Assembly (NCBI GenBank): GCA_023386315.1
Contig: JAEWJZ010000001.1
Coordinates: 1-64,000, forward strand
DNA from: Bacillota bacterium
GTDB lineage: Bacteria; Bacillota; Clostridia; Lachnospirales; Lachnospiraceae
Direction: 5' to 3'
Length of the DNA stretch: 64,000 bases
The notes beneath the pieces were generated by a model, which saw nothing but the letters and a program-made list of their open reading frames with translations, did no database searches and was not told the origin of the DNA. Each line of letters begins with the position of its first letter. Positions within the stretch are counted from its first letter, which is position 1. Below, one piece after another: positions 1 to 64,000 of this stretch. Both the position numbers and the translations under genes were made by a program.

Positions 1-5
1 AATTA

Positions 6-14
6 TGCTATAAT
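6..14 (+). promoter_or_regulatory. Probable extended -10 promoter of rpsU
   Basis: TGCTATAAT is a perfect TATAAT box with the upstream TG of an extended -10 element. Any -35 box lies before the window. The roughly 75-base leader that follows ends in a strong AGGGAGG ribosome binding site for rpsU. Confidence 0.5.
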
Positions 15-90
15 CATATCAGTGCTATAAAATACCCAAACAGTTGTATTATGCACAAGTACACAACTGGAGGGAGGTTAGGTGTGAGCT

Positions 91-267
91 ATGTCAAATG
101 TAATCGTTAAAGACAACGAGAGCTTAGATAGCGCTTTACGCAGATTCAAAAGAAACTGTGCAAAAGCAGGTATCCAGCAGGAAATTCGTAAGAGAGAGCA
201 TTACGAAAAGCCAAGCGTAAGACGTAAGAAAAAGTCTGAAGCTGCAAGAAAACGTAAATATAACTAA
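91..267 (+). CDS. rpsU: Small ribosomal subunit protein bS21
   Basis: A 58-residue, very basic protein that reads [10 protein letters not shown] at the start and ends in an Arg/Lys-rich tail ([19 protein letters not shown]), the usual size and sequence of bacterial bS21. It binds the 30S platform near the 3' end of 16S rRNA and helps initiation. The ATG at 91 follows a GGAGGGAGG ribosome binding site. A rho-independent terminator directly follows, so it is probably transcribed alone or as the end of a preceding unit, with yqfC and later genes expressed separately. rpsU upstream of yqfC/yqfD/phoH is a common Firmicutes arrangement. Confidence 0.97.
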
Positions 268-282
268 TTCTTAAAAGATGAA

Positions 283-317
283 TCCCTGGTCTCTTTTTTG
301 TGACCAGGGGTTTTTTC
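283..317 (+). terminator. Rho-independent terminator after rpsU
   Basis: CCCTGGTC pairs with GACCAGGG across a T-rich loop and is followed by a run of six T. It starts 16 bases after the rpsU stop codon. Confidence 0.9.
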
Positions 318-398
318 GCCTTTTTACGCGCTATAGAATTTTCCATATTATAATTGCATATAGTAGAAAAGAAGAGAAAAGAGAAAGGCGAAAAAGTT

Positions 399-665
399 AT
401 GCTGGAGGAAACAAAAGTAAAAGCAGCTTCCGCCTTAAAACTTCCAAAGGATGTGGTTCTTGGAGAAGTGCTTGTATCGTTTCTGGGCCGCCATAGTGTT
501 GTGATCGAAAATTACAGAAGCATCATTTTATATACGGACTGTTTAATCAAGATTCAGGCAAAAAACTGCCGGGTTATCATAGGAGGAAGCCGTCTGATGA
601 TTGAGTATTACACCAATGAGGAGATGAAAATCAACGGTTACATTAAATCCCTGGAATTTGATTAG
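399..665 (+). CDS. yqfC: YqfC family sporulation protein
   Basis: An 88-residue protein of the YqfC/YabP-like family, found in spore formers and encoded just before yqfD, as here. Visible family features are the N-terminal LKLPKDVVLGE stretch, a central IENYRSIILY segment and a C-terminal INGYIKSLEF strand. In Bacillus yqfC belongs to the sigma-E regulon; its biochemical role is unknown. The ATG at 399 is preferred because the protein then begins at the family's usual point. An in-frame ATG at 354 would add 15 Lys/Glu-rich residues with no good ribosome binding site. The gene ends 26 bases before yqfD. Confidence 0.85.
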   Translation: MLEETKVKAASALKLPKDVVLGEVLVSFLGRHSVVIENYRSIILYTDCLIKIQAKNCRVIIGGSRLMIEYYTNEEMKINGYIKSLEFD

Positions 666-691
666 ACTGGGAATAATGGAGGTGTAGTTAC

Positions 692-1936
692 GTGCTTACA
701 TGGCTGAATCATCACTTTTTCGGATATCTTTTCGTTGAATTGACCGGTTTTTCTCCGGAACGTTTTTTTAATATGTGCAGCGCACATGAAATTGAGGTTT
801 GGGATGTAGTTCATTCCGGGCATGCTTACCGGTTCTTTATCACTGTACCGGGATTTCGTAAAATCAAACCTCTTGTCCGTAAATCGAAGGTCAGACTTAG
901 AATTTTGAAAAAGTTTGGACTTCCTTTTTTTTTATACCGGAACAGAAGAAGGAAATTTTATGCGGCTGGCTTTTTTGGTTTTATGATGATACTTTATGCT
1001 TTGTCCCTTTTTATCTGGGATATTGAATTTGATGGAAATCAGATGTATACATATGATACTCTTTTAAAGTTCTGCGAGTCAGAGGAGATTCGTTATGGCA
1101 TGAGAAAGTCAAAAATTGACTGTGATGTGCTGGAGGAATCATTAAGAACCCGTTTTCCGGAAATCACCTGGGTGTCTGCAAGAGTATCGGGAACCAGACT
1201 TTTGGTTAAGATAAAAGAGAATGAAGTGCTTTCTGACATTCCGGTCAGGGATGAAACTCCCTGCGATCTTATTGCCCAAAAGGATGGAACCATTACCTCC
1301 ATGATTGTCCGAAGCGGAGTTCCCATGGTAAAGGTCGGGGATCAGGTGGCGGCAGGAGATGTACTGGTCAGCGGCACACTTCCCATCATCGGGGACAGCG
1401 AAGAAATTGTAAATACGCATTATGTACACTCTGACGGGGATATAACAGCCAGAACAGAGTATCATTATAACAGGAAGGTTCCGTTATTTAAGACCATTGA
1501 GGTGGAGACCGGGAAAGTAAGAAGAGGGCGGTATATAAAAGCCTTTCAGTTTTCCTTTCTGTTAATGAGACCCAGACCCGAAGGGACATCGTGGAAGCGA
1601 ACGATGGAAGAAACCCAGCTTCATCTGTTTGAAAACTTTTATCTGCCTATTTATGTGGGAAAAATAACAGGGAAAGAGTATGTGTCCTATGAACGCCCTT
1701 ATACGGAAGAAGAGAAGAAAGAACTGGCTGATCAGATGAATCAGAGCTTCCAAAAAAAATTATTGGAAAAGGGGGTACAAATTCTGGGAAATCATGTTAA
1801 AATACTAGATAATGAATCTTTGTGCCAGATTACCATGGATTTTGTGACGGAGGAGCCCTTAGGCAGACAGGAAGCGCTGAAGATGCAGACAACAGAGGAA
1901 CCGGAGGAGACGAATAATTCAAATGAGCGTAATTGA
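692..1936 (+). CDS. yqfD: Sporulation protein YqfD
   Basis: A 414-residue membrane protein of the YqfD family, conserved in endospore formers and needed for normal sporulation in Bacillus. It has a basic cytoplasmic N-terminal region of about 88 residues, one clear transmembrane segment at about 89-109 and a large extracytoplasmic part containing the typical ARVSGTRLLVKIKE and VKVGDQVAAGDVLVSG motifs. Translation begins at GTG 692, eight bases after a GGAGGTG ribosome binding site. It follows yqfC closely and overlaps phoH by 14 bases, so the three are probably translationally coupled. The molecular function is unknown. Confidence 0.92.
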   Translation: MLTWLNHHFFGYLFVELTGFSPERFFNMCSAHEIEVWDVVHSGHAYRFFITVPGFRKIKPLVRKSKVRLRILKKFGLPFFLYRNRRRKFYAAGFFGFMMILYALSLFIWDIEFDGNQMYTYDTLLKFCESEEIRYGMRKSKIDCDVLEESLRTRFPEITWVSARVSGTRLLVKIKENEVLSDIPVRDETPCDLIAQKDGTITSMIVRSGVPMVKVGDQVAAGDVLVSGTLPIIGDSEEIVNTHYVHSDGDITARTEYHYNRKVPLFKTIEVETGKVRRGRYIKAFQFSFLLMRPRPEGTSWKRTMEETQLHLFENFYLPIYVGKITGKEYVSYERPYTEEEKKELADQMNQSFQKKLLEKGVQILGNHVKILDNESLCQITMDFVTEEPLGRQEALKMQTTEEPEETNNSNERN

Positions 1937-2939
1937 AACTATCATAGATATTCCAATTGAACACGAGAAGAATGTATGCGGTCAATTTGACAGCTATTTA
2001 AAAAAGATTGAACGGACCCTGCATGTTACCATGATTGCAAGGGATGGAGCTCTTAAAATCATCGGTCCGGAACAGATGGTGCAGAGAGCGAAAAGTGTAT
2101 TCAGCAATCTGATTGAGCTTTCCAAACGGGGGAATGTAATCGCAGAACAGAATGTGGATTATGCTCTTTCTCTGTCCTTTACGGAAAGCGACAGTCAGAT
2201 CCTTGAGATAGACAAAGATATTATCTGCAGAACCATTAACGGAAAGCCGGTGAAGCCAAAGACTCTGGGACAGAAGCAGTATGTGGATCAGATTAGAAAA
2301 AAGATGGTGGTATTCGGAATTGGTCCTGCTGGAACCGGTAAAACCTATCTTGCCATGGCTATGGCAATTCAGGCTTTTAAAAACGGTGAAGTAAACAGGA
2401 TTATTCTTACGAGACCGGCAATTGAAGCAGGGGAGAAGCTGGGCTTCCTGCCGGGTGATCTTCAGAGTAAGATTGATCCGTATTTAAGACCGCTTTATGA
2501 TGCGCTGTATCAGATTATGGGAGCTGAAAGCTACCTTCACAATGCGGAAAAAGGTCTCATTGAGGTGGCACCTCTGGCCTATATGCGTGGCAGGACTCTT
2601 GATAATGCATTTATCATTCTTGATGAAGCCCAGAATACAACGCCTGCCCAGATGAAGATGTTTTTAACCAGAATCGGTTTTGGCTCCAAGGTGATTGTTA
2701 CAGGCGATCAGACTCAGAAGGACCTTCCGGCTGGAGCTGTATCAGGTCTTGACATGGCCATGAGGATCTTAAAGAAAATTGATGATATCAGCTTCTGTCA
2801 GCTGACCAGCAGTGACGTTGTCCGCCATCCGCTGGTTCAAAAAATTGTACAGGCTTATGATGATTTTGAATCCAGGAAAAAGCCGGCTGATCGAAAAGTG
2901 AAAACAGTTACAGGAAGAAAGGCGCATTATGACGATTAA
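1923..2939 (+). CDS. phoH: PhoH-like NTPase
   Basis: A 338-residue PhoH family protein with an N-terminal KH-like region and a C-terminal P-loop ATPase domain. Walker A is GPAGTGKT at residues 134-141, and Walker B (FIILDEAQN) is near residue 230, followed by the TPAQMKMFLTR segment typical of PhoH. PhoH proteins are RNA-associated ATPases, and pairing with ybeY is widely conserved and linked to rRNA maturation. The gene overlaps yqfD by 14 bases and ybeY by 11 bases, which indicates one operon. Confidence 0.95.
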   Translation: MSVIETIIDIPIEHEKNVCGQFDSYLKKIERTLHVTMIARDGALKIIGPEQMVQRAKSVFSNLIELSKRGNVIAEQNVDYALSLSFTESDSQILEIDKDIICRTINGKPVKPKTLGQKQYVDQIRKKMVVFGIGPAGTGKTYLAMAMAIQAFKNGEVNRIILTRPAIEAGEKLGFLPGDLQSKIDPYLRPLYDALYQIMGAESYLHNAEKGLIEVAPLAYMRGRTLDNAFIILDEAQNTTPAQMKMFLTRIGFGSKVIVTGDQTQKDLPAGAVSGLDMAMRILKKIDDISFCQLTSSDVVRHPLVQKIVQAYDDFESRKKPADRKVKTVTGRKAHYDD

Positions 2940-3426
2940 TATAGAATACGAAGCGGAGAAAAAGCTGAAAATTCCCTATGAAGAGATTATAACCAGTGTG
3001 GCAGAGGAAGCGCTGGATTATGAAAACTGCCCTTATGAGGCAGAGATTAATGTTCTTATTACAGATAACGAGGATATCCGTCAGATCAATCAGGAATACA
3101 GGAATATTGACAGTCCCACCGATGTACTTTCTTTTCCGATGATTGAATATGAGACACCTTCTGATTTCGATCATCTGGAAGAGACGGAGTATGACTCCTT
3201 TAACCCGGAGACAGGAGAACTTCTCCTGGGGGATATTGTGGTCTCCGTTGACAAGGTGGAGGAACAGGCGGAAAAATACGGGCATTCCATAGAGCGGGAG
3301 CTGGCTTTTTTAATCGCTCACAGCATGCTGCATTTATGCGGTTATGACCATATGGAAGACGAAGAACGCCTTGTTATGGAACGAAAACAGGAAGAAATTT
3401 TAAGCCGGAGGGGATACGTGAGATGA
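2929..3426 (+). CDS. ybeY: rRNA maturation RNase YbeY
   Basis: A 165-residue single-domain metalloendoribonuclease of the YbeY/UPF0054 family, involved in 16S rRNA 3' end processing and ribosome quality control. The zinc-binding signature HSMLHLCGYDH lies at residues 131-141, giving ligands His131, His135 and His141. The upstream family motif is DSPTDVLSFP at about 61-70. It starts inside the end of phoH and its stop overlaps the start of the next gene, so it is translationally coupled on both sides. Confidence 0.96.
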   Translation: MTINIEYEAEKKLKIPYEEIITSVAEEALDYENCPYEAEINVLITDNEDIRQINQEYRNIDSPTDVLSFPMIEYETPSDFDHLEETEYDSFNPETGELLLGDIVVSVDKVEEQAEKYGHSIERELAFLIAHSMLHLCGYDHMEDEERLVMERKQEEILSRRGYVR

Positions 3427-4577
3427 AAAAAAGGGTATGGTTTGGTTTTGCTATAGGAATGCTGTCTGCAGCTTTGCTCTCTGGCTGCGGTAAAAAGTAC
3501 GAGGAAGTATCTGTTACAAACGCCCAGTCAGAATCACAGAAGGAACAATCGACAGAAGAGATCCGCATAAACAGCAGTACAGAGCAATCCCCCGGTGAGG
3601 ACAGTGAATCCGGTGAATACTATACCAGTGAAGAACGTATCGAGAAAGATGGCAAAATACGCAGTTATTTAACCGGTGAGATGGTGGATGCAGCCATTGG
3701 TAACCGGAGACCGGTAGCAGTGATGATGAGCAATGATAAGGAGGCGCAGCCTCAATATGGAATCAATCGGGCAGGAGTTGTTTATGAAGCTCCGGTAGAA
3801 GGCGGAATGAACCGGTACATGGCAATTATTGAAGATTATGATAATCTTTCAAGAATCGGCTCTGTCAGAAGCTGCCGGACGTATTATACATACTTTGCCC
3901 GTGAATTTGATGCTGTTTATGCCCATTATGGACAAAGCACCTTTGCCAAGCCTTATCTGTCGAATTTAGATCACATCAATGGCCTGGAGGCCATTGGTTC
4001 CGTTGCCTATTTCCGCTCCTCCGACCGGAAATCTCCCCACAATGCCTATACCAGCGGGGAACGGTTAAACAAATCCATAGATAAGCTGGGCTTTAAAAGA
4101 GAATATAATCCGGAATATAAGGGGCATTATCTTTTTGCAAAAACCGGTCATGAGGTTACTTTACAGGATGCGAACAGTGTAAAGGACGCTTATAAGGTTT
4201 ACCCTGGCTACGTTTATAACAAGCCGTGGTTTGAGTACCATGAGGATGACGGGCTTTATTACAGATACCAGTATGGAAAGGCTCACGAGGGGGATGAAGG
4301 TCAGATCAGGGTGAAGAATATTATCCTGCAGTATTGTCCCTCCGCTCATTATGCCACTACTGAATATTTAAATATCAATGTTCACAATGATTCTTTCGGA
4401 ATGTATGTGACCGGGGGCCGGGCAATTCCGGTGAAATGGTCCAAGGATGGAGAATTTGGGCCCACACATTATTACGATATGGAGAATAACGAGATCATCC
4501 TGAACCAGGGGAAAACCTGGGTTTGTATCATTTCAGCACAGGACTCTCCTAAAGTAGAAATATATGGAAAACAGTAG
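3423..4577 (+). CDS. DUF3048 (YerB family) lipoprotein
   Basis: A 384-residue secreted lipoprotein. The signal peptide ends in the lipobox LLSGC with Cys22 as the lipidated residue, then comes a Ser/Glu-rich linker of about 50 residues. The rest matches the DUF3048/YerB family: RPVAVMMSNDKEAQPQYGI, followed by SRIGSVRSCRTYY and AVYAHYGQS. The function of the family is unknown, though YerB-like proteins are thought to act in the envelope. The start overlaps ybeY by four bases (ATGA) and the end overlaps the following flippase gene by 14 bases. Confidence 0.85.
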   Translation: MKKRVWFGFAIGMLSAALLSGCGKKYEEVSVTNAQSESQKEQSTEEIRINSSTEQSPGEDSESGEYYTSEERIEKDGKIRSYLTGEMVDAAIGNRRPVAVMMSNDKEAQPQYGINRAGVVYEAPVEGGMNRYMAIIEDYDNLSRIGSVRSCRTYYTYFAREFDAVYAHYGQSTFAKPYLSNLDHINGLEAIGSVAYFRSSDRKSPHNAYTSGERLNKSIDKLGFKREYNPEYKGHYLFAKTGHEVTLQDANSVKDAYKVYPGYVYNKPWFEYHEDDGLYYRYQYGKAHEGDEGQIRVKNIILQYCPSAHYATTEYLNINVHNDSFGMYVTGGRAIPVKWSKDGEFGPTHYYDMENNEIILNQGKTWVCIISAQDSPKVEIYGKQ

Positions 4578-6240
4578 GACAAGCAAAAAAACAAATAAAA
4601 GGGGTTCTTCTAACTTCCTTCTTCAGGGAATCATCCTTGCGGCTGCAGGCATTATTGTCCGGATAATCGGAATGTTTTACCGGATTCCCCTTGCAGATAT
4701 TTTAGGAGATGAAGGAAACGGATATTACAGTTCCGCTTTTTCGATTTACTCCATTTTATTAATTGTTTCTTCCTACAGCCTTCCCACTGCAGTATCCAAG
4801 ATGGTTGCTGTAAGGATGGCGAGGAAAGAATATGTTAATTCCATGAAGGTACTGAAAGTATCATTGTTTTATGGAACGGTTGTGGGAGGTTTGGGCGCTG
4901 CAGTTCTGTGGTTCGGAGCGGATGTGTTTGCAAATCAGTTTTTAAAGATGCCTTATACCAGTTATGCTTTGAAAACACTGGCACCCACTGTCTGGATCAT
5001 CGCTTATCTCGGGGTTTTCAGGGGGTACTTCCAGGGACTTGGGACGATGCTTCCAACAGCGGTATCCCAGATTTTTGAACAGATTGTCAATGCAGTCATC
5101 AGTATCTATGCAGCAGCAATGCTCTTTAAAGAAGGACTTCGTTCCAATGCGCTCTATGGATCAACCCAGTATTCCTTTGCGTTTGGAGCAGCAGGCGGAA
5201 CCATTGGAACCGGTGCAGGAGCACTTGCAGGCCTTCTGTTCCTTTTGTTTCTCATGTTCAGCTACCGGCCGATTATGAGAAGACAGTCCAGAAGAGACCG
5301 TTCCGGATATTTTGAAACATATCAAAGTCTTTCCGGGGTTTTAATCCTGACCGTTCTTCCTATTGTGTTCAGCAGTGTTGCATATAATATCAGCATTGTG
5401 ATTGACAACAGCATTTACGGCATCGGTATGTCTTCTATGGGTATGGGGGCTCCGGAGATAGCTGCTAACTGGGGAATCTATTCTGGAAAATACAGGCTTC
5501 TTTTTAATATACCGGTTGCAATTGCCAATTCTTTAGCATCTGCATTAATCCCATCTTTGTCTCAGGCAGTGGCAGAAAGAAGCAGGAGCCAGATCATAAG
5601 AAAGATTTCCATGGTGATTCGTTTTTCCATGATAATCGCAATTCCTTCCACTGTGGGGCTTACTGTGCTTGCAGGACCTATCTGCAATCTGCTGTTTAGC
5701 AGAAGCAATAACATTGAACTGATTAAGATGATGATATATGGTTCCTCTGCAGTTGTGTTTTTCTCCCTGTCAACCGTTACCAATGCGGTGCTTCAGGGAA
5801 TTAATCATATGAAGACGCCGTTAAAGAACGCGGTCATTTCCCTGGTGCTTCACGTGGGAATCCTGTGGGTCATGCTGTTTCCGCTTAAGATGGGGATATA
5901 TGGAGTCTTATATTCCAACATTTTGTTTGCACTTACCATGTGTCTGCTGAATGGCCTCTCCATACGGAAATATTTAAATTATCATCAGGAGATCAGAAAA
6001 ACATTCTTTCTTCCTACTCTTGCTGCAGGAATTATGGGTGCTGTTTCCTATGGGGTGTATTTTCTGATCCATGCAGTTTTAAAGCATAATATAGTGGGGG
6101 TATTGGCTGCGGTGGCTGCGGCGGTGATTGTATACGGAGTGTTACTGTTAAAATTCCAGTGTGTCGATGAAACCGAGTTAAATGGCTTCCCCGGTGGCAG
6201 AAAATTGGCAGGTATTGCAAGAAAATACCATCTTTTATGA
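4564..6240 (+). CDS. SpoVB/MurJ-type lipid-linked oligosaccharide flippase
   Basis: A 558-residue polytopic membrane protein of the MOP superfamily (polysaccharide biosynthesis/SpoVB branch). It starts with a short basic tail, then about 14 hydrophobic segments. The first, LQGIILAAAGIIVRIIGMFYRIPL, carries the family's RIIGMFYRIPL motif. Such proteins flip lipid-linked peptidoglycan precursors or other polysaccharide intermediates, and SpoVB acts in spore cortex synthesis. With a sporulation block just upstream, a role in spore or cell-wall peptidoglycan is plausible, but the exact substrate cannot be read from sequence. Confidence 0.85.
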   Translation: MENSRTSKKTNKRGSSNFLLQGIILAAAGIIVRIIGMFYRIPLADILGDEGNGYYSSAFSIYSILLIVSSYSLPTAVSKMVAVRMARKEYVNSMKVLKVSLFYGTVVGGLGAAVLWFGADVFANQFLKMPYTSYALKTLAPTVWIIAYLGVFRGYFQGLGTMLPTAVSQIFEQIVNAVISIYAAAMLFKEGLRSNALYGSTQYSFAFGAAGGTIGTGAGALAGLLFLLFLMFSYRPIMRRQSRRDRSGYFETYQSLSGVLILTVLPIVFSSVAYNISIVIDNSIYGIGMSSMGMGAPEIAANWGIYSGKYRLLFNIPVAIANSLASALIPSLSQAVAERSRSQIIRKISMVIRFSMIIAIPSTVGLTVLAGPICNLLFSRSNNIELIKMMIYGSSAVVFFSLSTVTNAVLQGINHMKTPLKNAVISLVLHVGILWVMLFPLKMGIYGVLYSNILFALTMCLLNGLSIRKYLNYHQEIRKTFFLPTLAAGIMGAVSYGVYFLIHAVLKHNIVGVLAAVAAAVIVYGVLLLKFQCVDETELNGFPGGRKLAGIARKYHLL

Positions 6241-6294
6241 TTAAAATGTAAGAAGAAAGCAGATACTATACTTACGTGAAGGAGGTATCAACTC

Positions 6295-6681
6295 ATGAAG
6301 AAGTATATGTTCTGCTTTCTATTATTTGTTGCGGCATCTGCGATCTGTCTGGGAATTGGCTTTGCCATTACAAAGGACAGTGTCAGACCGGAGGAGGCCC
6401 TCCCCGGGGCAACCATAGAAACCGAAACTGTGACAGAAGCGCAGATTGTCATAAATCAGGAAGAGGCAAAGCCTGCCAATGCTGAGAGCAAGGATAAATA
6501 TTATCTGGTTTCAGAGGATGGGTATCTGCTCGTCCTCTATCAGGATAAAACAACCATCTGCCTTTATACCCATATGCCGGTTACTGATTTTCCGGAAGAA
6601 GAGAGAGGGAAGCTGATGGATGGAATCTGGTTTCCCTCGATGGTTGAAGTATTCAATTATCTGGAATCCTATACAAGCTAA
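6295..6681 (+). CDS. BofC C-terminal domain-like protein
   Basis: A 128-residue protein with an N-terminal signal or anchor helix (about residues 5-25) and a short acidic linker. The compact C-terminal domain (about 65-128: YYLVSEDGYLLVLYQDK ... MDGIWFPSMVEVFNYLESY) resembles the BofC C-terminal domain. BofC in Bacillus inhibits SpoIVB during the sigma-K checkpoint; proteins with only this domain are common in Clostridia and uncharacterised. ATG 6295 follows a GGAGGTATCAACTC ribosome binding site. It sits alone between two short intergenic gaps, so it may have its own promoter. Confidence 0.6.
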   Translation: MKKYMFCFLLFVAASAICLGIGFAITKDSVRPEEALPGATIETETVTEAQIVINQEEAKPANAESKDKYYLVSEDGYLLVLYQDKTTICLYTHMPVTDFPEEERGKLMDGIWFPSMVEVFNYLESYTS

Positions 6682-6750
6682 ACAGAAATCTGATTGAAAT
6701 TTTATGATAAAGCGGATACAATAAGTCTGACTGAATATGAGGAGGACAGG

Positions 6751-7965
6751 ATGAAACAACAGATCATAATTATTGGGGCTGGAGCTTCTGGTCTGGCAGC
6801 GGGTATTTCTGCAGCCAGAGAGGGAGCTTCTGTTACAATTATGGAACATACAGCCAGGCCGGGAAAGAAGATTCTTTCAACCGGCAACGGAAAGTGCAAT
6901 ATTACGAATTTACAGCTACCGGCAGGGGCATACAGGGGTAATCAGCCGGATTTTGTATATCCGGCACTGAATGCATTTACCGTTAGCCAGACGATGGATT
7001 TCTTCAAAGATCTGGGAATCGTTCTGACAGAGCGCAATGGATATGTCTATCCTAATACCGGACAGGCAGCCACAGTCCTGGAGGCTATGCTTTTTGAACT
7101 GGAATATCTGGGCGTCCGGATTTTGACGGAATGCCGGGTGGAAGAGATTAAAAAGGATCTGACTGTAGTAACAGAGAAAGGAAAACAAAAAGGAGACAGG
7201 ATTATTCTCGCGGCTGGTTCCATGGCAGCTCCCAAAACGGGCTCTGATGGAAGCGGTTATGATCTTGCCCGTAAGCTGGGGCATCGTATTATAACACCTC
7301 TGCCAGCTCTGGTTCAGCTTCGCTGCAGGGAAAAATGGTATAAGCAGGCAGCAGGAGTCCGGACGGATGCACTTGTGACTCTTAAGACAGATGGAAAGAC
7401 GGCGGCCTCTGACAGAGGCGAACTTCAGATCACAGATTACGGTATCTCCGGTATTCCTGTTTTTCAGATCAGCAGATATGCTGCAAGAGCTTTAAACGAA
7501 GGACAGAAGGTGACAGCACAGCTGGATTTACTTCCTGAACTTTCGTTTTCAGAGTTAGAAATGCTTCTTTTGGAGCGGCATAGAAGGTTTGGATACAGAC
7601 CGGCGGAAGAATTTTTACATGGTGTGTTAAATTCCAAACTGGCTAAGATACTTTTAAAAGAGTCCGGTATTACACGGGCATCATGGGTGAAAGAGATTAC
7701 AACAAGAGAGATTAAGAATCTTGTCCGCTGTTTAAAGGATTTAAATACAGTAATTGTTTCTACCAATGCGTTTGATCAGGCGCAGGTATGCAGCGGCGGT
7801 GTGGATACAAAAGAGGTAGATCCTGTTACAATGGAATCGAAACTAATAAAGGGACTCTATTTTTCGGGAGAAATCCTTGATGTAGACGGAATATGCGGGG
7901 GTTATAACCTGCAGTGGGCATGGTCCAGCGGAATTACGGCAGGAATTCATGCAGGAAGAGGATAA
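6751..7965 (+). CDS. HI0933/YhiN family flavoprotein
   Basis: A 404-residue NAD(P)/FAD-dependent oxidoreductase of the HI0933/YhiN family. The N-terminal dinucleotide-binding motif is IIGAGASGLAAGISAA. Family motifs KKILSTGNGKCNITN and, near the C-terminus, SGGVDTKEVDP and FSGEILDVDGICGGYNLQWAWSSG are all present. The reaction is not known for most members. The ATG at 6751, preceded by GGAGGACAGG, is preferred over an in-frame ATG at 6694 that would add 19 residues ahead of the FAD-binding strand. The next gene, another flavoprotein, follows after seven bases. Confidence 0.9.
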   Translation: MKQQIIIIGAGASGLAAGISAAREGASVTIMEHTARPGKKILSTGNGKCNITNLQLPAGAYRGNQPDFVYPALNAFTVSQTMDFFKDLGIVLTERNGYVYPNTGQAATVLEAMLFELEYLGVRILTECRVEEIKKDLTVVTEKGKQKGDRIILAAGSMAAPKTGSDGSGYDLARKLGHRIITPLPALVQLRCREKWYKQAAGVRTDALVTLKTDGKTAASDRGELQITDYGISGIPVFQISRYAARALNEGQKVTAQLDLLPELSFSELEMLLLERHRRFGYRPAEEFLHGVLNSKLAKILLKESGITRASWVKEITTREIKNLVRCLKDLNTVIVSTNAFDQAQVCSGGVDTKEVDPVTMESKLIKGLYFSGEILDVDGICGGYNLQWAWSSGITAGIHAGRG

Positions 7966-7972
7966 ATAAAAT

Positions 7973-9568
7973 ATGATACGAATCAATCAATTAAAACTTG
8001 CAGTGGATCACACAAAAGAAGATCTGCTGGCGAAAGCGGCTAAATTATTACGAATACCCGTAACTGAGATACAGTCTTATGAAATAATCAAACAATCAGT
8101 TGATGCCCGTAAAAAAGAGGAGATTCATTTTATCTACTCCATTGACATTGAGACAAAAAATGAAGAAGCAGTCATACATAGAGCTAAAAATGTCAATGTT
8201 ACACCGGCAGTGAAAAGGGAATACCAATTTCCTGAGAGCGGAACGGAAACAATGACAAACCGTCCGGTCATTGTGGGTGCAGGCCCTGCAGGGCTGTTTT
8301 GTGCAGTCATGCTGGCCAGAAGCGGTTACCATCCTCTTCTTTTAGAGCGGGGCGAAGATGTAGACAGCAGGCGGCTTACAGTGGACGGATTCTGGAACGG
8401 CGGACCATTAAATCCGGACAGCAACGTTCAGTTTGGTGAGGGCGGGGCAGGAACCTTCTCTGACGGAAAATTAAATACTCTGGTTAAGGACCCTCTGATG
8501 CGAAACCGTAAGGTTTTAGAGCTGTTTGTGGAATTCGGCGCAGACCCTTCTATTTTGTATATAAACAAGCCTCATATCGGTACTGATGTACTGAGCGGAA
8601 TCGTAAAAAATATGAGAAATGAGATCATCCGCCTTGGAGGAGAGGTCCGTTTTAACAGCCTTGTTACGGATGTTTTGATGAAGGACGGGAAGATCTTTGG
8701 CATCAAAGTTAATGAAAGAGAAGAGATCCCTGCTGATATTTTAATTCTGGCCATCGGACACAGTGCAAGGGATACGTTTCATGTACTTGAACGCAGAGGG
8801 GTTCCCATGGAAGCCAAAGCGTTTGCCGTTGGACTCAGAATCCAGCACCCGCAGGAGGCTATCAACCGTTCCCAGTACGGGGAGGCTGCCCATGAGATTC
8901 TTGGAGCGGCAGATTATAAGCTTACCCATCAGTGCAAAAGTGGAAGAGGGATCTATACATTTTGCATGTGCCCCGGCGGATATGTTGTGAATGCTTCCTC
9001 AGAAGAAGGGCGGCTGGCAGTCAATGGTATGAGCTATCATAAGCGGGATGGAGTGAGTGCAAACAGTGCGCTCATTGTCACTGTAACTCCTGAGGACTTT
9101 GGCGGCGGTTCCCCCCTTGCAGGAATTGCTTATCAGAGGAAACTGGAAGAAGCGGCTTATCTGCAGGGTAAGGGCAACATACCAATCCAGCTTTATGGGG
9201 ATTTTAAGAGAAACTGCAGTTCAAATAACTTTGGAGATGTGAAACCGGCATTAAAGGGAGGATATGAATTTACTAATATGAGAGAAATGCTTCCTGATTA
9301 TATATCGGAATCCATTATCGAAGGCGTTGAGGCTTTTGAAAGAAAGATACGCGGCTTTCGCAGGCAGGATGCCATTCTGGCAGGTGTGGAAAGCAGGACT
9401 TCATCACCGGTAAGGATTTCCAGAGATGAAGCATTTGAAAGCAGGATCAGAGGCATTTATCCCTGTGGAGAAGGCGCCGGCTATGCAGGCGGGATCACGT
9501 CTGCTGCGATGGATGGACTAAAAGTGGCAGAAGCCATTGCCAGAAGATATAAAAGCTTTTCTTTCTAA
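7973..9568 (+). CDS. FAD-dependent dehydrogenase (COG2509 family)
   Basis: A 531-residue flavoprotein. The N-terminal domain of about 90 residues (IRINQLKLAVDHTKEDLL) precedes the FAD-binding motif VIVGAGPAGLFCAVMLA at about residue 97. The family hallmark NVQFGEGGAGTFSDGKLNT follows at about 150, and the C-terminus has the second FAD motif GIYPCGEGAGYAGGITSAAMDG. These proteins are annotated as uncharacterised FAD-dependent dehydrogenases; no substrate can be assigned. It is seven bases downstream of the HI0933-type gene, so the two are probably co-transcribed. Confidence 0.88.
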   Translation: MIRINQLKLAVDHTKEDLLAKAAKLLRIPVTEIQSYEIIKQSVDARKKEEIHFIYSIDIETKNEEAVIHRAKNVNVTPAVKREYQFPESGTETMTNRPVIVGAGPAGLFCAVMLARSGYHPLLLERGEDVDSRRLTVDGFWNGGPLNPDSNVQFGEGGAGTFSDGKLNTLVKDPLMRNRKVLELFVEFGADPSILYINKPHIGTDVLSGIVKNMRNEIIRLGGEVRFNSLVTDVLMKDGKIFGIKVNEREEIPADILILAIGHSARDTFHVLERRGVPMEAKAFAVGLRIQHPQEAINRSQYGEAAHEILGAADYKLTHQCKSGRGIYTFCMCPGGYVVNASSEEGRLAVNGMSYHKRDGVSANSALIVTVTPEDFGGGSPLAGIAYQRKLEEAAYLQGKGNIPIQLYGDFKRNCSSNNFGDVKPALKGGYEFTNMREMLPDYISESIIEGVEAFERKIRGFRRQDAILAGVESRTSSPVRISRDEAFESRIRGIYPCGEGAGYAGGITSAAMDGLKVAEAIARRYKSFSF

Positions 9569-9626
9569 ATTGACGTATTTTTAAAAATGATGTAAGATAT
9601 GAGATAAAAAGTAATTTAGAAAGCGG

Positions 9627-10499
9627 ATGAAGAAGATGAATATTGAGGAACGAGTGAAACTGAAGGATAAAAAACGAATTGTAATTAAAATCGGATCTTC
9701 CTCCTTAACCCATACTCATACCGGAGATTTAAATCTGATGAAGATTGAAAAGCTCATCCGGGTAATCAGTGATTTAAAAGGACAGGGTAAGGAAGTGGTT
9801 TTAGTTTCTTCCGGTGCGATTGCAGCTGGACGGCAGGCACTTGGCCGTCATACAAGGCCTGTAACCATCTCTGAGAAGCAGGCTTTTGCAGCAGTCGGGC
9901 AGGCCAGGCTCATGATGGTATATCAGAAGCTGTTTGCCGAATACAACCAGATAGCGGCACAGGTGCTTCTTACAAAGAATACCATGGTCAGTGAAAACAG
10001 CCGCTTTAACGCACAGAATACCTTTGATGAACTTTTAAAGCTGGGTACCATTCCTGTTGTCAATGAGAATGATACTGTTTCTACCTCAGAGATTCCCCTT
10101 GTGGATAATTTCGGCGACAATGACAGGCTCTCAGCGGTTGTAGCTGCATTAATCGGAGCGGATCTTCTCATCCTTTTATCTGATATTGACGGACTGTATT
10201 CTGATGATCCCAGGCAGAACTCAGATGCAAGGTTCATCAGCCTGGTAAGAGAAATCACACCGGAACTGATGAATATGGGCAAATCCACATCAGGCAGTGA
10301 CGTGGGTACAGGAGGTATGTCAGCAAAGCTTGCTGCAGCCAGGATCGCAACAGACAGCGGCTGTGATATGGTGATTGCCAACGGTGACCATGTGGAAATT
10401 ATCAGCCAGATTTTAGAGGGGCAGGAGAAAGGAACTTTATTTCTGGCCCACCCCAATCATGACTTTGATTTGATGACCTATATTAATTACGAGTATTAA
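9627..10499 (+). CDS. proB: Glutamate 5-kinase
   Basis: Catalyses ATP-dependent phosphorylation of glutamate, the first step of proline synthesis. The 290-residue protein consists of the amino acid kinase domain only: VIKIGSSSLTH at the start, SSGAIAAGRQALG, NENDTVST, FGDNDRLSA and the C-terminal GTGGMSAKLAAARIA. The PUA domain found in longer ProB proteins is missing, as in several Firmicutes. The start could be ATG 9627 or ATG 9636, both near a weak ribosome binding site. It begins a cluster with DUF896, 5-formyl-THF cyclo-ligase and proA. Confidence 0.95.
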   Translation: MKKMNIEERVKLKDKKRIVIKIGSSSLTHTHTGDLNLMKIEKLIRVISDLKGQGKEVVLVSSGAIAAGRQALGRHTRPVTISEKQAFAAVGQARLMMVYQKLFAEYNQIAAQVLLTKNTMVSENSRFNAQNTFDELLKLGTIPVVNENDTVSTSEIPLVDNFGDNDRLSAVVAALIGADLLILLSDIDGLYSDDPRQNSDARFISLVREITPELMNMGKSTSGSDVGTGGMSAKLAAARIATDSGCDMVIANGDHVEIISQILEGQEKGTLFLAHPNHDFDLMTYINYEY

Positions 10500-10509
10500 G
10501 GAGACTAAG

Positions 10510-10731
10510 ATGAATCAGGATAAAATCGACCGGATTAACACGCTTTATCATAAATCCAAAGCAACCGGACTTTCAGAAGAAGAGAAGGCGGAACAGGCGG
10601 CTTTAAGAAAAGAGTACATTGAAGCCATACGAGGCAGCTTAAGAGGAAATCTAAACAGTATCTCCATTCAGGAAACAGATGGTACTGTTACGGATCTGGG
10701 AAAAAAGTATGGAAAAGTTGGAAAAGAATGA
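10510..10731 (+). CDS. DUF896 domain protein (YnzC family)
   Basis: A 73-residue helical protein of the DUF896/YnzC family: DKIDRINTLYHKSKATGLSEEEKAEQ, with the conserved RKEYIEAIRGSLRGNL motif in the middle. Bacillus YnzC is a small two-helix cytosolic protein of unknown role. A GGAG ribosome binding site precedes the ATG, and the gene ends inside the start of the following cyclo-ligase gene (23-base overlap), so the two are likely translationally coupled. Confidence 0.88.
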   Translation: MNQDKIDRINTLYHKSKATGLSEEEKAEQAALRKEYIEAIRGSLRGNLNSISIQETDGTVTDLGKKYGKVGKE

Positions 10732-11251
10732 GATTCGTAAATGGGTGAAGGAACAGCGGAACAGTATTAGTGTGTCATTAGAGGCACAATGGGATGAAGC
10801 GATCTGTTCCAGGCTCATGGAACTTGAGGAAATCAACAGAGCGTTCTGCATTTACTGTTATGCATCCATGCGCCATGAAGCAGGAACCTGGAAATTTATG
10901 GATCTGTTGTTAAAACAGGGGAAATGCGTGGCTGTTCCCAAAGTGTCAGGAAAGAAAATGGATTTTTATGTTATCACTGGAAAAACCGATCTGGAAGAAG
11001 GAACGATGGGGATTATGGAACCCAAGTCAACCTGTTTAAAAATCAATGATACGGAAGCTCCCGTGATAGTACCGGGAATTGCCTTTGATAAAAACAGAAA
11101 CCGGCTTGGGTACGGAGGCGGATATTATGACCGGTTCTTTGAAAAGGAACCTGCCCATAGGAGAATCGCCATTGCCTATAATTTTCAGATATTTGACAGA
11201 ATCCCCGCAGATTCATATGATAAGACCGTAGATGTGATTATTATTCCTTAA
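10709..11251 (+). CDS. 5-formyltetrahydrofolate cyclo-ligase
   Basis: A 180-residue ATP-dependent enzyme converting 5-formyl-THF to 5,10-methenyl-THF in one-carbon metabolism. It shows the N-terminal [12 protein letters not shown] segment, the [11 protein letters not shown] region and the C-terminal signature [23 protein letters not shown], which contains the nucleotide and folate contacts of the family. The ATG at 10709 gives the usual length; a longer in-frame start at 10679 would lie deeper within the DUF896 gene. It sits between proB and proA although it is not a proline gene. Confidence 0.93.
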
Positions 11252-11267
11252 AAGAAAGGAGACTTTC

Positions 11268-12512
11268 ATGACAATAACTGAGATTGGTAAAAAGGCGAAA
11301 GAAGTAACAGGAATGATTGGAATCGCTGGTTCTGCAAAAAAGGATGAAGGGCTGAAACTGGCAGCGGCCGCCTTGCTGGAAGGTGAGGCGGAGATTCTTT
11401 CTGCCAATCAGGATGATGTGATTAAGGCGACGGCAGCAGGAATGAACCAGGGACTGGTAGACAGGCTGGAACTGACACCGAAGCGAATCGAAGACATGGC
11501 ACAGGGGCTTTTGGCAGTAGCGGCACTAGAAGATCCTGTGGGAGAAGTTCTTTCCATGAAGATGCGGCCTAACGGACTTACCATTGGTCAGAAAAGGGTC
11601 CCTCTCGGGGTTGTTGGAATTATATATGAGGCAAGGCCTAATGTGACAGCTGATGCCTTCGGACTTTGTTTTAAATCCGGTAATGCAGTGATTTTAAAAG
11701 GCGGAAGCGATGCGCTGGAGTCCAATAAAGCCATTGTCAAATGGTTAAGAACAGGGCTGTCCCGTGCAGGGCTGCCGGAAGATATTCTCCAGCTCATCAC
11801 GGATACAGACAGAGAAAAGACAAAGGAATTTATGCGTCTTCGTGAATACGTGGATGTACTGATCCCAAGAGGAGGGGCAGGGCTTATAAAAAGCGTTGTT
11901 GATAACAGCACCATACCTGTGATTGAGACCGGCACGGGTAACTGCCATATTTTTGTAGATGAATCAGCAGACTTTGACATGGCACTGGATATCATCTATA
12001 ATGCAAAAACCCAGAGAATCGGGGTCTGCAATGCGTGTGAATCGCTTTTGGTACACAGAGCGGTGGCAGACCGGTTCCTGCCGCTTTTAAACCAGCGCCT
12101 CTTAACAAAATCAGTGGAGATACGGGCTGATGAGGCGGCGTGTGAGATTGTAAAGGATTTTGTACCGGCTAAGGAAGAAGACTGGGGCACGGAGTACCTG
12201 GATTATATTGTTTCTTTAAAGATTGTTGACTCTGTAGAAGAAGCCATTGTTCATATTAACCGTTATAATACCAAACATTCGGAAGCAATCATTACATCCG
12301 ATTATAATAATGCCCAGAAATTTTTAAATGAAATTGATGCAGCAGCTGTTTATGTGAATGCATCCACCCGGTTTACCGATGGATACGAATTTGGTTTTGG
12401 AGCTGAGATCGGAATCAGTACGCAGAAGCTGCACGCCAGAGGTCCCATGGGATTAAAAGAACTTACTACCACCAAATATATTATTTATGGAAATGGACAA
12501 ATTCGGCCATAA
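11268..12512 (+). CDS. proA: Gamma-glutamyl phosphate reductase
   Basis: A 414-residue NADPH-dependent aldehyde dehydrogenase family enzyme that reduces gamma-glutamyl phosphate to glutamate semialdehyde in proline synthesis. Visible motifs are [32 protein letters not shown], the catalytic-Cys region [16 protein letters not shown] and the C-terminal [38 protein letters not shown] ribosome binding site lies upstream. It ends the proB cluster; the intergenic region after it holds a new promoter. Confidence 0.96.
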
Positions 12513-12531
12513 TATAATTTGCCATCATTGT

Positions 12532-12560
12532 TTGACAATTCTTTTATTGTATGATAAACT
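12532..12560 (+). promoter_or_regulatory. Promoter of the ABC-F leader transcript
   Basis: TTGACA (12532-12537), a 17-base spacer and TAAACT (12555-12560) make a good housekeeping promoter just after proA. The inferred transcript then carries about 245 bases of leader before the ABC-F start codon. Confidence 0.7.
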
Positions 12561-12590
12561 ACCGTCAGAACAAATGGAAGGGGTGAAAGG

Positions 12591-12602
12591 ATGAAGAAAT
12601 AA
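12591..12602 (+). CDS. Three-codon leader peptide (Met-Lys-Lys)
   Basis: ATGAAGAAATAA is preceded by an excellent ribosome binding site (AAGGGGTGAAAGG), which makes little sense unless the minimal reading frame is meant to load ribosomes. A ribosome on it would cover segment A (12599-12613) of the attenuator. A second possible leader frame of 30 codons (12624-12716, ending in FFCVRK) has no visible ribosome binding site but runs across segment B. Confidence 0.6.
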   Translation: MKK

Positions 12603-12771
12603 TTCTTGTAAAGTAACTGCATAATGAAATCAGGATATTTTATATCTTTTTTTATTGTGCCTGTTTTTGCAAGAATATTACTTCATTCTCAAGCCTTTTT
12701 TTGTGTCCGGAAATAGACACCACCGGCAAAAGGAACGGCTGTGAGAATTACAATTCTTGCAGCTGTTTTTT
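12599..12771 (+). promoter_or_regulatory. Attenuator of the ABC-F gene
   Basis: Three mutually exclusive segments are visible. Segment A (12599-12613, around ATTCTTGTA) is complementary to segment B (TGCAAGAAT, 12668-12676). Segment B is perfectly complementary over nine bases to the 3' arm of the terminator (ATTCTTGCA, 12753-12761). A:B pairing would free the terminator; B pairing with the terminator arm would prevent it. This is the layout expected for ribosome-mediated attenuation, in which an antibiotic-stalled ribosome on the leader peptide masks A and turns on the downstream resistance gene. The mechanism is inferred from pairing, not shown. Confidence 0.7.
12736..12771 (+). terminator. 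Regulated terminator upstream of the ABC-F gene
   Basis: A stem of about 13 base pairs (GGCTGTGAGAAT against ATTCTTGCAGCT, with G-U pairs) is followed directly by six T. It lies 41 bases before the ABC-F start, so it would block expression unless disrupted. Confidence 0.8.
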
Positions 12772-12811
12772 ATGCAGAAATTTATTTACTGCAATATTTG
12801 GAGGGATGTCT

Positions 12812-14323
12812 ATGTCATTAATTCAGGTTACAGATCTTTCATTTACTTACGAAGGAAGCAGTGATCCGGTATTTGAACACGCTTCGTTTCAGCTGGATAC
12901 AGACTGGAAGCTTGGGTTTACAGGAAGAAACGGGCGGGGGAAGACTACATTTTTAAATCTTCTTATGAACCGGATGGAATATACAGGGAGTATTATATCA
13001 AGCGTCAGATTTGATTATTTTCCCTATGAAGTGGAGGACCAGGAAGCGCAGACACTTGATATTGTCAATTCCATTCTTGGCGACTGCCCGTACTGGGAGT
13101 TAAAAAGAGAACTGACAAAGCTGCAGGTTTCAGAGGATGTGCTTTACCGGCCTTACAATACGCTGTCAAACGGAGAGCGGACAAAGGTTTTACTGGCTGC
13201 CTTATTTTTACGAGAAGGTAATTTCCTTCTCATTGATGAGCCGACCAATCATCTGGACAGAGAAGGAAGGGCACTGGTCAGCCAGTATTTAAACAGCAAA
13301 AAAGGTTTCATACTGGTGTCTCATGACCGTAAATTTTTAGATGAATCGGTAGATCACATTTTATCCATTAATCGGGCTGATATTGAAGTCCAAAAAGGAA
13401 ATTTCTCTGTGTGGTATGAAAACCGGCAGAGAAAGGATCAATATGAACAATCGGAAAATGAGCGTTTAAAAAAGGATATCCGCCATCTTGAAGCAGCAGC
13501 CAGACAATCCGGAGAATGGGCGGATAAAGTAGAGTCCACCAAGATAGGAAAAAAGTCCGCGATCTATGAAACGTCCATTGATACCCGGGCTTATGTGGGA
13601 GAAAAATCAAGGCGTATGCAGATGCGCAGAAAAAACTTGGAGCGCAGGCAGAACCAGGCAATTGAAGAGAAGAGAGGGCTGCTGAAAAATGTTGAGGAAG
13701 CAGAAGATCTAAAGCTGTATCCGTTAAAACACCATTCCGGCAGACTGCTTGTTTTAAAGGATGTTGTGCCGTACTATGAGGGACCGGTATGCGCTCCGGT
13801 CAGTTTTAACCTTGAACAGGGACAGCGGTTATCTCTGCAGGGGAAGAACGGCAGCGGAAAAACAACCATTCTGAAATTGATTTTAGGTGATAAAACCCCG
13901 GAAAGTCTGATTAATTACCAAGGAACCATTGAAGTTGCAAGCGGACTGAAAATCTCCTACGTTTCCCAGGATACCTCTTTCTTAAAGGGAAGCCTGACAG
14001 AATACGGAAAACAGTGCGGTGTGGAGGATTCTCTGTTTAAAGCCTTGTTAAGAAAACTGGATTTTTCAAGAGAACAATTTCAAAAACCCATGGAGGCGTT
14101 CAGCGAGGGGCAGAAGAAAAAAGTTCTCATTGCGCGCAGTCTGTGTGAGCAGGCCCATCTTTATATATGGGATGAACCTTTAAACTTTATAGACGTATAT
14201 TCCAGAATCCAGATTGAAAACCTGATCCTTAAATTTCAGCCGTCCATGCTTTTGGTGGAGCATGATGAGTTCTTTACACAGAATGTGGGAGCTGAACCTG
14301 TAACGGTCCTGCCTCCATACTAA
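12812..14323 (+). CDS. Lsa-like ABC-F ribosomal protection protein
   Basis: A 503-residue soluble protein with two ABC ATPase domains and no membrane segment. The first Walker A is GRNGRGKTT (38-46) with signature LSNGERTKV; the second is GKNGSGKTT (about 345-353) with signature FSEGQKKKV near 430. Between them is a charged helical linker (about 200-300) that in ABC-F proteins reaches toward the peptidyl transferase centre. Overall similarity is to the Lsa/CplR type, which protects against lincosamides, streptogramin A and pleuromutilins; the drug range here is not provable. ATG 12812 lies six bases after GGAGGG, whereas ATG 12806 abuts it. The attenuator upstream supports an antibiotic-inducible role. 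Confidence 0.88.
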   Translation: MSLIQVTDLSFTYEGSSDPVFEHASFQLDTDWKLGFTGRNGRGKTTFLNLLMNRMEYTGSIISSVRFDYFPYEVEDQEAQTLDIVNSILGDCPYWELKRELTKLQVSEDVLYRPYNTLSNGERTKVLLAALFLREGNFLLIDEPTNHLDREGRALVSQYLNSKKGFILVSHDRKFLDESVDHILSINRADIEVQKGNFSVWYENRQRKDQYEQSENERLKKDIRHLEAAARQSGEWADKVESTKIGKKSAIYETSIDTRAYVGEKSRRMQMRRKNLERRQNQAIEEKRGLLKNVEEAEDLKLYPLKHHSGRLLVLKDVVPYYEGPVCAPVSFNLEQGQRLSLQGKNGSGKTTILKLILGDKTPESLINYQGTIEVASGLKISYVSQDTSFLKGSLTEYGKQCGVEDSLFKALLRKLDFSREQFQKPMEAFSEGQKKKVLIARSLCEQAHLYIWDEPLNFIDVYSRIQIENLILKFQPSMLLVEHDEFFTQNVGAEPVTVLPPY

Positions 14324-14372
14324 AACGGCTTCTGGCGCAGCTGCGAAAAAACGGGAGAACCGTCTGGCAAAG

Positions 14373-14401
14373 TTGACATTTTATGGTGTTTCATGTAAAA
14401 T
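14373..14401 (+). promoter_or_regulatory. Promoter of the miaB-mutS-mutL-miaA operon
   Basis: TTGACA (14373-14378), a 17-base spacer and TAAAAT (14396-14401) form a near-consensus promoter about 50 bases before miaB. Confidence 0.75.
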
Positions 14402-14450
14402 GCTTTTGATAAAGGGTTTAAAAACTGAATGAATGAAAGGGATTTTTCAG

Positions 14451-15893
14451 ATGCAGATTGATATAGATCAGATTGATATAAAAGGGGAAGTGCCGGTAAG
14501 GGAACCTGAAAGACAATATTATTTTATGGCAAAAGTCAGCAGGTATGTAAAACAGCGGAGTGAAGAGCTTGGACGCCCTATGACCTTTTGTACACAGACA
14601 TTTGGCTGTCAGATGAATTCCAGAGATTCCGAAAAGCTCCAGGGAATTTTAGAGGCTGTTGGATTTGAACAGAAAGACACCGAGGAGGCAGATTTTGTTC
14701 TTTATAACACCTGTACAGTGAGAGAGAATGCCAATCAGAAGGTTTACGGGAGGCTGGGAGTTTTAAACAGTCTGAAAAAGAAAAATCCTGACATGATGAT
14801 TGCTCTTTGCGGATGCATGATGCAGGAAGAAGATGTGGTGGAAAAAATTAAAAAGAGCTACCGGTTTGTAGATGTTATTTTCGGTACTCATAATATTTAT
14901 AAGCTGGCTGAGCTTTTATACCAGCGTCTGGAAGCAAAAAAAATGGTGGTTGACATCTGGAAGGGAACAGACCAGGTGGTGGAAGACCTTCCGGCTGACA
15001 GGAAATATTCATTTAAGTCCGGTGTCAACATTATGTTTGGCTGTGATAATTTCTGCAGCTACTGTATCGTACCCTACGTAAGAGGAAGGGAGCGCAGCCG
15101 CAGCCCAAAAGATATTATTACTGAGATAAAAGGACTTGCAGATGACGGTGTGGTAGAAATTATGCTGCTGGGCCAGAACGTAAACTCCTATGGGAAAACG
15201 CTGGAAGAGCCAATCAGCTTTGCAGATCTTCTTACCCAGGCAGATGAGGTGGAAGGGCTGGAGCGCATCCGTTTTATGACGTCACACCCTAAGGATTTAT
15301 CCGATGAACTGATAGAGGCCATGAAAAACTCCAAAAAAGTATGCCGTCACCTTCATCTTCCTCTCCAGTCAGGAAGCAGCCGGATCCTAAAGCTTATGAA
15401 CCGGAACTATACAAAAGAAAAATATTTAGAGCTTGTTGAAAAAATACGTTCTGCCATGCCGGATATTTCTCTGACTACTGACATTATTGTAGGGTTCCCG
15501 GGGGAAACAGAGGAAGACTTTGAGGAAACACTTGATGTAGTAAGAAAAGTACGCTTTGACAGTGCATTTACTTTTATCTATTCCAGGCGCACAGGTACAC
15601 CGGCAGCAAAAATGGAAGACCAGGTCCCGGATGAAGTTGTAAAGGAACGTTTTGACAGACTGCTGTCTTTAGTCCAGAAGATTTCATCTGAGGTTTGCGG
15701 CAGAGAAGTGCATACAGTCCAGAAGGTCCTGGCAGAGGAAGTAAATGATCATGGAGAGGGTTATTTAACCGGACGGTTAAGCAATAACACGACCGTTCAT
15801 TTTAAGGGAGATTCTTCTCTGATCGGAAAAATAGTGGACGTGTATCTTGATGAATCCAAGGGATTTTATTATATGGGAACGTTAAGACCATAA
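14451..15893 (+). CDS. miaB: tRNA-2-methylthio-N6-dimethylallyladenosine synthase
   Basis: A 480-residue radical SAM methylthiotransferase that converts i6A37 to ms2i6A37 in tRNAs. The N-terminal UPF0004 domain has TFGCQMNSRDSE and NTCTVRENA, the radical SAM cluster is CDNFCSYCIVPYVRG near residue 198, and a TRAM domain is at the C-terminus. ATG 14451 has GAAAGGGA eight bases upstream; an in-frame ATG at 14433 adds only six residues. Its partner miaA, which makes the i6A substrate, is the fourth gene of the same operon. Confidence 0.96.
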   Translation: MQIDIDQIDIKGEVPVREPERQYYFMAKVSRYVKQRSEELGRPMTFCTQTFGCQMNSRDSEKLQGILEAVGFEQKDTEEADFVLYNTCTVRENANQKVYGRLGVLNSLKKKNPDMMIALCGCMMQEEDVVEKIKKSYRFVDVIFGTHNIYKLAELLYQRLEAKKMVVDIWKGTDQVVEDLPADRKYSFKSGVNIMFGCDNFCSYCIVPYVRGRERSRSPKDIITEIKGLADDGVVEIMLLGQNVNSYGKTLEEPISFADLLTQADEVEGLERIRFMTSHPKDLSDELIEAMKNSKKVCRHLHLPLQSGSSRILKLMNRNYTKEKYLELVEKIRSAMPDISLTTDIIVGFPGETEEDFEETLDVVRKVRFDSAFTFIYSRRTGTPAAKMEDQVPDEVVKERFDRLLSLVQKISSEVCGREVHTVQKVLAEEVNDHGEGYLTGRLSNNTTVHFKGDSSLIGKIVDVYLDESKGFYYMGTLRP

Positions 15894-15920
15894 ACAGAAG
15901 AAAAGAGGAAACAAAAGAGA

Positions 15921-18575
15921 ATGGCTGGATTATCGCCAATGATGGCTCATTATTTAGAAACAAAAAAAGAATATCCGGGATGCCTTTTATTTTACAGGCT
16001 GGGTGACTTTTATGAAATGTTTTTTGAAGATGCGATTACGGTATCCAGAGAGCTGGAAATAACATTAACTGGTAAAGAATGCGGATTAGAGGAACGGGCA
16101 CCTATGTGCGGCGTTCCTCATCATGCTGTTGAAACCTATTTAAACCGTCTGGTACAAAAAGGGTATAAAGTTGCCATTGCCGAACAGATGGAGGATCCCA
16201 GGCAGGCCAAGGGACTTGTTAAACGGGAAGTAATCCGTGTGGTAACTCCCGGAACCATAACCAGCGCGCAGGCTCTTGATGAAACAAGAAATAATTATCT
16301 GATGGGAGTTGTTTACATCGGAGAGGCATTTGGCATTGCCGTCACAGACATCAGCACCGGCGATTTTCTGGTAACAGAAGTGGAATCCGACCGGGAACTG
16401 ATTGATGAAATTAACAAATTTACACCATCTGAAATCATTTGCAATGAAGCTTTTTATGTATCAGGAGTGGATATAGAAGAAATTAAAAACCGGTATCATA
16501 CCGTTATTTCATCTCTGGATCATCATTATTTTTCCGACGAAGTCTGCAGAAAAATTTTACGTGAGCATTATCAGGTAGGCACCCTTACAGGGCTTGGGCT
16601 TGATGATTACGATATGGGTGTGATTGCAGCCGGCGCAGTGATGCAGTACATGTACGAAACCCAGAAAAGCAGCCTGTCCCATATCACAACGATCACACCT
16701 TATTCCACCGGGCAGTACATGATCATTGATACATCCACCAGAAGAAACTTAGAGCTTCTTGAAACGCTCAGGGAAAAGCAGAAACGGGGAAGTCTTCTAT
16801 GGGTTCTGGACCGGACCAAAACAGCAATGGGAGCCAGAATGCTGCGCACCTATGTGGAGCAGCCTCTGATTCATAAATCTGAGATAATAAAGCGTCAGAA
16901 TGCCATTGAAGAACTGAATATGAATTACATATCCAGAGAGGAGATCAGTGAGTATTTAAATCCCATCTATGATCTGGAGCGCCTGATCGGAAGAATCAGC
17001 TATAAGACTGCAAATCCCAGGGATTTAATCGCATTTAAGAATTCACTGGAGATGCTTCCGTATATTAAAACACTGTTAAAAGAATTTACCAGCGGTCTCT
17101 TAACTGATCTGTATAACGATCTGGATCCCCTTGATGATATCAAGGATTACATTGAACGTGCAATTATTGAAGATCCCCCTGTGTCCATCAGAGAAGGCGG
17201 AATCATCAGAGAAGGTTTTCATGAAGAGGCGGATAAGCTCCGCAGTGCGAAAACAGAAGGTAAAACCTGGCTGGCAGATTTAGAGGCAAGGGAAAAAGAA
17301 AAAAGCGGAATCAAGAATCTGAAAGTAAAGTATAACAAAGTATTTGGTTACTATTTTGAAGTGACCAATTCCTTTAAGGAGATGGTTCCGGATTATTTTA
17401 TCAGAAAACAGACACTGGCCAATGCAGAACGTTATACCACCAATGAGTTAAAGGAACTGGAAGATATCATCCTGGGAGCTGAGGATAAGCTTTTTTCCCT
17501 GGAATATGACCTTTTCTGTGAAGTCCGCGATATGATTGCTTCCAAGGTACTTCGGATTCAGAAAAGCGCCAGAGCCATTGCAGGGATTGATGTGCTGGTC
17601 TCCTTATCTTCTGTAGCAACGAGAAATAATTATGTGAAGCCCCAGATTAATGAAAAGGGTATCATTGATATTAAAAACGGACGCCATCCGGTTGTGGAAA
17701 AGATGCTTCGGGATGATTTGTTCGTAGCCAACGATGTTTATTTAGACAATGGGAAAAACCGCCTGTCTATTATAACGGGACCTAACATGGCAGGAAAATC
17801 AACCTATATGAGACAGACGGCGCTGATTGTACTGATGGCTCAGATTGGCTGCTTTGTTCCAGCTGATGAAGCAAACATCGGAATCTGTGATCGGATTTTT
17901 ACCCGTGTGGGAGCTTCTGATGATCTGGCTTCCGGCCAGAGTACTTTTATGGTGGAGATGACGGAGGTTGCCAATATTCTGCGCAACGCCACCAAAAACA
18001 GTCTGATCGTTCTGGATGAAATCGGAAGAGGAACCAGTACCTTTGACGGACTGAGCATTGCCTGGTCGGTGGTGGAGCATATCAGCAATTTAAAGCTCCT
18101 GGGAGCAAAGACTTTGTTTGCGACCCATTATCATGAGCTGACCGAACTGGAAGGGACCATGAGCGGAGTCAATAACTACTGCATCGCTGTGAAAGAGCAG
18201 GGAGATGACATTGTTTTCTTAAGGAAAATAATTAAAGGCGGAGCTGATAAAAGCTATGGAATTCAGGTGGCGAAGCTTGCCGGTGTTCCCGATACTGTCA
18301 TAATCAGAGCCAAGGAACTGCTTGCAGAGTTAAGTGATGCGGATATTACAGCAAAAGCGAAAGAAATAGCGGAAGCGAATGGCGGCATATCCCAGCGGAA
18401 GGCTGTTCCAAAGCCGGATGAAGTGGATTTGCAGCAGATGTCACTTTTCGATACGGTAAAGGATGATGATATAATCAGGGAGTTAGGAGAACTGGAGCTT
18501 GGCAACATGACTCCCATTGATGCCCTTAATACGTTATACCGTCTGCAGACCAAACTGAAAAATCGCTGGCAATAG
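15921..18575 (+). CDS. mutS: DNA mismatch repair protein MutS
   Basis: An 884-residue mismatch recognition ATPase. The N-terminal mismatch-binding motif GDFYEMFFEDA (Phe-X-Glu) is at about residues 28-38, the Walker A motif GPNMAGKSTYMRQ is at about 620 and Walker B-like LIVLDEIGRGTSTFDG follows near 695. The helix-turn-helix dimerisation region lies at the C-terminus, which also has a DEVDLQQMSLFD stretch resembling a beta-clamp binding motif. It acts with the MutL encoded 17 bases downstream. Confidence 0.98.
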   Translation: MAGLSPMMAHYLETKKEYPGCLLFYRLGDFYEMFFEDAITVSRELEITLTGKECGLEERAPMCGVPHHAVETYLNRLVQKGYKVAIAEQMEDPRQAKGLVKREVIRVVTPGTITSAQALDETRNNYLMGVVYIGEAFGIAVTDISTGDFLVTEVESDRELIDEINKFTPSEIICNEAFYVSGVDIEEIKNRYHTVISSLDHHYFSDEVCRKILREHYQVGTLTGLGLDDYDMGVIAAGAVMQYMYETQKSSLSHITTITPYSTGQYMIIDTSTRRNLELLETLREKQKRGSLLWVLDRTKTAMGARMLRTYVEQPLIHKSEIIKRQNAIEELNMNYISREEISEYLNPIYDLERLIGRISYKTANPRDLIAFKNSLEMLPYIKTLLKEFTSGLLTDLYNDLDPLDDIKDYIERAIIEDPPVSIREGGIIREGFHEEADKLRSAKTEGKTWLADLEAREKEKSGIKNLKVKYNKVFGYYFEVTNSFKEMVPDYFIRKQTLANAERYTTNELKELEDIILGAEDKLFSLEYDLFCEVRDMIASKVLRIQKSARAIAGIDVLVSLSSVATRNNYVKPQINEKGIIDIKNGRHPVVEKMLRDDLFVANDVYLDNGKNRLSIITGPNMAGKSTYMRQTALIVLMAQIGCFVPADEANIGICDRIFTRVGASDDLASGQSTFMVEMTEVANILRNATKNSLIVLDEIGRGTSTFDGLSIAWSVVEHISNLKLLGAKTLFATHYHELTELEGTMSGVNNYCIAVKEQGDDIVFLRKIIKGGADKSYGIQVAKLAGVPDTVIIRAKELLAELSDADITAKAKEIAEANGGISQRKAVPKPDEVDLQQMSLFDTVKDDDIIRELGELELGNMTPIDALNTLYRLQTKLKNRWQ

Positions 18576-18592
18576 GAAAAGGAGCAGGTGCC

Positions 18593-20542
18593 ATGGCAAA
18601 TATAACCGTACTGGATCAGAATACGATTAATAAAATAGCAGCAGGTGAAGTGGTTGAGCGTCCGGCTTCTGTGGTAAAGGAGCTTTTGGAGAATGCAATT
18701 GATGCAAAGGCGACAGCTGTTACGGTGGAAATCAAAGAAGGCGGAACCTCATTTATCCGCGTGACGGATAATGGCTGCGGTATTCCAAAGGAAGAGGTTC
18801 CCCTTGCTTTTCTGCGCCATTCCACCAGTAAAATCAAATCGGTAGAGGACCTGTTTACAGTCTCCTCTTTGGGATTCCGCGGTGAGGCGCTTGCCAGTAT
18901 TGCATCAGTCTCACAGGTGGAGATTATTACAAAGACCAGTATTGGGTTAACAGGTACCAGATACCAGATCGAGGGAGGGACAGAGCGGTCCATCGAGGAA
19001 ATCGGTGCACCGGAAGGAACAACCTTCATTGCAAGAAACTTATTTTTCAATACACCCGCAAGAAAAAAGTTTATGAAAACTCCGGTTACGGAAGGTGCGC
19101 ATGTGGCTGATCTGGTGGAGAAGCTGGCGCTTTCCCACCCGGAGGTATCCATACGATTTATACAGAATAATCAGAATAAGCTTCATACATCCGGAAACCA
19201 TAATCTGAAAGATATTATATATACCGTATTTGGCAGAGAAATTGCATCCAACCTGTTAGAGGTATCGGTTAAAAAGGGTGAGGTCACTGTAAATGGTTTT
19301 ATTGGAAAACCGGTGATTGCCAGAGGCAACCGGAATTACGAAAATTATTTCATCAACGGAAGATTTATTAAAAGCAGTATTATTTCCCGGGCCATTGAAG
19401 AAGCTTACCGGCCGTTTATGATGCAGCATAAGTATCCGTTTACCATGCTTCATTTTACCATAGAACCGGAACTGCTTGATGTGAATGTTCATCCCACCAA
19501 GATGGAACTTCGCTTCCGGGACGGAGAAATGATCTATCATATGGTTTATCAGGCAGTAGCAAATGCCCTTGCACATAAAGAATTGATTCCGGAGGTCAGC
19601 CTCAATAAAAAAAGCGAAGAAAAGAAAGAGGAGATGCCTGGAAAAAAGTTCCAGCCTTCACCGGAACCATTTGAAAATCATAGGCTCATGGCTTTGAATC
19701 AGACAGCTGTTTCCCAGGAAAAAAAACCATCTGACGGATTTTCTTTCCCCAAACGCCTGATACCGCCCCAGCCTGAATCAGTCAGAGAACCGGACACTCT
19801 GGAAGAAAACTGGCTTGCTCCTCCGGTACCGGTTTTAGAAGAAAGGCCTGTTGCGATGCAGCAGGAACCTGTAAAACAAAGTGAGAATTTAAAGCTGATG
19901 AAACAGGAACAAAAGGCAGAGCAGCTGGATTTGTTTGACGGAAAGCTTTTAGAGCCGGAGTCCCGTATAAAACATAAACTGATCGGTCAGGTGTTTGATA
20001 CCTACTGGCTGGTGGAATTTTCTGACCAGCTCTATATTATTGACCAGCATGCAGCCCACGAAAAGGTTTTATATGAGAAAACCATGGCAACACTTAAAAC
20101 CAGAGAATATACTTCCCAGGTGATCAACCCTCCAATTATACTTACATTAAACCGGAATGAAGAGCTTTTGCTGAACCGCCATATGTCTGTTTTTACAGAC
20201 ATGGGATTTGAAATTGAGCCATTTGGCGGAAAAGAATTTGCAGTGAGAGGTGTTCCGGCCAATCTTTTTTCCATTGCGAAGAAGGAATTGCTGATTGAAA
20301 TGATTGACAGCTTGTCCGATGATACGTCATTTACCAATCCCTCGATCATTTACGAGAAAGTGGCGTCAATGTCCTGCAAAGCAGCAGTGAAGGGAGGGAA
20401 TTCCTTATCAGCGGCAGAAGCCAATGAACTGATCGATCAGCTTCTTAAACTGGAAAATCCTTATGCCTGCCCTCATGGCAGACCGACGATCATTTCCATG
20501 AGCCGGTATGAACTAGAAAAAAAATTTAAGAGGATTGTCTGA
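18593..20542 (+). CDS. mutL: DNA mismatch repair protein MutL
   Basis: A 649-residue GHKL ATPase that couples MutS mismatch recognition to strand processing. The N-terminal ATPase motifs are ELLENAIDAKAT, DNGCGIPKEE and GFRGEALASIASV. The C-terminal domain has DQHAAHEKVLYE, matching the metal-binding DQHAAxE motif of endonuclease-active MutL, with ACPHGRPT near the end. Between them is a Pro/Glu-rich linker (about 340-460). The stop codon overlaps the miaA start (TGATG), so the two are coupled. Confidence 0.97.
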   Translation: MANITVLDQNTINKIAAGEVVERPASVVKELLENAIDAKATAVTVEIKEGGTSFIRVTDNGCGIPKEEVPLAFLRHSTSKIKSVEDLFTVSSLGFRGEALASIASVSQVEIITKTSIGLTGTRYQIEGGTERSIEEIGAPEGTTFIARNLFFNTPARKKFMKTPVTEGAHVADLVEKLALSHPEVSIRFIQNNQNKLHTSGNHNLKDIIYTVFGREIASNLLEVSVKKGEVTVNGFIGKPVIARGNRNYENYFINGRFIKSSIISRAIEEAYRPFMMQHKYPFTMLHFTIEPELLDVNVHPTKMELRFRDGEMIYHMVYQAVANALAHKELIPEVSLNKKSEEKKEEMPGKKFQPSPEPFENHRLMALNQTAVSQEKKPSDGFSFPKRLIPPQPESVREPDTLEENWLAPPVPVLEERPVAMQQEPVKQSENLKLMKQEQKAEQLDLFDGKLLEPESRIKHKLIGQVFDTYWLVEFSDQLYIIDQHAAHEKVLYEKTMATLKTREYTSQVINPPIILTLNRNEELLLNRHMSVFTDMGFEIEPFGGKEFAVRGVPANLFSIAKKELLIEMIDSLSDDTSFTNPSIIYEKVASMSCKAAVKGGNSLSAAEANELIDQLLKLENPYACPHGRPTIISMSRYELEKKFKRIV

Positions 20543-21492
20543 TGAAACCATTAATTATTATAACCGGCCCAACAGCGGCAGGCAAAACAGATTTATCGGT
20601 CCGTCTTGCCCAGGCAATCGGAGGGGAAATTATCAGTGCAGATTCCATGCAGGTTTACCGTCATATGGATATTGGATCTGCCAAGATCACAGAAGAAGAA
20701 AAAAAAGGAATTCCCCACTATTTAATTGACGTACTGAGTCCGGATGAGGAATTTAATGTGGCAGTTTTTCAGAAAATGGCAAAGGCTGCAGTGAATACTA
20801 TTTATTCTCATGGAAATATTCCTATTGTGACAGGAGGCACCGGATTCTACATCCAGGCGCTTCTCTACGACATTGATTTTACGGAAACAGGCGAGGATTC
20901 CTCCATACGGGAGGAACTGGAAACCATGGGAAGAGAAAAAGGCGGGGAATACCTTCATGAACTGCTTCAAAAGATAGATCCGGATTCTGCCGCAGAGATT
21001 CATCACAACAATAAGAAACGGGTAATCCGAGCCATTGAGTATTTCAGGCAGACGGGAGAGAAAATCTCAGAGCACAACAGACGGGAAAGGGAAAAATCCT
21101 CTCCCTATGATTTCCTGTATTATACAGTAAACATGGACCGGGAGGTTTTGTATCAGAGAATTGACCGGCGTGTGGATTTAATGATGGAACGGGGGCTGGT
21201 TTCGGAAGTAAAAAGGTTGAAAGAAATGGGCTGCACCAGAGAGATGGTATCCATGCAGGGACTGGGATATAAGGAAATACTGGATTATCTTCAGGGAATC
21301 TGTACACTTGAAGAGGCGGTATATATCCTGAAGCGGGATACCAGACATTTTGCCAAACGGCAGATTACCTGGTTTAAACGGGAAAGAGATGTCAGAAATA
21401 TATATCTTCCTGATTTTGATTATGATTTAGACCGGGTTCTAAAAAAGATTGTGCAGGATACAAATGAGATAATCGGATTGGAGAAATGTTAA
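20542..21492 (+). CDS. miaA: tRNA dimethylallyltransferase
   Basis: A 316-residue enzyme adding a dimethylallyl group to A37 of tRNAs reading U-starting codons. The P-loop GPTAAGKTDLSVRLA is at residues 8-22, followed by GEIISADSMQVYRHMDIGSAK and the later GGTGFYIQALLY motif. It overlaps the mutL stop by one base. Together with miaB it provides both steps of ms2i6A synthesis in one operon. Confidence 0.97.
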   Translation: MKPLIIITGPTAAGKTDLSVRLAQAIGGEIISADSMQVYRHMDIGSAKITEEEKKGIPHYLIDVLSPDEEFNVAVFQKMAKAAVNTIYSHGNIPIVTGGTGFYIQALLYDIDFTETGEDSSIREELETMGREKGGEYLHELLQKIDPDSAAEIHHNNKKRVIRAIEYFRQTGEKISEHNRREREKSSPYDFLYYTVNMDREVLYQRIDRRVDLMMERGLVSEVKRLKEMGCTREMVSMQGLGYKEILDYLQGICTLEEAVYILKRDTRHFAKRQITWFKRERDVRNIYLPDFDYDLDRVLKKIVQDTNEIIGLEKC

Positions 21493-21495
21493 ATC

Positions 21496-22776
21496 ATGGA
21501 AATAGACAGTATGTATGAGGAACTTGGAATCAGCCGGAAGGTTCTGGACTTTGGAACAAAGATTGAGACAGATTTGAAATCAAGATTTGAAGAAATAGAT
21601 AAAAATGCGGAATTTAACCAGATGAAGGTCATTAAAGCCATGCAGGATAACAGAGTCAGTGACATTCATTTTGCAGCAACCACTGGCTATGGGTACAATG
21701 ATCTGGGGCGCGATACACTGGAGGCCGTTTATGCCAGTGTTTTCCACACGGAAAGCGCGCTGGTAAGACCCAATTTAATCAGCGGTACCCATGCACTTTC
21801 CATCGCCTTATCCGGGAATTTACGTCCGGGAGATGAACTTCTTTCCCCTGCAGGAAAGCCATATGATACGCTGGAGGAAGTGATTGGAATCAGGGAGAGT
21901 GTGGGATCACTGAAAGAATACGGTGTTGTATACCGTCAGGTAGACCTCCTTTCCGATGGAACCTTTGATTATGATTCCATTGCAAAAGCGGTAAATGAAA
22001 AGACACGTCTGGTTACGATTCAGCGTTCCAAGGGCTATGATACCCGCCCCACATTTTCTGTTTCACAGATCGGTGATCTGATTTCTTTCATAAAAAAAAT
22101 TAAACCCGATGTTATCTGTATGGTAGATAACTGCTACGGTGAATTTGTGGAGCGGATTGAGCCTTCCGATGTGGGCGCGGATATGATTGTGGGTTCACTG
22201 ATTAAAAATCCCGGCGGCGGTCTTGCTCCCATCGGGGGTTATATTGCCGGAAGAACAGACTGTATCGACCGCGCTTCCTACCGCCTTACTGCCCCCGGAC
22301 TGGGAAAGGAAGTCGGCGCAAGTCTGGGGCTGAACCAGTCTTTTTACCAGGGACTCTTTCTTTCTCCTACAGTAGTGGCAGGTGCTTTAAAGGGTGCTGT
22401 TTTTGCGGCGAATATTTATGAAAGACTGGGATTTCCGGTAGTACCTGATGGAACGCAGTCCCGCCATGATATTATACAGGCTGTCACGTTTGGAAATCCG
22501 GAAGGAGTGATCGCTTTCTGCCAGGGAATTCAGGCAGCTGCACCGGTGGACAGCTTCGTTACACCGGAGCCGTGGGATATGCCGGGATATGATGCCCCTG
22601 TTATTATGGCAGCCGGTGCTTTTGTACAGGGATCTTCTATTGAATTAAGTGCGGATGCGCCAATTAAGCCACCATATGCAGTTTATTTTCAGGGCGGTCT
22701 TACCTGGTATCATGCAAAGCTTGGAATATTGATGTCACTCCAGAAGCTTCTGGAAGCAGGTTTGATTGTATTGTAA
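21496..22776 (+). CDS. Methionine gamma-lyase family PLP protein (YnbB-like)
   Basis: A 426-residue PLP-dependent protein of the family annotated as aluminium resistance protein or YnbB, related to cystathionine lyases. Signature segments are SGTHALSIALSGNLRPGDELLS, the internal CMVDNCYGEFVE motif and the PLP-lysine region GSLIKNPGGGLAPIGGYIAG. It starts three bases after miaA, the order often seen in Clostridia and bacilli (next to hfq or miaA). The actual substrate is not established. Confidence 0.87.
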   Translation: MEIDSMYEELGISRKVLDFGTKIETDLKSRFEEIDKNAEFNQMKVIKAMQDNRVSDIHFAATTGYGYNDLGRDTLEAVYASVFHTESALVRPNLISGTHALSIALSGNLRPGDELLSPAGKPYDTLEEVIGIRESVGSLKEYGVVYRQVDLLSDGTFDYDSIAKAVNEKTRLVTIQRSKGYDTRPTFSVSQIGDLISFIKKIKPDVICMVDNCYGEFVERIEPSDVGADMIVGSLIKNPGGGLAPIGGYIAGRTDCIDRASYRLTAPGLGKEVGASLGLNQSFYQGLFLSPTVVAGALKGAVFAANIYERLGFPVVPDGTQSRHDIIQAVTFGNPEGVIAFCQGIQAAAPVDSFVTPEPWDMPGYDAPVIMAAGAFVQGSSIELSADAPIKPPYAVYFQGGLTWYHAKLGILMSLQKLLEAGLIVL

Positions 22777-22783
22777 AAAAGGG

Positions 22784-22812
22784 TGTACACAGCTGTAAAA
22801 TTATGCTAGAAT
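22784..22812 (+). promoter_or_regulatory. Probable promoter before DUF4321/radC
   Basis: TGTACA (22784-22789), a 17-base spacer ending in TGC and TAGAAT (22807-22812) make a plausible promoter with an extended -10 element, 55 bases before the DUF4321 gene. Confidence 0.55.
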
Positions 22813-22866
22813 ATTTTGATAGGTATGGATAATCCTGCCAGGAAACAAAAAGGAGTATCATAACAG

Positions 22867-23118
22867 ATGAGAGGTAAAAACTACTGGGTACTGCTTCTTC
22901 TTATGCTTGCCGGTGTTGTGATCGGCGGCTTTGTCGGAGATCTGACTAAGACAATCCCATGGCTGTCCTGGTTAAATACTGGCCAGTCGTTTGGATTTGA
23001 TGCTCCGTTAATTGTCAATTTTGGTATTCTGGTTATAACCTTCGGCATTAATATTAAAATTACCATGGCTGGCATTATAGGAATGGCTGCAGCCCTGGTG
23101 GCGTATCGGTTGATTTAA
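22867..23118 (+). CDS. DUF4321 membrane protein
   Basis: An 83-residue protein with two strongly hydrophobic segments: about residues 6-24 (WVLLLLMLAGVVIGGFVG) and 46-80. The short GGFVGDL turn and the SFGFDAPLIVNFGILVITFG segment fit the DUF4321 family of small Clostridia membrane proteins. It lies at the head of the radC-mre-min cluster, a position these proteins often occupy. No function is known. Confidence 0.75.
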   Translation: MRGKNYWVLLLLMLAGVVIGGFVGDLTKTIPWLSWLNTGQSFGFDAPLIVNFGILVITFGINIKITMAGIIGMAAALVAYRLI

Positions 23119-23166
23119 ATCATGCATATGTCTGTTGCGTACCTGGAGAGTAACCGTAGGAGGCAT

Positions 23167-23862
23167 ATGGAACGTATAACGATGAAAGACATCCCTAAGG
23201 ATGAAAGGCCCTGTGAGAAGTGTTTAAGAGAGGGTCCGGAAGGTTTAAGTGATGCAGAACTTCTGTCCATTATTATCCGGACAGGTTCCAGAGAGGACAA
23301 TTCTCTGGCACTGTCACAAAAGATACTGGCCTTAAACTATCCGCGAGAGGGTATTTTAGGGCTTTTGCATCTTTCCATGCAGGAACTGATGCAGGTGAAG
23401 GGAATCGGCCGTGTGAAAGGTGCACAGCTTTTATGCATCGGAGAACTTTCCAGAAGAATCTGGAAGAGGACGGCCTGCCCCAAAGGAATTAATTTTCACA
23501 GTCCTCAGGATATCGTCAATTACTTTGTGGAAGACATGCGCCACAGAGAGCAGGAGCAGGTTTTTGTCATGCTCTTAAATACAAAAGGTGCCCTTATAAA
23601 GGACATTATGATCTCTCAGGGAACGGTGAATACTTCCGTTGTTTCTCCCAGGGAGATTTTCATTGAAGCAGTCAGACATCATGCAGTCAGCCTGGTTATG
23701 GTCCATAATCATCCCAGCGGAGATCCGGCTCCCAGCAGAGAGGATCTTTCTATTACCCGCAGGGTGAAGGAGGCAGGGGATTTAATTGGTATCAGACTGT
23801 TGGATCATATCATTATAGGAGATAATTCCTATATCAGTTTAAAAGAACGGGGAATCGTATAG
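23167..23862 (+). CDS. radC: RadC family JAB-domain protein
   Basis: A 231-residue protein with an N-terminal helix-hairpin-helix region (GLSDAELLSIIIRTG ... LMQVKGIGRVKGAQL) and a C-terminal JAB/MPN metalloprotease-like domain carrying VHNHPSGDPAPSREDL, the JAMM zinc motif. Despite the name, a DNA-repair role is doubtful. ATG 23167 follows AGGAGG closely and gives the usual family length, while an upstream in-frame ATG at 23122 lacks a ribosome binding site. The next gene, mreC, begins immediately after its stop codon, a common order. Confidence 0.93.
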   Translation: MERITMKDIPKDERPCEKCLREGPEGLSDAELLSIIIRTGSREDNSLALSQKILALNYPREGILGLLHLSMQELMQVKGIGRVKGAQLLCIGELSRRIWKRTACPKGINFHSPQDIVNYFVEDMRHREQEQVFVMLLNTKGALIKDIMISQGTVNTSVVSPREIFIEAVRHHAVSLVMVHNHPSGDPAPSREDLSITRRVKEAGDLIGIRLLDHIIIGDNSYISLKERGIV

Positions 23863-24795
23863 ATGGAACCAAAGCGCAGTAAATATATTCTGATTGCATT
23901 AACAGTTTTTTGTGTCCTCTTAATTGGACTTACTTCGATTCATGACGAGTGGCTTACGCCTCTTCGGACCGGCGTGGGATATTTTCTGATCCCGGTACAG
24001 TCGGGAGTTAATTCGGTGGGATCTGCTATTTATGATGAATTCACGGATTATTCCAAGCTTAAGGATGCAATGATTGAAAATAAGGATATGAAAGATCTTA
24101 TTAACCAGCTGACTGAGGAAAACACCAGACTGCAGTCAGAAGAATTTGAATTAAAACGATTAAGGGAGCTGTATAGTCTGGACCAGGAATACGGACAGTA
24201 TACAAAGGTGGGAGCCAGAGTAATTGCCAACGATTCAAGCAACTGGTTTAAAGTGTTTCGAATTGACAAAGGTTCCAGGGATGGAATTGCCACAGATATG
24301 AATGTGGTGGCAGGTGGAGGCCTTGTGGGAATCGTTACCGACGTAGGTGCCAATTATGCTACCGTACGGTCCATCATAGATGATTCCAGCCGGGTCAGCG
24401 GTATGGCCATGCAGTCTGGCGACAGCTGTATTGTAGCTGGTGACTTAACCCTTTTTAAAGATGGCAGGTTAAGGATTACCAACGTATTAAAAGAAAGTGA
24501 TTTAAAAGACGGAGATAAGATCGTAACATCCAATATCAGCTCTGTGTATTTACCTGGAATTTTAGTGGGATATGCTTCCGATATCACCAATGATACGAAT
24601 AATGTGACTAAATCCGGTTATTTAATTCCGGCAGCAGAATTTGACAGTCTTCAGGAGGTGCTTGTAATTACGCAGCTGAAGGCCGACATGATGAAAGAAG
24701 GGGAATCAGCACCATCTGTAGAAGGAGAAGAGACTGCACAGACGACTGCGGAATCAGCCCAGAATTCAGAAAGTGAAAGCGCTTCTCAACAGTGA
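23863..24795 (+). CDS. mreC: Rod shape-determining protein MreC
   Basis: A 310-residue membrane-anchored protein of the elongasome. It has a short cytoplasmic start, one transmembrane helix (about 8-26), a coiled-coil of about 65-105 (KDMKDLINQLTEENTRLQ) and a beta-rich extracellular domain with DKGSRDGIATDMNVVAGGGLVGIVTDVG, the family signature. The last 45 residues are a Glu/Ser/Thr-rich tail. It acts with MreD, PBP2 and RodA, all encoded nearby. No mreB is visible in this window. Confidence 0.95.
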   Translation: MEPKRSKYILIALTVFCVLLIGLTSIHDEWLTPLRTGVGYFLIPVQSGVNSVGSAIYDEFTDYSKLKDAMIENKDMKDLINQLTEENTRLQSEEFELKRLRELYSLDQEYGQYTKVGARVIANDSSNWFKVFRIDKGSRDGIATDMNVVAGGGLVGIVTDVGANYATVRSIIDDSSRVSGMAMQSGDSCIVAGDLTLFKDGRLRITNVLKESDLKDGDKIVTSNISSVYLPGILVGYASDITNDTNNVTKSGYLIPAAEFDSLQEVLVITQLKADMMKEGESAPSVEGEETAQTTAESAQNSESESASQQ

Positions 24796-24806
24796 AAAGG
24801 AGTAAC

Positions 24807-25325
24807 ATGAGACGGATTTTATTCAACGTACTGTTGATTATACTGGCATTTACCATTCAAAACTGCATATTCCCCCTGCTTCCGTTTTTATCGGCTGCAC
24901 CCAACCTTCTTTTAATTCTCACATTTTCCTTTGGGTTTATGCATGGAAAAGAAGCAGGGATGTATTATGGCCTTTTATCTGGTCTTCTTATGGATTTGTT
25001 TTACAGCGGACCCTTTGGTTTTTATACTCTGATTTTCATCTTTATGGGATATGCTAACGGAATATGTACCAGGTATTACTATGAAGACTATATAACGCTG
25101 CCTTTAATTCTGAGTGTTTTAAACGAGCTGGCATACAATTTATATATCTACGTGTTCCGCTTTTTAATCCGGCAGAAACTGAGGATTGGTTTTTATTTTA
25201 TTAATCTGATCCTGCCGGAGATCATTTTTACAGTTGTAACCACGCTTCTTCTTTATCGGGTATTCCTGATTATAAACCGTCATTTGGAAGAGATTGAAAA
25301 AAGAGGTGATTCGACTATTGTTTAG
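24807..25325 (+). CDS. mreD: Rod shape-determining protein MreD
   Basis: A 172-residue polytopic membrane protein with about five hydrophobic helices. Family features are the opening MRRILFNVLLIILAFTIQN and a central GLLSGLLMDLFYSGPFGFYTL motif. ATG 24807 is preferred because AAGGAG lies six bases upstream; an in-frame GTG at 24792 overlaps the mreC stop but would include the ribosome binding site in the coding sequence. It is the membrane partner of MreC in sidewall synthesis. Confidence 0.92.
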   Translation: MRRILFNVLLIILAFTIQNCIFPLLPFLSAAPNLLLILTFSFGFMHGKEAGMYYGLLSGLLMDLFYSGPFGFYTLIFIFMGYANGICTRYYYEDYITLPLILSVLNELAYNLYIYVFRFLIRQKLRIGFYFINLILPEIIFTVVTTLLLYRVFLIINRHLEEIEKRGDSTIV

Positions 25326-28182
25326 GGAATTGTTGGAGATCATAAGAGATTTAATCAGGAAAGCTGCAACATCCCGTCTTTTTATTCTTGCGATCATCTG
25401 TTTTGCCATGTATACCGGACTGGTTCATAAGCTTTTTAATATGCAGATCATTAACGGTGAGAAAGCGCTGAATGATTATCTGCAGCTTACGGAGCAGACC
25501 ATTACGACTGCTGGTACCAGAGGGAATATCTATGACAGAACCGGAAAGGTGCTGGCATATAATAAACTGGCTTATTCTGTTATGATACAGGATACTGGCG
25601 CCTATAAGAATTCGGATGATAAAAACCGCATGTATTTAAGACTGGTGCAGATTCTTAGAAAGCATGGAGAGACAGTACAGGGTAAATTTGAAATAGCCGT
25701 TGATCCCAATGGCGATATGGTTTATACTTCTTCTTCTGAATCCGCAAGGAAACGTTTTCTTCGTGATTATTACGGCCTGAAAAAGGTGGAGGACTTAGAT
25801 GACGAAAAGGGTCTCTATCCTTCTAATTTAAGTGCCAGGGAATTATTTGAGCAGATCTGTGAGGATAACGGATTAAACAGTTTAAAAAATTCTGACGGCG
25901 CAGCTATATCTGTTACGGATCAGGAGGCGCTGGATATTATAAATATAAAATATGCTCTGCGTCTTATGCTGTACCGGAAGTATGAGGCGACTGAAGTAGC
26001 CACGGAAGTATCTGACGAAACGGTGGCTGATATTCTGGAACATATTGGAGATATACAGGGAGTTACGGTAGAAGAGACAACAATCCGTGCCTATAATAAC
26101 AGTGTTCCTTTTGCCCCTGTGATCGGATATACCGGAAAGGTTCCGGAGGAACAGCTGGAAAACCTCCAGAGCCGTAAAGATGACTATGATATCAATGATA
26201 TTGTAGGCCGTACAGGCATTGAGTATACCATGGAGCATGATCTGCAGGGAACCAAAGGGAAAAAGACCATCTACAAAGACAGCGTAGGCAGAATCCGGGA
26301 AACCAAGGACGAGACGGATGCTTTGGCCGGCAATGATGTTTATTTAACGCTGGATGCAGATCTTCAAAAAGGGATTTATCATCTGATCGAGCAGTCTCTT
26401 GCAGGCGTTCTGATTAAAACCATAGTAAACGGAGACTATCAGGCGGGCAGCACGACTGACGGATCCAATATGAAAATTCCGGTAAAAGATGCTTATTTTC
26501 AGCTGATCAATAACAATGTCCTGTCTTTAAGGGACATTGAGGCAGAGGATGCGTCAGAAACCGAGAAAAACATATACCGGAAGTATGAAGCTTCCCAGAA
26601 GCAGATATTTAACGGTCTGCGAAACGAACTCATGAGTCCTCATGCAACGGATATGAAAAATCTTCCGGAAGATACGAAAGCCTATATGTTCTATATTTAC
26701 AGCTATCTTTCCGGTCCCACAGTGGGAATTATTAAAGAAGGGGCCATGGATACAACCAGTGATGAATTTAAGGCGTGGAAATCAGATGAGATCAGCTTAA
26801 GGGATTATCTTTATTATGGAATTGCAAACGGCTGGGTTGATACGACGAAACTGGAGACAGATACCAAATATTCCAGCGCAGATGATACATTTGAAGCACT
26901 GGTAAATTATGTGCTGGGCAAACTGGAAGAGGACAGGAATTTCACCAAGAAGATATACCGGTATTTAATCAATAACGATACCATAACAGGACTGGAACTT
27001 TGCCTGGCTTTATATGATCAGGGCGTATTAAAGGAAAATGAACAGGACATTGCTGAATTGAGAGCAACGAAAGATGCTTACAACTTTCTTCTAAAAAAGC
27101 TGTCTGCGCTTGAAATCACTCCGGCTCAGCTGGCATTGTCACCCTGCAACGCAGGAGTGGTAGTGACCAATGATAAAACAGGAGAGGTTCTTGCACTGGT
27201 GTCTTATCCTGGATACGATAACAACCGGATCGGAGATGGCTCTTATTTCAGCCAGCTTCAGGCGGATTTATCCCTTCCCCTTTATAACAATGCCACCCAG
27301 ACGCGAAAAGCGCCGGGATCTACGTTCAAGCCGATTACGGCAGTAGCTGCTCTTGAGGAGCATGCGATCACTGCAGATGAGACGATTAACTGCACAGGAA
27401 TTTATACAGAGGTGGAACCTCCCATTAAGTGCTGGATCTATTCGGGTCACCATGGACCGCTAAATATCGTGGGGGGAATTGAAAACTCCTGCAACTATTT
27501 CTTCGCGGATTTAGGGCACCGTCTTTCCACAGATGGCAGCGGAATCTATACTCCGGATTTGGGACTGGATGTTTTACGGAAATATGCATCAAAATTTGGA
27601 CTTGACCACAAATCCGGTGTGGAGATTGGGGAGCTGGATCCGCAGATTTCCAAAGAAGCGCCGGAACGATCCGCCATGGGACAGGGAAGCCACGCTTATA
27701 CCAATGTCCAGCTGTCAAGGTATGTGGCTGCCATAGCAAACAGGGGAACTGTTTTTGAACTGAGTTTACTTGATAAAACAACGGATTCTGAAGGCAATCT
27801 GATCAAAGATTATACCCCTGAGATTTCTTCTCATATTGACGCGGCGGGCTCAACGTGGGATACTGTACAACAGGGAATGAGAGAAGTGATTGCTAACGGT
27901 TCGACAAAGAGATTATTTGCTGACCTTGAAGTGGAGATTGCCGGTAAGACGGGAACTGCCCAGGAGGCCCGCAATAAGCCGAATCATGCGTTCTTCATTT
28001 CTTATGCGCCATATGACAATCCGGAAATCTGTGTAACAGTGAATATTCCGTATGGCTATTCATCATCGAACGCCGCCAACATTGCGAAAAATGTCTATAA
28101 GTATTATTATGGCTATATAGACTTAGAATCCATTGTAAACGCAGGCGCCCTGGATGCAGCAAAGGTCAACATTCGCGACTAA
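25318..28182 (+). CDS. mrdA: Penicillin-binding protein 2 (class B, elongation-specific)
   Basis: A class B transpeptidase of 954 residues when started at TTG 25318, which lies eight bases after AGAGGTGAT. A TTG at 25294 is an alternative. One transmembrane helix near residues 19-38 precedes a PBP dimer domain (GTRGNIYDRTGKVLAYN). The active-site motifs are STFK (Ser668), SCN (724-726) and KTG (877-879). The protein is some 250-300 residues longer than typical PBP2; the excess lies between the dimerisation domain and the catalytic motifs (roughly 360-620). It overlaps mreD and works with the downstream RodA. Confidence 0.94.
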   Translation: MFRELLEIIRDLIRKAATSRLFILAIICFAMYTGLVHKLFNMQIINGEKALNDYLQLTEQTITTAGTRGNIYDRTGKVLAYNKLAYSVMIQDTGAYKNSDDKNRMYLRLVQILRKHGETVQGKFEIAVDPNGDMVYTSSSESARKRFLRDYYGLKKVEDLDDEKGLYPSNLSARELFEQICEDNGLNSLKNSDGAAISVTDQEALDIINIKYALRLMLYRKYEATEVATEVSDETVADILEHIGDIQGVTVEETTIRAYNNSVPFAPVIGYTGKVPEEQLENLQSRKDDYDINDIVGRTGIEYTMEHDLQGTKGKKTIYKDSVGRIRETKDETDALAGNDVYLTLDADLQKGIYHLIEQSLAGVLIKTIVNGDYQAGSTTDGSNMKIPVKDAYFQLINNNVLSLRDIEAEDASETEKNIYRKYEASQKQIFNGLRNELMSPHATDMKNLPEDTKAYMFYIYSYLSGPTVGIIKEGAMDTTSDEFKAWKSDEISLRDYLYYGIANGWVDTTKLETDTKYSSADDTFEALVNYVLGKLEEDRNFTKKIYRYLINNDTITGLELCLALYDQGVLKENEQDIAELRATKDAYNFLLKKLSALEITPAQLALSPCNAGVVVTNDKTGEVLALVSYPGYDNNRIGDGSYFSQLQADLSLPLYNNATQTRKAPGSTFKPITAVAALEEHAITADETINCTGIYTEVEPPIKCWIYSGHHGPLNIVGGIENSCNYFFADLGHRLSTDGSGIYTPDLGLDVLRKYASKFGLDHKSGVEIGELDPQISKEAPERSAMGQGSHAYTNVQLSRYVAAIANRGTVFELSLLDKTTDSEGNLIKDYTPEISSHIDAAGSTWDTVQQGMREVIANGSTKRLFADLEVEIAGKTGTAQEARNKPNHAFFISYAPYDNPEICVTVNIPYGYSSSNAANIAKNVYKYYYGYIDLESIVNAGALDAAKVNIRD

Positions 28183-28199
28183 CGAGGATAAGAGGTGAT

Positions 28200-28868
28200 A
28201 TGATGCATGATACCGTAGTAATAAAAAGCAACAAAGCAGGTATGACTGTTATCCTGGATCCGGATATCCCCTTCCCTCAGCTTCTTTCTGACATTGGGAA
28301 GAAATTCGGAGATCATGCCAAGTTCTGGGGATCCGCACAAATGACTCTGACAATCGAGGGCAGAGAAGTTACACCCGAAGAAGAATTCGCTGTTATAAAC
28401 CAGATTACGGAAAATTCCAATGTGGAAATTATCTGTCTGGTGGATACCGATGCAAACCGTATGAAGCGGTGCGAAAAAGCACTTAATGAGAAACTGATGG
28501 AACTTTCCTGTCAGACAGGCCAGTTTTTCAAAGGCAATTTACAAAATGGAGAGACTTTGGAATCAGAGGCAAGCATTGTGATCATCGGGGATGTCCTAAA
28601 GGGGGCAAAAGTTATGGCAAAGGGGAATGTAGTTGTTCTTGGAAAGCTTTCCGGCACCGTTTGTGCAGGTGTGGCGGGAAATAAGGGTGCGCTGATTACA
28701 GCGCTTGAAATGGCGCCTTCCCAGCTGAGAATCGCAGACTGTACCTCAGGACTTGACGGCAGAGGCCGCCGTCTTGGCCGCGGACCAATGAAGGCATATC
28801 TGGAAAATAATAAAGTCCTGATAAAACCAATGAAAAAAAGTGTGGAAATATTCCGAAAATTAAGGTAA
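28200..28868 (+). CDS. minC: Septum site-determining protein MinC
   Basis: A 222-residue inhibitor of FtsZ polymerisation. The N-terminal domain (1-100) begins VVIKSNKAGMTVIL, and the C-terminal beta-helix domain has IVIIGDVLKGAKVMAKGNVVVLGKLSGTV-like repeats (kept intact here from about residue 118 on) that bind MinD. Either ATG 28200 or 28203 can serve as start after the AGAGGTGAT ribosome binding site. It is the first gene of a complete minCDE set. Confidence 0.95.
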   Translation: MMHDTVVIKSNKAGMTVILDPDIPFPQLLSDIGKKFGDHAKFWGSAQMTLTIEGREVTPEEEFAVINQITENSNVEIICLVDTDANRMKRCEKALNEKLMELSCQTGQFFKGNLQNGETLESEASIVIIGDVLKGAKVMAKGNVVVLGKLSGTVCAGVAGNKGALITALEMAPSQLRIADCTSGLDGRGRRLGRGPMKAYLENNKVLIKPMKKSVEIFRKLR

Positions 28869-28903
28869 AATAGAATGAGGTATAAAAAACAGGAGGATAT
28901 GGT

Positions 28904-29695
28904 ATGAGCGAGATCATCGTAATCACTTCTGGAAAAGGCGGGGTAGGCAAGACGACAACTTCTGCCAATGTTGGTACCGGACTGGCAATTCTGGGTAAGA
29001 AGGTAGTCCTGATAGATACAGATATCGGGCTTCGGAACTTAGACGTGGTTATGGGTCTGGAAAACCGCATTGTCTACAATCTTGTAGACGTGGTAGAGGG
29101 AAACTGCCGTATGAAGCAGGCCCTGATTAAAGACAAAAGATACCCGAACTTATTTTTGCTTCCATCAGCGCAGACGAGGGACAAGACTGCAGTTACACCT
29201 GGGCAGATGGTGAAACTGGTGGATGATTTAAGAGATGATTTTGATTATATTCTGTTAGATTGTCCGGCCGGAATTGAACAGGGCTTTCAGAACGCAATAG
29301 CAGGTGCTGACAGAGCCATTGTTGTAACAACTCCGGAGGTGTCCGCAATCCGGGATGCAGACCGGATTATTGGTCTTTTGGAAGCTGCCGATATGGGCAG
29401 CATTGAACTGATTGTGAACAGGATCCGGGCCGATATGGTGAAAAGGGGAGATATGATGTCTCTTGATGATGTCATGGACATTCTGGCCATCGATATTATC
29501 GGTGCTGTTCCGGATGACGAGGATATTGTCATTTCCTCCAATCAGGGGGAGCCTCTGGTAGGCATGGGGACTCCAGCCGGACAGGCCTATATGGACGTAT
29601 GCAGGAGAATCATCGGTGAGAATATTCCGATTCAGAATCCAGCGGTACGGGAAGGTCTGTTCTTTCGACTCTCGCATCTCTTAAAGAGAGCATAG
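28904..29695 (+). CDS. minD: Septum site-determining protein MinD
   Basis: A 263-residue membrane-associated ATPase of the ParA/MinD family. The deviant Walker A motif GKGGVGKTT is at about residues 10-18, with LIDTDIGLRNLDVVMGLENR following and DCPAGIEQGF as the Walker B/switch region near 120. The C-terminal RLSHLLKRA helix fits the membrane-targeting sequence. It recruits MinC and, under MinE control, positions the division site. Confidence 0.97.
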   Translation: MSEIIVITSGKGGVGKTTTSANVGTGLAILGKKVVLIDTDIGLRNLDVVMGLENRIVYNLVDVVEGNCRMKQALIKDKRYPNLFLLPSAQTRDKTAVTPGQMVKLVDDLRDDFDYILLDCPAGIEQGFQNAIAGADRAIVVTTPEVSAIRDADRIIGLLEAADMGSIELIVNRIRADMVKRGDMMSLDDVMDILAIDIIGAVPDDEDIVISSNQGEPLVGMGTPAGQAYMDVCRRIIGENIPIQNPAVREGLFFRLSHLLKRA

Positions 29696-29706
29696 GGGGG
29701 TCTGAT

Positions 29707-29985
29707 ATGAGCCTGTTTCCTGTATTCCGTAAGAAGAATTCAGGAGAAATTGCAAGAAATCGTCTGAAACTTTTGCTGGTTGCGGACAAGGCTGACTGTT
29801 CTCCTGAGATCATGCAGATGATAAAAGACGATATGATCCGTGTTATTTCACGATACATGGATATTGATTCCGACAGAATAGAGATACAGATGAAAAAATT
29901 AAAGCAGCCGGATTGTGAACGTTTTACACCGGTGCTTTATGCAAACATCCCTATTCGCGATGTACCTGACAAGGGGATATACTGA
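29707..29985 (+). CDS. minE: Cell division topological specificity factor MinE
   Basis: A 92-residue protein with the N-terminal MSLFPVFRKKNSGEIARNRLKLLL segment, which corresponds to the membrane-binding and MinD-interaction part, and a C-terminal dimerisation domain. It stimulates MinD ATPase activity. The presence of MinE implies an oscillating Min system rather than the DivIVA-anchored type. It starts 12 bases after minD. Confidence 0.93.
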   Translation: MSLFPVFRKKNSGEIARNRLKLLLVADKADCSPEIMQMIKDDMIRVISRYMDIDSDRIEIQMKKLKQPDCERFTPVLYANIPIRDVPDKGIY

Positions 29986-29987
29986 CT

Positions 29988-31112
29988 ATGTTTTCTGACT
30001 ACAATTTTAAATATTATAATTACCGGTTAGTTTTGTACATGCTGTCACTGGCTGTGATTGGAATTTTAGTGGTGGCAAGCGCCTCCAACCAGGATTCAGG
30101 TATAGTGACAAAACAGATTATCGGCGTAATGGTGGGATTTGCACTGGCAATCGGGCTTTCCATCATAGACTATCGTAAGCTTGTTAAACTTTATGTTCTG
30201 GTTTATGGACTTTGCATCCTATTACTGGGAGCGGTTCTTGTCATGGGACATACCGCAGGAGGCGCGACCAGATGGATCAACATCCCGGGCATCGGGCGGA
30301 TCCAGCCTTCTGAATTTGTGAAAATCGGACTTATCGTATTCTTTTCCTGGTATTGGAATAAATACCAGGAAAGGATGAATACGCCTGTTATGGTGGGGCT
30401 GGCTGCGTTGCTTGCGGCATTTCCCATAGGTCTTATTTTTGCAGAACCCAATTTATCTACCAGTCTGGTTGTTACCGTCATCATACTGTGTATGGTGTTC
30501 TCAGCCGGAATCAGTTACCGATGGATCGGCGGTGTTCTGGCAGTCGCGGTGCCGGCAGGCATGCTGTTTATATTTCTGCTGACGAAGGGCTTAATTCCTT
30601 TCATACACGATTATCAGGCGCGGCGTATCCTTGCGTGGATTTATCCTCATGCGGAACAGTATGCGGAAAACTTATACCAGCAAAAGAATTCAATTATGGC
30701 AATCAGTTCCGGACAGCTTCAGGGAAAGGGACTTTTTAATACAACCATTGCTTCTGTGAAAGACGGAAACTTTTTATCGGCCGGTGAAACGGATTTTATC
30801 TTCGCTATTATCGGAGAAGAGATGGGATTTCGAGGCAGTGTGATTGTCATTGCTCTTATTGGACTGGTTGTATTTGAATGTCTTTATACTGCAGCAAAAG
30901 CAAAAGACATGTCCGGCAGGCTGATTTGCACCGGTATGGCAGCCCTGATCGGTTTCCAGGCTTTTTCCAACATCGCGGTAGCGACACAGATCTTTCCAAA
31001 TACAGGTCTGCCGCTTCCCTTTGTCAGTTCCGGAGTGAGCTCTTTAATCAGTATTTTTATGGGAATGGGTCTGGTGCTGAACGTTGGACTGCAACGCAAA
31101 ATCGGTAATTAA
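29988..31112 (+). CDS. rodA: SEDS peptidoglycan glycosyltransferase RodA
   Basis: A 374-residue polytopic SEDS protein with about ten transmembrane helices. Signature regions include [37 protein letters not shown] with the catalytic acidic region, and the C-terminal [32 protein letters not shown] proteins polymerise glycan strands with a class B PBP; linkage to the elongation PBP2 and mreCD supports RodA rather than FtsW. It starts two bases after minE. Confidence 0.92.
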
Positions 31113-31128
31113 AAGGAGGTATATCGTT

Positions 31129-31524
31129 ATGAATATAGGACTAGTTGCCCATGATTCAAAGAAAAAGCTGATGCAGAATTTCTGCATTGCGTACAGAGGT
31201 ATTTTAAGTAAGCATATGTTATATGCAACAGGAACAACGGGACGTTTGATTGAGGAAGTCACGAACTTAAATGTTCATAAATATCTGGCAGGTCATCTGG
31301 GAGGAGAACAGCAGTTAGGATCCCAGATTGAGCACAACGAGATCGATCTTGTGATTTTCTTAAGAGATCCTCTGACACAGAAATCACATGAACCGGATAT
31401 TGTAAATATCATGAGAACCTGTGATATGCACAACATCCCTCTTGCAACCAATCTCGCCACAGCGGAGTTATTGATTAAATCTCTGGAGCGCGGTGATCTG
31501 GAATGGCGAGAGATGTATAAATAA
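31129..31524 (+). CDS. mgsA: Methylglyoxal synthase
   Basis: A 131-residue enzyme converting dihydroxyacetone phosphate to methylglyoxal. It shows [19 protein letters not shown], the phosphate-binding [23 protein letters not shown] and [14 protein letters not shown] with the catalytic Asp. ATG 31129 follows AAAGGAGGT. An in-frame ATG at 31084 inside rodA is unlikely. It is the last gene of the rodA unit. Confidence 0.95.
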
Positions 31525-31539
31525 CAGAGGTATATATAA

Positions 31540-32508
31540 GTGAAAAGAAGAGTTTTTGTGACATCAGGCTGCATCATCTTAAGCACACTTTACCTGTCGG
31601 GCTGCGCCGGTTTTCATAAACTTGACAATCCTTATGTGTTTTCTGAAAGGACCGCCCTTTACCAGTCTTCTTCTGTGGCTGGTAAATCGGAAACCTTTGC
31701 TCATGATCTTTGTGTAGTATCGAAAGATACTCCTGATTCAGATGACTCAGTGACAGCAGAAGCTGCCGCTGTATTTGATTTGTCTGACAATACTGTATTA
31801 TTTGCAAAGAATCCTTTTGAGAAATTATATCCTGCCAGTATTACCAAGACTATGACTGCGCTTTTGGCAGTTAAGTACGGGAATCTCTCGGATGAGGTGA
31901 CAGTAACCAAAGATGCTGTGATTAAGGAATCAGGTGCCAGTTTATGCGGAATAAAACCAGGAGATAAGCTGACCATGGAACAGCTTTTATATGGTCTTAT
32001 GATTCCGTCCGGGAATGATGCAGGTGCTGCTATCGCTGTGAATATGGCGGGAAGTGTTGATCAGTTTGCCCAGATGATGAATGACGAGGCGAAGAAGCTT
32101 GGAGCGACTGGAACACATTTTGTAAATCCTCATGGACTCAGTGATGAAGATCACTATACAACAGCTTACGACCTGTATTTAATTTTCAATGAAGCTTTAA
32201 AATACCCGGAATTCCGCAAGATAATCGGTACGGTCCAGTATAAGACATCTTATCAGGGAAGTGACGGCAAGACGGTAAACGCCACCTGGAAGGGTACCAA
32301 CTGGTATATGACAGGGGAGCGCAAGACTCCGGAGGGACTTACTGTCCTGGGAGGCAAAACCGGAACCACACTTTCAGCTGGAAGCTGTCTTATTATGGGG
32401 AGTTCGGATGCTTCGAAAAAAGAGTATATTACAGTCGTTTTAAAGGCCCCGGATCATGCCGGACTTTATGATAACATGTCAAATATCCTGAATAAAATTG
32501 TAGAATAG
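31540..32508 (+). CDS. D-alanyl-D-alanine carboxypeptidase lipoprotein
   Basis: A 322-residue penicillin-binding protein of the PBP5/DacA family. The signal peptide ends in LYLSGC with Cys22 as lipid attachment site, so it is a lipoprotein rather than a C-terminally anchored PBP5. Catalytic motifs are SITK (Ser100, Lys103), SGN (157-159) and KTGTT near 270. It trims the fifth D-Ala of peptidoglycan stem peptides. Translation starts at GTG 31540. The C-terminal beta-sandwich domain of classical PBP5 is absent. Confidence 0.9.
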   Translation: MKRRVFVTSGCIILSTLYLSGCAGFHKLDNPYVFSERTALYQSSSVAGKSETFAHDLCVVSKDTPDSDDSVTAEAAAVFDLSDNTVLFAKNPFEKLYPASITKTMTALLAVKYGNLSDEVTVTKDAVIKESGASLCGIKPGDKLTMEQLLYGLMIPSGNDAGAAIAVNMAGSVDQFAQMMNDEAKKLGATGTHFVNPHGLSDEDHYTTAYDLYLIFNEALKYPEFRKIIGTVQYKTSYQGSDGKTVNATWKGTNWYMTGERKTPEGLTVLGGKTGTTLSAGSCLIMGSSDASKKEYITVVLKAPDHAGLYDNMSNILNKIVE

Positions 32509-32511
32509 TGA

Positions 32512-32540
32512 TTGCCTTTCTTATGAATTTGTACTATAAT
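32512..32540 (+). promoter_or_regulatory. Promoter of the small P-loop gene
   Basis: TTGCCT (32512-32517), a 17-base spacer and a perfect TATAAT (32535-32540), 58 bases before the start codon. Confidence 0.65.
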
Positions 32541-32597
32541 TATATTAATCCGAATAGACTTTTTATACAAATCATATAACGCAAGGAGGAGAGTGCT

Positions 32598-33017
32598 ATG
32601 GTGCAGATAATAGCAGGAAAAAAGGGTAAGGGGAAAACAAAGCATCTGTTAGACAGAGCTAATTCCGCAGTAAAAGACTCAAAGGGCTCTATTGTATATT
32701 TGGACAAAAGCTCGAAGCATATGTACGAGTTAAGTAACAAGATCCGCCTCATTAATGTCAATGAGTATCCGATTACTTCAAGCGAAGGATTTATTGGTTT
32801 TATCTGTGGTATCATATCTCAGGATCATGATTTGGAGATGATGTTCTTTGACAGCTTTTTAAAGCTGGCATGCCTGGAGGGAGAAGACATATCAGAAACC
32901 ATAGCGACTTTGGAAAAGATTGGTGAAAAGTATCATATTACCTTCGTTCTCAGCGTTTCTGTTGATGCGGAGAATATACCGGGGAACACCAGGGCTAATG
33001 TGGTTGTTTCATTATAA
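32598..33017 (+). CDS. Small P-loop protein of unknown function
   Basis: A 139-residue protein with a Walker A-like motif GKKGKGKTK at residues 7-15 right after the first beta strand (MVQIIA). A second strand is SIVYLD, and a hydrophobic strand with acidic residues MMFFDSFL (about 88-95) could be Walker B. No other NTPase signatures are visible. ATG 32598 follows GGAGGAG. It has its own promoter and terminator, so it is a single-gene unit. I do not recognise a characterised relative; it may be a small nucleotide-binding ATPase. Confidence 0.75.
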   Translation: MVQIIAGKKGKGKTKHLLDRANSAVKDSKGSIVYLDKSSKHMYELSNKIRLINVNEYPITSSEGFIGFICGIISQDHDLEMMFFDSFLKLACLEGEDISETIATLEKIGEKYHITFVLSVSVDAENIPGNTRANVVVSL

Positions 33018-33032
33018 TCATAGATAGGAATC

Positions 33033-33060
33033 GGGGACTGCGTGCCAGTCCCCTTTATTA
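33033..33060 (+). terminator. Terminator after the P-loop gene
   Basis: GGGGACTG pairs with CAGTCCCC over the five-base loop CGTGC and is followed by TTTATTATTTT, a moderate T tract. Confidence 0.8.
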
Positions 33061-33108
33061 TTTTGTGAATAAGAAATGGAAGGCATTTACACGGCTTCCA
33101 TGTTTTAC

Positions 33109-33137
33109 TTGAATTTTTTAAATTTTCCTTTTATAAT
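33109..33137 (+). promoter_or_regulatory. Promoter of the HlyD-like gene
   Basis: TTGAAT (33109-33114), a 17-base spacer and TATAAT (33132-33137) precede the coding region by 27 bases. Confidence 0.65.
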
Positions 33138-33163
33138 AGCTAAAAGGGAAAGGAGGCGTCAGG

Positions 33164-34603
33164 TTGGCTAAACAAAAGGCAACACAGCCATCAAAGAAGG
33201 CTGTACATCCTAAAAAAAACAAAAAGATCATCCGCTATCGGCGGCCTCTGAACATCAATGTTGGTATGATTATTTTTGCTCTGATTTTCGTATATATGGT
33301 CTTTAGTGTAATTACCTATGCACGCAGAGACAAGGTGCAGTTTTATGAAGTGCAGGAAGGAAGTATTGTTAACAGTAAAGATTATACGGGAATTATACTT
33401 AGACAGGAAGAAGTAAAAAACGCAGACCGTTCCGGCTATGTGAATTATTATGTGCGGGAAGGGAAACGGGCAGCTGCCGGGACAAGAGTTTATTCCATTG
33501 ACGAGACCGGAAGCATTACTACGTTTCTTGCAGAGCATTCACAGGACAATGTAACATTGACTTCGGAGAATCTTGCAGAATTAAAAAAACAGCTGACCGC
33601 ATTCAGCCTTACTTATGACAATAACCAGTTTCGTTCTGTATATGATACAAAATATACACTGGAAGCTGAAGTAATGGAATATATGAATCTTAATGCCCTG
33701 GATAATCTGGGAAGTATGATGGATGAGGCAGGGATCAGTTTTGAACAGGTGAAAGCCGATCAGGCAGGGATCGTGTCCTATGGTGTGGATTCTTATGAAG
33801 GATTGCAGCCTTCGGCAATTTCTGAAGCCGTTTTTGACCGCAGCAGCTATACAAAAAGCAAGACACAATCGGGAAAGCTGATTGAAAAAGGAGCGCCAGT
33901 CTATAAAACGATTACCTCCGATCAGTGGTCGGTGGTATTTCCCATGTCAGAGGAGGATATAAAAGCTTATGGTGATAAAAAGAATCTGACTGTGGGATTT
34001 TCCGGCCGTGATTTAAAAGCTACAGGAAGCTTTTCTGTAATGACTGGAACAGATGGGAAAAGCTTTGGCAAGCTTGACTTAGACAAATATATGGTGCAGT
34101 TTGTTTCAGATCGTTACGTAAATTTTGAAATTGTTTCAGACCGGGTTGACGGACTTAAAATCCCTGTGACAGCTGTGACAAAGAAGGACTTTTATCTGGT
34201 TCCCATGGACTATATGACTCAGGGCGGTGACAGCTCTGATACCGGTTTTAATAAAGAGGTCTATTCGGAATCGGGAACTTCCGTGGTATTTGTTCCCACA
34301 GAAATCTATTATTCTGAGGGGAATAATTATTACATAGAGATGGATCAGGCTGACGGCTTTAAGGCTGGGGATTATATAGTAAAACCCAATTCTACAGAAC
34401 GCTATCAGATCGGGGCCAGCAATTCCCTTCAGGGAGTTTATAACATAAATAAGGGATATGCTGTTTTTAAGCAGATTGATGTCCTGGTTTCCAATGATGA
34501 ATATTATACGGTTAAGAAGAATATGACTTATGGACTTGCTGTATATGATCATATTGTTCTCAATGCAGAATCTGTCAATGAGGGAGAATTGATTTATAAA
34601 TAA
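33164..34603 (+). CDS. HlyD family membrane-anchored adaptor-like protein
   Basis: A 479-residue protein with a basic N-terminus (about 30 residues), one transmembrane helix (about 28-48) and a large extracytoplasmic part. The first part has a biotinyl-lipoyl-like hairpin (YTGIILRQEEVKNADRSGYV ... YVREGKRAAAGTRVYSID), as in HlyD/membrane-fusion adaptor proteins, and a helical segment follows. No ABC transporter or outer-envelope partner lies beside it. Start is TTG 33164 after AAAGGAGGCG. Its frequent Clostridia neighbours yggS and sepF follow, suggesting a link to envelope or division functions (inference). Confidence 0.75.
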   Translation: MAKQKATQPSKKAVHPKKNKKIIRYRRPLNINVGMIIFALIFVYMVFSVITYARRDKVQFYEVQEGSIVNSKDYTGIILRQEEVKNADRSGYVNYYVREGKRAAAGTRVYSIDETGSITTFLAEHSQDNVTLTSENLAELKKQLTAFSLTYDNNQFRSVYDTKYTLEAEVMEYMNLNALDNLGSMMDEAGISFEQVKADQAGIVSYGVDSYEGLQPSAISEAVFDRSSYTKSKTQSGKLIEKGAPVYKTITSDQWSVVFPMSEEDIKAYGDKKNLTVGFSGRDLKATGSFSVMTGTDGKSFGKLDLDKYMVQFVSDRYVNFEIVSDRVDGLKIPVTAVTKKDFYLVPMDYMTQGGDSSDTGFNKEVYSESGTSVVFVPTEIYYSEGNNYYIEMDQADGFKAGDYIVKPNSTERYQIGASNSLQGVYNINKGYAVFKQIDVLVSNDEYYTVKKNMTYGLAVYDHIVLNAESVNEGELIYK

Positions 34604-34615
34604 GAGGTGATAAAT

Positions 34616-35320
34616 TTGGTAAAAGAAAATCTTTTAATAGTACAAAACCGAATAGAAGAGGCCTGCAAAAGATGCGGACGAGACCCGAAAGAGGTTACTT
34701 TAATAGCTGTCAGCAAAACAAAGCCTGCGAAGATGATTACTGACGCCTATGAGGCAGGAGTCCGTGATTTTGGAGAGAATAAAGTTCAGGAGCTTTGTGA
34801 TAAATATGAGCTGCTTCCTGACGATATTCGCTGGCACATGATTGGTCATTTACAGCGCAATAAGGTAAAACAGGTGATTGACAAAGCTGTGCTGATACAC
34901 AGCGTTGACTCTGTCAGGCTGGCAGAGCAGATCGAGGAAGAAGCAGCAAAGAAACAGATCTGTGTGGATATACTCCTGGAAGTAAACGCTGCTAAAGAGG
35001 AATCCAAGTTTGGTTTTCATTTGGAGGAGACAGAACAGGCGATTCGCCATATTTCTCTTTTTCCCCATATAAGTATAAAAGGACTCATGACTATTGCACC
35101 TTTTGTTGAAAATTCTGAGCAAAATCGTCCTGTTTTTAAAAAATTAAATAAATTTTATGTTGACATGCAAAGGAAAAACATTGATAATGTTAATATGAAT
35201 ATGCTCTCAATGGGTATGACCGGAGACTATGAAATTGCCATAGAGGAAGGAGCTACTCTGGTAAGAGTCGGTACCGGAATTTTTGGTACAAGATATAAGA
35301 TTGGAGAGAATGAAGTATGA
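34616..35320 (+). CDS. YggS family PLP homeostasis protein
   Basis: A 234-residue single-domain protein of the YggS/PROSC family with an alanine racemase-like TIM barrel. The PLP-binding lysine is in AVSKTKPA (about residue 34); FGENKVQEL, WHMIGHLQRNK and the C-terminal SMGMTGDYEIAIEEGATLVRVGTGIFG motif are typical. It binds PLP and supports its homeostasis without known catalysis. TTG 34616, six bases after AAGAGGTG, is chosen; GTG 34607 would include that site in the coding sequence. It overlaps sepF by four bases. Confidence 0.92.
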   Translation: MVKENLLIVQNRIEEACKRCGRDPKEVTLIAVSKTKPAKMITDAYEAGVRDFGENKVQELCDKYELLPDDIRWHMIGHLQRNKVKQVIDKAVLIHSVDSVRLAEQIEEEAAKKQICVDILLEVNAAKEESKFGFHLEETEQAIRHISLFPHISIKGLMTIAPFVENSEQNRPVFKKLNKFYVDMQRKNIDNVNMNMLSMGMTGDYEIAIEEGATLVRVGTGIFGTRYKIGENEV

Positions 35321-35835
35321 GCATTTTAGGCAAATTGATGGATAGCATGCGCTTGAATGATACAGATGATGAAGACGATTACTATTTAGATGACGACTAT
35401 GAAGATGATAGCGATAAACATGCGAAGAAACCCCTCTTTTCCAAAAAGACAGAAGATGATTACTACGATGAAGAGGAGTATGAACAAAAGCCCCGTTTCT
35501 TATCACGTTCTCCCAAGGTAGTTCCCATGAAGCAGTCTCGTACAATGGAGGTTTCCATGGTTAAGCCTACCTCTATTGAAGATGCGAAGGAAATTTGCGA
35601 TCATATGCTTGCCGGTAAGGCAGTTGTACTTAATATGGAAGGAATTCATACTGAGGTAGCTCAGAGAATCATAGATTTTACTTCCGGTGCTACTTATTCC
35701 ATGAATGGTAATTTGCAGAAAATATCAAATTATATATTTATAGCAACGCCGGAGTCCGTTGAGCTTTCCGGTGATTTTCAGGATTTATTAAACAGCGGAA
35801 GTCTGGATATGGGCGGAATGAATTTACGCCTTTAA
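35317..35835 (+). CDS. sepF: Cell division protein SepF
   Basis: A 172-residue FtsZ-associated protein. The N-terminal amphipathic stretch (MSILGKLMDSMRL) is the membrane anchor, then a very acidic Asp/Tyr/Glu-rich linker of about 50 residues, and the SepF core from about 85: KPTSIEDAKEICDHMLAGKAVVLNMEG followed by RIIDFTSGATYSMNGNLQKIS. The yggS-sepF order is widely conserved in Gram-positive bacteria. SepF links FtsZ to the membrane at the septum. Confidence 0.95.
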   Translation: MSILGKLMDSMRLNDTDDEDDYYLDDDYEDDSDKHAKKPLFSKKTEDDYYDEEEYEQKPRFLSRSPKVVPMKQSRTMEVSMVKPTSIEDAKEICDHMLAGKAVVLNMEGIHTEVAQRIIDFTSGATYSMNGNLQKISNYIFIATPESVELSGDFQDLLNSGSLDMGGMNLRL

Positions 35836-36027
35836 CAGATTTTTTTCAAAAAAATAATGGTTTCTCTTAATGGGACAAGCAGGCATTTTTCCATATCAGT
35901 AGCTTCTTTTTTGTAACATCTAATGAAAAAAAGAAGTGCAGGGAAAATTGTTTGCTTTCTTCCATATTATTGTCCACGCTTTCTGGACATAGAGGTTAAT
36001 GATAAGACGAAGTGGAGGAAAAGCAGC
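35836..36027. other. Intergenic region sepF-aroB
   Basis: Contains a T7-C-A7 self-complementary stretch just after sepF, a CTTCTTTTTT/AAAAAAGAAG inverted pair at about 35903-35937 and a TGTCCA/TGGACA dyad at about 35970-35990. None is a convincing terminator or riboswitch. No promoter with good spacing was found. Confidence 0.35.
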
Positions 36028-37116
36028 ATGGGTAGCAGAATGCCGGTACATTTGGACGGTACCTTTATTTACGACATAGTGATGGAGGCTTCGTTTGAAG
36101 GTTTAAAGGAAGAACTGACTAAAATGAACTTAGGGGAGCGTAAAGTCTGTATCGTCACAGATACGAACGTAGCTCCTCTTTATCTGAATGAGGTTGAACA
36201 GATTATTTCCGGCTGCTTTCATAAAACAGAACACTTTATTTTCCCTGCAGGAGAAGAGCATAAGAATCTGGATACAGTGCGGAATTTATATGAGACTCTC
36301 ATTGTTAAACAGTTTGACAGACACGATTATCTGTTGGCATTAGGCGGCGGGGTTGTTGGTGATCTTTGCGGATACGCAGCGGCCACTTATCTGAGGGGAA
36401 TTTCCTTTATTCAGGTGCCGACCACCCTCCTTTCACAGGTGGATTCAAGCATCGGGGGAAAGACAGGTGTTGATTTTGACGCCTATAAAAATATGGTGGG
36501 TGCGTTTCACATGCCAAAGCTGGTATATACCAATATCGCTTCATTAAAAACATTATCGGAGGAGCAGTTTTCTTCCGGCATGGGTGAGGTTATTAAGCAC
36601 GGTCTGATTCGGGATGCTTCCTACTATCAGTGGCTGTCTGATCATGGCTGTGAAATACAAAACCGTAATCTGGATATTTTAAGTGAGATGGTTACAGTCA
36701 GCAACCGGATTAAGCGTGATGTGGTGGAAAAGGATCCCACCGAGCAGGGAGAACGTGCGCTTTTAAATCTGGGACATACATTGGGGCATGCCATCGAAAA
36801 GCTGTCTGATTTCAGACTCCTGCATGGACATTGCGTCGGCCTTGGGTGCATTGCCGCTATGGCAATCTCTGCAAAAAGAGGGCTCATCCACGAAGATCAG
36901 ATTCCTGTACTTTCAGAATTGATGAAACGTTACCGTATGCCGGTTACAGTAACTGGATTATCTCCGGTTGAAATAGTAAAAACTACGAAGAGTGATAAAA
37001 AAATGGATTCGGGAGCTATCCGCTTTGTCTTATTGGAGCAGATTGGCAAAGCTTTTGTTGATAAAACAGTTACCGAAGAGGAATTGACAGAAGGGCTTGC
37101 CCGGATTTTAGCTTAA
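36028..37116 (+). CDS. aroB: 3-dehydroquinate synthase
   Basis: A 362-residue NAD- and zinc-dependent enzyme of the shikimate pathway, converting DAHP to 3-dehydroquinate. The core signature is ALGGGVVGDLCGYAAATYLRG, followed by QVPTTLLSQVDSSIGGKTGVD, GMGEVIKHGLI, NLGHTLGHAIE and a His in RLLHGHCVGLG; the metal ligands are expected in these last segments. ATG 36028 follows GTGGAGGA and gives the usual length; an in-frame ATG at 35923 lacks a ribosome binding site and would add 35 atypical residues. It is separated from the rest of the aromatic pathway genes here. Confidence 0.94.
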   Translation: MGSRMPVHLDGTFIYDIVMEASFEGLKEELTKMNLGERKVCIVTDTNVAPLYLNEVEQIISGCFHKTEHFIFPAGEEHKNLDTVRNLYETLIVKQFDRHDYLLALGGGVVGDLCGYAAATYLRGISFIQVPTTLLSQVDSSIGGKTGVDFDAYKNMVGAFHMPKLVYTNIASLKTLSEEQFSSGMGEVIKHGLIRDASYYQWLSDHGCEIQNRNLDILSEMVTVSNRIKRDVVEKDPTEQGERALLNLGHTLGHAIEKLSDFRLLHGHCVGLGCIAAMAISAKRGLIHEDQIPVLSELMKRYRMPVTVTGLSPVEIVKTTKSDKKMDSGAIRFVLLEQIGKAFVDKTVTEEELTEGLARILA

Positions 37117-37125
37117 GGAGAACTC

Positions 37126-37644
37126 ATGAAACAAAAATCATATTTAATCATTGGAATGTTTATTGGCTTTTTTTGTGCTATAGGATTGGATCAATGGACA
37201 AAATTACTTGCAGTCAGACATTTAATGGGCCAGAAGCCCTATTCCGTATGGAGCGGAGTATTTGAATTATATTATTCGGAAAACCGTGGGGCTGCTTTCG
37301 GTATGCTCCAGGGAAAACAGTACTTTTTTCTGCTGATTGCTGTATTGGTATTAGTCTGTGCCGTTTATTGCGTCAGCCGGATGCCAGCGACCGGAAAATA
37401 TCTGCCGTTACATTTAATTGCCATGTTTTTATCAGCAGGTGCAGTTGGAAATATGATAGACCGGTTCACAAGAGGCTACGTGGTGGACTTTTTATATTTT
37501 AAATTAATTGACTTTCCTATATTTAATGTAGCTGACTGTTATGTTACTGTTTCCATGTTCTTTTTTCTGCTCTTATTTTTGTTTTACTATAAGGAAGAAG
37601 ACTTACAATGCCTGTCTTTAAAAAAGAAGGAGGAACAGGCTTGA
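37126..37644 (+). CDS. lspA: Signal peptidase II (prolipoprotein)
   Basis: A 172-residue aspartyl protease with four transmembrane helices that removes signal peptides of lipoproteins, of which three appear in this window. Motifs: LDQWTKLLAVRH at about 20-31, YYSENRGAAFGML, GAVGNMIDRFTRGYVVDF with the first catalytic Asp and FPIFNVADCYVTV with the second. It overlaps rluD by four bases, and the lspA-rluD pair is a conserved coupling. Confidence 0.96.
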   Translation: MKQKSYLIIGMFIGFFCAIGLDQWTKLLAVRHLMGQKPYSVWSGVFELYYSENRGAAFGMLQGKQYFFLLIAVLVLVCAVYCVSRMPATGKYLPLHLIAMFLSAGAVGNMIDRFTRGYVVDFLYFKLIDFPIFNVADCYVTVSMFFFLLLFLFYYKEEDLQCLSLKKKEEQA

Positions 37645-38555
37645 ATCAGGAATATTTTGTGGAAACTGGCGAAGCAGGAATCCGCATAGACAAGTATTTA
37701 AGTAACCGTAACCAGGAGATCTCCAGGTCCTATTTACAAAAGCTTCTTAAGGAAGAGAAGGTTCTGGTGGGGGAAAAACCGGTAAAAAGTAATTATAAAG
37801 TCTGCGCAGGCGACAGGATACAGTTAACGGTTCCTGATGCAGTTGAGCCTGAGATTGAACCGGAAGAGATGGATCTGGATATTATTTATGAGGATAAGGA
37901 TATTGTTCTAATAAATAAGCCAAAAGGCATAGTGGTTCATCCGGCCGCCGGTCATTACAGCGGCACACTGGTGAATGCTTTGATGGCCCATTGCCGTGAT
38001 GATTTATCAGGAATAAACGGGGTTATGCGTCCGGGCATTGTTCACCGCATTGATATGGATACCACAGGTGTATTAATTGTCTGCAAAAATGACAGCTCCC
38101 ATAATTCCATAGCTCAGCAGCTAAAAGATCATTCAATTACAAGAAAATATTACGCAATTGTACATGGGGTGCTGAAAGAAGAGGAAGGCATGGTCAATGC
38201 GCCCATCGGCCGCCATCCCATAGACCGAAAGAAGATGAGTGTGAATGAAAAGAATGGAAGAGAAGCAATTACCCATTTTCGCGTTTTAGAGCGGTTTAAG
38301 CAGTTTACCTATGTGGAATGCCAGCTGGAAACGGGACGGACACATCAGATCCGCGTCCATATGGCCAGTATCGGTCATCCGCTTTTAGGAGATCTCGTTT
38401 ATGGTCCGCAAAAGAGTCCTTACAAGCTGACAGGGCAGACTCTGCATGCAGGAGTATTAGGCATTATTCACCCGGCTACAGGAGAATATATGGAATTTCA
38501 TGCACCTTTACCGGATTATTTTGAAGACTTACTAAGAAAGTTGCGCGCCACCTAG
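37641..38555 (+). CDS. rluD: RluD-type 23S rRNA pseudouridine synthase
   Basis: A 304-residue RluA family enzyme. An N-terminal S4 RNA-binding domain (about 15-75) precedes the catalytic domain with GIVHRIDMDTTGVLIVCKN, where Asp of HRIDxxTTG is the nucleophile, and LETGRTHQIRVHMASIGHPLLGD near the end. TTG 37641 lies eight bases after AAGGAGG, inside the lspA stop. It is annotated RluD-like; the exact target uridines are not provable from sequence alone. Confidence 0.92.
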   Translation: MNQEYFVETGEAGIRIDKYLSNRNQEISRSYLQKLLKEEKVLVGEKPVKSNYKVCAGDRIQLTVPDAVEPEIEPEEMDLDIIYEDKDIVLINKPKGIVVHPAAGHYSGTLVNALMAHCRDDLSGINGVMRPGIVHRIDMDTTGVLIVCKNDSSHNSIAQQLKDHSITRKYYAIVHGVLKEEEGMVNAPIGRHPIDRKKMSVNEKNGREAITHFRVLERFKQFTYVECQLETGRTHQIRVHMASIGHPLLGDLVYGPQKSPYKLTGQTLHAGVLGIIHPATGEYMEFHAPLPDYFEDLLRKLRAT

Positions 38556-38577
38556 ATCAAATCCAGGTGGCTTTTTT
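38547..38577 (+). terminator. Terminator after rluD
   Basis: GCCACCT (38547-38553) pairs with AGGTGGC (38565-38571), followed by six T. The 5' arm contains part of the rluD stop codon. Confidence 0.88.
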
Positions 38578-38665
38578 GTGCTCAGAATGGAAATGATAAA
38601 AAAATTAGGACATAAATAACTGTTAAATATAGAATAAAATATGGATTTTTCAGAAATTTAGTTGT

Positions 38666-38671
38666 ATAATA
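38666..38671 (+). promoter_or_regulatory. Possible extended -10 before the kinase gene
   Basis: TATAAT preceded by TTG lies about 33 bases upstream of the cytidylate-kinase-like start; no convincing -35 box was found. Confidence 0.4.
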
Positions 38672-38703
38672 GTAATATAAGAGAACTGGAAGGAGTGATC
38701 GAT

Positions 38704-39339
38704 ATGAGTGAAAACTTAGTGATTGCAATTGGAAGACAATGCGGAAGTTCTGGTAAGATCATTGGTGAGAAGCTGGCAAAAGCGCTTGGTATCAAGTGCT
38801 ATGATAAAGAATTACTGGCTCTGGCTGCGAAAAACAGTGGTTTATGTGAGGAGTTATTTCAAAGTCATGATGAAAAGCCAACCAACAGCTTTTTATATTC
38901 TCTTGTTATGGATACATATAATGTTGGACTATCAAGTTCCGGTTATATGGATATGCCCATTAATCACAAGATTTTCCTGGCACAGTTTGATACAATTAAG
39001 AAACTGGCAGAGGAAGAGTCCTGTGTCATTGTAGGAAGGTGCGCGGACTACGCCCTGGCAGATAATCCCAATCTTGTTTCGGTATTTATTACTGCGGATG
39101 ATAAGGATAAGATCCAGTCTTTAAAAGAACTGTATCAGATTGACGATGCAAAGGCGAAGGAAGTCATGGTGAAAACAGATAAAAAGCGTTCCAGCTATTA
39201 TAACTACTATTCCAATAAAAAGTGGGGAGATGTAAGAAGCTATGATTTATGCATCAACCGAAGCCGGGTTGGAGCAGATGGAGCAGTCGATATCATACTC
39301 AAGTATATTGATGTGAAAATGCAGGAAAAAAAATTATAA
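38704..39339 (+). CDS. Cytidylate kinase-like family protein
   Basis: A 211-residue P-loop kinase-like protein of the AAA/cytidylate kinase-like family common in Clostridia. Its start, LVIAIGRQCGSSGKIIGEKLA, replaces the usual GxxGxGK loop by GRQCGSSGK. A later CVIVGRCADYALAD segment and the C-terminal YDLCINRSRVGADGAVDII are characteristic. Substrate unknown; it is distinct from the true Cmk. ATG 38704 follows AAGGAGTG; an in-frame ATG at 38662 would overlap the promoter region. Confidence 0.8.
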   Translation: MSENLVIAIGRQCGSSGKIIGEKLAKALGIKCYDKELLALAAKNSGLCEELFQSHDEKPTNSFLYSLVMDTYNVGLSSSGYMDMPINHKIFLAQFDTIKKLAEEESCVIVGRCADYALADNPNLVSVFITADDKDKIQSLKELYQIDDAKAKEVMVKTDKKRSSYYNYYSNKKWGDVRSYDLCINRSRVGADGAVDIILKYIDVKMQEKKL

Positions 39340-39347
39340 TTGGTTGA

Positions 39348-39388
39348 GTCAACGGACATTTCTTTAATAAAAGGGAATGTCCGTTGAC
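39348..39388. repeat. Long perfect inverted repeat
   Basis: GTCAACGGACATT (39348-39360) and its exact complement (39376-39388) are 13-base arms; the stem extends by five more pairs including G-U inside, leaving a five-base loop. It sits between the kinase gene and the yhf-like operon. There is no T tract on either side that would make it a normal terminator, and its right arm overlaps the -35 box of the next promoter. It could be an operator or a terminator with a weak tract. Confidence 0.75.
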
Positions 39389-39412
39389 ATTATATGCTGA
39401 TTGTGGTATTGT
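39384..39412 (+). promoter_or_regulatory. Promoter of the yhf-like operon
   Basis: TTGACA (39384-39389), a 17-base spacer and TATTGT (39407-39412), 42 bases upstream of the yhfZ-like gene. The -35 box shares five bases with the right arm of the inverted repeat. Confidence 0.65.
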
Positions 39413-39454
39413 TTCAATATACAAAAAAATGTAAATTGATGAGAGTGTGATGAA

Positions 39455-40390
39455 ATGACGGAAAAGAACCTGGGGTATGGAAATTTATATCAGAAAACAG
39501 GGGTAGCTAAGAGCATGCTGGCTCTTGACTTAATGTCAAGAGATACAGGAGAGAGGCTTCTTCCTATATCAGAGTATCAGGAAAAATTTGGAGTTTCCCG
39601 GGGAACTATACAGAATGCTTTTGCCTGTTTAAAGGAGAGCAATGCAGTGGTTTTGGAAAACCACGGACACTAGGGTACTTATATCATGTCACTGGATAAT
39701 AAGAAATTACAAGAGCATTGTATGCCCAGGGGGATTCTTGGCATTATGCCGCTGCCGTATTCGCTGACGTATGAAGCATTGGCTACTGCCATGTATGAAC
39801 AGTTTTCTTCTTTGAACTTTAACATGGCTTATGCAAGAGGCGCAGTAGGACGTATAGAACTGGTGGAATCCGGAACTTATCATTTTGCAATATGCTCCCA
39901 GTTTGCTGCAGAGCAATCCATAAAAGAAGGAAAGCAGATTGAAATAGCAATGAATTTTGGTCCTGGAAGCTTTCTTTCCAGACATGTGCTGCTTTTGGCA
40001 GATTCCAGATTTGACAGCATTCAGGATGGGATGAGGGTGGCTTATGACAGCAATTCCCTTGACCAGAGCTACATCACAAGAAATATCATTCATGGCCGGG
40101 ACGTAACCCTGGTTCCGATCAGAACACAACAGACTGTAACTGCTTTAAAAGAAGGAATCATCGATGCCGGAGTTTGGAATTATGATGACATACTGGAAAA
40201 TAAACATGACTCTGTTAAAGTGGCATTTTTAGATGATTCCGATTATAATAATCTGTTTTCTACCGCAGTTCTGGTAACTGGAAAAGAAGAAAAATGTCTG
40301 AAAGCAATGCTGCTGAAATATATTAATGCATCACAGACAATGACTATTATACGTGATGTAAGAGAAAAGATAAGAGAACCCTATTTTTAA
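39455..40390 (+). pseudogene. yhfZ: YhfZ-like regulator split by an in-frame amber codon
   Basis: Residues 1-72 form a winged helix DNA-binding domain (LLPISEYQEKFGVSRGTIQNA). An in-frame TAG at 39671-39673 follows (NHGH stop GTYIMSLDNK). Reading continues without any frame change for another 238 codons, with ILGIMPLPYSLTYEALATAM and AVWNYDD-like features of the YhfZ effector domain (GVWNYDDIL here). Read through the amber, the product would be about 311 residues, close to the family's usual 300. TAG ends many other genes in this window, so general recoding is unlikely. Re-initiation at ATG 39686 would give two separate chains; AGGG lies upstream. It may instead be a true inactivation or a sequencing error. 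Confidence 0.8.
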
Positions 40391-40446
40391 TTGGGTTTTT
40401 CATATAGCAATGTACAAAATAATGTATATTAGACTTGGGGGAAATT

Positions 40447-40818
40447 ATGGATTTAAATGAACTTTTGATGGAGCGTCTAAACATTCTGGAAGAGAATCAT
40501 GTAATTAGTAATGAAGCAGGCAATTTCTCTAAAAAAGCTGTCATGCTTATACTGTCGGAAATACCTGATTTAGAAGAAACGAAAGCGGTGATGTTCATTA
40601 CACATCTGGCTATGGCAGGACAGAGAATATTGGATGGTGAGAATGAAATTCCTTTGGACACGCTGGTTCTTAATAGTGTTATGGGAGAACCTGTTTATAA
40701 ACAGGCACAGGCACTAAGGGATGAACTCTTACAGGAAACAGATATTCAGTTCCCGCAATCAGAAAAGGATTTTTTGACCGTCCATTTGTGTAATTTACTT
40801 ACATATCAGGGGTATTAA
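40447..40818 (+). CDS. yhfY: PRD domain protein, YhfY-like
   Basis: A 123-residue helical protein resembling a stand-alone PTS regulation domain, as in YhfY: LMERLNILEENHVISNEAG near the start, then MFITHLAMAGQRILDGE with the conserved His, and EKDFLTVHLCNLL at the end with the second. It has no DNA-binding or EII part of its own and could act as a signal-receiving partner of the YhfZ-like regulator (inference). ATG 40447 follows GGGGGA; an in-frame TTG at 40435 is less likely. Confidence 0.7.
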   Translation: MDLNELLMERLNILEENHVISNEAGNFSKKAVMLILSEIPDLEETKAVMFITHLAMAGQRILDGENEIPLDTLVLNSVMGEPVYKQAQALRDELLQETDIQFPQSEKDFLTVHLCNLLTYQGY

Positions 40819-40864
40819 TGCAAAAGTGCATTTATATATAAAGGAGAAAAAAGGAGGCAGCAAA

Positions 40865-41233
40865 ATGAAAATTGTGGTCGGGGGCCAGATTGACAAGGAA
40901 GAAATCGCCAGGCTTGTGAGCCGGCTAATGAACGGAAAGGCTGAAATCGAGATCAAGGGGGATCTTGATGGGGCGATGGGAATTAAGGAAGGGAAATACG
41001 ATTATTATGTAGGGGCTTGTAATACAGGCGGAGGTGGAGCACTTGCAATGGCTCTGGCGCTGCTGGGTTCTAAAGCCTGCTCCACTATTTCCATGCCGGG
41101 TCAGATTAAAAGCGGGGAGTTTATAAGAGAAGAGGTTAATAAAGGAAAAAAGGCTTTTGGCTTTACAGCGCAGCATAAAGAAGAAGTTCTTCCTGTCCTG
41201 TTAAAGGCGATTTGTGAGAAAGAGGGGGTATAA
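40865..41233 (+). CDS. yhfU: DUF2620 protein, YhfU-like
   Basis: A 122-residue protein of the DUF2620/YhfU family: MKIVVGGQIDKEEIARLV, a central YDYYVGACNTGGGGALAMALALLG glycine-rich segment and the end GKKAFGFTAQHKEEVLPVLLKAI. Size and fold pattern resemble small EIIB-like subunits, but no catalytic Cys-loop typical of EIIB is apparent. ATG 40865 follows AAGGAGGC. It precedes the YhfT membrane protein, as its counterpart does in the enterobacterial cluster, so it may be a cytosolic partner of the transporter (inference). Confidence 0.75.
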   Translation: MKIVVGGQIDKEEIARLVSRLMNGKAEIEIKGDLDGAMGIKEGKYDYYVGACNTGGGGALAMALALLGSKACSTISMPGQIKSGEFIREEVNKGKKAFGFTAQHKEEVLPVLLKAICEKEGV

Positions 41234-41237
41234 AAAT

Positions 41238-42548
41238 ATGAAATATATTGTCATTACATTAATAGGAGCGTTGGCTTCCGTTCTTTCCAACCAGGGAATT
41301 GCAGTATTTAATGACGGCTTTCGTCCAATTGCAGGCCAGTATTTTAACGGGGAGATCAGCCGGAAGGAGTTAGCTGCCATGAGCTTTGCCATCAGCTTTG
41401 GATTGGTGATCGGCTTTGGCATTCCCACTTCCATAGCAGCAAGTATTATACTAATTCACTGTTTACTGCTGACAACAGATATGATTGGTTCCTTTTGTAA
41501 TAACAGCAGAAACGGAATGATATTGTCGGCTGCAATCGGAGCCGTATATGGTGCTGCGATTCTGGCAGGACTTGAATTTATAGTAAAACTATTTGGTTAT
41601 CTGCCATACAACTTTACAAGTGATTTAGGAAGTGTATCTGGTTACATAACAGTTGCATTTGCCATATTTCCAGCGGTTGGTATAGCTTATCAGCACGGTT
41701 TTAAGAAAGGAATGGCGGCTGGTGGTGTCACGATTCTGGTTTATTATCTGATTAAGAAATTTGGAGTTTTCGCTCTTGGAGCAGGTAAGGTAACTTTAAA
41801 CGCAGAAGGTATGGCAATGCTGGCAGGAATGATACTGATGATTGTTTATGCCGCTCAGCGAAAAGGAACAGAGAATACCAATGAGGTCCTTACTCAGGGA
41901 TTTGAAGGCAATATTCTCCGGATTCGCAAGAAATGGCTGCTGCTGGCAATTATGGGCGGACTTCTTGCGGCAGGCACCAGTCTTTCCATCGTAGCAGGTG
42001 ATCCGGCTTCATTAGCACTGTTGGCAAAGCAAGAGTATAGCAATGCTGGTTTAACTGCACTTGCAAGAGCAATTGGCTTTATTCCTCTTGTATTTACTAC
42101 TGCCATTGTCACCGGAGTATATGGTGCGGCAGGATGTACGTTTGTTTTTGTGGTTGGATTGTTCTTCCATGGGAATCCCATTGTTGCCTTTATACTTGGA
42201 TTTGCAGTTATGGTTGCTGAAATTTATCTGATCAATATATTTGCAAAAGGCATGGATCGTTTTCCTGGTGTGAAAGACATGGGTGAATATGTAAGAACTT
42301 CCATGAATAAGGTTCTCGAGGTTTCGCTGCTGGCAGGAGGAATCGTGGCAGCTGAAAAGATGTCTGTTTCTGCCTCTGGATACACCGGAATCGGAGCTCT
42401 GTTTGTAATTGGAGCATTTCTGTTAAATAAAAAATCCAAGAAGCCGATCGTGGATCTTGCTGTGGGTCCGGTAGCATGTATTGTATTTGGTGTACTGATG
42501 AATCTGCTTCTTCTGATCGGACTCATCGCAGTTCCAGTTGCGAAATAG
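41238..42548 (+). CDS. yhfT: YhfT family membrane protein, probable transporter
   Basis: A 436-residue polytopic membrane protein with about ten to twelve hydrophobic helices. Family features include the opening LASVLSNQGIAVFNDGFRPI and the later LARAIGFIPLVFTTAIVTGVYGAAGCTFVFVVG, FHGNPIVAFILG and SMNKVLEVSLLAGGIVAAEKM. YhfT proteins have no proven substrate. ATG 41238 follows AGAGGGGG; an in-frame GTG at 41214 overlaps yhfU. It is the only transporter-like gene in the operon and so is the best candidate for substrate uptake (inference). Confidence 0.85.
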   Translation: MKYIVITLIGALASVLSNQGIAVFNDGFRPIAGQYFNGEISRKELAAMSFAISFGLVIGFGIPTSIAASIILIHCLLLTTDMIGSFCNNSRNGMILSAAIGAVYGAAILAGLEFIVKLFGYLPYNFTSDLGSVSGYITVAFAIFPAVGIAYQHGFKKGMAAGGVTILVYYLIKKFGVFALGAGKVTLNAEGMAMLAGMILMIVYAAQRKGTENTNEVLTQGFEGNILRIRKKWLLLAIMGGLLAAGTSLSIVAGDPASLALLAKQEYSNAGLTALARAIGFIPLVFTTAIVTGVYGAAGCTFVFVVGLFFHGNPIVAFILGFAVMVAEIYLINIFAKGMDRFPGVKDMGEYVRTSMNKVLEVSLLAGGIVAAEKMSVSASGYTGIGALFVIGAFLLNKKSKKPIVDLAVGPVACIVFGVLMNLLLLIGLIAVPVAK

Positions 42549-42561
42549 CAGAGGATACCCA

Positions 42562-43551
42562 ATGGAAAAGATTGAGAGTTATGCAAAAAAGACATTTCTT
42601 GCACTGAAAGATCCCTATCATACCGTTGTTTCTGTTAGGCCAGGCATTATTGACAGGGTATCTTCTTTTTTGGAAAAACAGGGTACCGTCTGGTACACAG
42701 GAATTAAGAATACAGATGCCATACCAGCAGAACTGAAAGAACGGCTGGAGAAAAGCGGTTTTCTGATTCACACAACGGACAAAATGGCTTTAGGAGGAAG
42801 AGCAGTTGACTTACAGCTTGTTAATCCCATCACTGGCAATTGGATGACCGGTTCCAGCAGCGGTACGGCCTTAAATGTATTCTATGGAATTAATGATGCA
42901 GGTATCGGAACGGATGGCGGGGGCAGTGTGCTGGCCCCGGCCGCCGCGCTCAATCTTTATGGATTTATATCCCCCATGATAGAACAGGAGAAAATGAATC
43001 AGTATCATAGGATTTCAACAGATGGGATTGGATTTCAGCCTGCCATCGGCGCAATTACCAGGGACCTTGAAACTATGGAAAAGTTATTAAGTCCCATGTT
43101 TGGATATGACTTATCAGAGTTTAAGCTCCAGGAAAATAATTATAGAATCATTGAGGTGCAGCAATTCGATAACCTGCCGGACATTTATGGGAGCCGGGAG
43201 CTCTTGATTAAATATTTGAAGAATACAGTGAAATCCGGCACTGTCGTTATTTCCACGGAAGGACCGGTGGACGTAAATGCACCTGGTGACAGCATACGTG
43301 GTCATTTTGATGAAGATACCGCCAGATGCCAGGCCCGGTCGGGAAAAGGGCTGATGCGTGTTGTTAATATGAGCGGGAAATCAGCACTGACTGTTCCGGC
43401 AAAAGGGCTTGGCCGCTGTATCGTTCTTATCTGTGAGAGCAGACAGGAGGACATCGCTTATATGTTCCGGAAAGCAAGATTATTTCAGACTGAGCCTTCC
43501 GCTTTAATTCAACGGTATTTTATGAATTTTGATATGTATTTTCAGTCGTAA
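42562..43551 (+). CDS. Amidase-signature family protein
   Basis: A 329-residue protein with the amidase signature: MTGSSSGTALNVFYG followed by GIGTDGGGSVLAPAAALNLYG. These give the cis-Ser of the SSSG loop and the nucleophilic Ser of GTDGGGS; Lys in DKMALGGR (about residue 74) is a possible third member of the Ser-cisSer-Lys triad. It is much shorter than usual amidases (about 450-500 residues), lacking much of the C-terminal part. The E. coli yhf cluster has no such gene as far as I recall, so this may mark a variant pathway that releases or makes an amide. ATG 42562 after AGAGGATA. Confidence 0.75.
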   Translation: MEKIESYAKKTFLALKDPYHTVVSVRPGIIDRVSSFLEKQGTVWYTGIKNTDAIPAELKERLEKSGFLIHTTDKMALGGRAVDLQLVNPITGNWMTGSSSGTALNVFYGINDAGIGTDGGGSVLAPAAALNLYGFISPMIEQEKMNQYHRISTDGIGFQPAIGAITRDLETMEKLLSPMFGYDLSEFKLQENNYRIIEVQQFDNLPDIYGSRELLIKYLKNTVKSGTVVISTEGPVDVNAPGDSIRGHFDEDTARCQARSGKGLMRVVNMSGKSALTVPAKGLGRCIVLICESRQEDIAYMFRKARLFQTEPSALIQRYFMNFDMYFQS

Positions 43552-43566
43552 AATCAGGAGGAGAAT

Positions 43567-44436
43567 ATGAAAAAAGGATATACCATGATGCATGAACACA
43601 TCACTATAGATTTATCCGGGATCAAGAACGATGAAGACTGCCGTCTGGATTGTTTTGAAGAGACAGAAAAAGAACTCTGCCGCCTGTACGAGCTTGGGGT
43701 GAGGCGAATTCTGGATGTGACCAATATCGGCATGGGACGAAATCCTCAGTACTGTCTTCGCATGGAAAAGAAGACCGGAATTCAGATTCTTTCAGCGACA
43801 GGATTTTATAAGGAACCGTTTCTTCCGGAGTTTGTATATAACATGTCTGTAAGAAAACTGGCGGAACTTGCTATAAAAGAAATCTTGGAAGGGATTGAAA
43901 ATACAGGCATTAAGGCAAGTGTTATTGGAGAATTCGGCACCAGTAAGGATACCTTTACGGAAATGGAAAAAAAGGTTTTCGATTCCATGGCTCTTGCAGC
44001 CGTACAAACCGGTGCGGTTGTTACTACCCATACCACCCTTGGAACCATGGCTCTGGAGCAGGCAAAATATTTAAAATCCGAAGGAGTAAAGCCGGAGAAA
44101 ATCATTATCGGACATTTAGATCTTTCACAAAATGCGGATTACATTCTTTCTATATTAAAGGAAGGAGTAAATATCGGGTTCGATACGGTAGGAAAAAATA
44201 ATTACTGTCCGGATTCGTTTCGTGCCGGAACGCTGAAACAAATTGCTGAAGAAGGATATCTTGAACAGGTAGTGTTGTCCATGGATATTACCAGAAAGTC
44301 ACATCTGAGGAAGTGGGGAGGACCCGGCTATGCTTATCTGTTTGAAACATTTCTTCCCATGCTTCTGGAATACGGGTTGTCTGAGGAACAGATTGAACTG
44401 TTAATGATAGATAATCCAGACAGGATACTTGAATAG
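43567..44436 (+). CDS. php: Phosphotriesterase homology protein
   Basis: A 289-residue TIM-barrel metallohydrolase of the phosphotriesterase-homology family. Metal ligands: MMHEH near the start (His-X-His), VIGEFGTSKDTF where Glu stands in place of the carbamylated Lys of true phosphotriesterases, then TTHTT, IGHLDL, and the C-terminal SMDITRKSHLRKWGG with the catalytic Asp. This pattern matches E. coli Php (YhfV). The physiological substrate is unknown. ATG 43567 follows AGGAGG. Confidence 0.88.
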   Translation: MKKGYTMMHEHITIDLSGIKNDEDCRLDCFEETEKELCRLYELGVRRILDVTNIGMGRNPQYCLRMEKKTGIQILSATGFYKEPFLPEFVYNMSVRKLAELAIKEILEGIENTGIKASVIGEFGTSKDTFTEMEKKVFDSMALAAVQTGAVVTTHTTLGTMALEQAKYLKSEGVKPEKIIIGHLDLSQNADYILSILKEGVNIGFDTVGKNNYCPDSFRAGTLKQIAEEGYLEQVVLSMDITRKSHLRKWGGPGYAYLFETFLPMLLEYGLSEEQIELLMIDNPDRILE

Positions 44437-44445
44437 GAGGCAAAA

Positions 44446-45540
44446 ATGAATACCAGTCCACTTAACAGCTTATCAGTGCAGGAAGCAGCCAGCCTGCAAT
44501 TTAAAATCATAGACTGCATTACGAAGAGATTTGAAGGTCATGAGATATTGACCCGGGGAGATTTAGGGGTAATTCCGGGTTTCAATAAACCTGTCATCAC
44601 ACAGAAAGCAGAACAGGTAATTGCAGATATTTTTGATGCAGAAGCCTGCATTCTGGTGAGAGGGGCGGGAACCGGCGCCATCCGTCTCGGACTTCACAGT
44701 ATGCTAAAACCAGGTGAAAAAATACTGGTCCATAAAGCGCCTGTCTACAATACTACCGCAGTTTCCATGGAAATGATGAACATTTCCGGGGTAGAGGCAG
44801 ATTATAATGACTTAAGCGATGTAAAACGGGTGTTGATCAACAACACGGATATAAAAGGTGCACTCATCCAGTATACCAGACAGAAACCGGAGGATGCCTA
44901 TGATATGGCACAGGTGGTAAAAACAATTAAGGAAAACAGCAGACTGCCTGTACTCACTGATGACAATTATGCCGTTATGAAAGTCAGCCGTATAGGAATT
45001 CAGTGCGGAGCTGATCTTTCGTGCTTTTCAGCTTTTAAGCTTCTGGGACCGGAAGGTGTGGGCGTAATTGTCGGAAAGGCAGTTTATATTCAAAAGCTGG
45101 TGAACGAAAATTATTCCGGAGGTATGCAGGTGCAGGGACATGAGGCACTTGATGTACTTCGTGGCTTTGCATATGCGCCGGTGGCACTTGCCATACAGGC
45201 GGAGGTAAACGATGAATGCGTAAAACGGCTGAATTCGGGTGAGATACCCTGCGTAAAACAGGCATTTCTTGCAAATGCACAGTCAAAGGTTCTTCTGGTG
45301 GAATTTAAAGAAGACATCGCTGAGAAAGTTCTTAAGGAAGCAGAAAAATTAGGAGCAGCGCCTAATCCAGTGGGAGCTGAGTCTAAATATGAGATCGTAC
45401 CGATGTTTTACCGGATATCAGGAACGTTCCAAAGTGCAGATCCGGCACTTAAGAACCGCATGATTCGTGTTAATCCCATGCGTTCAGGAGCTGATACCAT
45501 TTTACGTATATTAAAAGAAGCTGCAGAAAGAGTGATATAG
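44446..45540 (+). CDS. yhfS: YhfS-like PLP-dependent aminotransferase-fold protein
   Basis: A 364-residue fold-type I PLP protein. The cofactor lysine is in SCFSAFKLLGPEGVGVIVGK (about residue 195-200) and the phosphate-binding loop is in LVRGAGTGAIRLGLHSML. The LTDDNYAVMKV segment supplies the Asp contacting the pyridine nitrogen. It matches the YhfS family by overall features and operon position; reaction type (transaminase, lyase or other) cannot be told. ATG 44446 follows AGGAGGC. The next gene starts immediately after its stop codon. Confidence 0.82.
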   Translation: MNTSPLNSLSVQEAASLQFKIIDCITKRFEGHEILTRGDLGVIPGFNKPVITQKAEQVIADIFDAEACILVRGAGTGAIRLGLHSMLKPGEKILVHKAPVYNTTAVSMEMMNISGVEADYNDLSDVKRVLINNTDIKGALIQYTRQKPEDAYDMAQVVKTIKENSRLPVLTDDNYAVMKVSRIGIQCGADLSCFSAFKLLGPEGVGVIVGKAVYIQKLVNENYSGGMQVQGHEALDVLRGFAYAPVALAIQAEVNDECVKRLNSGEIPCVKQAFLANAQSKVLLVEFKEDIAEKVLKEAEKLGAAPNPVGAESKYEIVPMFYRISGTFQSADPALKNRMIRVNPMRSGADTILRILKEAAERVI

Positions 45541-46698
45541 ATGTTTTTAGCGCAGACAGTAAAAAGAAACAGGGAATTAATCGAGGCTTCCTTTCAAATG
45601 CATCAAAGCGGACTCATAGAGCCGGATTCCTATGTGATAGACGTGGATACATTTCTGGAAAATGCATCTCTGATGCTCAAGGAAGCCAAAAGAATGGGGA
45701 TCCGGCTGTTTTTTATGCTTAAGCAGATCGGCAGGAATCCGTATCTTGCAGGGAAACTGGTGGAACTAGGATTTGAAGGAGCAGTTGCAGTTGATTATAG
45801 GGAAGCCAGAATCATGATGAATCATCGGATTCCCATAGCCAATATTGGTCATCTCGTACAAATACCCGACTCCCAGATTGAAGAGTTTGTGGCTTACCGC
45901 CCTAAGATGATCACTGTATATTCGGAAGAAAAAATCAGCCGGATACATCAGGCAGCTAAGAAAATGGGAGTCATTCAGGATGTGATTTTACGCGTTTACA
46001 ATGATTCTGATATGATATACTCCGGTCAGACGGCAGGATTTCATGTGGGAATATTAGAAGCGCTGACAGCACGGATAAAACTTATGTATCCCTGCGTTAA
46101 TATTGCAGGTGTAACTTCATTTCCCTGTTTTCTATATGATGAAGCTGCCGGTGATCTGATGGCCACCGAGAACATGAACACAGTAAAACAAGCCGTGAAA
46201 ATCCTTGGCAGGAACGGAATTAACTGCAGTATTATTGATACCCCGTCAGGGACCTGTATCCATGCTTTGAAAAAAATAAAGGAGCAGGGCGGAAACTGCG
46301 GAGAACCAGGTCATGGGCTTTCAGGAACAACGCCAATGCATGCAGTAAAGATGATGCCGGAGATTCCGTGTGTAACATACATAAGTGAAGTATCCCATAA
46401 TTTCATGGGCCGGGCTTATTGTTATGGAGGAGGTTATTATAGGCGCTCTCATCTGATGAAAGCATTGGTTGGCATATCATTTGAAAAATCCGATGAATTA
46501 GGAGTAATACCTCCATCTGATGAGAGTATTGATTATTATATTGGCCTGGATAAGGAGTGCGCAGTGGGCGATACTGTTGTGATGGCTTTCCGTTTCCAGA
46601 TATTTGTTACCAGATCTGATGTTGTGCTGGTAGAAGGATTAAAGGAGAAAAAGCCGTATATTGCTGGGATTTATAATAGCATGGGGGCAAAAAAATGA
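45541..46698 (+). CDS. yhfX: YhfX-like alanine racemase-fold PLP protein
   Basis: A 385-residue fold-type III PLP protein. The PLP lysine is in IRLFFMLKQIGRNPYLAG (about residue 60), at the same place as in alanine racemase and D-Thr aldolase-like enzymes. The CYGGGYYRRSHLMKALVG and C-terminal beta domain (DTVVMAFRFQIFVTRSDVVLV) fit the family. It may racemise or decarboxylate an amino compound; unproven. It begins right after the yhfS stop and overlaps yhfW by four bases. Confidence 0.83.
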   Translation: MFLAQTVKRNRELIEASFQMHQSGLIEPDSYVIDVDTFLENASLMLKEAKRMGIRLFFMLKQIGRNPYLAGKLVELGFEGAVAVDYREARIMMNHRIPIANIGHLVQIPDSQIEEFVAYRPKMITVYSEEKISRIHQAAKKMGVIQDVILRVYNDSDMIYSGQTAGFHVGILEALTARIKLMYPCVNIAGVTSFPCFLYDEAAGDLMATENMNTVKQAVKILGRNGINCSIIDTPSGTCIHALKKIKEQGGNCGEPGHGLSGTTPMHAVKMMPEIPCVTYISEVSHNFMGRAYCYGGGYYRRSHLMKALVGISFEKSDELGVIPPSDESIDYYIGLDKECAVGDTVVMAFRFQIFVTRSDVVLVEGLKEKKPYIAGIYNSMGAKK

Positions 46699-47909
46699 AA
46701 AAAAGGTTTATTATCATTGTATTAGATGGATTCGGCATTGGAGCCATGACGGATGCAGTCAAGGTCCGCCCGGGGGATGAGAGGGCCAATACTTTAAAAA
46801 GCATCTTAAAGGATTACCCGGATTTAAAGCTCCCGGCTCTTGAATGGCTAGGGCTGATGAATGCTTATGGGGAGGAAAGTGCTTCCATGAAATTCTCTTC
46901 AGAAGCAAATTTCGGAAGCTGCCAGCTTATGCATTTTGGAGCGGATACGTTTATGGGACATCAGGAAATTATGGGGACACTTCCGAAAGAACCCATGATT
47001 CATCCATTTCAGGAGAAAGTGGATGAAATAAAGTATCATCTGGAGACAAATGGGCATGATGTTCAGATCATTGAGAAGCAGGGACTGCGTTACCTTCTCG
47101 TCGATCATTACGTAATGGTTGCAGACAATCTGGAAGCGGATCCTGGCATGTGCTACAATGTAACTGCTCCTTTGGATTTCATTTCTTTTGAGAGAGAGTA
47201 CGCGATTGCTCAAAAGGTGAGGGAAATTGCCTTAGTCGGCCGTGTCATTGTATTTGGCGGGAGAGGAAACACAATGGAGGATATATGGAATGCAGAAGAA
47301 GTGAAGCAGAATCGCTTTATCGGCATATCCTCAGTTAAGTCAAAATCCTACGAACGCGGATATCAATGCAGACATTTGGGATATGGAGTGGATCAGAACG
47401 TACAGGTTCCTACGATTCTGACAAAAGCGGGATACTCCTGTACACTGATCGGTAAGGTGGCAGACATTGTTGCAAATGACAAGGGATTAAGTATTTCCTG
47501 CGTACCCACAAAAGAGGTTATGGATATAACAATTCGTGAGACGAAATTAATGAATCAGGGATTTATCTGTACCAATGTACAGGAAACAGATCTGGCCGGA
47601 CATTCTCAGTCTTCCAGAATTTATAAAGAAATTTTGGAGACCGCTGACAGGGGAATTGCCGAATTACTTTCGGAACTGACTTCGGAAGATATACTGGTAG
47701 TGATGGCTGACCACGGAAATGATCCTGATATCGGTCACAGCAGGCATACAAGAGAATGTGTTCCTCTTTTGATCTATAAAAAGGGCGTAACAGGCAGAAA
47801 TATCGGGCGAAGAAAAAGCCTTTCAGACGCAGGTGCTTCTGTCTGTGATTATTTTAATACAATGAAACCGCAAAATGGAGAATCCTTTCTTAAATATCTA
47901 AATAATTAA
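46695..47909 (+). CDS. yhfW: YhfW-like phosphopentomutase-family protein
   Basis: A 404-residue alkaline-phosphatase-superfamily enzyme resembling phosphopentomutase. Metal ligands are visible in LDGFGIGAM (Asp), and the C-terminal VVMADHGNDPDIGHSRHTRECVPLLIY (Asp, His, His). A cap domain occupies about 90-220. At the nucleophile position, where phosphopentomutases have D-T-x-T-G-H-W-E with the second Thr phosphorylated, this protein has DTFMGHQEIMG: Met in place of the catalytic Thr. A standard mutase reaction is therefore doubtful. It is the last gene of the operon. Confidence 0.83.
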   Translation: MKKRFIIIVLDGFGIGAMTDAVKVRPGDERANTLKSILKDYPDLKLPALEWLGLMNAYGEESASMKFSSEANFGSCQLMHFGADTFMGHQEIMGTLPKEPMIHPFQEKVDEIKYHLETNGHDVQIIEKQGLRYLLVDHYVMVADNLEADPGMCYNVTAPLDFISFEREYAIAQKVREIALVGRVIVFGGRGNTMEDIWNAEEVKQNRFIGISSVKSKSYERGYQCRHLGYGVDQNVQVPTILTKAGYSCTLIGKVADIVANDKGLSISCVPTKEVMDITIRETKLMNQGFICTNVQETDLAGHSQSSRIYKEILETADRGIAELLSELTSEDILVVMADHGNDPDIGHSRHTRECVPLLIYKKGVTGRNIGRRKSLSDAGASVCDYFNTMKPQNGESFLKYLNN

Positions 47910-47913
47910 GTAT

Positions 47914-47942
47914 AAAAAAAGGCAGAATGCTCTGCCTTTTTA
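47914..47942. terminator. Bidirectional terminator between yhfW and glmS
   Basis: AAAAGGCAGA pairs with TCTGCCTTTT over the loop ATGC, with an A run before and a T run after. It can serve the converging yhf-like operon and glmS. Confidence 0.9.
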
Positions 47943-47956
47943 ATGATGGTTCCTCA

Positions 47957-49774
47957 CTATTCTACAGTTACTGATTTTGCCAGATTCCTCGGCTGATCCA
48001 CATCTAAATTCTTTCCCACTGATGCGTAATAAGCGATGAGCTGTAAAACCACTGCAATCGGATATACTGTGAAACGGTCTCCGATATCAGGAATATTAAT
48101 CTGGATATCAGCGATGCCGGGCTCTACATTTAAACTTTCCTTTGTAAGAAGAATTACAAAGGCACCTCTTGCTTTTACTTCCCTGATATTGGAAATAGTC
48201 TTTGAAAAAACATTTTCCTGAGTGGCTATGGCAATCACCGGTACATCCTGTGTAATAAGGGCGATGGTTCCATGCTTTAGTTCTCCGGCTGCGTAGGCTT
48301 CCGCATGAATATAGGAAATTTCCTTCAGCTTTAATGCACCCTCAAGAGAAAAGGCGTAATCAAGTCCCCGTCCAATGAAAAATGCATCCGGTTTATTAAT
48401 TAAATGTGTTACCAGCGCTTTCACCGCATCTTTCTTTTCTATCATGGCTTCCATTGCGGGAATGGAATCAAGTAGTTTCTTCATAAAATCTTCCGCTTCC
48501 TCTACGCTGTATTTTCCTCTTACAAGGGCCATACGGCAGCACACCATATAAAGGGCAGCCAGCTGAACGGAATAAGCTTTTGTGCTGGCTACTGCGATTT
48601 CAGGACCTGCATGGGTATAGAGTACATAATCGCTTTCTCTGGCTATGGTAGAGCCCTTAACATTAACAACCGAAAGTGTCTTTGAGCCATAACTTTTTGC
48701 CAGACGAAGTGCAGCCAGGGTATCGATTGTCTCGCCGGACTGGGAGATTATAATAACCAGGGTCCTGTCATTCACCAGGGGATCTTCATACCGGAATTCC
48801 GAAGCGATGGATACAGTGACCGGAATTCGAAGAAGAGGTTCCATTAAGGCTCTTGCAGCCATTCCTGCATGCATGGCAGTGCCGCAGGCAACAATATGAA
48901 CCTGGTCACAGTCCTCAAATACGAAGTCAGGTATCTGATCATCTGTAAAATCAGGCAGGCCTTTTGCAAGGCGTGGTAAAATCGTGTTTTTTAAAGCGTC
49001 CGGCTGTTCATGAATCTCTTTCAGCATAAAATGAGGAAATCCGTTCTTCATGGCAGCATCCATATTCCAGTTCACTTCCAGGATTTCCGGTTCCAGCTCC
49101 TTTAAATCCAGGTCATATAAACGGACTTTGTAGGAGGTGAGTCTTAAGATGTGGTCTTCCGGAACTACAAAATATTGTCTGGTATAAGGAATCAGTGCTG
49201 TTAAATCCGATGCCACAAACGAGCCTGAGTGGGTATATGCAGCCACAAGAGGACTTACATTCCGGATTGCATAGATTTCACCTGGGTGATCCTCAAACAT
49301 CATACAGAAGCTGTAAGACCCCTTTAAATGTGTTACCAGCTCTGCAATGGCTTTTGCAGGGTCTCCGTCATAAAGACTTTCAAGGACCCAGGCTGCCACT
49401 TCGCTGTCTGTTTCGGAAAGCAGCTTTCCTTCCAGGTGAAAATCAGTGGTGAGCTGATGATAGTTTTCAATAATGCCATTGTGAACCAGAATGACACGTC
49501 CTGCTCTGTGGGGGTGGGTATTTTCCGTAGTGACACCGCCGTGTGTCGCCCATCTGGTGTGTCCCAGTCCGCAGTGGGATACCTGGTTTATTTCTTCGCA
49601 GCCCTTTTTTAAATTAGAGACTTTTCCCGTATGACGGACTAAATGGATTCTGGAATTTTCCATGCACAGTGCAATTCCTGCGCTGTCGTATCCGCGGTAT
49701 TCCAACTGGGAGAGTCCTTCCAGCAGTATTTTCTTTGAGTCTAAAGGTCCGGTATATCCAATGATTCCACACAT
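47957..49774 (-). CDS. glmS: Glutamine-fructose-6-phosphate aminotransferase
   Basis: A 605-residue enzyme making glucosamine-6-phosphate, the entry to amino-sugar and peptidoglycan synthesis. The N-terminal glutaminase domain begins MCGIIGYTG with Cys2 as nucleophile (after Met removal), and GHTRWATHGG follows. The isomerase half has two SIS domains: ACGTAMHAGMAAR, SQSGETIDTLAALR, ASTKAYSVQLAAL and the C-terminal DQPRNLAKSVTVE. An AAGGAGAT ribosome binding site precedes ATG. Expression is expected to be controlled by the ribozyme upstream. It stands alone, convergent with the yhf-like operon. Confidence 0.98.
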   Translation of the reverse strand: MCGIIGYTGPLDSKKILLEGLSQLEYRGYDSAGIALCMENSRIHLVRHTGKVSNLKKGCEEINQVSHCGLGHTRWATHGGVTTENTHPHRAGRVILVHNGIIENYHQLTTDFHLEGKLLSETDSEVAAWVLESLYDGDPAKAIAELVTHLKGSYSFCMMFEDHPGEIYAIRNVSPLVAAYTHSGSFVASDLTALIPYTRQYFVVPEDHILRLTSYKVRLYDLDLKELEPEILEVNWNMDAAMKNGFPHFMLKEIHEQPDALKNTILPRLAKGLPDFTDDQIPDFVFEDCDQVHIVACGTAMHAGMAARALMEPLLRIPVTVSIASEFRYEDPLVNDRTLVIIISQSGETIDTLAALRLAKSYGSKTLSVVNVKGSTIARESDYVLYTHAGPEIAVASTKAYSVQLAALYMVCCRMALVRGKYSVEEAEDFMKKLLDSIPAMEAMIEKKDAVKALVTHLINKPDAFFIGRGLDYAFSLEGALKLKEISYIHAEAYAAGELKHGTIALITQDVPVIAIATQENVFSKTISNIREVKARGAFVILLTKESLNVEPGIADIQINIPDIGDRFTVYPIAVVLQLIAYYASVGKNLDVDQPRNLAKSVTVE

Positions 49775-49911
49775 AATATAATCTCCTTAATTATCGTTTA
49801 TAGTTTTCTGTTCTGATTTTGTTAAATACGCACACAAAAACAAGCTGTCTTCTATCGATTGTAAAACGGACAGCGTTTTGTCTGCTCAATTTTCTCCTGC
49901 ATATACCGGTT

Positions 49912-50080
49912 CCAGAGTGTTTGTTTTGCAGTTACCTGCATATTTCACACTGGATACACGCCCGGCTGGCATGGAAGGGCATCCGCCGAATATTCGATCA
50001 CCCTTCACCTCGTTAACCCTGGATACCGTTTTCTTAAGAAAACGCTCACGATCGTATCCTCAGGTGCATGGCGCTTAGCT
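49912..50080 (-). ncRNA. glmS ribozyme (GlcN6P-responsive)
   Basis: On the minus strand the cleavage-site sequence AGCGCC is present with the cut expected between 50075 and 50074. The conserved core follows: GTTAACGAGG, TCGAATATTCGGCGGATGCC and the pseudoknot and P4 region (CCAGTGTG pairing with ACACTCTGG, ending at 49912). This is the glmS self-cleaving riboswitch, which cleaves its own message when glucosamine-6-phosphate binds. It lies in the long leader between the glmS promoter and start codon, about 140 bases upstream of glmS. Confidence 0.92.
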
Positions 50081-50119
50081 TTGCTATTTGTATTTATGCC
50101 TCCTTCATAAATTTAGTTT

Positions 50120-50148
50120 ATTATAACTTTTCTTTCTTTGTGCGTCAA
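50120..50148 (-). promoter_or_regulatory. glmS promoter
   Basis: On the minus strand TTGACG (50148-50143), a 17-base spacer and TATAAT (50125-50120), about 45 bases upstream of the ribozyme cleavage site. Confidence 0.8.
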
Positions 50149-50244
50149 TACCATGATTTACATCCATTTTACTAAAAGATTCTTTTTCATTTTACATCCG
50201 TTCTCTAAAATATAGACAGGATATAAGAAAGGAAGCAGTTTTAT

Positions 50245-51345
50245 ATGGCAAGTCTATCTTTGGTAAATGTATGCAAGACATTTAAAAATGGCCAGGTTGC
50301 GGTGAAAGATTTTAATCTGGATATAAAAGACCAGGAGTTTTTGATCCTGGTGGGTCCCTCAGGCTGCGGAAAATCCACCACTCTGCGGATGATTGCAGGT
50401 CTTGAAGAGATATCTTCCGGGGAGTTATGGATAGACGGATCACTGATGAATCTGACTGCTCCCCAGAAAAGGGATTTATCCATGGTATTTCAGTCCTATG
50501 CTCTTTATCCCCACCTGACTGTTTATGAGAATATGGCATTCAGCTTAAGAGTACGAAATGTTATGAAAACGGAAATTGATAAACGAGTGAGAAAAGCGGC
50601 AGATGTTTTATGCATCAGCCACTTACTGGACCGGAAGCCCCACGCTTTATCCGGCGGACAGAAGCAGAGAGTCGCAATCGGAAGCGCTATAGTCCGTGAG
50701 CCAAAAGCTTATTTAATGGATGAGCCTCTGTCCAATCTGGATGCAAAGCTGAGGACACAGATGCGGGTAGAATTATCCAAGATACACAAAGAGCTGGGAG
50801 CAACCATTATTTACGTAACTCATGACCAGGTGGAGGCCATGACACTGGGAACCAGAATTGTGGTCATGAATTCCGGAGTGATTTTACAGGCGGCCGAGCC
50901 GAAAGTTCTCTATCAAAATCCGGTAAATAAGTTTGTAGCCGGCTTTATCGGCTCCCCTTCCATGAATTTCATTCCCGTCTGGGTGGAGAGGAGAGAAGAC
51001 CGGATCTGTGTGGAATTTTCCAAAAACAGACTGTTTGTAAATGAAGAATGTGCGAAGCGGCTCATTGATGGTGATTACCTGGGCAGAAGAGTATATCTTG
51101 GAATCCGTCCGGAAGATTTACACGAAACCGGATCCAGGGAACAGGAACTTAAATTGAACGTTGAGATAAAGGAGGTTCTGGGATCAGAAATCCTTCTTCA
51201 CGGGAAAATAGGCAGGAATCCGGTCTGCGCAAGACTGAAACCAGATTTTCTGTCAGAAGCCGGAAAAGAAGCTTCCATCTTTGCAGATATGAGCCGGATT
51301 CTGCTGTTTGATATGGATACAGAAGAAAACATATTATACCGTTAA
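50245..51345 (+). CDS. UgpC/MsmK-type ABC transporter ATP-binding protein
   Basis: A 366-residue cytoplasmic ATPase of the CUT1 family of carbohydrate and glycerol-phosphate importers. Walker A GPSGCGKSTT is at about residues 37-46, the signature LSGGQKQRVAIG near 135 and Walker B YLMDEPLSNLDAKLR next; a TOBE domain forms the last 120 residues (YLGIRPEDLHE). It energises the two permeases encoded downstream. A glycerophosphodiesterase gene in the same operon suggests glycerol-3-phosphate or its diesters as substrate (inference). ATG 50245 follows GAAAGGAAG. Confidence 0.9.
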   Translation: MASLSLVNVCKTFKNGQVAVKDFNLDIKDQEFLILVGPSGCGKSTTLRMIAGLEEISSGELWIDGSLMNLTAPQKRDLSMVFQSYALYPHLTVYENMAFSLRVRNVMKTEIDKRVRKAADVLCISHLLDRKPHALSGGQKQRVAIGSAIVREPKAYLMDEPLSNLDAKLRTQMRVELSKIHKELGATIIYVTHDQVEAMTLGTRIVVMNSGVILQAAEPKVLYQNPVNKFVAGFIGSPSMNFIPVWVERREDRICVEFSKNRLFVNEECAKRLIDGDYLGRRVYLGIRPEDLHETGSREQELKLNVEIKEVLGSEILLHGKIGRNPVCARLKPDFLSEAGKEASIFADMSRILLFDMDTEENILYR

Positions 51346-51356
51346 GGAGCAGTCTT

Positions 51357-52223
51357 ATGAAGTTTAAAATAATTACAAGAAATTTAAGTCCCTATGCATA
51401 TATCGCTCCAGCCATGGCAGTTTTTGCAGTTTTTTTATTTTTCCCATTTTTCAAAACAATTTATTTAAGTCTTTTTAAAACCAATAAAATGGGGCAGGCA
51501 AAGCTGTTTGTAGGAGCAGGAAATTATTCCGAGCTTTTAAGCTCCCCATCATTTTTTAACAGTCTTTTTGTAACAGCGGTATTTGTACTGATTGTAGTGA
51601 GTGTCAGCATGCTTCTTGGTCTGATCACGGCTGTACTGTGCAATCAGTCATTTCCGGGTATCCGGATATTCAGTACTGCCTATGCACTTCCAATGGCAAT
51701 AGCTTCAAGCTCCGCTGCCATGATATTTAAAATTATGCTTCATCCGTCTATCGGGATTGTTAATAAGATCCTGGGATTACATATTAACTGGATCAGTGAC
51801 CCAAGGTATGCGCTGGTATGCGTGGCGCTTTTAACTGCATGGCTGAACAGCGGCATTAATTTTCTGTATTTCAGCGCCGGTTTAAGTAATATTGACGAAA
51901 CCATTTATGAACGGGCATCGGTGGACGGTGCGAATTCATTTCAGAAGTTCTTCCGGCTGACTCTGCCCGGGTTGAGCCCGATTCTGTTTTATACTCTGGT
52001 AGTTAATATTATTCAGGCGTTTCAGTCCTTTGGCCAGGTTAAGGTATTAACCATGGGAGGCCCGGGGGAATCAACAAATTTAATTGTTTACTCCATATAC
52101 CGGGATGCATTTTTCAATTACCGTTTCGGCAGTGCGGCAGCCCAGTCTGTAATCCTGTTTATCATTATTATGGTACTGACTTTATGCATGTTTCGTTTGG
52201 AAAAGAAAGGAGTACACTATTGA
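51357..52223 (+). CDS. ABC transporter permease, UgpA-like
   Basis: A 288-residue inner-membrane permease with six hydrophobic helices. The first helix is YIAPAMAVFAVFLFFPFFKTIYL, and the EAA loop (YERASVDGANSFQKFFRLTLPGLSP) is near residue 205. It belongs to the MalF/UgpA class of CUT1 importers. It overlaps the next permease's start (ATG within TGATGG), so the pair is coupled. Confidence 0.9.
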   Translation: MKFKIITRNLSPYAYIAPAMAVFAVFLFFPFFKTIYLSLFKTNKMGQAKLFVGAGNYSELLSSPSFFNSLFVTAVFVLIVVSVSMLLGLITAVLCNQSFPGIRIFSTAYALPMAIASSSAAMIFKIMLHPSIGIVNKILGLHINWISDPRYALVCVALLTAWLNSGINFLYFSAGLSNIDETIYERASVDGANSFQKFFRLTLPGLSPILFYTLVVNIIQAFQSFGQVKVLTMGGPGESTNLIVYSIYRDAFFNYRFGSAAAQSVILFIIIMVLTLCMFRLEKKGVHY

Positions 52224-53131
52224 TGGAATCTGTTATTTCCAGGGCTATGAAAGATACAGGCAGAGAAGAACTTGAGAATCTAAAGAGAGAAGCGTTAAAG
52301 AAAGCTTTGTTTCGCCGCAGAGCCGCTAAGCTGGCCCTTACCGGACTGAATCTGCTTATGTCACTGTTTCTTCTGCTTCCGCTTTTATACGCAGTCAGTA
52401 TTGCGTTAATGCCTTCCAGTGAGCTGTTCACAACGAGTATGAACTTAATACCGGCAACGCCCACACTTGATAATTTTCGTCAGGCAACGGTTAAGATACC
52501 TTTAACCCGTTTTATTATTAATTCATTTATAGTAGCAGGCTGTATCACTGCAGGACAGATCATATCCTGTTCCCTGGCTGCATTTTCCTTTTCCTTTCTG
52601 GATTTTAAAGGTAAAAATCTGCTTTTTATGCTTGTAATGGCAACCATGATGATACCAGGAGAAGCAACGATTATATCTAATTACTTAACCGTAAGCGGGT
52701 TTCAATGGCTTAACAGCTATAAGGTTTTAATTGTTCCTTATCTGACTTCGGCTATGGGAATCTTTTTATTCCGGCAGTTTTATAAATCCTTTCCCATTTC
52801 ATTATATGAGTCGGCCCGGATTGATGGCTGCTCTGACTTAAGATTTATTTACAGCATCCTGATACCCCTTACCAAATCAGCGATAGGTGCCATGGCAGTA
52901 TATACATTTATAAATGCCTGGAATATGTATTTGTGGCCGCTTCTTGTTACAGGTTCCGATAAAATGAGAACGGTTCAGATAGGGATCGGCATGCTGGACA
53001 GCGTGGACTCCCAGTCAATTTCCATGATGATTGCAGGAGTAGTCATGATTATCGTTCCATCGATTTCTGTCTTTATCTTAGGACAGAAACAGCTGATCAG
53101 AGGAATGTTCTCAGGGGCCGTAAAAGGCTGA
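52223..53131 (+). CDS. ABC transporter permease, UgpE-like
   Basis: A 302-residue MalG/UgpE-class permease with six helices and the EAA loop YESARIDGCSDLRFIYSILIPL near residue 210. An additional charged N-terminus of about 35 residues (KDTGREELENLKREALKKALF) precedes the first helix. ATG 52223 overlaps the stop of the previous permease and follows AAAGGAG; an in-frame ATG at 52184 is unlikely. It forms the heterodimeric channel with the UgpA-like protein. Confidence 0.9.
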   Translation: MESVISRAMKDTGREELENLKREALKKALFRRRAAKLALTGLNLLMSLFLLLPLLYAVSIALMPSSELFTTSMNLIPATPTLDNFRQATVKIPLTRFIINSFIVAGCITAGQIISCSLAAFSFSFLDFKGKNLLFMLVMATMMIPGEATIISNYLTVSGFQWLNSYKVLIVPYLTSAMGIFLFRQFYKSFPISLYESARIDGCSDLRFIYSILIPLTKSAIGAMAVYTFINAWNMYLWPLLVTGSDKMRTVQIGIGMLDSVDSQSISMMIAGVVMIIVPSISVFILGQKQLIRGMFSGAVKG

Positions 53132-53173
53132 CCTGGTTCAGAATAAATATTACATAAAATTTGGAGGACAAAC

Positions 53174-54531
53174 ATGAAAAAGAGAGCAGTTTCCTTTTGT
53201 ATGGCAGCTTTAATGGCTGCAGGAATGCTGTCCGGCTGTGCAAGTCAGACCGGATCCGGAAATACCGCTGCATCTGAAACAAAGGAAGAGGTTACAACCA
53301 CCGCAGCTCCTGTTGCCGCAGATACGAAAGGAGATACACAAAAGACGTCCATTACGTTCTGGCACTCCATGGGAGGTGTCAATGGAGAAGCAATTGATGC
53401 ACTTGTAGAAAAGTTTAACAAGGAAAACACTTCAGGTATCACCGTTGAGGCCCAGTATCAGGGCAGCTATGACGATGCCATTAACAAGCTGAAGAGTGCG
53501 CAGATCGGTAACATGGGCGCAGATCTTGTTCAGATTTACGACATTGGAACCAGGTTTATGATAGATTCCGGCTGGGTAGTCCCAATGCAGCAGCTGATCG
53601 ATGGGGATAAGTGGGACATTTCCCAGGTAGAACCAAATATTGCAGCTTATTATACGGTAAACGGAACCCTGTATTCCATGCCATTTAACTCATCTACGCC
53701 CATTCTCTACTACAACAAAGACATGTTTAAGAAGGCAGGTATTACAGAAGTTCCCGACAGCCTTCCGGAGCCGAAGAAGTAATTTCTCTGGGTATTTACG
53801 GCTGGTTTTTTGAGCAGTTTACCTGCAAACAGCAGGCCCATTATGCAGATAACGGAAATGGAAGAGAAGCAGCAGCTACCGCGGTTGATTTTGATAAAAA
53901 TGGAGCCGGTGTTAAAACACTGACTGCATGGAAAGAATTATCAGTCAAAGGATATGCTCCCAACGTCGGCAGAGGGGGAGATGCAGGACTTGCAGATTTC
54001 AGCTCCGGAAAATCTGCCATGACACTGGGTTCAACCGCATCCTTAAAGCAGATCTTAAATGATGTGAATGGAAAATTTGAAGTAGGAACCGCTTATTTCC
54101 CTAAGGTCAGTGATGATGATAAGGGAGGCGTTTCGATCGGAGGAGGCTCTTTGTGGGCATTAAATAATAATGATGCCGGTAAACAGAAAGCAGTATGGGA
54201 ATTCGTTAAATTCCTTGTTTCACCGGAAAGCCAGGCATTCTGGAATTCCCAGACAGGATATTTCCCGATCACCACTGCAGCTCATGAAGAACCTGTCTTT
54301 AAGGATAACATTGCAAAGTATCCTCAATTTCAGACTGCCATTGATCAGCTCCATGATTCCACACCTCAGTCTGCAGGCGCTCTGTTAAGTGTATTTCCGG
54401 AAGCAAGGCAGACGGTGGAAACAGAAATCGAAAATATGATTAACAACAATGGCACACCAGAGGATGCAGTTAAGAAGATGGCAGAAAGCATAAATAAATC
54501 CATTGCCGATTATAATCTCTTAAATAAATAA
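53174..54531 (+). pseudogene. ABC transporter solute-binding lipoprotein, frameshifted
   Basis: The N-terminal part (202 codons) has a signal peptide with lipobox MLSGC, then TSITFWHSMGGVNGEAIDAL typical of UgpB-like proteins, and stops after GITEVPDSLPEPKK. The rest of the protein continues in another frame from about 53761 (GAEEVISLGIYGWFFEQF) to 54531, with SSGKSAMTLGSTASLKQI and TGYFPITTAA. The natural link between these parts is missing, so a small deletion with frameshift at about 53755-53775 has removed some residues of the helix after the PDSL motif. Either the importer lacks an intact binding protein or there is a sequence error. The intact upstream permease and ATPase genes favour the latter or a recent event. 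Confidence 0.82.
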
Positions 54532-54556
54532 ATGGCATCAGAAAGGATATTAGCAG

Positions 54557-55288
54557 ATGAAGACAAAGGTTTGGGCTCACAGGGGAGCTTGTGCATATGC
54601 GCCGGAAAACACACTGGAAGCATTTGAACTGGCAATAAGACAGCATGCAGACGGAGTGGAGCTGGATGTGCAGCTGACAAAAGACGGAAAACTGGCAGTG
54701 ATCCATGATGAAACAATTGACCGTACCTGCAATGGTACCGGCAATGTAAAGGATTTTACCATGGATGAACTAAAACAGTTTTCGTGTAGTAAAACACACC
54801 CGGAATATTCAGCTGCTGTCATACCAGAGTTAAAAGAAGTTCTTAAGCTGTTAAAACCCACTGATTTAACTGTTAATATCGAACTGAAAACCGGTATATA
54901 CCGGTATAAGGGAATCGAAGAAAAAGTTTTAAAGCTGGTTAAAAAAATGGAGATGGAGGAGAGGGTGATCTATTCCTCTTTCCATCATCCCAGCATAATA
55001 AAAATCAAAAAGCTGGATCCGAAAGCAAAAACCGGGATTTTATATTCTGACGGCTGGATTCATGTAGTCACTTATGCAAGGATGATCGGGGCGGATGCCC
55101 TTCATCCATCTGTAAACAATCTGCGGTCCGAAAAACTGATCAGGGAATCCAAAAAGAGTAAGATTCCTTTACATGTATGGACTGTAAATGATGAAGTTTT
55201 TATGGAATACTTAGCAGGGAAGGGGATTGGAGCCATAATTACCAATTATCCTGACGTTGCAAGAAGAGTAGTAGATGAGAAAGGATAA
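54557..55288 (+). CDS. Glycerophosphodiester phosphodiesterase
   Basis: A 243-residue GDPD family TIM-barrel enzyme that hydrolyses glycerophosphodiesters to sn-glycerol-3-phosphate and an alcohol. Catalytic motifs AHRGACAYAPENTLEAFELA (His and Arg), DGVELDVQLTKDGKLAVIHDETIDRTCNG (metal ligands and second His) and NIELKT are present. No signal peptide is seen, so it is cytosolic like UgpQ. It follows the importer after 25 bases, which supports phosphodiester or glycerol-phosphate uptake. Confidence 0.93.
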   Translation: MKTKVWAHRGACAYAPENTLEAFELAIRQHADGVELDVQLTKDGKLAVIHDETIDRTCNGTGNVKDFTMDELKQFSCSKTHPEYSAAVIPELKEVLKLLKPTDLTVNIELKTGIYRYKGIEEKVLKLVKKMEMEERVIYSSFHHPSIIKIKKLDPKAKTGILYSDGWIHVVTYARMIGADALHPSVNNLRSEKLIRESKKSKIPLHVWTVNDEVFMEYLAGKGIGAIITNYPDVARRVVDEKG

Positions 55289-55294
55289 AAATAT

Positions 55295-56155
55295 ATGATT
55301 CGATTAGTAGCCTCCGATATGGATGGAACACTTTTAAACCGTTATGGAAAAATATCTTTAAAAAACCAGGCTGCTGTTCACGCTCTGAACAGGAGAAATA
55401 TTGATTTTGTTGTATGTACAGGACGCAATTATGCAGATGCTTATGCTCCTTTAAAAGAGGCGGGCATATCCTGTGATATCATCTGTATGAATGGCGCAGC
55501 TGTTTTTAACACCAAAGGGGAGCAAATCCGCAAGCAGACACTGTTAAAAAGTCAGATTAGCCGTATTCTGGCCATCTGCCGGCCGTTCTCTGTGCTTTAT
55601 GATTTTATGACTGATGAAGGAAGCTATACAACATCAAGTCTGGAAGAATTTAAGGAAAGCTTTGAAAATAAAATTTTCCTTTCCATGGTTTCCGAAGAAC
55701 ATACCTTTGAAACCATTGTGAAACGCTTTCAGTTTATATCGGAAGAGCATCTGCTTTATTCTGAAACCGACATTTACAAAATGTCAGTCGTACATGAAGA
55801 CCCTAAAGTTCTGGCACATATCCGTTCCTGCCTGGAAAAAGAAGAAGGAATATCCATTGCTTCCTCTGCCTCTACCAATCTTGAATTGACACATTTTAAC
55901 GCCCAAAAAGGAAATGCACTGCTTGAATATGCTATAAATACAAAAATTCATCCCAGAGAGATCCTCGCCATGGGAGACAGTGAGAATGATTTATCCATGC
56001 TTATTCTGCCGTTGGGCTATACGGTCGCTATGGATAATGGATCAGAGAAAATAAAGAAAAGTGCCCGGCTGGTCACCAGATCCAATGAAGAGGATGGGGT
56101 AGCGGCAGCCATTGAAACCCTGGTCTTGTCAGATGCAGCCTTAGCAACCGGTTAA
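55295..56155 (+). CDS. Cof-type HAD-IIB family phosphatase
   Basis: A 286-residue HAD superfamily hydrolase. Motif I is SDMDGTLLNRYGKIS at the start (Asp nucleophile), motif II VVCTGRNYADA, and motif IV AMGDSENDLSMLILPLGYTVAMDNG at the C-terminus; the IIB cap lies between. It probably dephosphorylates a sugar phosphate; the substrate is not predictable. It is separated from the GDPD gene by six bases and ends the importer operon. Confidence 0.9.
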   Translation: MIRLVASDMDGTLLNRYGKISLKNQAAVHALNRRNIDFVVCTGRNYADAYAPLKEAGISCDIICMNGAAVFNTKGEQIRKQTLLKSQISRILAICRPFSVLYDFMTDEGSYTTSSLEEFKESFENKIFLSMVSEEHTFETIVKRFQFISEEHLLYSETDIYKMSVVHEDPKVLAHIRSCLEKEEGISIASSASTNLELTHFNAQKGNALLEYAINTKIHPREILAMGDSENDLSMLILPLGYTVAMDNGSEKIKKSARLVTRSNEEDGVAAAIETLVLSDAALATG

Positions 56156-56219
56156 AAATCTGCGCCTGATAATATATCTTATGAAATTATGAAAGCATGT
56201 AAATGTATAACCGTCTGAA

Positions 56220-56255
56220 TTCATATCTGAGTTCATATCTGATATCATACCTGAA
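56220..56255. repeat. Three tandem 12-base repeats
   Basis: TTCATATCTGAG, TTCATATCTGAT and ATCATACCTGAA follow each other directly (56220-56231, 56232-56243, 56244-56255). They lie after the HAD gene and about 180 bases before the LCP gene. They may be a binding array or a chance slippage product. Confidence 0.6.
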
Positions 56256-56347
56256 TCCTCATTCCATTCATCGTTCATCTATTTCTTTTTTTCTGAACAA
56301 TTGGATCCTTTCCCTATTTCAGTTTTTGATTGACTGAGAAAATTAAG

Positions 56348-56377
56348 AGAAAAGCAAGAAATAGCAGTTGCTTTTCT
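56348..56377. terminator. Hairpin upstream of the LCP gene
   Basis: AGAAAAGCAA (56348-56357) pairs perfectly with TTGCTTTTCT (56368-56377) around a 10-base loop. The right arm is T-rich but no T run follows, so it is only a weak terminator candidate. It could equally be a regulatory structure. Confidence 0.4.
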
Positions 56378-56432
56378 GATAAAATATGTGGGGTTGTCTA
56401 AGACGACATGGGAAAGGATTGAGGATAGAGTC

Positions 56433-57944
56433 ATGGATAATGAGGATGAATTGGACCGTATGCGGGCTCGAAAAAAAAGAAGCGATAACAGCAGAATGCG
56501 GGAGAAGCCCAAACAACATTCAACTGAAAGAAATAGTCAGGCACAGGATCATATACAAGCTTCACATGGTGACAGAACGTATTACAGTACGGGTGACGGA
56601 AGAAATCCCCGCGTCAGATACAGCGGTCAACAGACTGGTATGAACCATAAGAAAAAGAGACATCATAAGAAACATAAAATCATTGCTAAGCTGGTTATCA
56701 TTGCTGCGTTGCTGATTGCAGGGCTGCTTCTTTTTAATCAGCGGACCCATCAGAAAGGCTATTGGACCATTGCTGTCTTCGGTGTGGATTCCAGAGATGG
56801 TAACTTAGAAAAGGGTGCGCTATCAGATGTGGTTATGCTATGCAATATTAACAAGGAGACTGGTGAGATTAAGCTGGCATCCGTCTTCCGTGATACTTAT
56901 TTAAAGATAAACAGTAAGGGAACCTATCATAAAATAAACGAAGCTTACTTTAAGGGCGGGCACAAACAGGCGTTAGAAGCCCTGAACGAAAATCTGGATT
57001 TGAATATCGATGATTATGCAACCTTTAACTGGAAGTCTGTTGCAGATGCCATTAATATACTGGGTGGAATCGATCTGGAAATCACAGAACCGGAATTTGC
57101 ATACATAAATGGTTTCATCACGGAAACAGTGAATTCCACCGGAGTTGGTTCTCATCAGCTGAAGCATGCAGGAATGAATCACTTAGATGGTGTACAGGCA
57201 GTTGCTTATGCAAGACTGCGTTTGATGGATACCGATTTTAACCGTACCGAGCGACAGAGAAAAGTTGTAAATCTTGCGATGGAAAAAGCTAAGAATGCAG
57301 ATTTTGCCACAAGAAAAACCCTGATAACGGCTATTTTCCCGCAGATTTCCACCAGTGTCGGCATGAATGATGTTCTGGCTGTTGGAAAAGGCATCAGCAA
57401 ATATCACATCGGTGAAACCATCGGGTTCCCATTTTCACGCACTACCATGAAGATTGGGAAAATGGACTGTGTAATACCAACCACACTGGAGAGCAATGTA
57501 GTGCAGCTGCACCAGTTTCTATATGGCCAGGAGAATTATGCTCCATCTTCTGCAGTAAAGAAGATCAGTGCATCTATTTCAGAAGAAAGCGGTATTACAG
57601 AACCAGGTAAGAACGCTCCTTCCGGAGGTGGCTCCAGCAGTAAAAAGAAGAAGAAACAATCTTCTGATGCTCCCGCAGAGACAACTCAGGCACCGACAGA
57701 GGCTGTTGTTGAAACAACAGAAGAGACCAAAGAGACAGTTAAGGAAACAACAGTACCTGAAACGAAAGAGCAGGAGAGTGGAAAAGCCCCTACCAATGAA
57801 GACGGAAGTCTGATTGGACCTGGAGCAAAAGTTCCGGATACAAAAGAAGATACAACAGAAACGAAGAAATCAGTCAGCTCTGACAAAACCTCAGCTGAAG
57901 AAGTTTCCAGTGAGCCAGAAACAAACGCAGGTCCAGGTGTATAA
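56433..57944 (+). CDS. LytR-CpsA-Psr family cell-wall ligase
   Basis: A 503-residue membrane protein. It has a long basic cytoplasmic tail (about 85 residues, Lys/His/Arg-rich), one transmembrane helix (IIAKLVIIAALLIAGLLLF), then the LCP domain: AVFGVDSRDGNLEKGALSDVVMLCNINKETGEI, VFRDTYLKI, HKINEAYFKGG and AVAYARLRLMDTDFNRTERQRKV. The last 140 residues are a low-complexity Ser/Thr/Glu/Lys tail. LCP proteins attach teichoic acids or polysaccharides to peptidoglycan. ATG 56433 is chosen; GTG 56388 is an in-frame alternative with no good ribosome binding site. Confidence 0.9.
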   Translation: MDNEDELDRMRARKKRSDNSRMREKPKQHSTERNSQAQDHIQASHGDRTYYSTGDGRNPRVRYSGQQTGMNHKKKRHHKKHKIIAKLVIIAALLIAGLLLFNQRTHQKGYWTIAVFGVDSRDGNLEKGALSDVVMLCNINKETGEIKLASVFRDTYLKINSKGTYHKINEAYFKGGHKQALEALNENLDLNIDDYATFNWKSVADAINILGGIDLEITEPEFAYINGFITETVNSTGVGSHQLKHAGMNHLDGVQAVAYARLRLMDTDFNRTERQRKVVNLAMEKAKNADFATRKTLITAIFPQISTSVGMNDVLAVGKGISKYHIGETIGFPFSRTTMKIGKMDCVIPTTLESNVVQLHQFLYGQENYAPSSAVKKISASISEESGITEPGKNAPSGGGSSSKKKKKQSSDAPAETTQAPTEAVVETTEETKETVKETTVPETKEQESGKAPTNEDGSLIGPGAKVPDTKEDTTETKKSVSSDKTSAEEVSSEPETNAGPGV

Positions 57945-57984
57945 ATTTATTTAATTTAAGAGAATATATTATTTAAAATGACAA

Positions 57985-58022
57985 AACACTAAAATGCCAA
58001 AATAAAATGGTATTTTAGTGTT
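57985..58022. terminator. Long hairpin after the LCP gene
   Basis: AACACTAAAATGCC pairs with GGTATTTTAGTGTT (14 base pairs, one G-U) over a 10-base A-rich loop. It lacks a T tract, but it stands right after the LCP gene and may terminate or stabilise its transcript. Confidence 0.5.
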
Positions 58023-58029
58023 AAGTTAT

Positions 58030-58078
58030 ATAAGCGACATAGAATATTTCTATATTTATGGAAATCTATGTCGCTTAT
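58030..58078. repeat. Second long hairpin after the LCP gene
   Basis: ATAAGCGACATAG (58030-58042) pairs exactly with CTATGTCGCTTAT (58066-58078), and an inner ATTTC/GAAAT stem continues it. It follows the first hairpin after seven bases. The rest of the region to 58234 is AT-rich and shows no gene. Confidence 0.6.
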
Positions 58079-58234
58079 TGATTAGATAACGGAAATTATT
58101 GATAAATCTTTTAAAGTGATAAATGGAACATTTCAACATTTTATTGAGTAATATATAGTAACCTCCAGTCTGTAGACAGCTATTATTATTCTGTGTATGC
58201 AGAGAAAGTTAAATATTGAAAGGAGTTTATTTGT

Positions 58235-58723
58235 ATGAGTTTATTATCTCCAAGTCATTTTCATTATGATAATGAACTTTGTAAGCAAAGCTCAGTTACT
58301 TTAAAATGTGTATCAACTGGAACAGTGACAATACCAGTAGGTGCTTCCAATACACAAATTACTATTATAAACCTGCCATTAAATATTTCTGCTTTATGCA
58401 ATCAAATAATTAAGATTGAATTTGCATGTAATATAACTCTTATAGAGCCACAAACTGATTCTATACTTTTAATGTTTCAGATTAGCAGGCATTGTAGTAA
58501 TATGATTCAAAATATCCCTGTTGGACAACGGTGGATTTTTTCAAATATTTCAAATTTTGTAAGTGCCGGAACATTTTCATTCTTTGTATGTGATAGTGAT
58601 TTTAATACAGAAGAGTGTTGCACATATACAGTAGATGTAACTCCTTTAGTTACCACTTCAGGAGCTATTATTTCAAACTCAATTCTGTCTGCAACAACGG
58701 TTAGCAATGTACAATGTAGTTGA
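58235..58723 (+). CDS. DUF4489-like protein of unknown function
   Basis: A 162-residue, Cys- and Thr-rich protein without signal peptide or membrane segment. It resembles DUF4489 proteins of Clostridia: NQIIKIEFACNITL, then MFQISRHCSNMIQNIPVGQRWIF, SFFVCDSDFNTEECCTYTVDV and a terminal segment after SGAIISNSILSATTV. Eight cysteines are visible. Such proteins are uncharacterised and may be spore or surface components (guess). ATG 58235 follows AAAGGAG. Codon usage is clearly more AT-rich than in the genes to the left. Confidence 0.65.
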   Translation: MSLLSPSHFHYDNELCKQSSVTLKCVSTGTVTIPVGASNTQITIINLPLNISALCNQIIKIEFACNITLIEPQTDSILLMFQISRHCSNMIQNIPVGQRWIFSNISNFVSAGTFSFFVCDSDFNTEECCTYTVDVTPLVTTSGAIISNSILSATTVSNVQCS

Positions 58724-58829
58724 AAATGCCAGGGAGGATATCCAGAGCAGCAGTTACAATAATTTAATAAGCAGCAATAAAGTTCTGCATATATTTTCCT
58801 CCCGGATTTAAAAATTTATTATAAATCAT

Positions 58830-59234
58830 TCATTTTAATACCAATAGTTTCTTGATATCATCAAGATGTTCTTTGGTTGTTGCTCGATAATGTATCCAGC
58901 CTCCGTTACCGCAGGGATATCTCGCGTCTATTTGTTCCTGCGTATATTCTAAAAGGAAAGGATACGCTTTTTGAAATGAAGCATCGGGTAATCTGAGCAT
59001 AATATTAAGAGCATCACGTTCAGCGAAAATATCACAAAGAAGCTTTTTCTTTCTGCGGTAAGTAATGCACCATCCGTAGCTATTTCCGTAAGGAAAGCGT
59101 ATCTCGCTTTGAGCGCATATTTCCTCGTCCATAAACCGATCCAGATCAGAAAATAGCATTCCACTCGTGCCACACCATTCGACCAATTGAGAGAAATCGG
59201 GGCGAATTGATTTGTCAAGCATTCTTTCATACAT
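58830..59234 (-). CDS. DUF3788-like protein
   Basis: A 134-residue soluble protein with MYERMLDKSIRPDFSQLVEWCG at the start, a central GWCITYRRKKKLLCDIFAERDALNIMLRLPD block and a C-terminal YPCGNGGWIHYRATTKEHLDDIKKLL block. This fits the DUF3788 family of small proteins, of unknown function. ATG at 59234 follows GGAGGTAAG on the minus strand; an in-frame ATG at 59252 overlaps that site. It lies downstream of the Rrf2 gene in the same direction and could be co-transcribed with it. Confidence 0.7.
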   Translation of the reverse strand: MYERMLDKSIRPDFSQLVEWCGTSGMLFSDLDRFMDEEICAQSEIRFPYGNSYGWCITYRRKKKLLCDIFAERDALNIMLRLPDASFQKAYPFLLEYTQEQIDARYPCGNGGWIHYRATTKEHLDDIKKLLVLK

Positions 59235-59279
59235 AGTCTTACCTCCATTCAAAATTCCTCAATATTATTTATATAGAAG

Positions 59280-59738
59280 CTAATCAGGTTTAACTACATC
59301 TAGCCAATCAGGTCTTTTCTCTTTCACATCTTGAATCAAATCAATAAGCATTTCTTTTTTCATTGCCTGTGCGATTGCATCGCCAATGCGCCCATAAGGC
59401 TCTTCCAACACACTTTGAATGATAGAACCAACAGGACAATCAGGATGAGAATTAGTATGGATTGCAATGATATCCTTAGGTTCATCTGCATCTGTAGCTT
59501 CGAAAATATCGTAAATGGAAATGGAATCAAGTGGTTTGGCTAGTTGTGTCCCACCCACTCCACGAGTGATGCTAATAAGACCAGCGTTCTGCAAGTCACT
59601 AAGCAGATTTCTGGTTATGACAGGATTAGTACCAGTACTTCTTGAAATTATTGCACCCGTTAGTTTGCATTTATCTCCATAGAGTGCCACTAATATCATA
59701 ATATGGGTACCAATAGAAGTTTTTGAACTTATACGCAT
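59280..59738 (-). CDS. Rrf2 family transcriptional regulator (YwnA-like)
   Basis: A 152-residue winged-helix regulator. The N-terminal helix-turn-helix spans SIGTHIMILVALYGDKCKLTGAIISRSTGTNPVITRNLL in two overlapping helices, then the GLISITRGVGGTQLAKPLDSISIYDIF wing and helix typical of Rrf2. It has only two cysteines (24 and 101), so it is not the three-Cys Fe-S type; Cys101 in HPDCPVG could sense thiol stress as in related YwnA-like proteins (inference). It is divergent from the flavin oxidoreductase gene and probably controls it. Confidence 0.86.
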   Translation of the reverse strand: MRISSKTSIGTHIMILVALYGDKCKLTGAIISRSTGTNPVITRNLLSDLQNAGLISITRGVGGTQLAKPLDSISIYDIFEATDADEPKDIIAIHTNSHPDCPVGSIIQSVLEEPYGRIGDAIAQAMKKEMLIDLIQDVKEKRPDWLDVVKPD

Positions 59739-59888
59739 ATATATCCCCTTTTCAACTACTATTGCATGTTTTACGTAGTATGTTTACATTTATACGAATA
59801 ATTGCTTGATGTAATATTTGACATTATAACGGATTTGTGATATATCTTCAATATAATATTTAAAATTACAACGAAGAGGAGATTGAAA
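59739..59888. promoter_or_regulatory. Divergent control region of Rrf2 and flavin reductase genes
   Basis: A good plus-strand promoter for the reductase is TTGACA (59818-59823), a 17-base spacer and TATATC (59841-59846). Between the two genes there is also a TTACAT/ATGTAA inverted pair spaced by about 20 bases (about 59784-59814). Rrf2 proteins often bind such AT-rich dyads, so an operator here is plausible but not proven. Confidence 0.5.
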
Positions 59889-60959
59889 ATGACGTCAATT
59901 AAAGTTTTTTCAGAGATACAATATGGAAAGATGGGTGTAAAAAACCGTTTAGTACGGAGTGCTACATTGGAATTAGCGACAATGCCAGATGGAGAATTAA
60001 CAGAAGAATATTTAGCCATTCACCAAACCTTGGCAAGAGGTGGAGTTGGTATGATAATTACTGGAATTACTGGAATTTCAAAAGAGGGTAGAATTATGCC
60101 TGCAATGCCATATACGATGCATCCTGATTATGAGAAAATGTTACTTCGTGATGTAAAAAACATTGAAAAGGAGAATGCAAAACTCATTGTTCAACTTTGT
60201 TCCTGTGGATTACTTTCCAATCCGTCATGCGGTAAAGTACTTGCTCCTTCTACTGCAGGTGAGGCAAAAGAAATGAGTTTATGGGAGATCGATGACTTAA
60301 TAGAGAAGTATGTTGAGGCTGCTAAAGTATGTGAACGTGCAGGTGCTCATGGTATTCAGATTCATGCAGCACATGGATTTTTGCTCAGTCAATTTTTAAG
60401 CCCACATTTTAATCATCGAGAGGATGAATATGGTGGAAGTATCGAGAATCGTTCTCGTATTTTGCACCAGATTGTTACTGCCGTAAAGAATGCAGTATCT
60501 CCATCGTTCGCTGTTCTGGTTAAGTTGAACAGGAGTGATGAACTAGAAGATGGTTTGTGTTTGGAAGATGCGATTGAGGTAGCAAAAATGCTTGAAGATA
60601 GTGGCGTTGATGGTATTGAAATCAGTTGTGGTTTGATTGGACATAAAGCAGGGGCACCGAACCGTCCAATATCAACTATGGAAGAGGAAGGATACAATTT
60701 TGAGGCTGCAAGTCGTATTGCAGAAATGATAAATGTTCCAATCTTTGTGGTAGGAGGATTCAGAAGATTCTCTGATATTGAATCACGTTTACAAAATTCC
60801 ATGGTAGCCGGAATATCATTGTGCAGACCGTTAGTTTGTGAACCAGATCTACCAAAGAAATGGATTGATGATAGGACATATCAACCGAAGTGCAAGTCAT
60901 GTAATCAGTGTTTCTTGTCCAATCCACTACAGTGTAGGAGGCGATATGGTAAGAATTAA
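59889..60959 (+). CDS. NADH:flavin oxidoreductase (old yellow enzyme family)
   Basis: A 356-residue FMN-dependent TIM-barrel protein. Visible motifs: KNRLVRSATLE near the start, the substrate-binding HGIQIHAAHGFLLSQFLSP followed by NHREDEYGGSIENRSR, and VDGIEISCGL. It ends with a short Cys cluster CKSCNQCFLSNPLQC, which could be the remains of the iron-sulfur region of longer family members that continue with a flavodoxin/NADH domain. That extension is absent. ATG 59889 follows GAGGAG. Its role may be reducing electrophiles or alkenals (inference). Confidence 0.88.
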   Translation: MTSIKVFSEIQYGKMGVKNRLVRSATLELATMPDGELTEEYLAIHQTLARGGVGMIITGITGISKEGRIMPAMPYTMHPDYEKMLLRDVKNIEKENAKLIVQLCSCGLLSNPSCGKVLAPSTAGEAKEMSLWEIDDLIEKYVEAAKVCERAGAHGIQIHAAHGFLLSQFLSPHFNHREDEYGGSIENRSRILHQIVTAVKNAVSPSFAVLVKLNRSDELEDGLCLEDAIEVAKMLEDSGVDGIEISCGLIGHKAGAPNRPISTMEEEGYNFEAASRIAEMINVPIFVVGGFRRFSDIESRLQNSMVAGISLCRPLVCEPDLPKKWIDDRTYQPKCKSCNQCFLSNPLQCRRRYGKN

Positions 60960-61032
60960 TTTAGATTTAAAGGAAATTAATAGTTGAAAGTGGCAAAAGA
61001 AAGCGATATTATCAGATAACATGGAGGTACAT

Positions 61033-61554
61033 ATGAAAGACATTAATGAAAAATCTGATTTTATAATATTAAGAAATACTAAGGAAAATGATTTAGATTT
61101 TGTAGTTGATTCCGAACATCAGCCTGACAATGCTCAATATGTTGGCCAATGGACAAAAGAGCAACATAGAGTTTCATTATATCAAGAAGATATTTTACAT
61201 TTAATAGTTGAAGAAAAATCTACAAATAAGCCTGTTGGATATGTGATTTTAGCAGGTATCACAAATCCAAATCAAAGCATCGAATTTAGAAGAGTTGTAA
61301 TATCTAATAAAGGTAAAGGGTTAGGAAGAGAAACGCTAAAATTAGTTAAGAAGGTTGCTTTTGAACAGTTAAATGCACATAGATTATGGCTTGATGTTAG
61401 ATATAAAAATCAAAGGGCACAAAATCTTTATACATCAGAAGGGTTTGTTGAAGAGGGTAAATTAAGAGACTGTATTTTATATAATGAAAACTATGAATCT
61501 CTAATAGTTATGTCAATTCTAAAAAATGAATTTATTAATAAACTCAATTCATAA
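61033..61554 (+). CDS. GNAT family N-acetyltransferase
   Basis: A 173-residue acetyltransferase. The acetyl-CoA pyrophosphate-binding motif is in VVISNKGKGLGRETLKLVKK (Q/RxxGxG/A-like), followed by HRLWLDVRYKNQRAQNLYTSEGFVEEGKLRDC, the usual motif B. Its substrate is unknown; the pattern resembles ribosomal-protein or small-molecule acetyltransferases. ATG 61033 is preferred because the GGAGGT just upstream is its ribosome binding site; the ATG at 61021 overlaps that site. It is AT-rich like its neighbours. Confidence 0.85.
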   Translation: MKDINEKSDFIILRNTKENDLDFVVDSEHQPDNAQYVGQWTKEQHRVSLYQEDILHLIVEEKSTNKPVGYVILAGITNPNQSIEFRRVVISNKGKGLGRETLKLVKKVAFEQLNAHRLWLDVRYKNQRAQNLYTSEGFVEEGKLRDCILYNENYESLIVMSILKNEFINKLNS

Positions 61555-61569
61555 TTTTCTGATATTTAG

Positions 61570-61598
61570 TATTATAGGTAGACAATCCTCCTATAATA
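61570..61598. terminator. Hairpin after the GNAT gene
   Basis: TATTATAGG pairs perfectly with CCTATAATA (nine base pairs) over an 11-base loop, 16 bases after the GNAT stop. No T run follows, so termination is likely but not certain. Confidence 0.5.
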
Positions 61599-61620
61599 AT
61601 CAGTCCGGGTCAATAAGTTC

Positions 61621-61639
61621 GCCGCCCGATTAGGGCGGC
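61621..61639. repeat. GC-rich hairpin between GNAT and the thi operon
   Basis: GCCGCCC and GGGCGGC form a seven-base perfect stem over GATTA. It lies about 50 bases beyond the tenI stop codon on the minus strand and could end the thiG-thiH-tenI transcript, although no clear T tract follows. Confidence 0.5.
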
Positions 61640-61690
61640 GGAGAGAAGAACGCAAACAAAAATTGGTAGTGATTGACGTCACGGTCAGTT

Positions 61691-62317
61691 TCAACATGGC
61701 TTCTGATCCTCCATTTCTTCAAAGCTCATCAAAAACGACTTTACATCATCGCATGTCATAAGCCCACTCATGATACAGGCTCCTTTGGCTCCTGCTTTTC
61801 TGACAGAACGGGCATTATTACATTCAATCCCTCCGATCGCGTAAACTGGTACAGATACACTTTTACAGATACACTCCAGGAAGCGGATACCCCGCCCGGG
61901 TAATCCCTTCTTGCAGTCGGTTGCAAAAATATGCCCGGCGATAATATAGGTACAGCCAAGTCTCTCAGCTTCCTTGGCCTCCTCTGCCGAATGACAGGAT
62001 ACACCAATTATTTTAAAGTGGCTCTTCTGTACATCGGTCATTTCCCTCATTTCCGGAAGCGGAAGGTGTATCGCCTCCGCATTCAGCTCTATGGCAGTAT
62101 CAACAAAACTATGAAGTACACATGGAATCTGGTGCTTTGTACAAATTTGAATGACCTGCTTTGCAAGCTTCCTGTATTGTACCTCTGATAAGTCCTTTTC
62201 CCGGAGGATGATACCGGCAGGATGGCTGAGAGCAATTTTTTCTATTCGATGCAAAAAATCTTCTTTACACAAAATCCGGCTGGTAACACAATAAATATTA
62301 AACATAGAGATAATCAT
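61691..62317 (-). CDS. tenI: Thiazole tautomerase TenI-like protein
   Basis: A 208-residue TIM-barrel protein of the ThiE/TenI family. The segment IIAGHIFATDCKKGLPGRG closely resembles TenI of Bacillus (GHVFETDCKKGL), rather than the corresponding P-loop motif of thiamine phosphate synthase ThiE. YAIGGIECNNARSVRKAGAKGACIMSGL follows. TenI isomerises the thiazole tautomer produced by ThiG into its aromatic form before ThiE. Other members are labelled thiamine phosphate synthase, so that alternative remains. It overlaps thiH by 20 bases, consistent with coupled translation. Confidence 0.78.
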   Translation of the reverse strand: MIISMFNIYCVTSRILCKEDFLHRIEKIALSHPAGIILREKDLSEVQYRKLAKQVIQICTKHQIPCVLHSFVDTAIELNAEAIHLPLPEMREMTDVQKSHFKIIGVSCHSAEEAKEAERLGCTYIIAGHIFATDCKKGLPGRGIRFLECICKSVSVPVYAIGGIECNNARSVRKAGAKGACIMSGLMTCDDVKSFLMSFEEMEDQKPC

Positions 62318-63551
62318 TCAAAACGGGCTGCAAGCCTTCTTTAGAAATGTGCTCATACATTTTTTGGAAGCTGCGACTGTCATTAATTTCAAACTGTTCA
62401 TCGCCTTGTGTTCCGTCTGACTCCTTTCCCCTGTATTTGCTTTCGTGATCGCCAATTCCCGTTGAAACACCTGCAGAAACTTTCGTGGCTGCAATTTTTA
62501 CAATACCATTGCGAAAAGCCTCACTCTCACGGGAAGAAACAGTAATTCCCACAAACGGCAGAAAAATGCGGTAAGCACAGATGACCTGACAAAGCTGTTT
62601 TTCACCCACATCCATAGGATTTATTTTCTCGTTATTAATGATGGGGCGAAGTCTGGGGCAGGAGAGGGACATTTCTGCATGCGGGTATTTTCTTTGTAAA
62701 TAATATACGTGAAGTGCGCTTGCAAGTGCATCTGTCCGAAAATCGGAAAGGCCCAGTAATGCAGAAAATCCAACGCCCCGCATACCGCCTCTGAGAGCTC
62801 GTTCCTGTGCATCAAAACGATAAGGCCACACCCGCTTGTGCCCATATAAATGTATGGTTTCGTATTTATCTGCATCATAAGTTTCCTGAAACACCGTTAC
62901 ATAGTCTGCTCCGCATTGGTGAAGATACCGATACTCATCTGTATTTACCGGATATATTTCCAGTCCCACCATGCGGAAGAATCTTCGGGCCAGCTTACAA
63001 GCTTCACCAATATAGGCCACATCACTCTGAGTACGGCTTTCTCCTGTAAGTATCAGGATTTCCTCCATACCGCTGTCTGCAATAATCTTCATTTCATGCT
63101 CAATCTGTTCCATGCTCAGCTTCATACGTCTGATATGGTTATAACAGTTAAATCCGCAGTACACACAGTAGTTTTCACAATAGTTTGCAATATACAGCGG
63201 AGTAAAAAGATAAACTGTATTGCCAAAGTGCCTGCTGGTTTCCAGTCTCGCTTTGCGGGCCAGCTGCTCAAGAAAGGATTCTGCCGCAGGTGATAACAGA
63301 GCTTTGAAATCTTCCAGCGAACAAATCTCATGATCCAATGCTGACATAACATCTTTTGCAGTATACTTAGAGTAGTCATAGGACTTCATCTGAGATATGA
63401 CCTTTTCGCAGATACCGGATTGAATTTGTTCCATTCCAGGCAGATACTCCATGTGATTTTTGCGGCATGACGGATCCGTTTCTAATAGATGTTTTTTCTT
63501 AAGAGCGGCTTCTGACAAATTATCAGAATCAAACAAAAATTTATTTTCCAT
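62298..63551 (-). CDS. thiH: 2-iminoacetate synthase
   Basis: A 417-residue radical SAM enzyme that cleaves tyrosine to dehydroglycine (2-iminoacetate) for the thiamine thiazole ring in anaerobes. The cluster-binding motif CENYCVYCGF (CX3CX2C) is preceded by LFTPLYIANYC. Later segments LTGESRTQSDVAYI and RLRPIINNEK fit ThiH. ATG 63551, six bases after AGGGGG on the minus strand, gives the usual length; an in-frame start at 63659 overlaps thiG and adds 36 unrelated residues. It lies between thiG and tenI in one operon. Confidence 0.95.
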   Translation of the reverse strand: MENKFLFDSDNLSEAALKKKHLLETDPSCRKNHMEYLPGMEQIQSGICEKVISQMKSYDYSKYTAKDVMSALDHEICSLEDFKALLSPAAESFLEQLARKARLETSRHFGNTVYLFTPLYIANYCENYCVYCGFNCYNHIRRMKLSMEQIEHEMKIIADSGMEEILILTGESRTQSDVAYIGEACKLARRFFRMVGLEIYPVNTDEYRYLHQCGADYVTVFQETYDADKYETIHLYGHKRVWPYRFDAQERALRGGMRGVGFSALLGLSDFRTDALASALHVYYLQRKYPHAEMSLSCPRLRPIINNEKINPMDVGEKQLCQVICAYRIFLPFVGITVSSRESEAFRNGIVKIAATKVSAGVSTGIGDHESKYRGKESDGTQGDEQFEINDSRSFQKMYEHISKEGLQPVLNDYLYV

Positions 63552-63561
63552 AATGCACCCC

Positions 63562-64000
63562 CTAATTATGCAGAAAACCGGTAAGAGGGTCAGAGGCAGC
63601 TGCCCCGCGAACAAGAACTCTGCCAAGACCAGAAAGATATGCCTTTCTTCCCGCTTCAATTGCCTGACGAAATGCGGATGCCATCAGAGGCAGGTTCCCG
63701 GCTGTGGCAAGAGCAGTATTAGCCATAATTGCCGCGGCGCCCATTTCCATTGCCTCACAAGCCTGGGAAGGCCGGCCAATGCCGGCATCAACTATGATTG
63801 GAAGATCGATCTCATCTATTAAGATCTGAATAAACTCCCGTGTAGCGAGTCCCTTGTTGGAGCCGATGGGAGACGCAAGCGGCATAATTGCAGCAGCACC
63901 AGCACTCACCAGATCACGAGCTGTATTCAAATCGGGATACATATAAGGCAAGACAACAAATCCTTCGTTTGCAAGAATTTCCGCGGCCTTGATGGTTTCC
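63562..64000 (-). CDS. thiG: Thiazole synthase (partial, cut by window edge)
   Basis: The C-terminal 146 residues of ThiG, open to the right edge. Visible motifs are [73 protein letters not shown] and the tail [15 protein letters not shown], all typical. ThiG joins 2-iminoacetate, deoxyxylulose phosphate and ThiS thiocarboxylate into the thiazole. Its N-terminal part with the catalytic Lys, and any upstream thiS, thiF or TPP riboswitch, lie beyond this window. Confidence 0.95.

Follow-up and report, generated by a model that had tools for sequence, protein, structure and literature searches.

A conserved yhf-type cassette of a Lachnospiraceae bacterium with a shortened RpiB-superfamily protein and a co-occurring amidase

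Structures have been solved for the Escherichia coli yhf products PHP (1BF6/4LEF), YhfS (4J8L) and YhfX (4KBX), but no assigned pathway was found for the yhf genes in the literature searched. An earlier note on the DNA studied here had called the yhf function not established, and our search likewise found no proven pathway. What does such a gene set do for a bacterium, and which genes belong to it?

Layout and conservation of the cassette

The locus belongs to a Bacillota bacterium (Lachnospiraceae) and lies in a stretch of 64,000 nucleotides, here called the window, to which all coordinates refer. The nine proteins were searched for domains with Pfam and NCBIfam at E 1e-3. Nine close-packed genes in one direction had been described. 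The calls, order, strand and packing stand, except that the first gene, read as one ORF from 39455, is split in two: the N-terminal HTH part of yhfZ (39455..39673, + strand) is ended by an in-frame TAG at 39671-39673, and the C-terminal effector domain (YhfZ_C, match 1.7e-58) is a separate ORF at 39686..40390 (+). The other eight genes (PRD, DUF2620, YhfT, amidase, PTE, YhfS, YhfX and YhfW) are intact and tightly packed on the + strand. The spacing is 56 bp between yhfZ and yhfY and 46 bp between yhfY and yhfU, while from yhfU to yhfW no overlap between adjacent genes exceeds 4 bp and no gap exceeds 15 bp. The site is flanked on the left by a cytidylate kinase-like gene (38704..39339, +; tested from 38704, the ORF opening at 38662) and on the right by the convergent glmS (47957..49774, - strand), with a likely intrinsic terminator, a stem and then a run of T identified by eye, between yhfW and glmS (47917..47941).

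The Z, Y, X, W, php, U, T and S families of the yhf cluster are all contiguous in the window; eight of the nine gene families are common to the E. coli cluster, in line with the earlier assignment. The gene order was also rightly said to differ: in E. coli it is Z-Y-X-W-php-U-T-S, without an amidase. The U-T and X-W pairs are common to both clusters, and the E. coli YhfT is 33-34% identical to that of the window.

A search for the same gene set in other genomes, as had been suggested, found the association repeatedly, in more than one phylum. Of 65 fully flanked loci, 62 have all of U, T, php, S, X and W, in a sample that is biased because it holds the best 80 of 337 YhfT relatives, those nearest to the YhfT of the window. 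This co-occurrence is far beyond chance, and the identical nine-gene order is found in Cetobacterium somerae, a member of a different phylum. Among the cluster genes yhfU adjoins yhfT in all 65 flanked loci and in 17 of 18 loci of another set, and yhfX adjoins yhfW in 63 of 63 flanked loci; both pairs also adjoin in the window. An exception is locus L120, which is not among the 65, where yhfS sits between yhfU and yhfT. The dN/dS values over the nine genes are 0.015-0.164 (window versus loci L022, L025 and L027). The nine genes are a conserved block in which U-T and X-W are nearly always paired, and the cluster is an all-or-none cassette sited between the cytidylate-kinase-like gene and glmS.

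The yhfZ gene was found in 78 of 83 related loci, and all 78 copies encode at least 285 aa and are intact. Because every copy found is full-length, we take the stop to be private to the window strain or a sequencing error. The C-terminal ORF has a dN/dS of 0.056-0.073 against L022, L025 and L027. YhfZ would sense a ligand and regulate the cassette, a function that would be broken in the window strain.

The amidase as a cluster member

The gene following yhfT encodes a short amidase-signature enzyme of 329 aa (42562..43551, +), which the earlier note regarded as an insert. Our counts do not bear this out: the amidase is present in 52 of the 65 fully flanked loci, the common state in this sample, and in 9 of 13 clusters of a sample taken across phyla. 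The suggested test of its co-occurrence with yhfT gave a clear association over 145 genomes (16 of 17 with yhfT versus 0 of 128 without). Its position varies between after T, after php, after W and divergent upstream. The co-occurrence, the 52 loci and the recurrence at several positions rule out a one-off insertion, and the amidase is a true cluster member in most sampled loci. E. coli and Vibrio yhf loci are without it, absence being defined as no phmmer match above 30 bits to the amidase of the window. When the genomes behind 14 of the 19 amidase-less loci were searched with the amidase of L080, a single one (G569, the genome of L087) had an amidase elsewhere; the contig of L087 breaks off within the cluster.

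The Pfam Amidase match (3.5e-11; 43.3 bits against a cut-off of 27) covers residues 84-188 only, and the signature GSSSG ... GTDGGGS is present. PDB matches reached E 3.3e-4, and the amidase profile found no match in the PDB at E 1e-6. Lys49, Ser98, Ser99 and Ser122 are invariant in 63 sequences, with Ser122 aligning to the GTDGGGS of amidases. Taking the family to use a Ser-cisSer-Lys triad, with Lys49 presumably as the triad lysine, the triad positions are present and these residues are putatively catalytic. Could the amidase nevertheless be a passenger or a decaying copy with no pathway role? It is short, undetected in 13 of the 65 flanked loci and, whichever of L022, L025 and L027 it is compared with, under weaker constraint than the other eight genes (dN/dS 0.12-0.16). 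These values still indicate purifying selection, however, and together with the invariant Lys/Ser positions and the association with yhfT at several positions across phyla they make this explanation highly improbable.

In locus L030, YhfT and the amidase form one ORF of 769 codons. As a Rosetta stone this fusion was rejected: 7993 candidates were scored for further fusions, with none at E 1e-10, and because no further case was found we regard it as a stop codon lost in this locus alone, or as an error.

YhfU, its sibling operon and the importer question

The product of yhfU (40865..41233, +; DUF2620 match 5.2e-42) is a shortened member of the RpiB superfamily whose Gly-rich loop carries an invariant cysteine. 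YhfU matches the RpiB fold; the direct profile match to RpiB is weak, and its Cys-x-Thr-Gly loop was aligned to the RpiB-type cysteine via SFCGS, with which DUF2620 is homologous (E 9.9e-8). Cys52 is invariant in 84 sequences, and Thr54 and Gly55 are invariant too. The fold and the loop are common to YhfU and the RpiB/LacAB sugar isomerases, but YhfU is shorter and lacks a conserved ring-opening histidine or phosphate-anchoring arginine, no His or Arg in DUF2620 being conserved at 93% or more. In Leishmania RpiB, Cys69 and His102 are required and phosphate is bound by Arg137/141 (PMC4783025).

SFCGS proteins are encoded in sibling operons of the EF_0829-EF_0839 type (SFCGS / DUF4312 / EF_0832 / EF_0833 / DgaE-like / DgaF-like). 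Like the yhf cluster, these combine a PRD, an RpiB-like Cys protein and membrane protein(s) with no kinase in the core, and 7 of 8 loci have an amidohydrolase and a PLP enzyme. They differ in having two membrane proteins and a KDPG-type aldolase, and no YhfX or YhfW was seen in them. Conversely, Pfam and NCBIfam found no EF_0832, EF_0833 or DgaF aldolase among the nine proteins of the window, and YhfT has no detectable homology to the EF_0832/EF_0833 membrane proteins. YhfY, a stand-alone PRD domain (40447..40818, +; PRD match 9.3e-7) with invariant His53, Arg60 and Glu106 in 74 sequences, has PRD positions in common with the PRD of the SFCGS operon. In one of the eight sibling operons, L167, PRD and SFCGS are fused in one protein. 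Two of the eight lie near PTS Enzyme I, one of them with HPr. A kinase-type gene was seen at locus L165.

YhfT (41238..42548, +; YhfT match 1.5e-141) is a polytopic membrane protein and probable transporter, for which a fold search, with queries starting one residue early at 41235, gave no match worth naming. It could be an ordinary secondary transporter, with YhfU a true RpiB-type pathway isomerase and the phosphate either carried in on the substrate or supplied by a kinase whose gene lies outside the cluster. We consider this rather doubtful, since YhfU has no conserved His or Arg of the kind that Leishmania RpiB uses, yhfU nearly always adjoins yhfT, and this reading accounts neither for the PRD nor for the L167 protein in which PRD and SFCGS are joined.

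Alternatively, yhf and SFCGS operons might be two branches of an unrecognised PTS class, in which the PRD takes the IIA role as carrier of phosphate on histidine, an RpiB-derived pseudo-isomerase the IIB role as carrier on cysteine, and YhfT or EF_0832/0833 serves as the membrane unit. The PRD-SFCGS fusion raises the standing of this proposal, and the kinase-type gene in L165 and the U-T exception in L120 lower it; we regard it as possible, with considerable reservation. No recognised PTS IIA, IIB or IIC domain was found in the nine proteins (Pfam, NCBIfam, E 1e-3). EI is encoded in 25 of 26 genomes other than that of the window, the genome of L044 being without it. HPr was found in 12 of 14 genomes or records, and both cases without it are records of plasmids alone. 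No EI adjoins a yhf cluster in the flanks examined.

Candidate substrates and pathway

The remaining genes encode PHP, the phosphotriesterase homology protein (43567..44436, +; PTE match 3.3e-76), YhfS, a PLP fold-I enzyme near 4J8L (44446..45540, +; YhfS-like_C match 1.4e-46), YhfX, a PLP enzyme near 4KBX with an alanine-racemase N-terminal domain (45541..46698, +; YhfX-like_C match 9.4e-36), and YhfW, a phosphopentomutase-like metalloenzyme (46695..47909, +; PRK12383 phosphopentomutase match 3e-174). YhfW, which retains the DTxxGHxE motif, lies close to the phosphopentomutases, and PHP matches a phospho-furanose lactonase model at 4.8e-35 (121 bits, far under the cut-off of 630), as would suit a pentose- or phosphonate-type phospho-ester pathway with PHP as phospho-sugar lactonase and YhfW as pentose phosphomutase. 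On the other hand, PHP is closest to E. coli PHP (1BF6, E 4.8e-79) among the 60 of 128 solved relatives listed, and two PLP enzymes together with an amidase imply nitrogen chemistry; such a pathway is very unlikely.

The substrate is perhaps derived from the cell wall. A minority of yhf clusters is accompanied by nagB or by a PBP4B-like hydrolase of secreted type, the latter within or beside 11 of 98 clusters. Presumably these PBP4B-like (C1) proteins act like AmiE; the four that were tested all scored under the PBP4B cut-off. The same joiners link some yhf clusters to the murQ/MurNAc recycling operons (murQ-murP-yfeW; murQRP-amiE-nagZ-ybbC). In E. coli and B. subtilis, the murQ clusters include genes for PBP4B (yfeW) and the MurNAc-L-Ala amidase AmiE (PMC5061867). 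MurQ was not found in the flanks of yhf loci examined, and a role of yhf as MurQ substitute was ruled out, as MurQ occurs in genomes with and without yhf alike. With the racemase domain of YhfX, these hydrolase genes could point to the breakdown of muropeptide peptide-stem or D-amino-acid compounds, the amidase acting as peptidase, YhfX as amino-acid racemase and YhfS as lyase. We judge this unlikely, because YhfW, PHP, nagB and the RpiB-like protein remain unaccounted for and the AmiE-like action is presumed for proteins of which the four tested fall under the PBP4B cut-off.

The yhf block probably imports and degrades an amino-sugar-like nutrient. A partial parallel is the Salmonella Dga pathway for D-glucosaminate, in which PTS uptake precedes a PLP enzyme acting on a phosphorylated amino-sugar acid; unlike yhf, it uses a mannose-family PTS, DgaABCD (PMC9529869). 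YhfS matches the DgaE family weakly (E 6.1e-4). Tentatively, and at less than even confidence, we propose that YhfT-YhfU-YhfY import an amino-sugar-type compound in a PTS-fed manner, that this compound is then deacylated and acted on by the PLP enzymes, and that the cassette encoding these steps is gained and lost as a unit; the substrate and the phosphotransfer are what we infer. EI and HPr would feed a phosphorylating importer of YhfT with YhfU and YhfY, the phosphate passing from HPr-P to the PRD histidine of YhfY, to the YhfU cysteine and to the substrate. After import the amidase would strip an acyl or amide group, PHP would open a lactone-like ester, YhfX and YhfS would racemise and eliminate at the amino carbon, and YhfW would move the phosphate, giving an amino-sugar phosphate or a deaminated product that enters central metabolism. 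Cell-wall amino sugars are a possible source.

The sibling operon and the assignment of YhfU to the RpiB superfamily sharpen the earlier sketch of import, hydrolysis and PLP-dependent conversion. New here is the placement of DUF2620 (YhfU) in the RpiB superfamily and its tie to SFCGS and PRD, which, with the co-inherited amidase, turns a list of orphan genes into a testable scheme. If true, an unrecognised PTS class would explain how kinase-less cores make phosphorylated substrates for a mutase, lyase or aldolase, and the phosphotransfer reading would add an extra class to a much-studied bacterial transport system and offer a route to the substrate.

Composition of the yhf cluster and its split regulator gene

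The earlier note had proposed an uncharacterised catabolic yhf operon, and the recurrent cassette is real: we found it in 83 loci, namely the best 80 of 337 relatives (those nearest to the window's YhfT) plus three annotated records, and across phyla (Cetobacterium somerae). Gene calls and domain matches confirmed nine genes in one direction, except that gene 1, yhfZ, is split. Its HTH part does open at 39455, as had been noted, but runs into an in-frame TAG at 39671-39673, so that gene 1 is not one ORF, and the effector domain lies in an ORF from 39686. The same direction is kept by yhfY (PRD, 40447-40818), yhfU (DUF2620, 40865-41233), yhfT (41238-42548), the amidase gene (42562-43551), php (43567-44436), yhfS (44446-45540), yhfX (45541-46698) and yhfW (46695-47909).

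Among the 83 loci yhfZ was detected in 78, always intact at 285 or more residues, unlike the window's split copy, and was not found in L053, L055, L057, L058 and L072. Because its C-terminal part is still constrained (dN/dS of 0.056-0.073 versus loci L022, L025 and L027), the break in the window is recent or an error. Against the same three loci all nine window genes gave dN/dS values of 0.015-0.164, with the amidase highest in each comparison; four other loci were too distant for most synonymous estimates. In two Lacrimispora loci (L023, L026) yhfW appears as two ORFs, as if the cluster were decaying in some strains.

The amidase and the cassette site

The amidase had been regarded as an insert, which was not borne out; it is a member of the cluster, co-inherited with yhfT. 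YhfT scored above its cut-off in 17 of 145 relatives, and the amidase was found (E ≤ 2.3e-35) in 16 genomes, every one yhfT-positive, the sole yhfT-positive genome in which it was not found being G071. The 128 yhfT-negative genomes yielded none except three matches of E 1.6e-5 to 8.2e-4 (16/17 vs 0/128; Fisher p 2e-20, uncorrected for kinship). After 18 of the 83 loci were dropped for short flanks, 65 extended at least 1 kb past both cluster ends, and 52 of these carry the amidase (L030 counted by hand). Grouped at 90% YhfT identity, the loci fall into 42 groups, of which 34 have the amidase; one group includes both states. YhfT was above cut-off in 13 of 398 genomes sampled evenly across the phylum, with the amidase in 9 of these 13 clusters. 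The window's order, Z-Y-U-T-ami-php-S-X-W, recurs in 13 loci; elsewhere the amidase follows W behind a different gene order (9 loci), php (7) or W (6), or is divergent upstream (5), remaining placements being rarer. In L030 (10001-12307) yhfT and the amidase read as one ORF of 769 codons, and our search found no further such fusion. All 63 amidase sequences compared share Lys49, Ser98, Ser99 and Ser122. The last of these lines up with the serine of the GTDGGGS motif in amidases of known structure, and Lys49 is the putative catalytic lysine. The protein is short, and the Pfam model is matched at positions 115-215 only.

The window's closest named relatives are Lacrimispora and its neighbours, and within the genus YhfT is present in 14 of 25 genomes. 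In the closest genome compared (G001) the flanking proteins are 98-99% identical to the window's, and no yhf genes were found there. The cluster occupies a cassette site between a cytidylate-kinase-like gene and glmS, which lie 8624 bp apart in the window. This site was read in 10 of the 11 genomes of the genus that lack yhf genes, leaving out G012, which matched the flanks weakly at best. Both flanks were seen in nine, as the tenth sequence (L176) stops before glmS. The two gene ends are 88-145 bp apart in seven of the nine; the other two gaps, 1449 and 4467 bp, gave no yhf matches. Beyond glmS, window positions 50245-53131 hold a MalK-type ABC ATPase (Pfam) and two apparent sugar ABC permease genes, and glmS, ATPase and a permease adjoin likewise in L023, L026 and L027. 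A ThiH-like radical-SAM protein, recognized from a cysteine motif read by eye, lies at 62298-63659.

The Cetobacterium somerae cluster (L019), from another phylum, has the window's nine-gene order on a 705-kb plasmid, with genes for quinone oxidoreductase and flavocytochrome upstream of it. That of Vibrio halioticoli (L021) is carried on a 244-kb plasmid, with neither yhfS nor amidase detected within the stretch examined.

Conserved gene pairs and the sibling SFCGS operon

Counting cluster genes only, yhfU and yhfT are neighbours in 65/65 flanked loci and yhfX and yhfW in 63/63, while other neighbours vary; in L073 a PBP4B-like gene sits between yhfU and yhfT. Across 18 further loci (L131, L133 and L134 being duplicates or near duplicates of others) yhfX and yhfW always adjoin, yhfS separates yhfU from yhfT in L120, and yhfT precedes yhfU in L132. 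These counts therefore link YhfU to the transporter and YhfX to YhfW. In L114/L116 (genome G535) the YhfT match falls in two pieces within a single 498-codon frame, as if an insertion were present.

YhfU is tied to the RpiB superfamily by its predicted fold and by a chain of homology through SFCGS. H53, R60, D71 and E106 are common to YhfY and EF_0829-type PRDs (7 sequences). All eight loci read of the sibling operon, which encodes the DUF2620 homologue SFCGS, contain regulator, PRD, SFCGS, EF_0832 (short in L167) and EF_0833; DUF4312 is labelled in seven, L150 having an unlabelled gene of that size there, and DgaE-like, DgaF-like and amidohydrolase genes occur in all except L164. PRD (residues 28-114, E 2e-9) and SFCGS (residues 132-244, E 7.1e-60) are fused into one 249-residue protein in L167 (7634-8383). 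No kinase gene was found inside the core of these eight operons; in L165 a sugar-acid-kinase-type and a PdxA-type gene lie upstream of the regulator. In Salmonella a PTS makes D-glucosaminate-6-phosphate before DgaE and DgaF act (PMC9529869). Compared with that pathway, the PRD/SFCGS/membrane set therefore stands where a PTS would be. Directly downstream of the L149 operon, at 11650-13561, are HPr/ptsH (Pfam, 9.4e-27) and EI/ptsI (TIGR01417, 1.4e-172), which suggests that the sibling system is PTS-coupled; in L168, EI lies past a HAD-type gene and a small opposite-strand ORF.

Substrate and phosphotransfer

In 9 of 98 loci the cluster is followed within 200 bp by a nagB gene of the same strand; in a tenth locus nagB lies 4.3 kb off. 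A PBP4B-like hydrolase gene is inside or within 1 kb of the cluster, same strand, in 11 of the 98, and farther away or on the opposite strand in 4; the top NCBIfam family of four such proteins was PBP4B, under its cut-off. PBP4B and AmiE genes are found within murQ clusters (PMC5061867). In L064 a YdjC gene lies upstream of the yhf cluster, and a gene for a PTS IIBC lies downstream. MurQ was not found in the examined flanks of yhf loci, and exceeds its cut-off in 37 of 40 genomes (28/30 with yhf, 9/10 lacking it). The nagB, PBP4B-like and L064 genes point to amino sugars, perhaps derived from the cell wall, but they are missing from most yhf clusters, and MurQ is general.

Bearing indirectly on PTS coupling, EI is present in 25 of 26 diverse yhf-positive genomes, a chosen set (it is missing from that of L044), and in 17/17 yhfT-positive versus 91/128 yhfT-negative relatives (Fisher 0.007, confounded by kinship); the examined flanks of yhf loci contain no EI gene. 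Of the 14 genomes or records examined for HPr, 12 contain it and the other two are plasmid records. The substrate and the order of reactions we infer, as we do phosphotransfer, and the most far-reaching interpretation permitted by the data is that the yhf cluster would encode a PTS-like importer.
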